Shown: piece by piece, positions 1-40,548 of the stretch | Layout of the letters: every line of letters begins with the position of its first letter | Numbering within the stretch: position 1 is the stretch's first letter | NCBI GenBank assembly: GCA_003132305.1 | Contig: PKXJ01000006.1 | Location: forward strand, 47,379-87,926 | DNA: 40,548 nt | Direction: 5' to 3' | Origin: Acidimicrobiaceae bacterium | Lineage (GTDB): Bacteria > Actinomycetota > Acidimicrobiia > Acidimicrobiales > RAAP-2 | The notes under the pieces: generated by a model | Told to the model about the DNA's origin: nothing | What the model saw: only the letters and a program-made list of their open reading frames with translations | Database searches by the model: none | Translations under genes and position numbers: made by a program

Positions 1-1025
1 GCGAAGTCATCAGCGCCGCACGAGCGCATCGGCTCGGCCACCACGAAGCCACCGCTCTTAAGCCACGGGTCGACCGTGGCCACGAGCTGCGCGTCGTTGA
101 TCAGCACCGGGTCGCCCCGTCGTATCTCGAGGCGCGCTTCGCACCCGAACGCGGCGGCGCTGTGCGAAGCAATTGACTCGACGAGGGCGAGCACTTCGTC
201 GCGGTCTTCGGGGACGAGTACCCGCACCGTGCCCTCCGCCACTGCTTCGTCGGGAATGACGTTCGCCGCCGAGCCGGCCTGCAATCGACCGATCGAGATG
301 ACGGTTGGATGCATTGGATCGGTGCGTCGACTCACGATCTGTTGTAACGCGACGATAACGTGGCTGAGCGCGAGCACGGGATCGTGACCCCGGTGGGGAT
401 AGGCACCATGACCGCCCACGCCGGTGATGGTCAAGACGAACGAGTCGGCGCACGCGTTCACCGCACCGGTACCGGTGGTGATGGCGCCCCAGGGCACCTG
501 GGGATGCAGATGCACGGCCAGCATCGCTCGGAGATGATGCTCGTCGAGCCGACCGGTCGCAATGATCTTCTGTGCTCCCGACGGGAACGCCTCTTCACTC
601 GGTTGGAAGACGCCCAACAGTGAGACGGGCGTCCGCTCGGTTTGTTTGGCTGATTGAAAGGCGCGGATGAGCGCCACCAGTGCGGCCATATGAACATCGT
701 GACCACACGCGTGCATCGCGCCATTGCTAGAGGCGTAGCTGGATCTGGTCTCTTCCACGATTGGTAGAGCGTCGAGTTCAGCTCGAATGCCGACGGCGGG
801 AAGGTTCGCTTCGCCAACGCGTATCAGAAGTCCCGTTCCCGCGATCGGTTCAACGGTGAAGTCACTGAGCGCTTCGGCGATGGTGGCGGAGGTTTGATGC
901 TCCTCCCACGAGATTTCGGGTACCTGATGAAGACGTCGGCGCAACGCCACGGCTCCGCTGAGTTCAGATTGAAGCGCTTCGTCGACCGCGTTGAAGAATC
1001 TTTGAAACTCGGGGTTCAGGGTCAC
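1..1025 (-). CDS. M20 family amidohydrolase (partial, C-terminus beyond window)
   Basis: This is a metal-dependent amidohydrolase of the M20D type (hippurate or N-acyl-amino-acid hydrolase group), which cleaves an acyl or gamma-glutamyl amide. About 341 residues are visible. The N-terminal part has LRRRLHQVPEISWEE, the usual opening of this family. The metal-binding CGHDVHMAAL follows near residue 105 and GVFQPSEEA, with the catalytic glutamates, some 30 residues later. GVGGHGAYPHRGHDP begins the dimerisation domain. The last visible residues, CGADDF, lead into the C-terminal metal-ligand motif, so the gene is cut only by the window edge. I chose GTG at 1025; no clear ribosome site is seen and the frame stays open up to the ligase stop at 1092. 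It lies 66 bp downstream of the ligase, so the two are probably co-transcribed. The substrate is unknown. Confidence 0.9.
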   Translation of the reverse strand, partial: MTLNPEFQRFFNAVDEALQSELSGAVALRRRLHQVPEISWEEHQTSATIAEALSDFTVEPIAGTGLLIRVGEANLPAVGIRAELDALPIVEETRSSYASSNGAMHACGHDVHMAALVALIRAFQSAKQTERTPVSLLGVFQPSEEAFPSGAQKIIATGRLDEHHLRAMLAVHLHPQVPWGAITTGTGAVNACADSFVLTITGVGGHGAYPHRGHDPVLALSHVIVALQQIVSRRTDPMHPTVISIGRLQAGSAANVIPDEAVAEGTVRVLVPEDRDEVLALVESIASHSAAAFGCEARLEIRRGDPVLINDAQLVATVDPWLKSGGFVVAEPMRSCGADDF

Positions 1026-1091
1026 TCGGTGACACCATTCGTCCGCCGCGAAGCGGTGGGAACCGGTGTGGTTTCGTAACGACGTACTTCG

Positions 1092-2414
1092 TCAATAGAC
1101 ACTCGTGTACCGCTCACAGACCGTCTCGGCCGACGCACCGTCGAGAACGGCGAGCTCGTGTTCTTTGACCGCGAGGTAGGCACCGAGTAACTCTGTCCCT
1201 AGCCATTCTCCGATCATCTCATCATTGGTGAGCGCCTCGAGGGACTCCTTGAGCGACCTCGGTAGATCGGCGACGCCCGCCGCTTCACGCTCGCCTGGAG
1301 TCCACAGGTCGGGATCTCCGTCGACCACCGTGGGGGCGGGTAGTTTCTTCCGTAGTCCGTCGAGTCCCGCAACGACGAGGGCCGCGAGAACGAGCCAGGG
1401 GTTCGCGGTCGCGTCCGCGGCGCGGAACTCTAGGTTGAACTGCTGATCAATGTCGCTGGTTCCCACGGTCGGGCAGATGCGCAGTAGCGCCTCGCGGTTA
1501 CGGAGGCCGAGAAAAGCGTGTCCGGCGCTCCAGGTGTGCGGGCGCATCCGTAGGTAGGAGATCACGCTCGGCGCGGTTAGGGCGCAGACTGCGGAGCTGT
1601 GCGCAAGGACGCCCGCCGCGAAGGAGCCACCGATCGCACTTAGCTGGCCCGGTTGCGAAGGGTCGTAGAGGACCGGCGCGCCGTCAGCGTCGCGCAGGCT
1701 GAAGTGCACGTGAACGCCATTGCCAATGCCGTGCGAAGTGACGAGCGGGCTAAACGAAGCTCGCCAGTCGAACTGCTTCGCTAGATCGCGGACCAGTTCG
1801 CGCAACAGCAGTGCTCGGTCCGCCGCCGTCAGCGCGTCACAAGGCGCGAGCGTAATTTCAAACTGATTCGGCCCGAACTCGGCGAGCCAGGTATCTGGTT
1901 CGTAGCCCGCACGCGCCAGTGCGGCGTAGAGGCGAGAGCCGAACGGTTCGAAGTGGCGCAGTGCTTCAACACTGAAGGGCGGTCCACCGCGAGGCAGTGC
2001 CGACGCGTCGGCATTGAGCAACGTGAACTCGTGCTCGAAGGTCGCCACCATCGTGAGTCCGAACTCTTCTTTTAGCGCCGCCACGGCGCGGCGAAGCACG
2101 TTGCGAGGACAACACGCCCAGGGTGAAAGGTCGAGATTCAACATGTCGGCCAGCATGACTTCGATGCCAGTGCCGTCGGCTCCCGATGACAGGACGATGC
2201 TGGCGGACGGGTCCGGGCGCAGCCGTAGGTCGCCGAGTGGTCCAAAGGAGTTGGTCTCCGCGAGCTCCCCAAAGGTCGTGAGGGCCAAGTCGGCGGGCAC
2301 CCAGCCGACGCCGTGCTCCAGCCGGTCGGCGAGTTGATCGGCGCCGAACGCTCGCCCCCGCACGTGGCCAACGAGATCCGCCGTCGCAATAAGCACGAGG
2401 TCGTCGTTAGCCAC
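1092..2414 (-). CDS. Glutamine synthetase-like ligase (gamma-glutamylamine synthetase type)
   Basis: This is a 440-residue ATP-dependent ligase of the glutamine synthetase fold. The catalytic elements occur in order: FEHEF (126-130), GPNQFEI (181-187), GNGVHVHFSL (231-240), an arginine-rich RNREALLRI (305-313) and FNLEFRAADATANPW (326-340). The N-terminal beta-grasp part is short and divergent, and the NLYxLP adenylylation site of housekeeping GlnA is absent. Relatives of this kind often ligate glutamate to amines (PuuA-like, GlnA3/GlnA4-like), and the neighbouring decarboxylase, permease, aminotransferase and amidohydrolase fit that role. The actual amine cannot be read from sequence. The start is GTG at 2414 with a weak GAGGCG upstream. 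Transcription probably begins near 2550 at the shared promoter-operator. The M20 amidohydrolase follows in the same direction. Confidence 0.9.
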   Translation of the reverse strand: MANDDLVLIATADLVGHVRGRAFGADQLADRLEHGVGWVPADLALTTFGELAETNSFGPLGDLRLRPDPSASIVLSSGADGTGIEVMLADMLNLDLSPWACCPRNVLRRAVAALKEEFGLTMVATFEHEFTLLNADASALPRGGPPFSVEALRHFEPFGSRLYAALARAGYEPDTWLAEFGPNQFEITLAPCDALTAADRALLLRELVRDLAKQFDWRASFSPLVTSHGIGNGVHVHFSLRDADGAPVLYDPSQPGQLSAIGGSFAAGVLAHSSAVCALTAPSVISYLRMRPHTWSAGHAFLGLRNREALLRICPTVGTSDIDQQFNLEFRAADATANPWLVLAALVVAGLDGLRKKLPAPTVVDGDPDLWTPGEREAAGVADLPRSLKESLEALTNDEMIGEWLGTELLGAYLAVKEHELAVLDGASAETVCERYTSVY

Positions 2415-2551
2415 TGATGATTCGCCTCGTGTTCATTCTCGACATCGAACTGATGAGGCGCCACCAGGCACCGTCGCGTCCCTGCGCTCTGTCACCCGTC
2501 ACCCCCGTTGAATAACTCGTTGGTCCACTACTTCAAAGGGCCCACGTCGAA

Positions 2552-2607
2552 TTCGACATTAATGGTATACCACTGTGAATGCAAGAAGGAATTCTGTGGT
2601 GCATGCC
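2552..2607 (-). promoter_or_regulatory. Promoter-operator with TGGTATACCA palindrome, copy 1
   Basis: Read leftward, this block has a -35-like TTGCAT (2584-2579), a 17-bp spacer and a -10-like TAATGT (2561-2556). The spacer contains the perfect palindrome TGGTATACCA (2563-2572). About 53 of 57 positions match the block at 6430-6488, which faces the permease gene in the same relative orientation. Short GGTATACC-type dyads are typical operators of GntR-family (FCD type) repressors; that assignment is an inference and no such regulator lies in the window. It would drive the ligase gene starting at 2414 with a leader of about 135 nt. Confidence 0.7.
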
Positions 2608-2720
2608 GTTGAGGGGTGCGCTTGTGATGGCTTGTTGGCGATGTCACTATGGAGTTTGTGGGCTGTTGTGCCACTGACTATCGCGGAGCCGAGGAGCGCC
2701 ACGAACATGGGGTTTTCGAC

Positions 2721-3014
2721 GTGAGGGGCTACGGATACTGGAACCCCGGGGTCGGTCACGGGGCCCTTACCTGGTCGCTGTTCATGATTCTTCTGGTGTG
2801 GGGCGCCGTCATCTCGCTCGTCTTTATCTTGTTTCATCATCGCGGTGAGCATCTTCACTCGGTGCACTACCTTCACGGATTGATGTACGACCGCCATCGT
2901 CCGGCGTTACGGCTGCTGGAAGATCGCTTGGCTCGCGGCGAGATCACACCCCAAGAGTTTCGAACTGCCCGGAAACTTCTCTTAGGGAACTCCCCGCCAC
3001 CCGATCCTCCCTAG
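2721..3014 (+). CDS. Small SHOCT-domain membrane protein
   Basis: A protein of about 97 residues with one hydrophobic helix (roughly residues 16-38, ALTWSLFMILLVWGAVISLV) and a C-terminal SHOCT-type segment, LLEDRLARGEITPQEF. SHOCT is a short oligomerisation motif at the end of many small membrane proteins. The glycine-rich opening RGYGYWNPGVGHG resembles the start of many SHOCT proteins, so I prefer GTG at 2721, preceded by GGGG at a usable distance, over an upstream ATG at 2649 in the same frame. It points away from the ligase and converges on the decarboxylase. No function can be assigned and a link to the amine cluster is not evident. Confidence 0.65.
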   Translation: MRGYGYWNPGVGHGALTWSLFMILLVWGAVISLVFILFHHRGEHLHSVHYLHGLMYDRHRPALRLLEDRLARGEITPQEFRTARKLLLGNSPPPDPP

Positions 3015-3137
3015 AGGCGACTTCCTACCGTCAAAGTTGTGCGCACTTAGAAAGGAGAGCCATCGTGCGCCCTCCGTCGAAACCGTCAGCGCACCTCTGA
3101 CGGTATCCGTTGTCGCGGTTTTCTTCGACCAAGCGGA

Positions 3138-4580
3138 CTAGGCGACGACTTCGATTGTCGACAGTGTGGGGTCAGCGGCGTACGCAATGCGTACGCCGCT
3201 TCGCGCTACTTCAAGAAGTCCATCTAACGACTCGGCGGTCACGACCTCTCCCGGAGCCAAGACGGGCACGCCCGGAGGATAGGGCGCAATGAGTTCGGCG
3301 CACACGCGCCCGAGGGCCATCGAGGATTCGACGCGCGCGTGGCGAGCAAAGAACGCTTCTCTCGGACTAAGAACTTGGACCGGTTTCACGCGCCAGCTCA
3401 ACGCTGGCGAGAGATCGCGGGGCTCTCCGCGTGCGCCCTGCAGCGCGGGAATGAGATGATCAAGCAAGGCCGTCACGCTTTCGTTCGTATCAGCCACCGT
3501 GATGATTGGCAGTAGCGTGTCGCGGTCGGCAGATTCAAGCGAGACGCCGTGCTCGAGGAGCTGACGTTCGATCGCGACGCCGTCGGCGCCGAGCGGCGCG
3601 AGTTGAATAATGAGACGGGTCGGATCGAATCGACCAGAAGGAAGCGTGCTCTCATCGGGAACGAGAAGTCCGGCGACCTCGTTGTGAAGTCGCTCGCGCG
3701 CCGAGCGCACTAACGAGAGCACGTGGTCAAAGAGCTCAACGCCTCTCGTTTCCATGAGTGCACGAGAGGCGTCGCTGCTCGCCAGTATGGCGCCCGCCGG
3801 GCTCGTCGTCTGGGTCGCCTCGAAGCCACGGTCCAATCGATCACGGTCCAGTCGCTCGGTCCTCGCCGCCACGAGACTGGCTTGGCTGTAGCCAACGAGG
3901 AGTTTGTGCGTACTCGTCACCAACGCGTCGGCGCCGTAGGCGAGGGCGTGCCGGGGCAGTTCGGGGTGAGCACCAAAGTGAGCGCCCCACGCCTGGTCGA
4001 TAATTACGGGTACGTCGCACTTGTGGGCGAGGTCGGTAATCGCTGCTAGATCCGACATGGTTCCGACGTAACCAGGTTCGGTGAGGACCAGGGCTTTGGC
4101 GTCCGGGTTGGACGCTAATGCCGTCGCGACGTCGTCGAACGAAGTGCCCATTGGTAGACCACTGGTGGAATCTATCTGAGTGGGCAACCACACGGGGCGC
4201 AGATCCGCCATCACCAATCCCAAGAACATGGAGCGGTGCAGCGACCGCGACACGACGACGACGTCGCCCGGGTGGCCCAGCGCGAGCGCGAGCGCTTGAT
4301 TGGTGTGCGTGGAGCCGCCGGTTGAGAAGCGGCACCAGTCAACCTTGTAGAACGCCGCGGCTCGTTCTTCGGCACGTTTGAGCGCACCGTTCGTCTGCTT
4401 GATGGTGTCGAGTCCCCCATAGAGCGGAACATCCCCATCCACGAGACGACCGAGACCCTCGTCGAGCAGATGGGCGCGGCGCTTATGCCCGGGAACGGTG
4501 AATTCGTTTTGCTGTTCGTCGAGGACGCGCAAGTAGACGTCGAGAAGCATGGCGTCTTCGCGCAGTGGTCGCCGGTTCAC
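3138..4580 (-). CDS. Orn/Lys/Arg decarboxylase family PLP enzyme
   Basis: A 480-residue fold-type I pyridoxal-phosphate enzyme of the Orn/Lys/Arg decarboxylase group, in the short form seen in Gram-positive bacteria (SpeA/YaaO type, about 480-490 residues). FTVPGHKRR (27-35) and PLYGGLDTI (52-60) are the N-terminal signatures. STGGSTHTNQA (86-96) is in the cofactor pocket, D195 in IIDQAWGAHFG binds the pyridine nitrogen, and K226 in STHKLLVGYSQ is the Schiff-base lysine. It should make putrescine, cadaverine or agmatine, but the sequence does not say which. It is transcribed away from the second ligase, so its product could supply that enzyme. The start is GTG at 4580, with an in-frame ATG ten codons on. 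A 27-bp palindrome lies inside the last codons. Confidence 0.9.
   Translation of the reverse strand: MNRRPLREDAMLLDVYLRVLDEQQNEFTVPGHKRRAHLLDEGLGRLVDGDVPLYGGLDTIKQTNGALKRAEERAAAFYKVDWCRFSTGGSTHTNQALALALGHPGDVVVVSRSLHRSMFLGLVMADLRPVWLPTQIDSTSGLPMGTSFDDVATALASNPDAKALVLTEPGYVGTMSDLAAITDLAHKCDVPVIIDQAWGAHFGAHPELPRHALAYGADALVTSTHKLLVGYSQASLVAARTERLDRDRLDRGFEATQTTSPAGAILASSDASRALMETRGVELFDHVLSLVRSARERLHNEVAGLLVPDESTLPSGRFDPTRLIIQLAPLGADGVAIERQLLEHGVSLESADRDTLLPIITVADTNESVTALLDHLIPALQGARGEPRDLSPALSWRVKPVQVLSPREAFFARHARVESSMALGRVCAELIAPYPPGVPVLAPGEVVTAESLDGLLEVARSGVRIAYAADPTLSTIEVVA
3174..3200. repeat. Near-perfect 27-bp palindrome inside decarboxylase 3' end
   Basis: Two 13-bp arms (AGCGGCGTACGCA and its exact complement) are separated by a single base. 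The element sits 36 bp before the decarboxylase stop and encodes part of its C-terminus (SGVRIAYAA). It could form a cruciform, a strong RNA hairpin or a protein-binding dyad. There is no T-run on either side, so it is not a standard terminator. Confidence 0.6.
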
Positions 4581-4830
4581 GCCGGGGCGACTCTGGGAGG
4601 AGTACGCGCGCAGCGCTCACGGTCTACTTCAGCCAGCGAGTTCACGCACGACCGTACGCGACACGGGCCAGTAAACCGCACACGGTGACTCCTTCACTGG
4701 GAGAACTTGGGTTGCTTCGTTTCAATCATTGCGGACGTCGTGAGTGATTGCAATGCTATATTTCGGCCACGATGGAGCCCCACGTTTCTCGAGCGATAGG
4801 CGCGAATGCGCCCCGGATAGTTTGGCGTTG

Positions 4831-6195
4831 ATGACTGAACCGACCCTTCCCCATCGCAGTGCTCACGACGTGGCCCGCGTGATACGTGACTTGGACGACG
4901 CCGACGTTCGAATTGTCATTGGCACGTTTGTCGACAACTCGGGAGTCTTTCGAGCGAAGCAAGTGCCGGTTGCGAAGACGGGGTCCTTCCACTCGCCCGG
5001 TCTGGGCGCGGCACCCTCGTGGGCCGTCTTTGCCGCCGACGACCTTTTGGTATTGACCCCGGCCTTCTCGGTGGTCGGGGACATGCGACTGCGCGCAGAT
5101 CTTGACGCGATTAGGAACCTCGGAGGCGGGGTGGCCTGGGCGCCGATCGAACTCGCCGACCAACAGGGTACGTCCCTCGAGCACTGCGCTCGAGGAGTAC
5201 TTCGGCGTCAGCAAGCAGCTATCGAGGCCGAGGGTATCGAGGCACTCGCGGCATTTGAGATTGAATTCACGTGTTTTGATCCGGTCACGGGCCTCGTGGG
5301 CGAGGGTCCGGCCTACGGACTTGGACCCCTGCTCGACCGATCGGAGTTTCTCGACGACGTGCACCAGTCGTTCGCGTTCGCCGGGTTGAAGATTGAACAG
5401 CTCCACGCGGAGTACGGACTGGGTCAGATCGAACTGACCACGGAGCCCGCGGCACCACTGCAAGCCGCGGACAACTACGTCTTGGCTCGCGTCGTGTTGG
5501 GTCGCGTCGCGCGCGCGCACGGGATGAAACTCTCGTTCTCGCCACAGCCCGTGCTGAACGGCATTGGCAACGGCGCCCACCTTCATATCTCATTTGCTCG
5601 AAGCGGAGAGCCACTGTTCTCTGGTGGGAGCGGACCCCACGCACTCACGGACGAAGGCGGAGCGGTCATTGGTGGCCTGGTGAAGTGGCTTCCAGAAAGC
5701 ATGGGCGTCTTGGCGCCCTCACTGTTGTCATCGACGCGACTGCAGCCGGGCCATTGGTCCGGGGCCTTCGCCTGCTGGGGTCTCGAAAACCGTGAAGCAG
5801 CCTTGCGGTTGTGCGAAGCGACGCCGGGAAATCCCCGGGGAGCCAATCTCGAGATTAAGTGCGTGGACCATTCGGCGAATCCCTACAGTGCTGTTGCACT
5901 CATTCTCGGACTAAGCCGAAGAAGTCTTGAGCAAGAGGTCGAACTACCTGACGAGGTTCCGACGGATCCCGGCATGATGGACGACGACGAGCGCGCTTCG
6001 CGCAACATCATCGCGATTGGCGGCGGTCAAGCCAACAGTGTTGACGCGTTGCGATCAAGTCAAGTCGTACGAGACGTCCTGGGTGATGTCTTGGTCGACG
6101 CCATGGTCGCGGTGCGCGGTCACGAAGTTGAAATTGCCAAATCAAAGTCCCTGGAAGAGTTGGTGGAGAAGTTTCGCTTCGCGTGGTCGGCGTAG
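4831..6195 (+). CDS. Second glutamine synthetase-like ligase
   Basis: A 454-residue glutamine synthetase-fold ligase, clearly a distinct paralogue of the one at 1092-2414. The N-terminal beta-grasp domain is complete (IGTFVDNSGVFRAKQVP near 30-46, in the place of the GlnA D50 loop). The catalytic domain shows AFEIEFTCF (141-149), GLGQIELTTEP (196-206), GIGNGAHLHISF (244-255), R303, LENREAALRL (318-327) and NLEIKCVDHSANPY (339-352). There is no adenylylation tyrosine motif. I start it at ATG 4831, which begins a normal N-terminus; the frame is open back to 4744 but that part is unlike the family. It diverges from the decarboxylase with 250 bp between, where a possible -10 TATATT lies near 4756 without a convincing -35. 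It probably ligates glutamate to an amine or amino acid. Confidence 0.9.
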   Translation: MTEPTLPHRSAHDVARVIRDLDDADVRIVIGTFVDNSGVFRAKQVPVAKTGSFHSPGLGAAPSWAVFAADDLLVLTPAFSVVGDMRLRADLDAIRNLGGGVAWAPIELADQQGTSLEHCARGVLRRQQAAIEAEGIEALAAFEIEFTCFDPVTGLVGEGPAYGLGPLLDRSEFLDDVHQSFAFAGLKIEQLHAEYGLGQIELTTEPAAPLQAADNYVLARVVLGRVARAHGMKLSFSPQPVLNGIGNGAHLHISFARSGEPLFSGGSGPHALTDEGGAVIGGLVKWLPESMGVLAPSLLSSTRLQPGHWSGAFACWGLENREAALRLCEATPGNPRGANLEIKCVDHSANPYSAVALILGLSRRSLEQEVELPDEVPTDPGMMDDDERASRNIIAIGGGQANSVDALRSSQVVRDVLGDVLVDAMVAVRGHEVEIAKSKSLEELVEKFRFAWSA

Positions 6196-6201
6196 GGAGA
6201 T

Positions 6202-6218
6202 GGCGAATCAAGTTCGCC
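6202..6218 (+). terminator. Hairpin just after ligase stop, possible terminator
   Basis: GGCGAA and TTCGCC pair across a 5-nt loop, starting 7 bp after the stop at 6195. There is no T-run after it, so intrinsic termination is doubtful. Confidence 0.25.
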
Positions 6219-6429
6219 AAAGGCGAGCATTGGTGGCTCGCGAGAACCTCCTTCGAGTGCTCAGGCGCGGTGGACGCGAGTTCCTGATTATCGAATGGCG
6301 ATCTTGGCGATCTTGGCGACTCGTTCGACGCGTCCATTGACGTTTCTCGGGCGTCACTCGACATCACTGTCTCGAATCCGAGTCGTGTTTCGCTCAAATT
6401 CCCGTCAACGAGCGAGATCTGTCCTTGTG

Positions 6430-6488
6430 GCATGCACCACAGAATTCTTTCTTGCATTCAGAGCGGTATACCATTAATGTCAAATTCA
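6430..6488 (+). promoter_or_regulatory. Promoter-operator with GGTATACC palindrome, copy 2
   Basis: This block repeats the one at 2552-2607 in inverted orientation with only a few substitutions. It has TTGCAT at 6453-6458, a 17-bp spacer holding the dyad GGTATACC (6466-6473), and TAATGT at 6476-6481. The dyad lies between the promoter boxes, the usual place for a repressor. It points to the permease, aminotransferase and amidohydrolase genes, 347 bp downstream. Conservation of both boxes and dyad over otherwise unlike flanks suggests selection rather than chance. Confidence 0.7.
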
Positions 6489-6834
6489 CGATTGGGCTCT
6501 CCGACGTAGTGGAGTAGCGAGAGTTAGTCAGCGGGGGTCATGGTGGGAAGTCGAACGGACGCACTGGTACTTGATGACACTCGACGCGGCACGTCTCTGG
6601 ATGTTGTCGCGAACCACGGCCGCGGCGTCTCGGCGGGTGCCCTCCCCGCCAAATCAAACGTTCTCGGGCCTGGCGCCGTCTTATGGAAGTCACCAAGCGA
6701 ACCGTCAAGAGAACGTGGCATGGTTTCGCCCTATCAAGTCGATGTACGGAGTGAACGAAGTGGAGAAGTCGTAACAAAGAGAGAATTACTGATCAACTAA
6801 TCGCTCGGGTACGAGCACATAGTTAAGGGGGAGT

Positions 6835-8352
6835 ATGAGTACTGAGACGAGTGAAGCGGTGCCGTACACGCGGCCACGGAGGAATCTCAAGATGTGGGGG
6901 GCCATTGGTCTCTCCCTGGGCATCGTGGCTCCGAGTTTGGCCATGTCCGGTAACGGCCAAGGAACGGCGGCCGCAGTTGGTAAGGCCGTGCCGTTGATCT
7001 TCGTGCTGGGAGCGATTGGCATTGCCCTCATCGCTCACGGCTTCTTCCGACTAACCCAACGTTATAACCAGGCCGGCAGCGCCTACGCACTGGTTGGCAT
7101 GACCATTGGGCCTCGAGCCGGGTTCTTTTCGGGCTTTGGCGTCATGGTCACGTACTTGTTATTCGCGATCGCGTGTCTCGGTGCGGTAGGTAGTTTCGTC
7201 AATGCTTTTCTCGCGAACGCTCAGGGAAGTTCGCTGCATCCGTTTCAAGTGCCGTGGGTCTACAGCGCGCTCGGGGGCTTCGTGATTGCCGCGTACTTAG
7301 TTACGAGGGAGTTTCGCAACGTCGTGCGGCTTCTCTTGGCGATTGAGACCATTGGCATCATCAGCATGACAATTCTCGTGATCGTTATCTTCGCTAAGGG
7401 TGGGCCGGCGCACGGCGGCGGCTTCGACTTTGGCACCTTTAGTCCTAAGGGCCAGAGTTTCACGGTGATCATGGGCGCCGTCGTGGCGGCCTTCTTGTCG
7501 TGGGCCGGTTTTGAAGCGTGCGCGTCACTCGGTGAAGAGACGAACAACCCCGCAAAAAATATCCCGAAAGCACTTCTGGGTTGCGTGTTGGGAACGAGTG
7601 TCCTTTTCGTCGTCGTGATGTTCGCAGAGACGGTTGGCTTCGGGACGAACGCCGCCGGGGTCAAGGCGTTTTCTACCTCGGGTAACTCCCTGGCGACGTT
7701 GGGACACACTTACGTGGGCCTGTGGTTCTCGCTCATTCTTTCCTTCACCGCGGTCATGTCGGCCTTTGCGTGCTTCCTGGGTTCGGCGCAAACCACGGGA
7801 CGTTTACTCTACGCGTTCGCTCGCGACGGCCTGGGACCCAAGCAGTGGGCGGAGCTCGACGTGAAGCACAATCAGCCCGTGAAAGCCCTCGTCTCGGTGT
7901 TCGCACTCATTGCCGTGGTGGACTACCTCTCCTTCGTCACGGGACACCCGATCGTTGGTACCGGTAACGCCGCACTCGACGAATATTTCTATTTCGCTAC
8001 CGTTGGTGCGATGACCTTGATGGTTTCGTATCTGATGGTGGAGATCGGCACAATGGTTCACCTCGTGCGCGATCGACGACAGTTGATCTACGAAGTCATC
8101 CTTCCGATTCTGGGAGCGGCCATGATTATCGCGGTCTTCTACTTCAACGTGAAGAGCCAGACGAACTGGATTGCGGAACCATTCCTCGCGGGGGCGATCA
8201 TGCTGATCGGTCTCGTCATCGCGTTGGCCTTCCCTGGTTTGGCGAGCAAAGTTGGTATCGGACTCTCGAGGAATTTGCGCGAGCCCGAAGGTAAGGAGTT
8301 TCCCGCCTCCAGCGGTCACGATCAGAGTCCCTTCCCCACCGCTGAGGTGTAA
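6835..8352 (+). CDS. APC family amino acid/polyamine permease
   Basis: A 505-residue integral membrane transporter of the amino acid-polyamine-organocation superfamily, with about twelve hydrophobic helices. The first helix carries the unwound substrate-binding pattern (GAIGLSLGIVAPSLAMSG, residues 22-39), and EEACASLGEE-like sequence (FEACASLGEET) in the middle is typical of the family's helix 6. It would import an amino acid, polyamine or other amine that feeds the enzymes encoded beside it. The ATG at 6835 follows AAGGGGGAG with only one or two bases between, closer than usual, so initiation may be weak or regulated. The stop overlaps the aminotransferase start by one base (TAATG), which implies translational coupling. 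Expression is probably governed by the dyad promoter at 6430-6488. Confidence 0.9.
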   Translation: MSTETSEAVPYTRPRRNLKMWGAIGLSLGIVAPSLAMSGNGQGTAAAVGKAVPLIFVLGAIGIALIAHGFFRLTQRYNQAGSAYALVGMTIGPRAGFFSGFGVMVTYLLFAIACLGAVGSFVNAFLANAQGSSLHPFQVPWVYSALGGFVIAAYLVTREFRNVVRLLLAIETIGIISMTILVIVIFAKGGPAHGGGFDFGTFSPKGQSFTVIMGAVVAAFLSWAGFEACASLGEETNNPAKNIPKALLGCVLGTSVLFVVVMFAETVGFGTNAAGVKAFSTSGNSLATLGHTYVGLWFSLILSFTAVMSAFACFLGSAQTTGRLLYAFARDGLGPKQWAELDVKHNQPVKALVSVFALIAVVDYLSFVTGHPIVGTGNAALDEYFYFATVGAMTLMVSYLMVEIGTMVHLVRDRRQLIYEVILPILGAAMIIAVFYFNVKSQTNWIAEPFLAGAIMLIGLVIALAFPGLASKVGIGLSRNLREPEGKEFPASSGHDQSPFPTAEV

Positions 8353-9707
8353 TGACGTTCGGCTTCCCCCCGGGTCTGGACCAACTAGCTCCCCAAGCGA
8401 GAGATCTCTATATCCGCGACCTTAAATCCGTCGCGGGTATAGAGAAACTTCGCTTCTTTCCCCTCGCCGTGGAGTCGGGATTTGGTTGCACGCTCGTGGA
8501 AGCGGGTGGTCGTGAGCTTTTGGATTTGACGGCGACGTGGACGGCGGCGGGCCTTGGTCACGGTCACCCGCGGGTGGTCGAAGCCATGACCCAGGCGGCG
8601 AAGAGACCTCCGGGGGCCGGTGGACTTTCCGCGGCGCACCCCGACTCCGTGGGACTGGCGGAAGATCTGTTGGCGTTGGTGCCCGGTGCGGGCGATCGGC
8701 GGGTCTACTTGGGACACGCCGGCAGCGACGCGTGCGACGTCGTCATTCGCGCGTCGCGCTTCGCGACGGGCAAGAAGCGCATCGTGGGCTTTCACCACTC
8801 GTACCACGGTGGCATCGGTGTCGCCATGGCCGCGTCGGGCGTCCACGTCGAAGCGGGCTCGGTGACGGCCGATCCCCTGACGACGTTCGTCGACTATCCC
8901 AATCCCTATCGTCCGCCGTCGACGGATCCCTCGGGCCCTGAAGCGGCGCTGAGAGCGTCGCTCGGCCAAGTGGAAGCGGCGCTCGCCGAAGGAGACGTCG
9001 CCTGCTTAATGTTCGAGCCAATTTTGGCTGACGGCGGCATGGTGGTTCCTCCGCCGGGGTTTCTTCGTGGACTCGAGGAACTCTGTCATCGCTACGACAC
9101 ACTGTTGGTCTGTGACGAAGTAAAGGTTGGACTCGGGCGTCCGGGGATGATGCACGCCTTTCAACTCGACGGCGCGACACCTGATCTGGTCTGCTTCGGC
9201 AAGGTGCTGGGCAATGGCCTACCCCTTTCCGCGGCGGTCGGCCCGGCTGAAATTCTCGACGGTCCCTCCGCCGCGGCGCTGCTCACGACGGCCGGCAATC
9301 CCGTCTGCACGGCGGTTGGTCGCACGGTGTTACGAGTACTGCAAGAAGAGCAACTCCCCGAGCGGGCTCGTCGAGCGGGCGAGCGCCTACGAGCCGGATT
9401 AGAGCAACTGCAGAACGAACGCATTGGTGATATTCGAGGTCACGGATTGGCGAACGGGGTCGAGTTGGTGGCCGATCGCGACAGCAAAGTTCCCGACAAA
9501 AAGCTGGCCGCGGCGACGGTCTATAGAGCCTTTGAGCTCGGAGTGGTCGTCTACTACGTCGGCGGTAACGTCCTCGAGGTGACGCCCCCGCTCGTCATCT
9601 CTGACGCCGAAATTGACCGCGCCGTCGAGATTCTGGGTCAGTCGATCGATGACGCCGCCGCGGGTAAAGTTCCCGACGCCGTCGTTGCCGCGTACGCCGG
9701 CTGGTAG
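8352..9707 (+). CDS. Class III aminotransferase (PLP)
   Basis: A 451-residue fold-type I, subgroup II aminotransferase. HAGSDACDVVIR (122-133) binds the cofactor phosphate, FHHSYHGG (147-154) supplies the stacking aromatic, D255 in LLVCDEVKVGLGR contacts the pyridine nitrogen, and K284 in CFGKVLGNGLP is the Schiff-base lysine. Members of this class act on omega-amino groups such as putrescine, GABA, ornithine or beta-alanine, and also on glutamate-1-semialdehyde. The neighbours favour an amine or omega-amino acid. It starts inside the permease stop codon and is followed 13 bp later by the amidohydrolase, so the three form one operon. Confidence 0.9.
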   Translation: MTFGFPPGLDQLAPQARDLYIRDLKSVAGIEKLRFFPLAVESGFGCTLVEAGGRELLDLTATWTAAGLGHGHPRVVEAMTQAAKRPPGAGGLSAAHPDSVGLAEDLLALVPGAGDRRVYLGHAGSDACDVVIRASRFATGKKRIVGFHHSYHGGIGVAMAASGVHVEAGSVTADPLTTFVDYPNPYRPPSTDPSGPEAALRASLGQVEAALAEGDVACLMFEPILADGGMVVPPPGFLRGLEELCHRYDTLLVCDEVKVGLGRPGMMHAFQLDGATPDLVCFGKVLGNGLPLSAAVGPAEILDGPSAAALLTTAGNPVCTAVGRTVLRVLQEEQLPERARRAGERLRAGLEQLQNERIGDIRGHGLANGVELVADRDSKVPDKKLAAATVYRAFELGVVVYYVGGNVLEVTPPLVISDAEIDRAVEILGQSIDDAAAGKVPDAVVAAYAGW

Positions 9708-9720
9708 TAACCACGAGATA

Positions 9721-10884
9721 ATGGGTGTCGTGAGCGCTCGCACCGAAATCCAAGATTTCGTTGAATCAATACGTCTCGTTGATCATCACGTCCACGGTGC
9801 GTTAAAGACCACGCTCACCAGAGAACAGTTTGAAGAAGTGATGACCGAGTCCAATCGAGCGCGTCGTTTGGGCACGACGAACTTTGACACGCAGTTAGGT
9901 CTGGCGATTCGAAGGTGGTGCGCACCGTTGCTCGATCTCGACGCCTTTGTTGATCCCGAGACCTACCTTCAACGTCGAGCGGAACTTGGTGCCGACGAAG
10001 TCAATCGACGACTACTCAGGGCTGCTCATCTCGACACGGTGTTAATCGACACGGGTTTCGCCGCCGAGAATCTCCTCGACGTCGATCAGATGCGAGAGTT
10101 CGCTGGTGCCAAGAGTTTCGAAGTGGTGCGTTTGGAAGAAGTGGCGGAGGACCTCGTTCGCTCCGGCACCACGGCGCAGGGATTCGGCGACGCGTTCCGC
10201 TCCGCCCTGCAACAGCGACTCTCCAGCGGTGCCGTCGCGACGAAGAGCATCGTGGCGTACCGTTACGGACTCGACGTCCCCCACGAGCGCCCGCTCGAGG
10301 GGGACGTGGCACGCGCGATGGGCCAGTGGCTAGGCGACGTCGAAGCATCGAAGACGGTGCGAATAGTTGATCCGGTGCTGTTGTCGTTCCTGCTCTGGTC
10401 GGGCATTGACGCGCAGCTGCCGTTGCAGATTCACACCGGGTACGGCGATTCGGACTTGGACATCATTCGATCTAATCCGGCGTATTTGACCGACTTTCTT
10501 AGGGCGGCGGAACCCTTGGGCACGGCCGTGGTCTTGTTGCACTGCTACCCCTATCAGCGCGAAGCGGCCTATCTGGCTCAGATGTTTCCCAACGTGTACT
10601 TCGACATTGGCGAGGCCATCAGCCACTCCGGAGTCCAGTCACGTCAGTTGATCGCCGAGTCCTTTGAGATCGCGCCGTTCTATAAACAGCTCTACTCCAG
10701 TGACGGATGGGGCTTGGCCGAGTTCCACTTTTTGGGAGCGCGTCTTTGGCGAAATGGTGTATCCGAAATACTGTCGCGGTGGGTCGAGGCGGGTCATTGT
10801 AGCCAGGCGGACGCGACACAGATTGCCACCAAGGTGGGTCGTCAGAACGCGATCGACCTGTATCGACTTGACTCGTCGTCGTGA
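9721..10884 (+). CDS. FluG-like amidohydrolase (amidohydrolase_2 superfamily)
   Basis: A 387-residue TIM-barrel amidohydrolase. DHHVHG near residues 21-26 gives the HxH metal site, QIHTGYGDSD and VVLLHCYPYQREA give later histidine ligands, and YSSDGWGLAE holds the final aspartate. In fungal FluG and several bacterial proteins this domain is fused in front of a glutamine synthetase-like domain. Here it is a separate gene in a cluster with two such ligases, a good sign that amidohydrolase and ligase act in one pathway, perhaps making and breaking a gamma-glutamyl amide. I start it at ATG 9721, 14 bp after the aminotransferase stop; GTG at 9730 is an alternative. The exact reaction is unknown. 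Confidence 0.85.
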   Translation: MGVVSARTEIQDFVESIRLVDHHVHGALKTTLTREQFEEVMTESNRARRLGTTNFDTQLGLAIRRWCAPLLDLDAFVDPETYLQRRAELGADEVNRRLLRAAHLDTVLIDTGFAAENLLDVDQMREFAGAKSFEVVRLEEVAEDLVRSGTTAQGFGDAFRSALQQRLSSGAVATKSIVAYRYGLDVPHERPLEGDVARAMGQWLGDVEASKTVRIVDPVLLSFLLWSGIDAQLPLQIHTGYGDSDLDIIRSNPAYLTDFLRAAEPLGTAVVLLHCYPYQREAAYLAQMFPNVYFDIGEAISHSGVQSRQLIAESFEIAPFYKQLYSSDGWGLAEFHFLGARLWRNGVSEILSRWVEAGHCSQADATQIATKVGRQNAIDLYRLDSSS

Positions 10885-11114
10885 ATTGGGAGTCGGCCAA
10901 GCTCAAGGTATTACGCACCACGGCATTCGAACGAACCATAGGGGATCTCTACACCATCGTGAAACAGTGGGCGACGGGTACGTACCTTTGAAATGTGCGC
11001 TGGACGACGGTGACGCTTTAGATCGTGAGAGATGCTGGCGGCGCGAGCTGAACTCGATCGGTCGCTACTCGGCCATAATCAAGAGAGGTTCTAACAAATG
11101 ACGAGGAGTTTCTG

Positions 11115-12383
11115 ATGCCCATCAACGTGACGCCCATCCCGGGCCTGAGCCCTGAGATCAACGACCTGCGACGTCGCACCGCCGACGTTGTCAACGCGGA
11201 GGTACTGCCCAACGAAGAGAAGTTGTGGCGTTCGAGGCGTGACGCCAACATGAGTGAGGACGAGATCGAGTCCAGCCGGCGTGAGAGCATCGAAGTTCGA
11301 GAGCAGATCAAGGCCAAGGTCTTCCAGGCGGGGTTGTGGGCACCGCATCTACCCAAGGAGTACGGCGGCGCGGGACTCGACTTCTTGTCGCTCGCCTACA
11401 TGTACGAGATCCTCGCGTACGGCGTTGGAGGCCCGACGCTCTTTGGCATCGCGGCGCCCAATTCGGGCAACGCCAGCATCCTCGTGAAGTACGGCACCGA
11501 GGAGCAGAAGCAAAAGTGGCTGCTGCCGCTCATCGCGGGCGAGATGGAGTCGGGCTTCTCGATGACCGAACCCGAGCACGCCGGGTCGGATCCGCGTTCT
11601 ATCGAAACCGAGGCCGTACGCGACGGCGACGACTGGGTCATTAACGGACACAAGTGGTTCACGTCGAACGGCATCGACGCCAACTTCTTCATCGTGATGT
11701 GTCGAGCCGTTGACCCGACCGGCGAGTTCGGATCCTCTGGTCGCATGACCCAGATCATCGTCCCGAGTGCCACCGCCGGCGTCAACATCGTTCGCGGTAT
11801 CGGCATCTTCGGGCATCCGACGTCCGATCACTGCGAGATCCGCTACGAAAACGTGCGGGTACCCATGGAGAACACCCTGGGTCTCGTCGGTCAGGGTCAC
11901 CAGGCCGCCCAGGATCGCCTCGGCGCCGGCCGGGTCTATCACTGCATGAACTCGATCGGCCAGATGTGGCGCGCGTTCGATCTCATGGTCGAGCGCACGC
12001 TGGTGCGTCAAGTCCACGGGGGACTCCTAAAGGACAAGCAGTTCATCCAGGGATTTATTGCGGAGAGTTACATGGACTTACAGTCCGCGCGCCTCATGAC
12101 CATCAACGCGGCCGAGAAGGTCGCCCACAACGATCCCGACGCGCGCACCGCCATCTCGGCCATCAAGGTCTTCGTCCCGGCTGCGTATCACCGCGTGGTC
12201 GATCGAGCGATTCAGGTGTGGGGTGGGGCCGGCGTGAGTAACGACCTCCCGCTCTCTCAGATGTATCTGACGGCGCGCGTCTTGCGCTTGGCCGACGGCC
12301 CCGACGAGGTGCACAAGATTCTGATCGCGAAGAACATCCTGCACCGATACGAGGACGGAGAGGGTTGGAACTTCGGGACTTGA
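11115..12383 (+). CDS. Acyl-CoA dehydrogenase (ACAD10/11-like)
   Basis: A 422-residue flavoprotein dehydrogenase that introduces a double bond into an acyl-CoA. The N-terminal helical domain is followed by FSMTEPEHAGSDP (148-160) and WVINGHKWFTS (174-184) of the flavin-binding beta domain. The C-terminal helical domain ends with VWGGAGVS, then LADGPDEVHK, the pattern of the ACAD10/11 branch rather than the YEGT form of short-chain enzymes. The start follows GAGGAG at a good distance (11103-11108). It stands alone: the amidohydrolase ends 230 bp upstream and the next gene converges on it. It may supply enoyl-CoA for beta-oxidation and so, indirectly, the PHA genes further right; that link is an inference. 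Confidence 0.93.
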   Translation: MPINVTPIPGLSPEINDLRRRTADVVNAEVLPNEEKLWRSRRDANMSEDEIESSRRESIEVREQIKAKVFQAGLWAPHLPKEYGGAGLDFLSLAYMYEILAYGVGGPTLFGIAAPNSGNASILVKYGTEEQKQKWLLPLIAGEMESGFSMTEPEHAGSDPRSIETEAVRDGDDWVINGHKWFTSNGIDANFFIVMCRAVDPTGEFGSSGRMTQIIVPSATAGVNIVRGIGIFGHPTSDHCEIRYENVRVPMENTLGLVGQGHQAAQDRLGAGRVYHCMNSIGQMWRAFDLMVERTLVRQVHGGLLKDKQFIQGFIAESYMDLQSARLMTINAAEKVAHNDPDARTAISAIKVFVPAAYHRVVDRAIQVWGGAGVSNDLPLSQMYLTARVLRLADGPDEVHKILIAKNILHRYEDGEGWNFGT

Positions 12384-12429
12384 GGCGGTGTCAGTGGAGC
12401 AACAGCGTGGGGTCCACGTCGGACCGTAA

Positions 12430-13050
12430 TCAGTGTCGTGGTTCTGGGTAGGTACTCCAACCAGCGACGACGGTCGGCTCGGGTCCCCACTGGCCGAGTT
12501 GATGCTCGATGAGCTTTCGGGTGCTCATGATGTGGTGCACCGCGAAGCCGTGCGTGACGAGGTTGTCGGCGATGAGCGAGCGGTGACATCGCCACGGCAG
12601 CGCCTCGGAGCACATGAACGCGACGCGCGACGCCTGCGCCATGGTGGCCAAGTTGGCAAGTGCCGTTCGGTAGGCGTCGCCCAGCGTGTAGTCGGCGTAG
12701 TTCCTAAAGCTCGCATTATGCCACGCCGCATTAATCGCCGGGTCGACGTCGGATTGGCGATCACGCCGGCCTCCAAGGTCCCGGGCGTGTTGATAGTTGA
12801 CTGCGTTATTCGCCAGCCACGTGGTCATCGTCTCGCGTCCGAACTGTGGGCACCGGCGAGAACCGGGATAAGAGCGTACGTCCACGAGCAAGTTGATGGC
12901 GTACTCGTGGAGCAGGGCGAGAAACTCTTCGATTGAGCGAGTGGAGTGACCAATGGTCCAGATCTCTCGATCGTTGGACGCTGCGCGCTCATCAAGAGTG
13001 AGGGTCTCAACTGGCATGACCAACTGCTCGTTCGCCACTCGCCCTGTCAC
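12430..13050 (-). CDS. DUF488 family protein
   Basis: A protein of about 206 residues of the DUF488 family. IWTIGHSTRSIEEFLALL near residues 31-48 is the signature beginning, LVDVRSYPGSRRCPQF contains the conserved VRSYP-SR element, and AFMCSEALPWRCHRSLIAD holds the C-terminal CxE and CHR motifs. The biochemical role is not established; the conserved cysteine, arginine and histidine suggest an enzyme. I give the longest start, GTG at 13050. GTG at 13038 has GGAGG 11 bp upstream and is equally likely, with ATG at 13017 a third choice. It is transcribed divergently from the DNA glycosylase gene. Confidence 0.88.
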   Translation of the reverse strand: MTGRVANEQLVMPVETLTLDERAASNDREIWTIGHSTRSIEEFLALLHEYAINLLVDVRSYPGSRRCPQFGRETMTTWLANNAVNYQHARDLGGRRDRQSDVDPAINAAWHNASFRNYADYTLGDAYRTALANLATMAQASRVAFMCSEALPWRCHRSLIADNLVTHGFAVHHIMSTRKLIEHQLGQWGPEPTVVAGWSTYPEPRH

Positions 13051-13285
13051 CTCCGTACCGTCATTCGAAAAAATGTGACTCCCGTCATAGAACGCCGTGG
13101 CGAAGTAGAGACTTCGCCACTATTGGTGGTTGCGAACATCACGTTCTCTCGACCGATCGTTCATGTCGACCTTACTGGCGAAGAGTCCCACGCCAACAGA
13201 CGTGGGCTGGTGCGCAGGGGCGCCAGAGCTCGTCCTGTCTCTCGTTACTCGACGAGTCGCATTCACCCGCGCGTACGATTGCTCG

Positions 13286-13927
13286 GTGGGTGACTTTGAC
13301 GGACTGTGTCTCGCGAACCGCGGTTTCTTTGCTCGTGACGTACTCGAGGTCGCGCCCGCCCTGCTCGGCTGCGTCCTGCAACGTAACGACGACGAAGGGA
13401 CGGTGTCGATACGCGTCACCGAGGTCGAAGCGTACGCCGGCGAACGTGATCCCGGGGCACACTCCTATCGCGGCATGACCAACCGAAACAAAACCCTCTT
13501 TGGCCCACCGGGCCACCTCTACTGCTACTTCACGTACGGGATGCATCACGCGATCAACGTCGTCGTCGGGCAGTCGGGTGAGCCGTACGCGTGCCTGATT
13601 CGAGCCGGAGAGGTTATAGAAGGCGCGGAAGTGGCGCGAAGGCGCCGAGAGCAAAAGCCCCGGAAAGTCCCTCTTCCCGAACATGGATTGGCGCGCGGTC
13701 CCGGGTGCGTTGCTCAAAGCTTCGCCGTGAATCTGACGAATGACGGTGACGACCTCTTCGCAGGACAATGGCGGTTCTTCGTTCGGCGAGATGGCGCGGT
13801 CTTACCCCACGAGGTGGGACCGCGAGTTGGCGTCAGCGGACCTGGTGGCGATGCTGCCGCTTTTTCTTGGCGATACTGGTTGGCGAATGCCTCATCCGTT
13901 TCGACGTACAAGCCGGGACGCGCCTGA
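13286..13927 (+). CDS. 3-methyladenine DNA glycosylase (AAG/MPG family)
   Basis: A 213-residue base-excision repair glycosylase that removes alkylated and deaminated purines. FFARDVLEVAPALLGC begins the fold. TEVEAYAGERDPGAHSYRG (about 45-63) holds the catalytic glutamate of the EAY motif. TNRNKTLFGPPGHLYCYFTYG follows with the intercalating tyrosine region, and LARGPGCVAQSF is the later conserved loop. I chose GTG at 13286 because it gives the family length of about 200 residues; the frame is open further upstream to 13130 but that part is unlike the family. It stands alone, divergent from the DUF488 gene, and no promoter is obvious. Confidence 0.9.
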   Translation: MGDFDGLCLANRGFFARDVLEVAPALLGCVLQRNDDEGTVSIRVTEVEAYAGERDPGAHSYRGMTNRNKTLFGPPGHLYCYFTYGMHHAINVVVGQSGEPYACLIRAGEVIEGAEVARRRREQKPRKVPLPEHGLARGPGCVAQSFAVNLTNDGDDLFAGQWRFFVRRDGAVLPHEVGPRVGVSGPGGDAAAFSWRYWLANASSVSTYKPGRA

Positions 13928-14107
13928 CCTGTTCCTCCCGAGGGCCCAGCAGCTTTCGACGGGAGTGTGGTTCCAATCAATAAAGCGTCACGTCCACCCC
14001 GCGCCAGACGAACGGTCGGCTGACTGCAATGGTGATGCGCACGATTCGATTCACCGTGAAGGGTCGGTGGTGCTCGCACTGATTCAATCGACCAATACGC
14101 TTCGTTG

Positions 14108-14455
14108 ATGTTCGAGATATCCAACGAACGCTTCGAGGAGTTGGCGGAAGAAGCCCTCGCCTCGTTGCCCGAAGAACTCTCATCTCAGATAGAGAATTTG
14201 GCGATCATTGTTGAGGATAAGGCGCCGGGACGCCCACTCTTTGGACTCTACGAAGGCATTCCCCTCACCAAGCGCAGTCCAATTAGTTATAGCGCCGTGA
14301 TGCCGGACCGGATCACCTTGTACCAGACGACGATCTGTCGTTACGCCACCAACGAGGACGAAGTGAAGGCTCAGATTCGTAAGACCGTGCTGCACGAAGT
14401 CGCGCATCACTTTGGCATCAGCGATCCTCGGCTCGAGGAGCTGGGCTGGGCGTAG
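14108..14455 (+). CDS. Small metallopeptidase (Zincin_1 type)
   Basis: A 115-residue protein of the small zincin-like metallopeptidase family common in actinobacteria. LHEVAHHFGIS (95-105) is the HExxH zinc motif with a glycine two residues on. ITLYQTTICR upstream is the strand that precedes the active-site helix in this family. The physiological substrate is unknown and the family is mostly annotated from sequence alone. The ATG at 14108 is chosen over TTG at 14105. There is no obvious partner gene nearby. Confidence 0.8.
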   Translation: MFEISNERFEELAEEALASLPEELSSQIENLAIIVEDKAPGRPLFGLYEGIPLTKRSPISYSAVMPDRITLYQTTICRYATNEDEVKAQIRKTVLHEVAHHFGISDPRLEELGWA

Positions 14456-14606
14456 CGAGTCGACAGGTCCGGGCTCTTTCAAATAGTCCCCGTCGACGCC
14501 CGCCCAAACCACCTCGCTCGGTCTACTGTCGATAACAGCGATGAGTAGTGCGTTTGCCAATCGCTGACATGAACACGAACGGTCTCATCTTCGCCGAGGG
14601 AGAGTT

Positions 14607-15062
14607 GTGAGTACGCGCAGCCAGATTCAGTTCTCCAGTGACCGCAGCGAAGCCCTCAGAGCAATTGAGTCAATCACTTCGGGAAGAGGTTGGTGCAACG
14701 TCGTTCCGCGCGTCGTAGACGACGTGGCGGACCTCCGGATCAATTTCACGGGACTTTGGGCGAACCAAGGTGTCGTCAAGGCTTCCTTCGTCACGTCGCC
14801 TCCTCGCCACGGCGAGGCGCAACCCTCCTCACTGGGCGTCTTGCATTCGCGAGGGCGGCTCGGCAGCGAACGGATTACTTCTCTTCTTAGTGGCGCTCCG
14901 TTCACGGTTCGTCAGGATCACACTCAGCGCGGTCTTCTCCTCGAAGTCCCCGCCGACACGCCCGCGGCACAGGTGCTCGAAGTGATGTGCACGATGACGA
15001 AGTCACTGTGCGACTTCGAGATGACGGGGGACTGGCGCCTGGACCTCTACGTTCGACCGTAA
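14607..15062 (+). CDS. Hypothetical protein, 151 residues
   Basis: I do not recognise this protein. It starts at GTG 14607 after GAGGGAGAG, a good ribosome site, and its codon use resembles its neighbours, so it is probably real. It has no signal peptide or membrane helix. The content is mixed alpha/beta, with WCNVVPRVVDDVADLRINF near the start, a SPPRHGEAQPSS loop in the middle and a C-terminal DWRLDLYVRP. It ends 56 bp before the first phasin promoter and is read in the same direction, but that promoter lies after it, so it is not part of the PHA operon. Confidence 0.65.
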   Translation: MSTRSQIQFSSDRSEALRAIESITSGRGWCNVVPRVVDDVADLRINFTGLWANQGVVKASFVTSPPRHGEAQPSSLGVLHSRGRLGSERITSLLSGAPFTVRQDHTQRGLLLEVPADTPAAQVLEVMCTMTKSLCDFEMTGDWRLDLYVRP

Positions 15063-15117
15063 CGACCAGGCGCCGCTCGAACGCCCGCGTCAGTGACGTC
15101 CGCGAACGGCAAGTTCT

Positions 15118-15150
15118 TGCTTGACATGCCAAGCACCTGGTGGATAGAGT
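15118..15150 (+). promoter_or_regulatory. PHA cluster promoter P1 with TGCTTG-n6-CAAGCA dyad
   Basis: TGCTTGACATGCCAAGCA (15118-15135) is an inverted repeat whose left arm runs into a consensus -35 box, TTGACA (15121-15126). After an 18-bp spacer comes TAGAGT (15145-15150) as -10. A protein on the dyad would cover the -35. The same arrangement recurs at 15646 and 16590. The first phasin gene starts 49 bp after the -10. Confidence 0.85.
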
Positions 15151-15198
15151 GCGACTGTGCGCAGCCCGCGCACGATGCAAGAGCCGGAGGAGTTCACC

Positions 15199-15519
15199 AT
15201 GGTAGAAGAAAAAGCCAAGAGCACCGCGAAGAAAGACGCCGCCGCTGAAGAGTCGCGCGTTCAAGACCAGATATTGGAAGCGATCAAGCGATCCCAGGAC
15301 GCCACGTTGAAGATTGTGAGTGCGTGGTCCGAAAATGTCGCGAAACTGACGCCGCAACTGCCCGAAATGCCGAAGCTGCCCATGTTCGACGCGCTTCCGA
15401 AGCCCGACGAGGTTTCGGATAAGTTCTTCGAGTTCGCCCAGGAGCTGATGAACGCCCAACAAGAGTTCGTCAAGCGACTAATTGACGCGCTTCCGAAGCC
15501 CGACCAGCCGAGCGCCTAA
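15199..15519 (+). CDS. Short phasin-like granule protein 1
   Basis: A 106-residue, mostly helical and highly charged protein. It starts with a lysine- and alanine-rich tail (EEKAKSTAKKDAAAEE), continues with an amphipathic helix (ILEAIKRSQDATLKIVSAW), a proline-rich hinge (LPEMPKLPMFDALPKP) and a second amphipathic helix (FFEFAQELMNAQQEFVKRL). This layout is typical of phasins, which coat polyhydroxyalkanoate granules. The helix-hinge-helix unit is repeated at the N-terminus of the PHA synthase at 16667, which supports the assignment. The ATG at 15199 follows GGAGGAG by 6 bp; in-frame codons further upstream would overlap the promoter. Expression should respond to the P1 dyad. Confidence 0.78.
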   Translation: MVEEKAKSTAKKDAAAEESRVQDQILEAIKRSQDATLKIVSAWSENVAKLTPQLPEMPKLPMFDALPKPDEVSDKFFEFAQELMNAQQEFVKRLIDALPKPDQPSA

Positions 15520-15614
15520 AAGGCATCCATTCGACCCGATCACCGATCGAGTCTTGAACTGTCGCAGTGGGCAGTGGTATCGCCCCACGATCGCGGTAGG
15601 CCCTAACGTTTCAG

Positions 15615-15638
15615 CGCTTTGCGCGGGAAAACAAAGCG
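15615..15638 (+). terminator. Hairpin between the phasin genes
   Basis: CGCTTTG (15615-15621) and CAAAGCG (15632-15638) pair across a 10-nt loop just upstream of promoter P2. There is no T-run, so it may attenuate read-through from the first phasin gene or simply separate the two units. Confidence 0.3.
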
Positions 15639-15645
15639 GAACTTG

Positions 15646-15678
15646 TGCTTGACATACCAAGCAGATGGGGTGTATAGT
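15646..15678 (+). promoter_or_regulatory. PHA cluster promoter P2 with TGCTTG-n6-CAAGCA dyad
   Basis: TGCTTGACATACCAAGCA (15646-15663) overlaps TTGACA (15649-15654). The spacer is again 18 bp and the -10 is TATAGT (15673-15678), close to consensus. It drives the second phasin and the XRE regulator. Confidence 0.87.
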
Positions 15679-15728
15679 GTGCTTGTGACGGAATCGCCGT
15701 ACACGAAGTGATACCAGAGGAGTTCATG

Positions 15729-16031
15729 ATGGTAGCTACCAAGACCACATCTACTACCGAAGTACCCGAGATTGCCACGAAAATCAGCGATCAGTTGATT
15801 TCCGCCGTGAAGCAGTACCAGCAGTTCTCGGTGGACACTGCGCAGACCTTTGCCAAGGTTGCCTCAGTGTTCCCAGTAAAGGACCTGCCCAGCGTTCCCG
15901 GAGCCCCCGCCCTTCCCAGTGCGGAAGCCGTGACCAAGTACGCGTTTGACTTCACGTCAAACCTGCTCAACGCACAGCGCGATTTCGCCCTGCAGTTGGC
16001 GAGCGCGCTGGTTCCCGAGAAGTTGGCGTAA
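15729..16031 (+). CDS. Short phasin-like granule protein 2
   Basis: A protein of about 100 residues with the same plan as phasin-like protein 1: a threonine-rich start (TKTTSTTEVPE), an amphipathic helix (ISDQLISAVKQYQQFSVDTA), a proline-rich hinge (PSVPGAPALPSAE) and a second helix (FDFTSNLLNAQRDFALQL). The FxFxxxLxNAQxxF pattern is shared with the first phasin and the PHA synthase N-terminus. I chose ATG 15729 rather than 15726 because it puts GAGGAG at the same 6-bp spacing as in the first phasin, and both then start MVxxK or similar. It is followed 23 bp later by the XRE regulator, so the two share promoter P2. Confidence 0.75.
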   Translation: MVATKTTSTTEVPEIATKISDQLISAVKQYQQFSVDTAQTFAKVASVFPVKDLPSVPGAPALPSAEAVTKYAFDFTSNLLNAQRDFALQLASALVPEKLA

Positions 16032-16054
16032 CGTCCTTCACGGACTCAGTTACG

Positions 16055-16441
16055 ATGCAGTACACGGAAGAGCCAACGAACGCAGTTGAAGATGACCGCC
16101 GGCAGATGCTGGGAGGTTTCATCAGGGCGCAGCGACAGATCGCAAATTTGTCGCTGCGCCAGCTCTCCGCGATGACCGAGATCTCCAACCCGTACTTGAG
16201 CCAAGTCGAGCGAGGACTGCACGAGCCGTCCATTCGGGTGTTGAAGTCGATTGCCGACGCGTTAAACGTGTCGGCGGAAATCCTCTTCGAACAAGCGGGC
16301 CTAATTAGCGGTACGGAAAAGTTGGGCGACGAGGCCACGGAGAGCGCCGTTCGCGCCGACCAGCGGCTCACCGAGGCCCAACGCCACGCGCTGCTGGCGG
16401 TCTATCGCAGCTATATCGAGACCAACCGCAAAGAGTCCTGA
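16055..16441 (+). CDS. XRE family transcriptional regulator
   Basis: A 128-residue DNA-binding protein with an HTH_3 domain at about residues 20-78: LRQLSAMTEISNPYLSQVERG is the helix-turn-helix, followed by PSIRVLKSIADALNVSAEILF. The C-terminal 45 residues are helical and could dimerise or sense a ligand. Its place between the phasins and the PHA synthase, under promoter P2, makes it the obvious candidate to bind the TGCTTG-n6-CAAGCA dyads and so control the cluster and itself. PHA clusters elsewhere have functionally similar repressors (PhaR, PhaD), but those are unrelated proteins. The binding is inferred from position only. The start at 16055 has a weak ribosome site. Confidence 0.85.
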   Translation: MQYTEEPTNAVEDDRRQMLGGFIRAQRQIANLSLRQLSAMTEISNPYLSQVERGLHEPSIRVLKSIADALNVSAEILFEQAGLISGTEKLGDEATESAVRADQRLTEAQRHALLAVYRSYIETNRKES

Positions 16442-16589
16442 GGGTTCGGCGATCGGCTAGCCGGACGCCGTCTTCGGAGCCATCTAGTTCATTCGCCAGA
16501 CGTCACGGAAAACGCCTGGTAGCGAGGTTTCTCGCAACTACGCAAGAGGCAAGAAATGGTCGATGACCAAGATTTCTCCCGCGGCAGGG

Positions 16590-16622
16590 TGCTTGACATG
16601 CCAAGCAAAAGATATGTACTGT
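16590..16622 (+). promoter_or_regulatory. PHA cluster promoter P3 with TGCTTG-n6-CAAGCA dyad
   Basis: TGCTTGACATGCCAAGCA (16590-16607) is identical to the P1 dyad. TTGACA is at 16593-16598, the spacer is 18 bp and the -10 is TACTGT (16617-16622). Transcription would begin near 16629, so the PHA synthase must start downstream of this, which decides the choice of TTG at 16667. Confidence 0.83.
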
Positions 16623-16666
16623 CTTCTTTAGACGCCGCACGGCTTCACGTCAGTAGGGACTGCGCC

Positions 16667-18577
16667 TTGGACAACGAGAAGAACGACACCGCCAACGCGG
16701 CCGGCGACACTTCGACGTTGGCCGGCCAGTTGCTGAGCGCGTTGCAGCTGTCCCAGGACGCCACGCTGGAGTTCGTGAGTGCGTGGTTCGACGGCGCCGC
16801 CGAGGTGGTCGCCAAGCTAACGGACATGGCCGCGACGCCCCAGCCCGACACCGTTCCGTCACCGAATGAACTCTTCACGTTCGCCCAGCAACTTCACGGC
16901 GCCCAACAGGAGTTCATTGCCGAACTCACCAATAAGGCCGACCCGGTCTCGTTTTTGGGTTCACTAAAGGCGGCCCAAGCTGCGTTGCTCGCCAAACCCG
17001 CCGAGATCGCCGCGGCCAACGCCCGTCTCGCGATCGGCCTCGACGCCGCGGTGCGTGCGACGCTCGATTGCGCCAACGGAGTCGCGCCGGCGGCTCCCAT
17101 GTCGCCGTCATCAGGGGACTCGCGCTTCAAGGACCCGGCGTACGCGGAGAGCCCCCTCTACTTCTTGCTGGAACAGCAGTACTTGTTGGGTTGTCAGTAC
17201 TTCGGTGAACTACTCGACGCGGCGCAACTCGACGAGAGTGAAGACGCTAAGGCGCGTTTCGCCGCGAAGTTCCTCCTGGACGCGCTGGCGCCCACGAATA
17301 CACTCCTCGGCAATCCCGCGGCGTTGCGTGAGGCCTTTAACACCGGCGGCGAAAGCCTGGTTCGCGGGGCGAGGAACATGATGGAGGACTTGCGCGACAA
17401 GGGGGGCTGGCCCTCGCAGGTCGACAGTTCCGGCTTCGAACTCGGTGTCAACATGGCCGCCACCCCCGGGGCCGTTGTCTACCGCAACGAACTCATTGAG
17501 TTGATCGAGTACGCCCCGCAGACCGAGCACGTGTTCTCGGTACCCCTGTTGTTCTGTCCGCCGTGGATCAACAAGTACTACATCATGGATCTGGCCCCGG
17601 GTAAGAGCCTCATCGAGTGGGCCGTGCAGCACGGACACCGGTGCTTTGCGATCAGCTATCGCAATCCCGATTCGAGCATGCGCGACCTCAGCTTCGAGGA
17701 CTACCTGCGACGCGGTTTCTTCGACGCGATACGGGTCATCCGCGAGATCACCCGTGCGCTCGAAGTCAACACCGTCTCTCTGTGCCTCGGTGGCACGTTG
17801 AGCGCCGTAGGCATGGCGTACAACGCGGCGATCGGCGACACGTCCATCAAATCGGCCACACTGCTCAACACGATGACCGACTTCAGCGTGCCCGGGGTAC
17901 TCGGACTCTTCACGGACGAGGCCACGATCGCGGGGCTCGAAGCGCAGATGCAAAAAGACGGCGTCCTCGAGGCCGACGCGATGTCGCACGTCTTTGACGC
18001 CCTTAGGGCCAACGACCTCATCTTTCAGTACATCGGCAACAACTGGCTACTCGGTAAGCAGCCGGCCGCTTTCGACCTCCTGGTGTGGAATAACGACGGC
18101 ACGCGTATGCCCGCCAAGATGCACTCGGAGTACCTGAGGTCGTGCTACCTCAACAACGAGTTCGCCAGAGGGGAGTTCACGGTCGACGGGCGCGAGCTCC
18201 ACCCCAAAGACGTCAACATCGACACCTACGTCGTCGCCGCGATCAACGACCACATCGTGCCGTGGACCGCTGGTTACAAGACGGCCAAGATCTTCTCTGG
18301 TCCCAACCGATTCGTGCTCACGACCTCGGGTCACATTGCCGGCGTGGTGAATCCGCCCGGGCCCAAGCCCAAGTACTGGTCGAACGACGCTCGTCCCGAC
18401 GATCCCCAAGCATGGAAGGACGGAGCGACCTTGGTAGATGGCACGTGGTGGGAGGACTGGTCCCAGTGGATCGACGCGCGCGGCGGCGACGAGATTGCGC
18501 CACCCGATCATCTCGGCAGCGAGAGCCACCCATCACTCGAACCAGCTCCCGGCAGCTACGTGCGTGTCCGCGCTTGA
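16667..18577 (+). CDS. phaC: PHA synthase with phasin-like N-terminal domain
   Basis: This enzyme polymerises hydroxyacyl-CoA into polyhydroxyalkanoate at the granule surface. With the chosen start it has 636 residues. Residues 1-90 form a phasin-like segment: LSQDATLEFVSAWF and FTFAQQLHGAQQEFIAEL match the two helices of the short phasin at 15199. The PhaC N-terminal domain follows, then the alpha/beta-hydrolase core. The catalytic triad is C373 in SLCLGGTL, D528 in AINDHIVPW and H556 in SGHIAGVVNPP. The usual first glycine of the GxCxGG box is serine. The frame is open to 16556, but promoter P3 lies inside that part; TTG 16667 has AGGGA upstream and begins like the phasin (DNEKNDTA against VEEKAKST). 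Its stop overlaps the next gene. Confidence 0.93.
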   Translation: MDNEKNDTANAAGDTSTLAGQLLSALQLSQDATLEFVSAWFDGAAEVVAKLTDMAATPQPDTVPSPNELFTFAQQLHGAQQEFIAELTNKADPVSFLGSLKAAQAALLAKPAEIAAANARLAIGLDAAVRATLDCANGVAPAAPMSPSSGDSRFKDPAYAESPLYFLLEQQYLLGCQYFGELLDAAQLDESEDAKARFAAKFLLDALAPTNTLLGNPAALREAFNTGGESLVRGARNMMEDLRDKGGWPSQVDSSGFELGVNMAATPGAVVYRNELIELIEYAPQTEHVFSVPLLFCPPWINKYYIMDLAPGKSLIEWAVQHGHRCFAISYRNPDSSMRDLSFEDYLRRGFFDAIRVIREITRALEVNTVSLCLGGTLSAVGMAYNAAIGDTSIKSATLLNTMTDFSVPGVLGLFTDEATIAGLEAQMQKDGVLEADAMSHVFDALRANDLIFQYIGNNWLLGKQPAAFDLLVWNNDGTRMPAKMHSEYLRSCYLNNEFARGEFTVDGRELHPKDVNIDTYVVAAINDHIVPWTAGYKTAKIFSGPNRFVLTTSGHIAGVVNPPGPKPKYWSNDARPDDPQAWKDGATLVDGTWWEDWSQWIDARGGDEIAPPDHLGSESHPSLEPAPGSYVRVRA

Positions 18578-19323
18578 GTAACGCCCCACTTCAAACCAAC
18601 GAATCGCTCGAGGTGTCGGTCCGCGGACACCAGGTCCACCTCCGGATGGAGGGCGAGGGGGACCCGCTGTTGTTGCTCAACGGGTTGACCCGGCCCCTCA
18701 GCAGTTGGGGTCCCTTCATCGAGTCACTCGGTAGTCGCACCGTCGTGAGCTTCGACGCGCCGGGCGTTGGCGAGAGCCCGGCACCACTGCTGCCGCTGTC
18801 GATCGCCCAACTCGCCGACGTCACGGCGGCAGTCCTCGACGAGATCGGCCTCGATCGCGTGGACGTTCTTGGTTACTCCCACGGAGGGGCGGTCGCGCAG
18901 CAGTTCGCCGCACACTATCCGGAGCGGGTTCGCCGCTTGGTGCTCGCGGCCACCTCGTGCGGTGCCGGATCAACGCTCGCTGGTTGGGACACGCACGACG
19001 GTGTGGAGGTCCTGATGAATGGAATTTTCCGGGCGAATGCACTTTCGACGTTGTGGCGCACGATGGCCATATCCACGTGGTCGAGCATCCCGTTTCTCGG
19101 CGCCATCGCGGCCCCCACGCTCGTCGTGGGCGGCAGCGAGGACCGTGTCGCGCCACTAGCGAATAGTCAGGTGCTCGCTAGTCGCATTCCGAACGCCACG
19201 CTGGTCGAACTCTCGGAAGGTCACGACCTACAACAACCAGAGGCCGCCGAAAAGTTGGCGCGAGTGGTCGAAAAGTTTCTCGCGCGCGAAGCGTTAATGA
19301 CCAGCGAGCACGCTGATCTTTGA
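18574..19323 (+). CDS. Alpha/beta hydrolase, PhaZ-like PHA depolymerase candidate
   Basis: A 249-residue alpha/beta-hydrolase. LLLLNGLTRPLSSW (32-45) forms the oxyanion region, S102 in GYSHGG is the nucleophile, and D190 and H217 (SEGHDLQQP) complete the triad. FDAPGVGESP followed by AVAQQFAAHYPERVRRLVLA resembles the intracellular medium-chain PHA depolymerase PhaZ of Pseudomonas (FDVPGVG, ALAQQFAHDYPER), though this protein is about 30 residues shorter. With the synthase directly upstream, a role in polymer turnover is likely. The TTG start at 18574 overlaps the synthase stop as TTGA, so translation is probably coupled. A different ester substrate cannot be excluded. Confidence 0.82.
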   Translation: MSNAPLQTNESLEVSVRGHQVHLRMEGEGDPLLLLNGLTRPLSSWGPFIESLGSRTVVSFDAPGVGESPAPLLPLSIAQLADVTAAVLDEIGLDRVDVLGYSHGGAVAQQFAAHYPERVRRLVLAATSCGAGSTLAGWDTHDGVEVLMNGIFRANALSTLWRTMAISTWSSIPFLGAIAAPTLVVGGSEDRVAPLANSQVLASRIPNATLVELSEGHDLQQPEAAEKLARVVEKFLAREALMTSEHADL

Positions 19324-19367
19324 GCGCTCAATCACATTCTCAACGAACGCCGAACAGGGAGATAACC

Positions 19368-20276
19368 ATGGAAGAACTGCGATTTGACGGACGAGTCGCG
19401 ATCATCACCGGGGCCGGCGGCGGCCTCGGGCGTGCCCACGCGCTCGCGCTCGCTCACCGCGGAGCCAGCGTCCTGGTGAACGACCTCGGGGGCGCACTCG
19501 ACGGTAGTGGATCGTCGGCCACGGCCGCCCAGCGTGTCGTCGAGGAGATCACCGCCTTCGGTGGCGTCGCGGCACCGAACCACGACAGCGTCGCCACCGC
19601 AGAAGGCGGCGCGGCGATCGTGCAGAGTGCCCTCGACGCGTTTGGCCGCGTCGACGTATTGATCAACAATGCCGGCATCCTGCGCGACCGGGCGTTTCAC
19701 AAAATGGACGCCACGTTGATCGACCAAGTGCTCGACGTTCATCTGAAGGGAGCGTTCTACGTCTCGCAACCGGCGTTTCGTTTGATGCGCGAGCAGGGTT
19801 ACGGTCGAATTGTCAACACCAGCTCGGCCTCGGGGCTGTTCGGCAACTTCGGACAGGCCAACTACGGTGCGGCGAAAGCCGGACTCGCTGGACTAACACG
19901 GGTTCTGGCGCTCGAGGGTATCGAGCACGGTATCAAGGTGAACGCCATCGCCCCGATCGCTCTGACGCGAATGACCGAGGGCATTCTCGGCGACCTCGCG
20001 CCCAAGGTCTCGCCCGAGACCGTGAGTCCTCTCGTGGCGTACCTCGCGAACGAGGAGTGTGCGGTGAACGGCAACATCTACTCCGTTGCCGGGGGACGAA
20101 TCGCGAGGATCTTGGTCGCCGAGACGTACGGCGTCGTGTTGCGTGAGAACACGCCCGAGGCCGTCAGTGCCCAGATCTACCAGATCGACCAGTTGGACCC
20201 GGCTCGGCTGCACGAGCCATCGTCGCTGGACAACGAGACGACGATCATCGCGAAGGCCTTGTCGGAAGCGTCGTAA
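19368..20276 (+). CDS. SDR dehydrogenase of MFE-2 (3-hydroxyacyl-CoA dehydrogenase) type
   Basis: A 302-residue short-chain dehydrogenase. TGAGGGLGRAHA (14-25) binds the nucleotide, NNAG is at 100-103, the catalytic serine is in SSASGLFGNFGQ near 153, and Y166/K170 form YxxxK. The stretch SASGLFGNFGQANYGAAK and the C-terminal extension after residue 240 are typical of the dehydrogenase domain of peroxisomal multifunctional enzyme type 2, here free-standing without hydratase or sterol-carrier domains. It should interconvert 3-hydroxyacyl-CoA and 3-ketoacyl-CoA, linking beta-oxidation to PHA monomers. ATG 19368 has GGGAGA 6 bp upstream; TTG 19320, overlapping the previous stop, is an alternative. 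It is the last gene of the synthase operon. Confidence 0.88.
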   Translation: MEELRFDGRVAIITGAGGGLGRAHALALAHRGASVLVNDLGGALDGSGSSATAAQRVVEEITAFGGVAAPNHDSVATAEGGAAIVQSALDAFGRVDVLINNAGILRDRAFHKMDATLIDQVLDVHLKGAFYVSQPAFRLMREQGYGRIVNTSSASGLFGNFGQANYGAAKAGLAGLTRVLALEGIEHGIKVNAIAPIALTRMTEGILGDLAPKVSPETVSPLVAYLANEECAVNGNIYSVAGGRIARILVAETYGVVLRENTPEAVSAQIYQIDQLDPARLHEPSSLDNETTIIAKALSEAS

Positions 20277-20607
20277 GGGTCCGGACGAAGAGTTGGATGT
20301 CTCACTGTTCGCGAGATCGACAGGTCCGTTCGTTCAATCTATGGAAGGTGAGCGGCCCCTTGACGCCGCCGCCGGGACTTATGATCGTCGTTCAATGCGG
20401 TTGATTGGGTAAGCGACCCATTGAACCAATGCTCGGCGGCCTTTCGAGATGGACAAGTCGCAGTCAATTCTCAAAGGCGGTAGCTGTGATTGTCGAGGTG
20501 CTTCGTAACGCCTTGTGCAAATGCAAGCAAATCTCCAACTCGTCATGTTCATCCACCTGGTGCGACGTTTACACGATGGATAGGGTGTCGCTAAGGGGGT
20601 GGTTCAG
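20277..20607. other. Intergenic region before the PhaB-type gene
   Basis: No gene is seen. It should contain the promoter of the reductase. CTTGTGCAAATGCAAGCA near 20513-20530 contains the half-site CAAGCA of the cluster dyad, but the arms are 8 nt apart instead of 6 within CTTG/CAAG and no TTGACA is present. TTTACA near 20568 and GATAGGGT near 20579 could be a weak promoter. Confidence 0.35.
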
Positions 20608-21348
20608 ATGGCCGAGCAAAAAGTAGCGGTGATCACCGGAGGGACGCGAGGAATTGGGCGAGCGATTTCGATGGCCCTCGCCGAAAGCGGCGTGCACGTG
20701 TGTGCCGGCTATCAATCAAATCGCGAGGCGGCCGAGTCGATGTGCGAGGCAGCGGAGAAAATGGGGCAGTCCGTCAGTATTCATCAGATGGAGGTTGGTG
20801 AACCTGAGGACTGCGTACGTTTCGTCAATGACGCCACAGAAGAACACGGTCACGTTGACTATCTCATTAACAACGCGGGTATCAATATTGACCGCACCGT
20901 GCGTCGGATGACCATTGACGAATGGCACGGCGTCATGCGGATCAACATCTCCGGATGTTTCTACATGATCAAGGCGGTCATCGAACACATGATCTCGCGA
21001 GGATCGGGACGAATCGTCAATATCAGCTCCATCATTGGCGAGACGGGAAACGTAGGCCAAGCCAACTACGCGACGGCCAAGTCGGGAATGCACGGACTCA
21101 CCAAGACGCTCGCTCTCGAACTCGCAGGAAAGGGCATCACCGTCAACTGTGTTGCTCCGGGATTCATCAATACTGACATGATGGCGTCAGTGCCCGAAGC
21201 GGTACTCGAAAAAATCGTCGCGCAAATTCCGATTGGTCGACTGGGTAAACCTGAGGAGGTTGCGTATGTGGTGACCAGTCTCCTTGATGACCGAGCGTCG
21301 TACGTGACGGGTGCCGTCATTTCGGTCAATGGCGGACTTGACATGTAG
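20608..21348 (+). CDS. phaB: Acetoacetyl-CoA reductase (PhaB-type SDR)
   Basis: A 246-residue NADPH-type short-chain reductase that makes (R)-3-hydroxyacyl-CoA, the PHA precursor. TGGTRGIGRAI (10-20) is the cofactor loop, INNAGIN starts at 87, S140/S141 lies in VNISSIIGETGNVGQ, and Y154/K158 form YATAK. GYQSNREAAES after strand 2 and the MTIDEWHGVMRINISG stretch are as in PhaB; FabG proteins are very similar, so the name rests partly on the neighbourhood. ATG 20608 follows AAGGGGG; GTG 20599 is an alternative. It has its own upstream region, unlike the tightly packed synthase operon. No ketothiolase gene (PhaA) is present in the window. Confidence 0.85.
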   Translation: MAEQKVAVITGGTRGIGRAISMALAESGVHVCAGYQSNREAAESMCEAAEKMGQSVSIHQMEVGEPEDCVRFVNDATEEHGHVDYLINNAGINIDRTVRRMTIDEWHGVMRINISGCFYMIKAVIEHMISRGSGRIVNISSIIGETGNVGQANYATAKSGMHGLTKTLALELAGKGITVNCVAPGFINTDMMASVPEAVLEKIVAQIPIGRLGKPEEVAYVVTSLLDDRASYVTGAVISVNGGLDM

Positions 21349-21844
21349 CGACAGGGTACGTCTTTTGGTTTAAAGGTGCGAGAAGTGGAGGCGTCTAGCG
21401 TGGCGTTTTGCTATGGGAATCTCTGTGAAGTTCATTCTTCGATGCTTAGCATGGTGGGACTGAAGGAACGCCGCCAAAAAGGGATTGGCAAGGGCAATAG
21501 CTGAATCTCGTCAAGCCAAAGTTAACAATCACCCTCTAATCAGCTTCTGTGTGCCTCCCGGATCTCGATCCCGGCACACTCCGCTCCATTTTGGAGCATT
21601 CTGGTCCTCGCTCAACGTCCAAAGTTGCTGGTCAGAGAAGATGTGTCGTTCGCCAACGTTCGCTGAAATCCTCCCAAGTCTGATCTGTTGGTCAGACGAT
21701 TGGCTACGCAAAAGTTCGTACACCGGTCTAGCCAATGTTCGGTTTGAGTTACAAGCTGGGGAAGTGATCCAACTTCGCTTTGGAGCCGACTAGGTCAAAC
21801 TGTCAACCAAACGTGCAGCAATCCTAAGTAAAAGCAATCTCAGT
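21349..21844. other. Boundary between PHA cluster and accessory island, no gene seen
   Basis: About 500 bases without a recognisable gene; one open frame of 102 codons (21485-21793, +) has no family features. An imperfect hairpin at 21550-21578 (TGTGCC/GGCACA with an inner GGATC/GATCC) and a TTGGCTA/TAGCCAA inverted pair (21700-21706, 21729-21735) are present. From here rightward the DNA becomes richer in A+T. No integrase, transposase or clear attachment site is visible. Confidence 0.4.
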
Positions 21845-22723
21845 TTAGATCCTACTGAAAAGCTCCTCGTCAACTGTCACGTCGTCAAAGTTACGCGTAA
21901 CAGTCTGAACGCCAAGAGAGTATTTCTTTAAGAGATCGCAAAGTTGTTCTCCGTCAACGAGCTCAACCGTCGGAGCGCCGTCTCGCACCGCTTCATCTTG
22001 TGCGCTCTTGGTGAAGCTGCCCGTCGTGATTAAGAGGCCTTTTTCACCCCTCCCAGACATAGCTCCTCGAAATTCTCTAACTTCACTTGGTGACACCGTG
22101 CCCTTGTACCTCTTGCATTGGAAGAATATGCGAAAGGGAACCAGAGAGATTTGGTACACGCCGATTCCGTCGATTCCACCGTCGCCGCTTCTTCCAGTCA
22201 CTTGAACGCTTTGAAACCCCGCCTCCCGGAGGAGTTGTTGAGCGAGTCGCTCAAACGCGCTCGGGTGCATAACTTGAAGGCGCTCCAAGAGTGTTTGTCT
22301 CCAAGACGCCTCGAGACATGAATCCTCGATGAAGGAATTATTGATTTTCTGCATAGTTCGAGAATCTGGATCGGTCAGGAGCGATCTTGACTCTCTGATT
22401 TGAAGGTCGCCGTGGTGACTGTGAATATCGGATTCGGATAAGCCAAAATCTTGGTCGCACATTGTCCACACGCCCCACGCAGAATTCCTTATTAGGCCAT
22501 CTCGTTTCAGGAGGGTCCGTGACCAACCTAAGAGTCTGTATATCTCAGATAGGCCAACATTCTTTTTGGACCGAATCGCAAGTTGTTCGTCAGAGAAGCC
22601 TTGGCTCTGAATTACCTCGTTATTTATTTCGCCAACCCGACCGGATCCGCCTAGCTTCCGGAGCGCATCTATAGTAGGTGGCATAAGTTCTCTCGAACTT
22701 GGCAAGTATTCGTTTTCACTCAT
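21845..22723 (-). CDS. Mrr-type restriction endonuclease
   Basis: A 292-residue protein with the architecture of Mrr, a modification-dependent (type IV) nuclease. Residues 15-90 form the Mrr N-terminal winged-helix domain (LLGWSRTLLKRDGLI, then GVWTM). The catalytic domain begins near 150: FERLAQQLLREAGF (157-170), GRSGDGGIDGIG (177-188) with catalytic D185, and FFQCKRYKG (200-208) with the Q-x-K element, followed by EVREFRGAM. GLLITTGSFTKSA is the usual distal strand. Proteins of this kind cut DNA carrying foreign methylation. It is the last gene of a leftward group with the CPGW protein and the HNH nuclease, and its A+T-rich sequence suggests acquisition by transfer. Confidence 0.9.
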   Translation of the reverse strand: MSENEYLPSSRELMPPTIDALRKLGGSGRVGEINNEVIQSQGFSDEQLAIRSKKNVGLSEIYRLLGWSRTLLKRDGLIRNSAWGVWTMCDQDFGLSESDIHSHHGDLQIRESRSLLTDPDSRTMQKINNSFIEDSCLEASWRQTLLERLQVMHPSAFERLAQQLLREAGFQSVQVTGRSGDGGIDGIGVYQISLVPFRIFFQCKRYKGTVSPSEVREFRGAMSGRGEKGLLITTGSFTKSAQDEAVRDGAPTVELVDGEQLCDLLKKYSLGVQTVTRNFDDVTVDEELFSRI

Positions 22724-22901
22724 TTGTGAAATTTAAACCTTCGTGATACAAGTTTCTAATAGTTGATAGTGCGTGGTCCAGGAGTTGAGATAGAAAAGCT
22801 GAACTCGTTTGCGATCACGTCATTGTCAGATCGAGTTACCAATACTTAATTGCACAGAAGAATCGTTGACGGCAGAATCCGAATTTGGTCTTCAGTCCAC
22901 A

Positions 22902-23288
22902 TCAATTGGAAGCTAATCGCCACCCTCGATATTTCTTCAAGATTGATCGAGTTGGCCATTGTCTCTTTGGAAGGGGACGTTTTCCCAAGGGTTTGGGAGA
23001 GATGATACGCGCTGATATTTCTCCACCCGCTACAACATTGAGAGTACTTGTTGTGGGTTCGAAATACCAACCTTTTGAGCAGATGAATATCAGCTGTCCG
23101 GTTTCCCATCGAACACCGACGAGCCAACCGGGACAACCTGTGCTCGGGCACTTTCTCCGGCTTCCTGTGGTTCGACCTTCAATTGCTCCACTAAGGCTTC
23201 GAAATGTCAGACCCTCTTCGATGCCATTGTCACTAAAAGGAAGGTTCCGTTGGCACGGCCCGAGTTTTGAAACATCTACAATCGACAT
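22902..23288 (-). CDS. Small conserved-looking protein with CPGW zinc-ribbon-like motif
   Basis: A predicted 128-residue protein. CPSTGCPGWLVGVRWETGQ followed by FICSKGWYF holds three cysteines and several tryptophans in a pattern that looks selected and could bind zinc. Then come VVAGGEISARIISPKPLG and a C-terminal YRGWRLA. The opposite strand over the same bases is also open, but only this frame gives an ordered motif. It sits between the HNH nuclease (59 bp upstream) and the Mrr nuclease, all in one direction. The start ATG lacks a clear ribosome site. The function is unknown; a DNA-modification reader or nuclease partner is a guess from position. Confidence 0.55.
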   Translation of the reverse strand: MSIVDVSKLGPCQRNLPFSDNGIEEGLTFRSLSGAIEGRTTGSRRKCPSTGCPGWLVGVRWETGQLIFICSKGWYFEPTTSTLNVVAGGEISARIISPKPLGKRPLPKRQWPTRSILKKYRGWRLASN

Positions 23289-23346
23289 AAGTTAAAGCGG
23301 CCCCCAACGTATTGATAATTGATTGCGGTCATTCGGATCAGGGTAC

Positions 23347-24282
23347 TCACTTTTTGAATACGAAGTCTCGGTGATATTCGAGAAACCCCTCTTGGCGTCT
23401 GGTGAACTCTCCGACGTTCATTCTTAGATCGAGCTGCCACTTATTCACGACATCAGGTTTGAGAGTTGAACTTTTCAAAATGACGCCGTTTTTCTTAAAG
23501 GAAAGGTACCCGCGATCAAATAGATGGTCGACGTGCGGAGACAGCAACAACCCGTTGGAGCCATCAAGCCGCTCGGAATCATTCGACTGACTCCAAGGCT
23601 TAATATGACTCGCTCGAAGATGACGCTGTTCGGTAATTCCCGTTATTCGACAGTTCTTTTCTATATGGGCGACTTCCTTCTTGAAAAAACCCTGTCCTCT
23701 CCGAGCTAAGGAAAGAGCTCGAATTTCAGTAGGGCCAATGTCTGTTCTTGTACGAAGTCGCGAGTCCTCATCGTCGACCATGTCGTCGGACATTTCGAGG
23801 TCTCGTTCGGCCAGGCCCTCGACGGCAATCTCATTAAGGTCGACTTGACATGCACTCTTGTACAAAGAACCGAGATTCTCTGGAACGGAATAGAGGTACT
23901 CCATATTGACTCGACCTTGCTTGTTAATTGGCCCGTAGAGAGCGGGTCCTAATAGCTGATATTCGCTGAGCATTGTCTTGGGGTCAAAGGCGTCGCTGAG
24001 TTCTTGGAATTCGACGTCAACCAGCCAGCCATCTTCGTTCCAGTACTGGTTTGCGAATTCAAAGTCGGGTCGTGGGCAGGAACGTGCCATATTCATGACT
24101 ACACCGACGGCGTTGATTGAACCTCTGAAGTACGAAAAAATGCAATCTCCAGGTTCAGCGAGTAGCATCGAGTCGTAAGCGACGCGATGTCGATTGAGCT
24201 TGTCGAGTTTCGGCGACCACATGTAGCCGCCGGGAATTTCGTGCTGGTAAGTCCTGCCTTGATTGACCCACCAGTAATTCAT
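23347..24282 (-). CDS. HNH endonuclease with EVE-like N-terminal domain
   Basis: A 311-residue protein. The first 135 residues (MNYWWVNQGRTYQHE, GDCIFSYFRGSINAVGVV, YWNEDGWLVDVEF) resemble the EVE/PUA-like domains that read modified bases in type IV restriction proteins. A charged linker leads to the C-terminal HNH_2 domain: CRITGI (211-216), ASHIKPW (224-230), NGLLLSPHVDHLFDRG (243-258). H226, H250, D252 and H253 are the likely metal and catalytic residues. The expected role is cleavage of DNA with foreign modifications. It heads the leftward group that ends in Mrr, so the two type IV-like nucleases may be one layer of defence. The EVE assignment is by general pattern. Confidence 0.85.
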   Translation of the reverse strand: MNYWWVNQGRTYQHEIPGGYMWSPKLDKLNRHRVAYDSMLLAEPGDCIFSYFRGSINAVGVVMNMARSCPRPDFEFANQYWNEDGWLVDVEFQELSDAFDPKTMLSEYQLLGPALYGPINKQGRVNMEYLYSVPENLGSLYKSACQVDLNEIAVEGLAERDLEMSDDMVDDEDSRLRTRTDIGPTEIRALSLARRGQGFFKKEVAHIEKNCRITGITEQRHLRASHIKPWSQSNDSERLDGSNGLLLSPHVDHLFDRGYLSFKKNGVILKSSTLKPDVVNKWQLDLRMNVGEFTRRQEGFLEYHRDFVFKK

Positions 24283-24879
24283 GGCAGATTGAACTCAAGT
24301 GGTGAAGTCAAACGGGCGAGCTGACTCATTGGCGGAGCTTAGATTGAGCCTAAGACAGCAATCAGCAGGGACGGCATCCAGTAGAAATTCTCCAATGATT
24401 ACTGCGGGTGTACGTTGAGTTGCTGTGGGATTAAAAGAGGGCTCTGACCAGTAGGAATGGTCCAGCGCCGAGGGGCAAGTCCTAAATAAGTGCTCAAATC
24501 GTTTGCGGGTGCCAGTCTTGTTGTGTGTTGTCGATTTAGTCGGTGGGAAAACGAGGGATTAATTCGTAAGCTGTTTTGACCTCATCTCGAGCGCAGGATA
24601 CGAATCCGCAGCAGTGACCGAGAATGATTTGGTTTCCGCATTTCGTTAAAAGCACCGACGTCTATTCCGGTTGTAGAGTTCCGGGAACGTGAATAAGGGG
24701 CGAAAACAACGGAACATTTCGTTGCTTGAGCCGGGGGATGATTCGTAGATGGTCACATTGCCAGCGGAGACTTTATCCACTGAGTGCTCTCTGCGAGGAA
24801 GTGGTATTGCGCCCGAAATTCATATCGCTGCATCGCGCTACCTTGCATCAATTGAAGCGAGTTTCTCGTTAGGAACGAA
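24283..24879. other. Divergent intergenic region, no gene seen
   Basis: These 597 A+T-rich bases separate the leftward HNH gene from the rightward membrane protein. I see no coding frame, tRNA or repeat, and no promoter close to consensus on either side. The length is unusual for bacterial DNA and may mark a junction between island modules. Confidence 0.4.
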
Positions 24880-25323
24880 ATGAAATCGAAAAGCTCCATA
24901 ACCGCCCACAAGGCGCCTCATCCCGCGTGGGAGTGCACTACATGGGCGATTGGAGCAGTTGGTCTCCCTTTGATTTTAATTCTCTGGGTTTGGAAATTCA
25001 AAAATGAACCATTTCGGCTACTTCTCAGCCAGGGGGAGCTTCTCCTTATAGCAACTTCCGCAATTGGCTCGACACTCGCAGCAGAATTATTGCTCCGAAC
25101 CGGAAAAGGCGGAGCCTTACGTGCAATGAGGTTAGTGATATTCGTCCTGATCGTATTGGATCTTCTCGGATACACGGGTATGTTGACATCAGATAAGACG
25201 GGAATCTCCAATGGCTCAATTCTTGCGTGCTCAATTCTTCTTGCAGCTTCACTCATCTGTGGCATCATTTCAACTTGGCTATACGCCACTGAGCGCAACT
25301 CAAGCCCGGAAATTGAATGGTAA
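24880..25323 (+). CDS. Four-helix membrane protein, kinase-linked, unknown function
   Basis: A 147-residue protein with four hydrophobic segments: roughly 22-40, 50-70, 82-101 and 112-135. The soluble ends are short. No enzyme motif is seen. ATG 24880 has AGGA 6 bp upstream. It is followed 9 bp later by a membrane-anchored protein kinase, so the two are almost certainly co-expressed and may form a membrane complex. The base composition is low in G+C compared with the left half of the window. I do not recognise the family; small multi-helix membrane proteins next to signalling enzymes in defence islands are often effectors, but that is only an analogy. Confidence 0.7.
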   Translation: MKSKSSITAHKAPHPAWECTTWAIGAVGLPLILILWVWKFKNEPFRLLLSQGELLLIATSAIGSTLAAELLLRTGKGGALRAMRLVIFVLIVLDLLGYTGMLTSDKTGISNGSILACSILLAASLICGIISTWLYATERNSSPEIEW

Positions 25324-25332
25324 GGATTCGCA

Positions 25333-26748
25333 GTGTTCGATGTTTTGATCTCAGGTGCGGCGGTGTTTTTGGCGGCTATCTCTATTTTAGTTCTTCAAAT
25401 TGAACGCAGGGCAATTCGTCGCGTTCGACTTGTGCAGCGAGAACAAAGGTCCTCGTACCAATTGGTTACGAGTTGGTATCGTTCGCAAGATCTTATTAAG
25501 GAGAGTCCTGAATTCATTCAGCTGCTTACCGAATTGGATTCATCCGCCAAATATTTGACTAATTTGACCCCCCTCTCTTTGACGAGAAGTCGTCTCGTCG
25601 GTAGGGCAATTGACAAGAGAAGTGGTCAAGCCGTCACGTTAAAGACGCTCATAGGGAAGGGAGTAGGCTCCGCTCCTGACGCCCGAGGTTTGTTTAATGA
25701 AGCCTTCATCCTTTCTCTATTGGGGGGTACGCGGAGCCCAAAATTGATCAGCGCTTTCAGCACTGAAACTGGTCGTGCAGTCGTCTTACGGGAGTTTCAG
25801 GACGGTGTCAGTTTGGATCGAATTCTTATCAGGAATTCCACACTAGATAAACGTCCTAGATATTCTGAGGTCAAGGATCTTCTGGAGTCAACATCATCTG
25901 CAATATCCGAAATACATTCCTTAGGTATTGTCCACGGTGACCTCAAACCCGCTAATCTGGTTGCGAATTGGAGGCCATTAGCCGACGGTGCACCATCTAT
26001 CTCTCCAGAAAGCGATGTAACACTCTTAGATTTCGAGTCCGCTGTTGTTCTTGATCCTGTTGGCGTTGCGGAATCGAGGAGCTTTCGAGGCACTGCGTTT
26101 TTTATGGCGCCTGAACGATATGCAAGTTCTTTGATTGGAAGATCTGCTGACGTTTATTCCATTTCTGCTTTAGCATCCCTTCTCCTCACGGGTCGGCCCG
26201 TGAGGCCAGGTCAGTCAGCCGGTGCGCGAATCGCTTCGCAACCTTTGAGAGACGCGCTCCGAAAGGGATTTAGCGTATTTATCGACGAGAGGCAATCCTC
26301 AATTGAGGATTGGATTAATGATGTCATCCCTGCAATAACTGCGCTTATCGAACGTGATGGTGATCAATTTGTTGATTGGCCTGTTTCCATGACCGAGTTT
26401 GCGAGAGAGGTCACATACCAAACCGCGACGGTTGACACCTCGACGAAAATCACTAGCAATTATCAGCAGGTTATCGAGTCATTGTTGTTAATGTCGCTCG
26501 AGCTTTCGGCAAGAAATACAGATGCGATTGTTCGTTCTAGTGCAGAATTGATATCCGCGTTTTACAATGATGCAATCGATATGAGACAACTCTATGCCAA
26601 GGGGAGCATTACTCCGGATCGGTTGAGAAAACGAATCCAGGACGCTGTTCTTGTACTTGATGAGAATAACCGCCATCGAGCTCACGTTGAAAATGAAGCT
26701 TTGGAACTTAAAATGCTGAACGACGAGCCGAATTCGCCATCGGATTGA
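25333..26748 (+). CDS. Membrane-anchored Ser/Thr kinase with DFE in place of DFG
   Basis: A 471-residue protein. An N-terminal hydrophobic helix (residues 3-21) is followed by about 60 residues of linker, then a protein kinase domain (about 85-350). K104 in VTLKTLIG is the likely ATP-binding lysine, E123 the helix C glutamate, HGDLKPANLV (201-210) the catalytic loop with D203, and FFMAPERY (256-263) the APE region. The Mg-binding DFG is DFE (233-235, LLDFESAV). The glycine-rich loop is not obvious. A helical tail of about 120 residues follows. HGD instead of HRD and DFE instead of DFG indicate a divergent but possibly active kinase. GTG 25333 has AAGGA upstream. The first gene of the pair encodes a four-helix membrane protein. 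Confidence 0.85.
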   Translation: MFDVLISGAAVFLAAISILVLQIERRAIRRVRLVQREQRSSYQLVTSWYRSQDLIKESPEFIQLLTELDSSAKYLTNLTPLSLTRSRLVGRAIDKRSGQAVTLKTLIGKGVGSAPDARGLFNEAFILSLLGGTRSPKLISAFSTETGRAVVLREFQDGVSLDRILIRNSTLDKRPRYSEVKDLLESTSSAISEIHSLGIVHGDLKPANLVANWRPLADGAPSISPESDVTLLDFESAVVLDPVGVAESRSFRGTAFFMAPERYASSLIGRSADVYSISALASLLLTGRPVRPGQSAGARIASQPLRDALRKGFSVFIDERQSSIEDWINDVIPAITALIERDGDQFVDWPVSMTEFAREVTYQTATVDTSTKITSNYQQVIESLLLMSLELSARNTDAIVRSSAELISAFYNDAIDMRQLYAKGSITPDRLRKRIQDAVLVLDENNRHRAHVENEALELKMLNDEPNSPSD

Positions 26749-27416
26749 TTCGGGTCATTGTCTGTCAAGAACAGACGACGCCTCGGGAACTGGGGATTAA
26801 AAGGAAGCTCACGAGTGTTGTCTTATGTTGCGATCGTCAAGGATTGTCTTTGTTTTAACGAGAATCGCGTCGCCGCTCGTCGGTCTGGTTTCGTGGTGTT
26901 GCAAATAAATGAGGCCTGAAATGAGACCCCTCATTGGTTTGGTTCTCACAGAGGAAGCCATGCATGCTTGAATGAATTCATTGAGAATCCACGCCGGCAA
27001 AACTGGAGATCGCTCGGGCGCCGTGACCGCGTCGGCTAACGCTACAATCCACTTGATTAAGAGTCAGTTCATCGACTTACGCGTGATGAGCAGAATTTGT
27101 GTTTGTGCTGATCAGTTGGCGTCCTCGCAGTGGGCGAGTGAGCAAGGTTTGCGGTCGATTGCACACGATGAGCAGTAAAAGTGTTGACAAAATTGTTAAC
27201 ATTCGGATTGCAAATTGGCGTCGTTGAGGTTCTGATCCTGGACTCGGCGTGACTGTTACCGGTCTGTCCGAAAACTCCGGAATACGCACAAATCAACAAA
27301 GGTCTGAATACAAACGTCTACACTTCACCTGTGCAATCCAAACTGTGCGAACGCGGCGACGCAATCGTCAGTGACCTTCAATCCGCGCACTACTTCCGCG
27401 TGGCAAAGGTGATGGC
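26749..27416. other. Intergenic region between kinase and nuclease-like gene, no gene seen
   Basis: No recognisable gene in 668 bases. It starts with a small hairpin (26760-26776). At 27183-27200 there is an imperfect 18-bp dyad (GTTGACAAA/ATTGTTAAC, 7 of 9 pairs) that includes a TTGACA, but no fitting -10 follows. Short open frames on both strands have no family features. Confidence 0.4.
26760..26776 (+). terminator. Hairpin after the kinase gene
   Basis: GTCTGT and ACAGAC form a perfect 6-bp stem with a 5-nt loop, 11 bp after the stop at 26748. There is no T-run, so an intrinsic terminator is only possible. Confidence 0.3.
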
Positions 27417-28145
27417 GTGGTGACGATGACCTTGCAGGACACCAATGCCCCCAGGGCAGGCCATCGATTTGAGCCAACCCATGAATTGACACTTCATGAC
27501 GCAGCAATATCTGCCTGCGAAGTATTGCCAGGGGCCCATCGCGGCGTGCTAATCGTCAGGGAGATGGTAGGTCCGATCGGCATTCCAGATATGACGGCTC
27601 TAGTCGGCGATCCGGAGAATATGGAAGCACGAATGTTGTTGGACGTTCCTCCAATCCTTAATCAGGTTGACGCGGCCATCGTCGCCTCGATGAGCGACAA
27701 AAAGCCCCGCTCCACGGAAATGATCTCGGAGGCTCTCAAGTGGCCAATTGGCACGATTGTTAGACGGCTCCCAAACCTCGTCAAGATCGGCGCAATTAAT
27801 ACCAGAGGCGAAAATCGCTTCGTTCGTCCCACGAGTTTGCACCCGACGGGACGCTTATACGCCATCGAAGCAAAGGTCAATGACCGAGTTTCGGCGATTC
27901 ATCAGGCTCGATCTTACGGATCATGGGCAGACAGCTATGTACTTGTAATGGGACAACTGGGCGCTCGACCACTTCAAGTCTTATTGGATGATGTGAATTA
28001 TGACCGAGGCGGATTGATTGTGGATGGCCAGTGGATGAGAAGGCCAGTGATTCGACAGCACAGCGTCGCTCGTCGACTTTGGGCATCCGAGCATTTCTTT
28101 GCAGCGATTGCACAGAACAGTCACCAGCCTTCAGTGCGACCATAA
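27417..28145 (+). CDS. Putative PD-(D/E)XK nuclease with inserted winged helix
   Basis: A 242-residue protein not given a name here. GPIGIPDMTALVG (52-64) offers a candidate catalytic aspartate, D58, after a beta strand. RLYAIEAKVND (146-156) gives E151-x-K153, and IHQARSYGSWADSYVLVM (161-178) supplies the following helix with Q163 and the next strand, the usual order of a PD-(D/E)XK core. Between D58 and the ExK, residues 82-130 (VDAAIVASM, TEMISEALKWPIGTIVRRL, LVKIGAINTRG) look like a winged helix-turn-helix. So the DNA-binding unit appears to interrupt the nuclease fold. GTG 27417 is the start, with weak ribosome site. The 3' end overlaps the convergent unknown gene by 25 bp. The nuclease role is inferred from motif order only. 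Confidence 0.65.
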   Translation: MVTMTLQDTNAPRAGHRFEPTHELTLHDAAISACEVLPGAHRGVLIVREMVGPIGIPDMTALVGDPENMEARMLLDVPPILNQVDAAIVASMSDKKPRSTEMISEALKWPIGTIVRRLPNLVKIGAINTRGENRFVRPTSLHPTGRLYAIEAKVNDRVSAIHQARSYGSWADSYVLVMGQLGARPLQVLLDDVNYDRGGLIVDGQWMRRPVIRQHSVARRLWASEHFFAAIAQNSHQPSVRP

Positions 28146-29275
28146 AGTTCGAGACCCCCAGCGACACCGTTAATCCATTCACGTGCGCCAATAGGACTTC
28201 CAGTGTGACGTTGTACGCCTGGCCACTCCGCCCTCGCATTCGCGTAGAGAGTGAGTAGTCGACGATATCGCCGTTCGAAGTCCGGTTGCGACTCAATATC
28301 TTGGATGACCGAACTCAACACGGCGAGATGATGATCAAAGACTTCTCGCACACCTGGCGCAGGAAGCCCGCCCAATCGCGTTACTAATGCCGCATCTCGC
28401 GTCTCCAGGATCGTCGCCTCGTTTGCCGAGACAACCCCAAGCAAAACCTGCAACGTAGGTCTCTTGAACCAACCACCACCGGACCCGGCGGGTTCACGTG
28501 CGTCGTAATCATCGTACGAACACATTCTCTGACGTTGATCCCAACCGCTGCCTAAGGTGGTTGCTCCTGCGGCAATCGCTGGGAGTCCGGCCAAATCGCC
28601 GTGAGAGATATGAACGGGAACATCTTCGCTCAGCGCCCTGGCTGATCTACACAAACCATGAGCTTCGACTGGTCCGACAGAAACTGGCGTCGTCGTACTT
28701 GTTCTAACCACACTCAAAAACCACCCCGCCGGTTGCAGACTTGCCAGTGCCCCAATGTGAGCATCGAGCGCGGCGCCACTTTCCCAAAAGGGCACTGTGC
28801 CGGCGATCGAAAGCCAGCAAGTCGGATCGCGACGGATCGCCTCCTTGGCGAGATCAAAGGCCAACGCGCTATTACTGTCAAGTCCAGCATGTAAAAGCAC
28901 GGTTGGAGCGAGATGCGACGTTCCAAGCGCGTCTTGAACATCGAATACCTTACCCACGTGACCTTCGCGCAATTCTGGGGCAGAGAGGTCCCCTCGCGCA
29001 CCAGCCCACAAGTCGTATTCGTTGTAGTAGCGAAAGTCGCCTACTCCACCAATTTGCAATGCGTGAGTCATCGGATCAAACCAAACCTCGACGTTATTCG
29101 CTCTGAATTCTTCGGCTCGCTCCTCCGCTCGATGCTTTCGTCCTGCTCCATCATGATGTAGCCAGGGAGTCGCCCAGGGTGTTATGACCGTGCCCCGTGC
29201 CGTCCCATTCCGCACCGCGGTTGCTATCCACTCCACTAGAAACGATCTTGGGCTGTCTTCGATAAGCACGCTCAC
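28121..29275 (-). CDS. Unknown 384-residue protein coupled to a kinase
   Basis: I do not recognise this protein. It has no membrane helix or signal peptide. The sequence alternates hydrophobic strands and helices in a way that suggests a TIM-barrel-like fold: GTVITPWATPWLH (28-40), VEVWFDPMTHALQIGGVGDF (62-81), APTVLLHAGLDSNSALAFDL (123-142), TCWLSIAGTVPFW, GWFLSVV, and HISHGDLAGLPAIAAGATTLG. The conserved-looking D/H residues in FDPMTHA, HAGLDSNS and HGDLAG could form an active site. It starts at GTG 29275, overlapping the kinase stop by four bases (GTGA), so the two proteins are made together and may act together. It ends the long leftward gene string. Confidence 0.75.
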   Translation of the reverse strand: MSVLIEDSPRSFLVEWIATAVRNGTARGTVITPWATPWLHHDGAGRKHRAEERAEEFRANNVEVWFDPMTHALQIGGVGDFRYYNEYDLWAGARGDLSAPELREGHVGKVFDVQDALGTSHLAPTVLLHAGLDSNSALAFDLAKEAIRRDPTCWLSIAGTVPFWESGAALDAHIGALASLQPAGWFLSVVRTSTTTPVSVGPVEAHGLCRSARALSEDVPVHISHGDLAGLPAIAAGATTLGSGWDQRQRMCSYDDYDAREPAGSGGGWFKRPTLQVLLGVVSANEATILETRDAALVTRLGGLPAPGVREVFDHHLAVLSSVIQDIESQPDFERRYRRLLTLYANARAEWPGVQRHTGSPIGAREWINGVAGGLELYGRTEGW

Positions 29276-30171
29276 AGTTCCAACTCCAACGCCTCGACCA
29301 ACTTTCGTCCATTTATGAACCTTCGCGCTGGCTGAGGATGCAACATGCGTCGAACCAATTGCAATTGTGTATCCGAGAGGTCACCTCGGACTGAACCTAT
29401 GTCGATGATCTCAACTCGACTCAGACGCTTCAAGTAGTCAAGTTCATCGCCGAGGTATGGAATCGGCAGCTCACCCGTTAGAGCTTGATACATGAGGATT
29501 CCTACACCAAAGACGTCTGACGCTGGCATTGGGACTCCGGAATAGGCATTCAAGTGTTCGGGGCTTAGATAGCCAGGGGTCCCAGGTTGGCCCGCAACAG
29601 TCAGCCCGGACCGAAGCGTGTACCTCGCGAAGCCGAAATCCATGACCTTGTATATTCCGTCGGATAGTCGACGAACGTTGTTTGCACTCAGGTCCCTATG
29701 AATGACACCCGCGTCATGAGCGACTGCCAAACCTCCGGAAATTTGGTGGCCCATTTCTACCGCATCGGTCCAAGACCACCTGGCGCCAAAGTGCGATGAC
29801 AAATCCTTACCATCAAGAAACTCCTCAAGCCAGGCCGCTCCACGCACAGGAACACCTATGGTGACGAGGTCGGACTCAACTTTCACAATGTGTGGACAAT
29901 GGAGAGACTTCAGTAGATCCACTTCGCGTTCGGCCCTGGACAAAGTGGTTGGCGACGAACTTTTAATGGCAATGACCTTCATGATGAGATCGGTGCCGCC
30001 GCTCTTTACGTGCCTGACAGCCTTCTGACCACCTACGGACCCGACAGCATTCACGTCACTGACGCCAAGCGCTATGCACGCGTCGTCAATCAGTCCTTGG
30101 TCCACAACCGTCATGAGGCCACCATAATAATGCAGACCAACAATTGGGCACCTTTTGACGCTTGTCCACAT
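29272..30171 (-). CDS. Ser/Thr protein kinase
   Basis: A Hanks-type protein kinase of 299 residues, or 280 if it starts at the internal ATG at 30114. It consists of little more than the kinase domain. K65 in LIMKVIAIK binds ATP, HRDLSANNV (158-166) is the catalytic loop with D160, DFGFAR (178-183) binds Mg, GTPGYLSPEH (197-206) is the activation segment end, and D219 in ASDVFGVGILMY stabilises it. All key residues are present, so it should be active. There is no membrane helix or sensor domain. It lies 135 bp after the PLD-helicase and is translationally coupled to the 384-residue unknown. A kinase beside a methyltransferase and helicase recalls PglW in Pgl/BREX type 2, but PglW is much larger. 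Confidence 0.9.
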   Translation of the reverse strand: MWTSVKRCPIVGLHYYGGLMTVVDQGLIDDACIALGVSDVNAVGSVGGQKAVRHVKSGGTDLIMKVIAIKSSSPTTLSRAEREVDLLKSLHCPHIVKVESDLVTIGVPVRGAAWLEEFLDGKDLSSHFGARWSWTDAVEMGHQISGGLAVAHDAGVIHRDLSANNVRRLSDGIYKVMDFGFARYTLRSGLTVAGQPGTPGYLSPEHLNAYSGVPMPASDVFGVGILMYQALTGELPIPYLGDELDYLKRLSRVEIIDIGSVRGDLSDTQLQLVRRMLHPQPARRFINGRKLVEALELEL

Positions 30172-30205
30172 TGCCTAACCGCCAAATTCGCAGGTCAATG
30201 AAAAC

Positions 30206-30258
30206 CTCAACCGACGGCGATACTCTTCGCCGGAAAGCGCTTCGGATCCGCCGCCACT
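30206..30258. repeat. 53-bp perfect direct repeat, copy A (after helicase gene)
   Basis: This stretch is identical over 53 bp to 31034-31086, inside the helicase gene. Copy A lies between the helicase stop and the kinase start. The distance, 828 bp, is divisible by three, and the same reading frame continues here as a helicase fragment (SGGGSEALSGEEYRRRL) and stops at a TAG at 30177-30175. Confidence 0.95.
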
Positions 30259-30306
30259 CAGCATTTAGAACCTATGCAACTACGGGCCCATTCCTCGAAC
30301 TGAGTT

Positions 30307-33300
30307 TCACTTCAAGAGATTCACCGCAGTGGTTGCAGTGGTTAGTGGCCAGGATGAGGATGGAACTGGCTGGACCGCCATCCAGCACACCACCCGCACG
30401 TCCTCTCGCCGCACAGGTCGGAGCGGCTTAATTGGCTGCGGAATCGGCAATCCCGCGTCGGTGACAAAGAGGTCGATTGCCTGAACCTTTTTCTTAGGAC
30501 TGTCATCGCCTCGAACAATGCCGCGGATTGCCTTCACTACGGCGGTGTCCCATCGACCGTTGAGTTTCGCGAGAAGGTTATCTTGTTGGTCCAAGCCAAG
30601 GAAGTCACCATGTTCAGTCACAAGCGCATAAGCATCCCTGAGTGCCTTCTCGATCTTTGGCTGAAGGTTGGCCTTGTCAGTGAGGAATGTCCAGTCGGCG
30701 TGCACGTTTGCTTGAGCGATCTCCCAAGCATCGAATACCTTCTCGACGGCGGTGTCGCTGACCACTTGCACTCCGTGCGGCGTACCGGGGTCCGCTGCCA
30801 TCAAGCAAGTCAGAGTGTCGTCTGATATTTTTGGTCGTCCATCCTCGTCGATAAGAGGTTCCCACGTCTCGCTATCGACAACCACAAAGCGGAACCAAGG
30901 TTTGGGCTCGTCACCAATTCGCACACAGAAGACGTAGCCGGGCTGGGCCACCTTCAACGAAGTGAAGCCACTCCCCGCTCCAAAAGGAAGGCCCAGAATG
31001 TTGCGACGTCCATTCGATGTTGCGAGCGCGTCGCTCAACCGACGGCGATACTCTTCGCCGGAAAGCGCTTCGGATCCGCCGCCACTAATGAGAAGCGTCG
31101 CGTCCTCGTTGTAGATATCTTCGATATCACTGCGAACGTCGTGGAGCAGAACTTCAACGGTGGGATCAGCTACTTGATTGGGAAGGACGGCGCCGACGCC
31201 TACCGCAGCGTTCGCGTAAGCGATCTTTCGTTGAAGGGTTTCTTCGAGCCCAAGCAGTCGATCGAGGTCTTCTCCAGGGAAGAAGCAGTCGATCGATATC
31301 CGCTTGTGGGGTGATCCAATGCGGTCGATTCGGCCATGGCGCTGTACCAGCTTCATGGGATTCCACGGCAAGTCGTAGTTGACCATATGTCCTGCTTGCT
31401 GAAGGTTCACGCCTTCAGCAAGAACATCGGAGGTGACGAGGATGTCGAAACGGTCTTCCGTCTTCGCCGTCCCGTCCTCCTTGAGCTCACCGGCGGTGCG
31501 TGGACAGAATCCGGCAAGAATTTCGGCCCGCGCGAGTTGGCCCTCACTCCCCTGAGCGCCAAAGACAGCCGGAGCGAGTCGACCCCGATAGACCGCGAGT
31601 GGCGAGTCAAACGGAGCATCGTCGATGATCTGGGTCAGGCACTGGTGCACGTCCGAGACTGTGTCAGCGTACGTCGAAAAGATTATGACTTTCCGTCGTT
31701 CGCTCTCAGACAAACCGTCTCTATCGGGTCGGTCCCACTCCTCGGCGATGTCACTTAGAACTTGAGCCAGTCGAAGGAGCTTGGCATCTGGTCCATCCCG
31801 ACGGCGATTCACCGCAAGTCGGTAGAGGCGCTCAAAGAGCGCGATGTCACCAGCGACATCTATTTCCAATGTACCTCGATCGAATTCCTCGCTCGGCGCC
31901 ACCTGATCAGCACTCTCGTCGTCGAGTCCAGCGAGGAACTCTTCGACACTTTCTGCTTCTGACGAGGCATACTCCCGCAAGGCATCTCCAATCATGACGA
32001 AACCTCTTGAAAGGCCCCGTTGGAACGCACGATGAGAATCAATCAGCCGACGCAACGTGACCTCGATCGCAGCGGTCGACGACTCCAGCCGCTTGAGCAA
32101 CATAGACCTGAGGAGCCCTACGTTTGTAATTTGAAGTCGGTCGACTTCGTGGTCCCATCGATAGACGCTAGAGGCGAAGCGGCCGAGCGATAGTCGATTA
32201 GGATCGCGATCCGCTCCCGAGCGGATGACCAAGTGCTCGTCATCGCTGACCTCGAGGGCATAGATGACTTCGTCAGCAAGGTTGCGAGATTCGTCGTCGA
32301 GTTGGTATGTAATGCGATGCACCTCGGGCGTAGGAAACTCAACGTAAACGAGTTCGCCGACGTTGTTTCTAATCCGGTCGTTGGCGTAAGCCTGCTTTAT
32401 GAACCGACGAGTGCGCCTGACGGCCACCTTGTCCATCAAATCGAACAAGTGCTCCGCCGAGAGGGTTTCGGGATCCCGAGCTTGTGCTGACTTGATGTAG
32501 TCAATGACACTCGGAATTCCGATATTCGCAAACTGGGCATCGTTGCGTACGAAGTACCCAATCAAGGTCTGGAGGTCCCGAAGGCTGTTGTTTACCGGTG
32601 TCGCCGTCAAGAGCAACACCTTCTTTGGATGTTCGCCCCAGAGCAATCGAATCACAGCCTCGGCGGTGAGCGTTGCCGGATTGCGCAAGTTATGGGCCTC
32701 GTCTATGACGACCAGTGAATAGTCATCAAGGTCGCCCGGTCGAACGCCGGGCTTCGTCCCGTTGCGAACGTCATCGTAAGTGACGAGATCAACTCGGGCA
32801 GAAATCAAGTCGAACGCCTTCAAGAATGGCTCCCAGGTTGAGGTCTTCAGGGAGGCTGGCACGACAATCAAGGCCTTTTGGCGGTCCCGCTGTGTTACCT
32901 GTTTGATGAACTCACCAGCGATGAACGTCTTGCCGAGGCCAACCTCATCGCAGACGAGAACGCCGCCGAGCTCGTCGAGGATTCGTTGAGCCCGACGGAT
33001 CCCATCGAGCTGAAACGTTGTCACCGGAAGACCAACGTCGACCGCACTCTTATCGTCGTACTCGCCGTAGAGCTCATAGAGCATCCGAAGGAACACCACA
33101 CCCGGCGCGTGCTCCTGCCAACGAGATTCGTAAAGTGATGCGAGGTCGAACGGTTCGGAGTCGTCCCACAACTCGTTGTACCAGTCGATAACAAGTCCCG
33201 TGTGCTGACCAGACGGGTATCCCAAGTTCAGTTCCCGGTTCCACGACAAACCTGCGAGGGTCAAGTTAGAAGACCCAGCCAGCACTGCGGGGAGCATCGG

Positions 33301-33777
33301 ATGCTCTGCGATGTATGCCTTGCCGTGGAGAAAGCCCTTGGTGTAACGACGGACCTCCACTCGTGGTATTCCGTCGTCATTGGTCGAACGGAGCCACGAC
33401 ACGAGGCGACGTGCCGCGATGTCAGATTGGACTGTGAAACCCAGAAGATCGCGGTCCCGCTCCAACCCCTGAAGGTGTTCAGCGGCAGCGGCTTCAAACT
33501 TAATTGTTTGGCCGCGTTCTAACTGAGTACGGAACGGCTCGACCGGTTCAGCGCCGAGAAGGATCCGTACCCTCGGCGCTAGTTCCACTTCGTCGGCGAT
33601 CAGATCAAAGCCTTGAGGATTCATGTATGCGGTAGCGAAGGCCAACGTAGGTGCGTCGATGTACGCTTTGCGAAGACCTCCGAGAAGCCGGTTGATCTCG
33701 CTTGCGACGGTTTCGCCAGTGGCTAAATTGTTGGTCGCGAAAACTGGTGGGAACTGCGGCGCCACGTGATCGGTCAT
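30307..33777 (-). CDS. SNF2-type helicase with N-terminal phospholipase D-like nuclease domain
   Basis: A 1156-residue protein. The N-terminal domain is PLD-like: FLHGKAYIAE (149-158) carries the HxK and AGSSNLTLAGL (167-177) the distal part; only one full HxK is obvious, so it may act as a dimer. The helicase core has CDEVGLGKTF (276-285, Walker A), VVIDEAHNLRN (356-366, DEAH), LLTATPVNNSL (389-399), and later SDVLAEGVNLQQAG and RHGRIDRIGS of the second RecA-like lobe. A helical C-terminus follows. It probably moves along or remodels DNA and may cut it. ATG 33777 overlaps the methyltransferase stop (ATGA); the open frame to 33840 is a product of that overlap. It contains the second copy of the 53-bp repeat. 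Confidence 0.92.
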   Translation of the reverse strand: MTDHVAPQFPPVFATNNLATGETVASEINRLLGGLRKAYIDAPTLAFATAYMNPQGFDLIADEVELAPRVRILLGAEPVEPFRTQLERGQTIKFEAAAAEHLQGLERDRDLLGFTVQSDIAARRLVSWLRSTNDDGIPRVEVRRYTKGFLHGKAYIAEHPMLPAVLAGSSNLTLAGLSWNRELNLGYPSGQHTGLVIDWYNELWDDSEPFDLASLYESRWQEHAPGVVFLRMLYELYGEYDDKSAVDVGLPVTTFQLDGIRRAQRILDELGGVLVCDEVGLGKTFIAGEFIKQVTQRDRQKALIVVPASLKTSTWEPFLKAFDLISARVDLVTYDDVRNGTKPGVRPGDLDDYSLVVIDEAHNLRNPATLTAEAVIRLLWGEHPKKVLLLTATPVNNSLRDLQTLIGYFVRNDAQFANIGIPSVIDYIKSAQARDPETLSAEHLFDLMDKVAVRRTRRFIKQAYANDRIRNNVGELVYVEFPTPEVHRITYQLDDESRNLADEVIYALEVSDDEHLVIRSGADRDPNRLSLGRFASSVYRWDHEVDRLQITNVGLLRSMLLKRLESSTAAIEVTLRRLIDSHRAFQRGLSRGFVMIGDALREYASSEAESVEEFLAGLDDESADQVAPSEEFDRGTLEIDVAGDIALFERLYRLAVNRRRDGPDAKLLRLAQVLSDIAEEWDRPDRDGLSESERRKVIIFSTYADTVSDVHQCLTQIIDDAPFDSPLAVYRGRLAPAVFGAQGSEGQLARAEILAGFCPRTAGELKEDGTAKTEDRFDILVTSDVLAEGVNLQQAGHMVNYDLPWNPMKLVQRHGRIDRIGSPHKRISIDCFFPGEDLDRLLGLEETLQRKIAYANAAVGVGAVLPNQVADPTVEVLLHDVRSDIEDIYNEDATLLISGGGSEALSGEEYRRRLSDALATSNGRRNILGLPFGAGSGFTSLKVAQPGYVFCVRIGDEPKPWFRFVVVDSETWEPLIDEDGRPKISDDTLTCLMAADPGTPHGVQVVSDTAVEKVFDAWEIAQANVHADWTFLTDKANLQPKIEKALRDAYALVTEHGDFLGLDQQDNLLAKLNGRWDTAVVKAIRGIVRGDDSPKKKVQAIDLFVTDAGLPIPQPIKPLRPVRREDVRVVCWMAVQPVPSSSWPLTTATTAVNLLK
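31034..31086. repeat. 53-bp perfect direct repeat, copy B (inside helicase gene)
   Basis: Identical to 30206-30258. Here it encodes part of the helicase about 260 codons before the stop. Exchange between the copies would remove 828 bp in register and leave a shorter helicase ending in about ten new residues. Confidence 0.95.
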
Positions 33778-36700
33778 GTGAGATCTCCCAGTTGGTCGTA
33801 GAACTCGAGAGCTGCATCGAGGCGAGGCCGGAATGACCAACCTCGATGGAAGGTGGCAAAGATGTGGGACAACTGCGTTCGGCTAAGTCCGTATAGGTGG
33901 GCGACTAGGGCGTCAATCTCGGACTCAGTCGCCGCACGCTCCTGTGGGGTAACAGATCCAATAGGGACATCGATTGCACTTGCCCAACCGACGTAACGCT
34001 CGTCATGGGCGGCCAATCGTCCCGCCAGCTCGACGATGCGTCTACGACGAGGATCTGACTTCTCAGGTCGTGGAACCGGGATTTGGTCGAGTATCTCGAA
34101 AGTAAAGTGCAACTCGACCAAGCGGCGCGAGTACCAGTCGAACGGGATGCTGGACATTACTCCGAGGAGATATGCCTCGTCGACTTCGTCGCCACTCCTT
34201 TGTACCAGATACGGTGCTTGGTGAACAAGAACAATGCCCGGAGGTAACAAGCAACTCACCATTGTTCTGGTGTTATCAAACTTCGTCACATCTCGAAACG
34301 CAATCCTCGCCCTGTTCATAGGCAAGTCTTCACGTGAATGAATCTCGAGGCCGTGAAAGGCAGAGCGAGCGCTTGATGCCGAGTTCATTGTCTTTCGAAG
34401 AATGTGATCGATCGCAGCGGTCCCGGCGTAGGCATACGGTGGTCCAAAGTCTGGGTCGTAAAGATTGAACGTTGACCCGCTGAGCACGGGTATAGGTCCT
34501 TCTGGAACCTCAAGGTTCGTGCCGAAAATACTTCGGTCGTTCGTCGCGTCAAGTTCTCTGTATGGCCTGAACTCAAAATTCGTTGTGTTACTGAACGCCG
34601 GGGATGCACGCATCTGTCGAAAGGCCTCGCCTGAGAGTTTGTCTGGGATAAGTGGGAAAGCCGCGGTTCCCGTCCACGTTGCGAACTCTCCAGCTTTGAC
34701 GACAGTTTGCGAATCCCGCCCTTTGAAAAAGTCAGCTTGGCTGTAGAAGGCGCCCGCAAACCTGACCTCACGATCGCGTCCTCCACGTCGAATATTCACG
34801 AAAGCCGTTGTATAACTCGCGTGAACATTGTCGAAGACCCAGTGTCCGGCATTGACGGTGATGGCGACGCTGGAAAATGTACCAGCAGTCAGGATTTCTC
34901 GACGCCATTTCTCAGTTCCGGATCCACTTAATGCCCCCCGAGGAAGTACCAACCCGATTCCCGCACCGTCTCGTGCCAGTTGCCAATTTCTCCACGAGAA
35001 TGCTTTGTAAAGATCGATGTCACCGGACCCTATGCCAGGGTACGGACCAGCTGAGATCACTTGACGAGCTGCATTGGCTACGGCAACGTCTTCGTCGAAC
35101 TCATCGACTAGATCGGGTCGCTGAGATCGAAGCTCATTGATTCTTGCTCTGCGACGAGAAACGTTCATGCCTCGGATGCCAGGAAATCGGAGCCACCACC
35201 ACTGTTGCTCTTCGACTTTGAGTTTTTCCCACGGTGGGTTTCCAACAAGAACGTCGAAGCCACCATTATCGCGAAGAAATACCTCAGGAAAAAGAACCGG
35301 CAGATGCCCAGGATTTAACGGTGCAAGCGCGGACTGCGCTTCAGGTGTCGCCGCCGCCACACTGATCGCGCTCGGATCCTCACCCACAATGAGTGATCCT
35401 CGCCCGATGCGTTTCAGAATGGCTGCGTCGAAGAGGAGTTTCGCCTTGTGCGCTTCTTCGGTGGCCTTTCTCACTGCACGCGAAGCCGCCTGCGTTTCCT
35501 TACGGTCAACTTCGGGAAGCAGGGCAACATCAAGCAACATTCGCTGTGACGAACGTAGAGCGTCTTCGATTGGCCCATCGAAAAGGGTTGCCATGCCGTT
35601 ACGACCCGGGACGAGAACGTCAAGGGCTTCGTCAATCGACCCGATGCCGGTCAGGCTGTTCGCACAGACCAAATTGTGGTCCAAGCTCGACATCGGTAAG
35701 CCTCTGACAAATGTGTGTATCCAAATCGCGACTCGCGACAACTCGACGGCGATCGGATTTATATCGAGCCCGTACACGCAGCGCCGTGCAATCTGTCGGC
35801 GAAGAAGTGACGAACCTTCTGGAGGAACGCCCTCAGGATTGCCCATTGCTGCGAGAGCGGCATTACCGAGTACAACGATTTCATTTGCGACGCCAGGGAT
35901 CTGATGGCCATCCTCCTCTAGGAATGCCGCCATCTTCTTTTCGATATGGTCAATCGCCGAAGTAAGGAAGTGCCCCGAACCCATCGCAAGATCTGCAATC
36001 CGGAAGTCGAAGAAGAGCTCTGCCGCACCGGCTTGGTCTCCTCCGTCAAGAAGTACCCCGATCTTGGCAAGATGATCGTCGAGTGCCGGGTCTAGGGCTC
36101 GCTCAAGCAGGTGCTCAACAACAAACGAAGGTGTGAAGTAAGAGCCGGTGCCCTTACGTTGACCGCTGGTGTTGTGAAAGTAGACGTCGCCGGCTGCCGC
36201 AACGACATTATCGGCAGCCCCAGCGGGTAGCCACGTGCTTTCTCCGTCCAGAGTGAGGTCAATCTCGGCAAGACCCAAACTCGACTCAAGAAGCCCCTCA
36301 TAGATGGTGCCGAACTCGCGAACGCTCAGCGAGCGGAAGTCAATCGGGCCAATCTCACCGTCGTCCGACTGGTCGAGTAGCAAAGCCCTTAGACATGGAC
36401 CGATGACATTGTTGGTGATGCTTATCCTCTCAATGATCGCGCCATGCTCGTTGAGTTCAGGGTCCGAAGCGAAGAGGCCGCCGTTGTATGCCGGGATACC
36501 CCAAGCTCGGTCACCAGTATCGATGACCCTCCAGACCAGTGCCAGGTCGTCCCAAAGCGCACAGGATTCCGGATCGAATATCTGACCTGGGTTTTCGACG
36601 AGGTCCTTAGCAATCGTCTTTAGGGCATTTCGGTCGTACTTTTCGTTCTCTCCGTAGGGAAGTAATTTGCGGTCCTCCGCGTAGACCTGGAAAAGCATGC

Positions 36701-37910
36701 GGAAGAAGATTCGAAGCGTCAGTTGATAGGCAAGATTGAGCCCTTCAGCGTCCATGGCGTAGCCCATATCAGCAAGTTGCTCCGCGACAGCGACCGCGAG
36801 GCGGGGAACGATGTCCTCGTACACCTTGTCGCGCAATCGAGCACCGAGCGCCACCGCATACTGCGAGCTCGAGGCCATGATCTGAAACGCACTCCCACGA
36901 TCCACAAGTGCCGTAGCGGAGAAAATCAACGAAAGGTACCCAGCGTTCTCGCTCGTGAGCTGCGGAAGGTCTATCTCAAGGTAGGTCTCGGCCACGCCCT
37001 TGCGACCAACGCCGAGGTCGATTCGGGCGGGATAAAGGCGAAGTTGGCCACCTCGAACGAGGATGAGCCAAGATACGCCTTTCTGCTCGGCCATTTTGAG
37101 TCCATAGGCCACCGGCGAAATCGAGAAGCGCTGCGAATTGGCGTCGAACGTCTCTCGCTCGTTCAGCATGACGGCGATTGCCTCGGGACGTGGTCCCTTC
37201 CCAGTGAGAACCAGCGCGTGGGCACCCACATCACTGGTGGTGTAGCCCAAACGGCTGATGAGTTCATCCTCTCGGAGGCTAAGTATTCTCTTGGCCATGG
37301 CGCAGGCGTCCTCCCAATCGGCACGCTTTGGCACTCCCGTTCGTAGTTCATGGTTAGCGAAGAGGCCGGAGTTTTTGACACCCGGTATCGAGGTGGTGTC
37401 GAGTGACTGCAAGAGTCCCGTCAAACGCGACCTCGCGGCGACTGGATTGGCCTCGTCAAGCACGGCCTGTAGCAAACGTTCAGCTTGATCCAGAGCAACC
37501 GGTCTTACCGGTGCGCTTGTGGCGGCAGGACCGAAGATTGTGACTCGTCCATCCCCTAAGAGAGTGGCCAGTAGCACGGGTGTGACGCGCTGGTTCACCC
37601 GTAGGCCATGAAGTCGCTTCAGGCTCTGGAGACTGGGCTCACCTGGGGCAACGTAACGTGCCGTCGCAATCTCCATCGGTGCACTCGCTGAACCTCCCTG
37701 TGCACAGGTGTAAACGGAAATTGTTTCGAAGCCCGACGGCGTCCCACTGGGCCGTATCCAGTCGATCTCCTCTGTCGCTTTCAACTGGATTGAATTCACA
37801 GTCCAAGGGTAGAGGAGACCTCTGACGCAAGGTGGTTTCCACCAGTATCTCTCTCGATTCAACTCTTCAGACGTCAGCCACGAGGTTGCGCAACCGCCGT
37901 ATGAGCTCAT
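33774..37910 (-). CDS. Large N6-adenine DNA methyltransferase (Eco57I/PglX-like)
   Basis: A 1378-residue class I SAM-dependent DNA methyltransferase. Residues 1-500 include WLILVRGGQLRLYP (281-294), LEIDLPQLT and FFRMLFQVYAEDRKLLPY, a layout seen in type IIG and BREX-type enzymes; I see no PD-ExK nuclease triad. FGTIYEGLLE (533-542) and KGTGSYFTP (585-593, motif X) precede motif I, DLAMGSGHF (640-648), and motif IV, NPPWEKL (891-897), the mark of N6-adenine methylation. The C-terminal third should hold target recognition. I list ATG 37910, which overlaps a small upstream ORF (ATGA). ATG 37676, with GGGAGG about 16 bp upstream, is possible because residues 1-78 look atypical. It is followed by the PLD-helicase with a 4-nt overlap. 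Confidence 0.92.
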   Translation of the reverse strand: MSSYGGCATSWLTSEELNRERYWWKPPCVRGLLYPWTVNSIQLKATEEIDWIRPSGTPSGFETISVYTCAQGGSASAPMEIATARYVAPGEPSLQSLKRLHGLRVNQRVTPVLLATLLGDGRVTIFGPAATSAPVRPVALDQAERLLQAVLDEANPVAARSRLTGLLQSLDTTSIPGVKNSGLFANHELRTGVPKRADWEDACAMAKRILSLREDELISRLGYTTSDVGAHALVLTGKGPRPEAIAVMLNERETFDANSQRFSISPVAYGLKMAEQKGVSWLILVRGGQLRLYPARIDLGVGRKGVAETYLEIDLPQLTSENAGYLSLIFSATALVDRGSAFQIMASSSQYAVALGARLRDKVYEDIVPRLAVAVAEQLADMGYAMDAEGLNLAYQLTLRIFFRMLFQVYAEDRKLLPYGENEKYDRNALKTIAKDLVENPGQIFDPESCALWDDLALVWRVIDTGDRAWGIPAYNGGLFASDPELNEHGAIIERISITNNVIGPCLRALLLDQSDDGEIGPIDFRSLSVREFGTIYEGLLESSLGLAEIDLTLDGESTWLPAGAADNVVAAAGDVYFHNTSGQRKGTGSYFTPSFVVEHLLERALDPALDDHLAKIGVLLDGGDQAGAAELFFDFRIADLAMGSGHFLTSAIDHIEKKMAAFLEEDGHQIPGVANEIVVLGNAALAAMGNPEGVPPEGSSLLRRQIARRCVYGLDINPIAVELSRVAIWIHTFVRGLPMSSLDHNLVCANSLTGIGSIDEALDVLVPGRNGMATLFDGPIEDALRSSQRMLLDVALLPEVDRKETQAASRAVRKATEEAHKAKLLFDAAILKRIGRGSLIVGEDPSAISVAAATPEAQSALAPLNPGHLPVLFPEVFLRDNGGFDVLVGNPPWEKLKVEEQQWWWLRFPGIRGMNVSRRRARINELRSQRPDLVDEFDEDVAVANAARQVISAGPYPGIGSGDIDLYKAFSWRNWQLARDGAGIGLVLPRGALSGSGTEKWRREILTAGTFSSVAITVNAGHWVFDNVHASYTTAFVNIRRGGRDREVRFAGAFYSQADFFKGRDSQTVVKAGEFATWTGTAAFPLIPDKLSGEAFRQMRASPAFSNTTNFEFRPYRELDATNDRSIFGTNLEVPEGPIPVLSGSTFNLYDPDFGPPYAYAGTAAIDHILRKTMNSASSARSAFHGLEIHSREDLPMNRARIAFRDVTKFDNTRTMVSCLLPPGIVLVHQAPYLVQRSGDEVDEAYLLGVMSSIPFDWYSRRLVELHFTFEILDQIPVPRPEKSDPRRRRIVELAGRLAAHDERYVGWASAIDVPIGSVTPQERAATESEIDALVAHLYGLSRTQLSHIFATFHRGWSFRPRLDAALEFYDQLGDLT

Positions 37911-38134
37911 CTTCCAGATGAGATGACCACCGCCTCCCCCGGTCTTAATGACCTAACTAGGTCTGGCGCTCGCGAGAGTAAGTACTTGGCAGTGCGCGGG
38001 CCAGAACATTGTCCTACCGAGCCGGCGCATTGGGCAATAGACGGCGCCCCCTCAATCTCCCTTCGGGCGGAGGCGTCGGCTTTGAATTTACGTCTGGGTG
38101 CAACGTCACGCTTGAGCCTCCTCCCCGGCATCAC
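37907..38134 (-). CDS. Possible 75-residue ORF between membrane protein and methyltransferase
   Basis: A short arginine-rich frame that begins 23 bp after the upstream gene and ends in an ATGA overlap with the methyltransferase start. It has no recognisable domain. The spacing fits an operon gene, but the composition (many R, A, S) is what random frames in this DNA often give. It may only be the upstream part of the methyltransferase transcript. Confidence 0.3.
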   Translation of the reverse strand: MMPGRRLKRDVAPRRKFKADASARREIEGAPSIAQCAGSVGQCSGPRTAKYLLSRAPDLVRSLRPGEAVVISSGR

Positions 38135-38157
38135 CGCTGACCGCCGAATCTCCCGCC

Positions 38158-38805
38158 TCAGACAATGAAAAAACCCGGCTTTGCCCTCAAGATGGCGTCA
38201 ACATCGTCAACCTTGAGGCTCGCTCTCATCGCGTGTCCGAATGCAACGCACGTGCGTCCCAATTGGCGGGCGCACTCGTTGATTTTGGTTTCACTTTCGG
38301 GATCGTGTTTCAGCGGTTTCAAATGTTGAATCGCGGCCCGAACTTTTGCATTCAGGTCTGCGGACGCGTCAACTTTGAAATCAGGGGGGAGTGCAGTCGC
38401 AGCGACGATCAATTTTCCTACTGCGGCCACCACATCACCCACGCTCGTTATTAATACTTCGTCTCCTGTCCGCCATATCGTTGCCTGGGCATCAAGAATC
38501 ATCCCCTGCTCGATCATTAGATAATCGTTTAGTTCCAAGATGTCGACTGGTTTCCTGTGATGCAAGACCAAGTCAAGGCTTTCTCGTAGACCCGATCGAA
38601 CCTCCATGTTGATATGCAACGCTGCGGCCTTGAATAACAACCTTTGAGCACCTGAGACAATCTGCGCGCAAGCGGTCTTTAGTTCAAGAGTTCTAGCCTC
38701 AATTGCACGACGACGAGCGCGGTATGCGTCCAACCAGAACGCGCCACCGGTGGAGAGAGTCGCAGAGCCAAGTGCAGCCACTACCACTGCCCATGTGTCG
38801 GACAT
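38158..38805 (-). CDS. Membrane-anchored helical protein, 215 residues
   Basis: An N-terminal hydrophobic helix (about residues 5-25, AVVVAALGSATLSTGGAFW) is followed by a basic stretch (YRARRRAIEAR) and about 180 residues that look mainly helical. The basic residues after the helix suggest that the C-terminal part is cytoplasmic. I do not recognise a domain. It lies 16 bp after the 323-residue membrane protein and upstream of the methyltransferase, all leftward. Position and topology suggest that the pair forms a membrane complex serving the methyltransferase-helicase genes, but this is inferred only from the operon. Confidence 0.72.
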   Translation of the reverse strand: MSDTWAVVVAALGSATLSTGGAFWLDAYRARRRAIEARTLELKTACAQIVSGAQRLLFKAAALHINMEVRSGLRESLDLVLHHRKPVDILELNDYLMIEQGMILDAQATIWRTGDEVLITSVGDVVAAVGKLIVAATALPPDFKVDASADLNAKVRAAIQHLKPLKHDPESETKINECARQLGRTCVAFGHAMRASLKVDDVDAILRAKPGFFIV

Positions 38806-38821
38806 TGAAAAACGCCCCCTC

Positions 38822-39793
38822 TCACGACTGCGGACAACGTGTACAACCGTTGCCGCGCACGTAGCCGTCTAATTCGACGCGAAATTTGAGTTTGGAAAGT
38901 AAATCGCGTTGACACTTGTCGTGCTCGCGCCTTTTTTCGAGATCTCCGTACTCTCGAAGTTCGTGCCAATCCATCATCTGATTAACGAACTGTTGCGTTC
39001 TAGAGCGAATTGCCTCGACAGTGAGTGCCATCCTCGTTGGATCAGCTTGAGCAACGCTCAATCCTTCGCGAGTCATAATGAGCCCCTCGAGAAAATGAAT
39101 ATCATCGTCGACGACGTTGTCTCGCCAGTAAATCGTGTACGGAAGGTTGAGCGACTGTTCTCTCGCCTTCTGTTTTGCAATGTCTAGAAATTTCTTGAAT
39201 GCTTCCCTCGCGAACGGTGGTCCGAGCGTCAACGTATTCATCGTTGCGTCGAATCGATCGGTCAACTGATGCTCTCGAAGAGTCGATTCGTAAACCAGAT
39301 TGTCCCACTCGTCAATTAGCGGTTTAAGTTCCTCAAAGTGACCAACGATGACTGACTTGTCGGTGTCAATCTCGAAAGGTATCTCACGACCACTCTCTAC
39401 CGCTGATTTCGCGGTTTCAAGTATTCGCTTAATCGTTGCAGCATGCTCAGATTTCACGGGTTCGCTCGAACGTTCCGCTGCAAGCTCTTTGACTCGAAAC
39501 CGCAGTTCATTTAACTGAGTTACGAGAGCGCTTCGTTGCTCAAACGAAGCACGATATAGCGAGAAGAAGAACGTCCCAGAAGTCACCACCACGAGTACGG
39601 CTACGAAAGGTAACGCGGCCCACCAAACATGATCTGAGACGGTGGCTCCTGCCGGTGGGCCGATGAGGGCACCTAGCACGGCTGACGCGATGGGGAGGAC
39701 GACGACGACAAGGACAAACCCGCGTAAGTGCTCACGCGCGCGTCGCCGTGCCCACAACCAAGTTGAGCCTTGGGGGTCTTCGCCTCTCTCCAT
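38822..39793 (-). CDS. Two-helix membrane protein with coiled-coil region, 323 residues
   Basis: Two hydrophobic helices (about 26-45 and 57-80) form a hairpin, followed by a heptad-like stretch (EQRSALVTQLNELRFRVKELAAE, described here by positions 85-107) and a long helical cytoplasmic part. The C-terminus ends with a CxxC (GCTRCPQS). No enzyme motif is seen. ATG 39793 is preceded by a region with no other gene, so this is the first gene of the leftward string reaching to 28121. Two adjacent membrane-anchored helical proteins at the head of a methyltransferase-helicase operon are unusual. They could sense or respond to infection at the membrane; the sequence gives no direct proof. Confidence 0.75.
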   Translation of the reverse strand: MERGEDPQGSTWLWARRRAREHLRGFVLVVVVLPIASAVLGALIGPPAGATVSDHVWWAALPFVAVLVVVTSGTFFFSLYRASFEQRSALVTQLNELRFRVKELAAERSSEPVKSEHAATIKRILETAKSAVESGREIPFEIDTDKSVIVGHFEELKPLIDEWDNLVYESTLREHQLTDRFDATMNTLTLGPPFAREAFKKFLDIAKQKAREQSLNLPYTIYWRDNVVDDDIHFLEGLIMTREGLSVAQADPTRMALTVEAIRSRTQQFVNQMMDWHELREYGDLEKRREHDKCQRDLLSKLKFRVELDGYVRGNGCTRCPQS

Positions 39794-40548
39794 TGGGCGA
39801 GCCTAAAGCTGGGCTGTCACGCACGGACGAATGCGCGCCGAGTCACTTTGTGGCTCGCGGTCCTCTCGGCTTTTACGCCGTATTTGCCTGCGAGCGACGC
39901 AAAGGCGGCTTACACCGCGCTCGCTGTACTCAATGCGCTGATAGCTCGGCCCGAACGCCAGCGGTAGCAACCACGTTCAATCGTTGTCCGACGACACTCG
40001 ACGAGGTCATGACTTTCTCACAGTACTGTTCGCCGTCGCGTTCTTGGCGGCCGCGGGCGCTGAAGGACTCGAACCTAGAACGTGATTCGACAAATCGGAG
40101 CAATGATGATTTGGAACTTTGACCCAGAGTCAAGCCCCTCGATTTCAAATCTCTGAAATTTATGACGGAGGTCTTCGCTCGCTTCGGACCCCGAATCGAC
40201 GCGGGCGAACTCTAGGCGACACCTCTGGTCAGTTTTGGTGCGTCAGTCCATGTTTTGATTGCTGTCAGGTGTCATCGCTCGCTATCACCTGATAGAGGGT
40301 CAAGAGGCTGGTCATCGTTGATCAGGGCCGTTCTATTGTTGCAAATAAGAATTGTCAATAACCGAGTTGGCGAGTTCCTTATGGAGGGTGGGTTAGCGCT
40401 CGTGCAGCGCGAAAAAAGAAGCTTAGAGCCAGGGCTCGGGCCACAGCTTTCCTGCCAAGAGTGACAAGTATCGGGTCCTTTCTAAAATTTCACTTGTCGC
40501 AAACCGGTCTCCGGCGCCGACGTCAGACGGAATCCGTCAGGTCGAATG
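39794..40548. other. Right end of window, no gene seen
   Basis: No convincing coding frame occurs in these 755 bases. The promoter for the leftward string should lie near 39800-39900 but no consensus boxes stand out. A tRNA-like fragment is at 40055-40081. Confidence 0.4.
40055..40081 (-). other. tRNA 3'-end-like fragment
   Basis: On the minus strand this reads as a T-arm with the loop GGTTCGAGTCC, followed by an acceptor-like CAGCGCCC. Only three of five T-stem pairs form, and no 5' half (D-arm, anticodon arm, matching acceptor) can be found upstream. It could be a decayed attachment site of an integrated element, or chance similarity. Confidence 0.25.

Follow-up and report, generated by a model that had tools for sequence, protein, structure and literature searches.

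The window, by which is meant the whole stretch of 40,548 nucleotides analysed here, comes from Acidimicrobiaceae bacterium (assembly GCA_003132305.1, contig PKXJ01000006.1, positions 47,379 to 87,926). A preliminary description proposed that six minus-strand genes and a possible small ORF form one new defence system. All six ORFs are present between 28121 and 39793 (Table 1), and the contig ends 755 bp beyond the string, at window position 40548. Most junctions are as tight as described: 16 bp separate the genes for the 323-aa and 215-aa proteins, 23 bp separate the latter from the small ORF, the methyltransferase gene has ATGA overlaps with both the small ORF and the helicase gene, and the kinase gene has a 4-bp GTGA overlap with the gene for the 384-aa protein. 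The gap between helicase and kinase, given as 135 bp, is correct when measured from the edge of the kinase ORF, which opens at 30171, but becomes 192 bp with the conserved ATG at 30114, favoured by alignment with relatives and taken here as the start. A simple consensus scan of this 192-bp gap found no promoter-like site on the minus strand. The helicase start is placed at 33777 by the overlap with the methyltransferase gene, rather than at the TTG at 33840 of the ORF list.

A further gene, on the plus strand, is convergent with the string and overlaps the end of the 384-aa gene by 25 bp. It lies mostly outside the interval 28121-39793 and was missing from the gene set first proposed, although it is the third gene of the triad discussed below. 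The suggestion that the string sits in a defence island is borne out by Mrr and HNH genes and an R-M-like pair in the window, which also holds a second kinase (25333-26748).

Table 1. Features of the string and the convergent gene, with the basis of each assignment.
Feature	Position	Strand	Basis
Triad gene 1, predicted PD-(D/E)XK nuclease with inserted winged helix	27417..28145	+	model, relatives
Triad gene 2, 384-aa TIM-barrel protein, predicted tRNA-guanine-transglycosylase (TGT)-like fold	28121..29275	-	predicted model
Triad gene 3, Hanks-type protein kinase (Pkinase)	29272..30114	-	PF00069
Gene b, PLD (HKD)-SNF2 helicase, DrmD-like	30307..33777	-	Pfam, PADLOC, NCBIfam
Gene a, type IIG-like adenine methyltransferase, DrmMI-like	33774..37910	-	PADLOC, Pfam, motifs
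Small ORF, 75 aa, between membrane gene and methyltransferase	37907..38134	-	ORF call
215-aa protein, weakly hydrophobic stretches, apparently orphan	38158..38805	-	no family match
323-aa protein, hydrophobic N-terminal segments, SLATT-like, apparently orphan	38822..39793	-	NCBIfam

The methyltransferase matches the PADLOC model REase_MTase_IIG (PDLC03620, E 1.3e-242, residues 135-1368) and Pfam PF07669 (Eco57I), and the motifs DLAMGSGHFL and NPPW can be read in it by eye. The helicase matches PF00176, PF00271 and the PADLOC model C3a139 HKD+Snf2 (4.3e-41), while its PLDc_2 score (21.9 bits) is below the 27-bit cut-off. The nearest models for the two proteins are DISARM DrmMI and DrmD, or type IIG R-M systems. 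The helicase nevertheless reaches only 141 bits against the NCBIfam DrmD equivalog, whose cut-off is 610, and has a PLD-like segment on its N-terminus. Unlike DISARM, the pair has no recognised DrmA or DrmB gene nearby, and occurs alone elsewhere. No DrmB or DrmC was found among the matches listed for the nine proteins scanned between 25.3 and 39.8 kb, and PglZ and BrxC/PglY of BREX are likewise absent among the matches listed for the window proteins scanned. DrmA appears among them solely through a weak match of the SNF2 helicase itself (among the best 25 of 44 helicase models).

Elsewhere, the methyltransferase-helicase pair is carried by 12 of 12 informative loci, from bacteria and one haloarchaeon. 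Relatives of the kinase, the 384-aa protein and the membrane proteins were found beside it at none of 10 genome loci and none of three plasmid loci (tblastn, E 1e-3). The preliminary description had made its claim depend on the pair keeping company with the kinase and membrane genes in other genomes; the modules are instead separate, and the idea of one combined six-gene system is not upheld. Judged by sequence comparison, the pair (30307-37910) is a putative stand-alone two-gene R-M-like system. Against a clean split are a helicase match of 78 residues (E 5.8e-4) in the neighbourhood of the L058 triad, a SNF2 helicase of BREX type, different from that of the window, inside L081, and, at a distance of 1.4 kb from the L087 triad, a 27% relative of the window's methyltransferase.

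The two membrane genes apparently belong to neither module and are orphan, to judge from their matches. The 323-aa protein scores 18.2 bits against NCBIfam SLATT_1 (cut-off 41), has a single 54-residue match in 375 other genomes and has no relatives in the plasmids searched. The 215-aa protein has no family match and no plasmid relatives, and is unmatched in the triad and pair loci examined. The small ORF matches no family and contains no hydrophobic segment, and nothing supports its being a gene. It is concluded that the string very probably consists of two independent modules and apparently orphan membrane genes.

The second module (27417-30114) is a portable unit of three conserved genes. 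Kinase, TGT-fold protein and nuclease are all present in 17 of 17 loci followed (the window, L006-L012, L057, L058, L079-L081, L085-L087 and L088), of which 15 are from Actinomycetota, one is a betaproteobacterial plasmid and one a haloarchaeal plasmid. A new candidate system is therefore present as proposed, but it is made of other genes, namely the kinase, the 384-aa gene and the convergent nuclease. With starts set by conservation, the kinase gene shares a 4-bp overlap with the TGT-fold gene in 14 of the 17 loci (the window, L006-L011, L012, L057, L058, L079-L081 and L085), and the two are spaced by 8, 2 and 10 bp in L086, L087 and L088 respectively. The nuclease gene is convergent with or adjacent to this pair, and on the opposite strand in classes A and B of the TGT-fold proteins. 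Pairwise identities of the three proteins covary over 16 loci (r 0.98, 0.95 and 0.96) and also within class A (r 0.96, 0.94 and 0.94), and in both cases none of 5000 label permutations was as high. The TGT-fold protein is the least conserved (mean pairwise identity 26%, against 28% for the nuclease and 35% for the kinase), and the catalytic residues of nuclease and kinase are intact throughout. We consider it highly likely that the triad is one functional unit. Four partial matches to the nuclease profile that reach beyond the winged helix (G086, G144, G237 and G305), outside the 17-locus count, may include solo nucleases.

The kinase matches PF00069 (2.6e-27, 96.3 bits, cut-off 31.7), and its catalytic K, E, HRD, N and D are present in 17 of 17 proteins. 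In the tree, outgroup kinases are interspersed with those of the triads, so that a single kinase origin is unsupported. Its best PADLOC models are those of PD-T4-6 (118.6 bits), many of which are unspecific and also match the other kinase of the window. PD-T4-6 is a single-gene system in which the kinase acts alone, whereas the triad kinase has two conserved partners.

Active-site residues and fold lead us to predict a PD-(D/E)XK nuclease as the product of the convergent gene. The predicted residues are E23, D58, E151-x-K153 and Q163, all kept in the 17 nucleases, including the relatives in the 16 other triads. The AlphaFold2 model (pLDDT 84.0) aligns with 3dnx (VIA-align Z 11.3, 3.4 A over 131 residues) and with the type IIS enzyme PaqCI (Z 9.9, 3.8 A over 142 residues); taken by itself, Foldseek found nothing at E 0.001. 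An insert between D58 and E151 (residues 82-138) resembles winged helices (VIA-align Z about 9-10), and several relatives have HTH-family matches.

The 384-aa protein has no match in the family libraries or in PADLOC, and neither it nor seven aligned relatives matched Pfam TGT at E up to 10. Its AlphaFold2 model (pLDDT 78.3, pTM 0.81) nevertheless predicts a TGT-like (beta/alpha)8 fold. With VIA-align, all 50 of the matches listed are TGTs (Z 17.7-19.1), the best being 1iq8_A (Z 19.1, rmsd 3.5 over 290 residues); with Foldseek the top matches are other TIM barrels and a TGT first appears at rank 42. Alignment of several TGT-fold profiles with actinobacterial TGTs by hhalign gave values of 0.08-0.67, with no profile match. 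The proteins of classes A, B and C appear to be linked by profiles, although unevenly. The class C profile finds L012 (4.3e-11) and L080 (5.1e-10), and the class A profile finds L087 (3.5e-7), all as E for 17 sequences; direct similarity of A and B is weak (best profile E 0.0011, blastp 0.83, hhalign 0.03), and the protein of the window is missed by the class C profile (E 1.4). Few residues are common to the classes, and 16 of the 17 proteins retain the histidine of column H315. A shared fold does not in itself show the function of the protein.

In 6 of the 17 loci, a raw count uncorrected for the background in defence islands, the triad has a DNA methyltransferase system no more than 1.5 kb away. 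In L006, DISARM genes DrmMI, DrmA, DrmB and DrmC are beside the triad, DrmC ending 83 bp before the kinase, and in L081 the triad is between a PglXI methyltransferase and a SNF2 helicase matching BrxHI/BrxHII models, in a BREX type 3-like operon. The triad is adjoined by a type III methyltransferase in L080, by a split N6 methyltransferase in L012 and by the type IIG-like pair in the window, and a DrmMI/type IIG-like methyltransferase is nearby in L087. In the other 11 loci no such system was seen within 1.5 kb among the flanking ORFs scanned, the L011 flank being minimal. Given the six loci, the triad may be functionally linked to methylation-based defence.

The best overall explanation, with a probability of roughly 0.45, is that the locus holds an R-M-like pair and, beside it, a portable kinase-nuclease-TGT-fold candidate immune module. 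Our best guess is that the triad is a kinase-gated nuclease acting as a second line of defence, the defensive role being one that we infer. The gating mechanism itself is put forward tentatively. The TGT-fold protein would recognise nucleic acid or restrain the nuclease. The kinase would be switched on by infection or DNA damage, for instance once a first-line methylation-based system has made its cut or met a block; it would then phosphorylate the TGT-fold protein, the nuclease or both, and the nuclease so released would cut DNA. The direction of the signal, the substrate and the inhibitor role are presumed in this scheme. It is conceivable, with similar caution, that the triad represents an immune module of a new class, carried across bacteria and haloarchaea by plasmids and integrative elements, in which a TGT-fold sensor (or base-exchange enzyme) and a kinase-switched nuclease form a second line shared by BREX, DISARM, type IIG-like and type III systems.

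An alternative, which we regard as unlikely, is a minimal, Dpd-like base-exchange restriction system, in which the TGT-fold protein exchanges or tags a guanine of host DNA or tRNA, whatever lacks the mark is cleaved by the nuclease, and the kinase has a regulatory part. The fold agrees with this, as do the acidic residues D7, D67 and D227, invariant in class A (10 of 10). The zinc site of TGT is CxCxxC...H, and this is found in class B (4 of 4) but is absent from the window protein, from all 10 class A proteins and from the two class C proteins tested. The catalytic nucleophile of Zymomonas TGT is D280, and in our motif alignment by eye this position falls on G242/S243 of the 384-aa protein, so is apparently not Asp. 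The scarcity of residues common to the classes is unlike a conserved enzyme. The host genome (95% complete) has no TGT, and the sole trace of QueC in it is a match of 57 residues within a 668-aa frame, scoring above the Pfam cut-off, so that there is no evident preQ0 supply. TGT homologs do occur in Dpd and in one BREX-related system (PMC12839542). Membership of Dpd itself, which combines DpdA with preQ0 supply, was considered for the 384-aa protein and rejected on its lack of a PADLOC match and the missing genomic TGT.

It is improbable that the kinase and the winged-helix protein form a regulatory cassette for the neighbouring methylation-based system, the nuclease fold serving to bind DNA. 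The winged helix, the HTH-family matches and the proximity of varied methyltransferase systems in 6 of the 17 loci would all suit such a role, and there is a precedent in CapK/CapS, which control adjacent immune operons (EMBO J 2026, PMC13373217). However, the PD-(D/E)XK residues are kept in every nuclease, the betaproteobacterial one (L088, 169 aa) has no winged helix, and 11 loci have no such system in the flanks scanned. In the same source, VapKSC/CapKS comprise a GHKL kinase, a STAS partner and a PIN nuclease, and 88 of 443 capKS are directly downstream of a predicted R-M system. The triad is like these in being a small set of kinase, partner and nuclease, or of kinase and winged-helix partner, and in often standing beside R-M or other immune operons, but its folds (Hanks-type kinase, TGT-fold TIM barrel, PD-(D/E)XK nuclease) differ from those of VapKSC as described there. 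Our best guess, by analogy, is that it resembles VapKSC in logic and is unrelated to it. PglW (BREX type 2) and DndF fusions also combine restriction-nuclease with S/T/Y kinase domains in defence (PMC12839542), but as large fusions with a NERD nuclease and further domains, whereas the triad consists of separate small proteins with a TGT-fold partner.

A module for mobile-element maintenance (addiction) or plasmid competition, rather than anti-phage defence, seems equally doubtful. Five of the 17 loci are on named plasmids (L012, L085-L088), and integrase, resolvase or relaxase genes are near L006, L009 and L058; against this, the triad also adjoins DISARM in one locus and sits within a BREX type 3-like operon in another, and a kinase with a recognition protein exceeds the needs of addiction. 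Despite the single direction and tight junctions, the six-gene system first proposed is very improbable, the modules being apart in the other loci examined and the membrane genes apparently orphan.

If the triad is indeed an immune module, its signalling logic of kinase, TGT-fold protein and nuclease is absent from the libraries searched, and it would be a portable plug-in seemingly taken up independently by different methylation-based systems. This raises the question of whether R-M-type systems at the front line, once breached, pass the task on to kinase-gated nucleases. It is also suggested that some plasmid pairs annotated as serine/threonine-protein kinase and hypothetical protein are parts of such triads.

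The opposite-strand position of the nuclease gene in classes A and B is unusual for a toxin-antitoxin-like set. Beside kinase and hypothetical-protein pairs on plasmids, the third partner, on the opposite strand, is annotated as a transcriptional regulator in Kineococcus and as a hypothetical protein in Dietzia, and is present without annotation in Arthrobacter FB24 and Polaromonas.

The window is the end of its contig, from an actinobacterial genome of 2.9 Mb that is 95% complete. In its left half, the scanned proteins belong to ordinary metabolism. The G+C content drops from about 21 kb on, where the nuclease genes start, in the order Mrr-type gene, HNH gene, a first kinase, and then the six-gene string (see table). 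This kinase, referred to here as the second, possibly forms a separate kinase-based system with the 147-aa protein, which has no Pfam or PADLOC match. Scanned for Rfam families and tRNA genes, the window gave no match. The six ORFs share a common direction and their junctions are as first described, except that two starts were revised. For the helicase the most likely start is 33777, which gives the ATGA overlap; for the kinase it is 30114, where the kinases of its relatives start, so that 192 bp separate the two genes.

Coordinates of the genes discussed, in the window and at loci elsewhere
Locus	Position	Strand	Feature
Window	21845-24282	-	Mrr-type restriction gene (PF04471, PADLOC PDC-S02/mREase_IV) adjoining HNH gene; lower G+C
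Window	24880-26748	+	second Hanks-type kinase (471 aa), with 147-aa protein before it; same island
Window	27417-28145	+	convergent protein, predicted PD-(D/E)XK nuclease
Window	28121-29275	-	384-aa protein, predicted TGT fold
Window	29272-30114	-	kinase
Window	30307-33777	-	PLD-SNF2 helicase
Window	33774-37910	-	methyltransferase
Window	38158-38805	-	215-aa membrane protein
Window	38822-39793	-	323-aa membrane protein
L081	2743-16481		BREX type 3-like operon: BrxC/DUF6079, DUF4062-RecG-like gene, PglXI, BrxHI/HII-model helicase
L087 (Natribaculum)	8201-8890	+	metallophosphoesterase by eye (PADLOC PDC-S10, 1.9e-7), right after triad
L008	35-7710		541-aa gene (weak PADLOC pAgo match) and PDC-S28 helicase gene, upstream of triad
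L079	9111-9821	+	HEPN-like gene (PADLOC RTasHEPN, 5.3e-7) beside class B triad
L085 (Kineococcus)	7415-8299	+	annotated nuclease-related domain protein, just past triad

The preliminary description took the string (membrane pair, methyltransferase, helicase, kinase and 384-aa protein) to be one candidate new defence system. This is not borne out, and is rejected on the gene neighbourhoods at other loci, which separate the methyltransferase-helicase pair from the kinase, 384-aa and membrane genes. A search for helicase relatives covered 396 genomes of the phylum, and 15 other genomes matched at E 1e-60 or better. Ten of these regions were examined, leaving out G163 (a 3.1-kb contig), G042, G141, G270 and G345. 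The methyltransferase adjoins the helicase in all nine regions with room for a neighbour, although in L031 and L034 it matched in pieces only, as did the helicase in L034; G058 (locus L029) is uninformative because its contig stops at the helicase. In none of the ten did the kinase gene, the 384-aa gene, the convergent gene or the membrane genes have a relative (E 1e-3). The same holds for the three plasmids examined (two actinobacterial, one haloarchaeal) from six found with the helicase: all have the pair without the kinase, 384-aa, convergent and membrane genes. The pair recurs without the other genes of the string, and is thus a self-contained R-M-like system. Its nearest models in the window are type IIG methyltransferases and DrmMI/DrmD of DISARM, but no DrmA or DrmB gene was recognised beside it among the matches listed. 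The plasmid carriers are Paenarthrobacter, Rhodococcus and the haloarchaeon Halorubrum (L082-L084), where the methyltransferase is annotated only as a hypothetical protein.

The membrane pair was also rejected as part of either module, as the searches gave no relatives: the 323-aa protein gave one 54-residue match among 375 other genomes, and neither membrane protein has a relative in plasmids.

The kinase gene and the 384-aa gene are part of another unit. In a single-sequence search the 384-aa gene was found in one other genome of the 396, together with the kinase and a relative of the convergent window gene; an integrase and a primase, as read by eye, are nearby, and the methyltransferase-helicase pair is absent there. 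When 84,980 species genomes were scanned with a pattern, six loci emerged, including the one just described. A further locus came from a Dietzia plasmid, and 394 genomes searched with a profile yielded another two; all of these have the three genes in identical arrangement. A profile of the convergent protein then gave three divergent triads of the same phylum, which the single-sequence search had missed, and their 384-aa-type proteins led to further triads on plasmids, namely pKRAD01 of Kineococcus, plasmid 3 of Arthrobacter FB24, one of the haloarchaeon Natribaculum and pPNAP03 of the betaproteobacterium Polaromonas. This profile matched 48 genomes, two of them with triads already known; the next three in rank were followed and the other 43 left out. 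Most of the latter match the winged helix only, while the matches in G086, G144, G237 and G305 extend beyond it. The triad is complete in all 17 loci followed (L005 and L010 are the same locus, counted once, and L011 is a 3.7-kb contig with hardly any flanks).

The loci fall into three classes. In class A (10 loci) and class B (4) the kinase gene is followed by the 384-aa-type gene, with the nuclease gene convergent, while in class C (3) nuclease, kinase and 384-aa-type gene all point in one direction. The latter two genes overlap by 4 bp in 14/17 loci. Identities of the three proteins covary (r 0.95-0.98, 0/5000 permutations) over 16 loci, the Polaromonas locus having been added later. A kinase tree with two outgroup kinases did not support a single origin. 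A kinase on a Streptomyces anulatus plasmid (33%) has no triad in the plasmid annotation. Six pattern-based scans of viral contigs, which detect close relatives only (queries: helicase, class A and class B TGT-fold profiles, L012, nuclease profile, L081), gave no relative, nor did phage sequences searched by tblastn with the 384-aa protein. Near the window triad, scans gave three promoter and three terminator sites (shuffles, 1.8 and 2.8).

The catalytic residues of the kinase are kept in 17/17 triads, as are E23, D58, E151-x-K153 and Q163 of the convergent protein. The model of the latter (pLDDT 84) is similar to 3dnx (Z 11.3) and to PaqCI, a type IIS enzyme (Z 9.9), and carries a winged-helix insertion in the stretch from D58 to E151; Foldseek alone gave no match at E 0.001. 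The Polaromonas protein (169 aa) consists of the nuclease core without this insert. In Pfam, PADLOC 2023, NCBIfam 2026 and PHROGs, the window nuclease has two weak matches, both to PADLOC and covering the winged-helix part only.

The 384-aa protein is predicted to be a TIM barrel (pLDDT 78, pTM 0.81). When 998 Foldseek candidates were realigned, the best 50 of the 998 were all tRNA-guanine transglycosylases (TGT), led by archaeal TGT 1iq8 (Z 19.1, 3.5 Å over 290 residues). Foldseek's own ranking put other TIM barrels first and TGT at rank 42, and in a viral structure library generic TIM barrels were best, with a viral queuine tRNA-ribosyltransferase at rank 5. All four class B proteins contain C-x-C-x2-C followed after 15-18 residues by His, laid out like the zinc site of TGT; this further supports a TGT-like fold. 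The His column corresponds to H315 of the window protein and is kept in 16/17. Classes A and B are tied via class C profiles (L012 4.3e-11, L080 5.1e-10), their direct similarity being weak (best E 0.0011), and the window protein itself escapes the class C profile (E 1.4). Membership of the TGT family by sequence was rejected, since Pfam (E up to 10), PDB profile searches and hhalign were all negative. A C-type lectin match of the 384-aa profile (PDB, E 1e-4) was set aside because repeated helical stretches produce it. The window protein has no match in Pfam, PADLOC 2023, NCBIfam 2026 or PHROGs, nor do those of L079-L081 in Pfam or PADLOC. TGT is absent from the window's genome (95% complete); QueC gave a single 57-residue match there, which scores above the cut-off of Pfam and lies in a frame of 668 aa. 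Given a modelled fold match, negative sequence methods and a genome without TGT, the protein is named a predicted TGT-fold protein and is not called a TGT.

With the kinase and nuclease active sites intact and the third protein less conserved, the triad suggests a switchable effector that includes a recognition component, in which the kinase would gate the nuclease. We give this mechanism a probability of about 0.35. Base exchange by the triad would be in keeping with the fold of the third protein, but is unlikely. The closest published logic found, in the available text of PMC13373217, is that of CapKS and VapKSC, where an ssDNA-activated kinase releases a repressor or nuclease; none of their domains was found in the triad. 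TGT homologs occur in a HerA/BREX-related system, for which the available text of PMC12839542 does not mention the kinase and nuclease of the triad. Such a triad was not found in the available open-licence literature (without supplements), including PMC12839542, PMC12458937, PMC3874165, PMC10853773 and PMC13092281.

In 6/17 loci (a raw count, from the flanking ORFs scanned), the triad has a DNA methyltransferase system at a distance of about 1.5 kb or less. These are the window, with its methyltransferase-helicase pair; Pseudonocardia (L006), where DISARM (DrmMI, DrmA, DrmB, DrmC) stops 83 bp before the kinase; L080, with a type III methyltransferase; L081, where PglXI and a BrxHI/BrxHII-model SNF2 helicase flank the triad and BrxC lies upstream of it; Natribaculum (L087), with a DrmMI/type IIG-like methyltransferase 1.4 kb upstream, 27% identical to that of the window; and Dietzia (L012), whose N6 methyltransferase is split by an IS element. 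According to the available part of PMC13373217, 88/443 capKS pairs are immediately downstream of a predicted R-M system. Regulation of the neighbouring system by the triad would suit these six loci, and is rated as less probable still than base exchange. A role in plasmid maintenance, which would suit the plasmid-borne triads, is just as doubtful.

The GC3 of the triad is below that of most flanks in L081, L087 and L007, a sign of its recent arrival. In L081, where it is much lower, the ends of the triad overlap with genes of the BREX type 3-like operon. In L087, the metallophosphoesterase-like gene may encode a phosphatase that partners the kinase.
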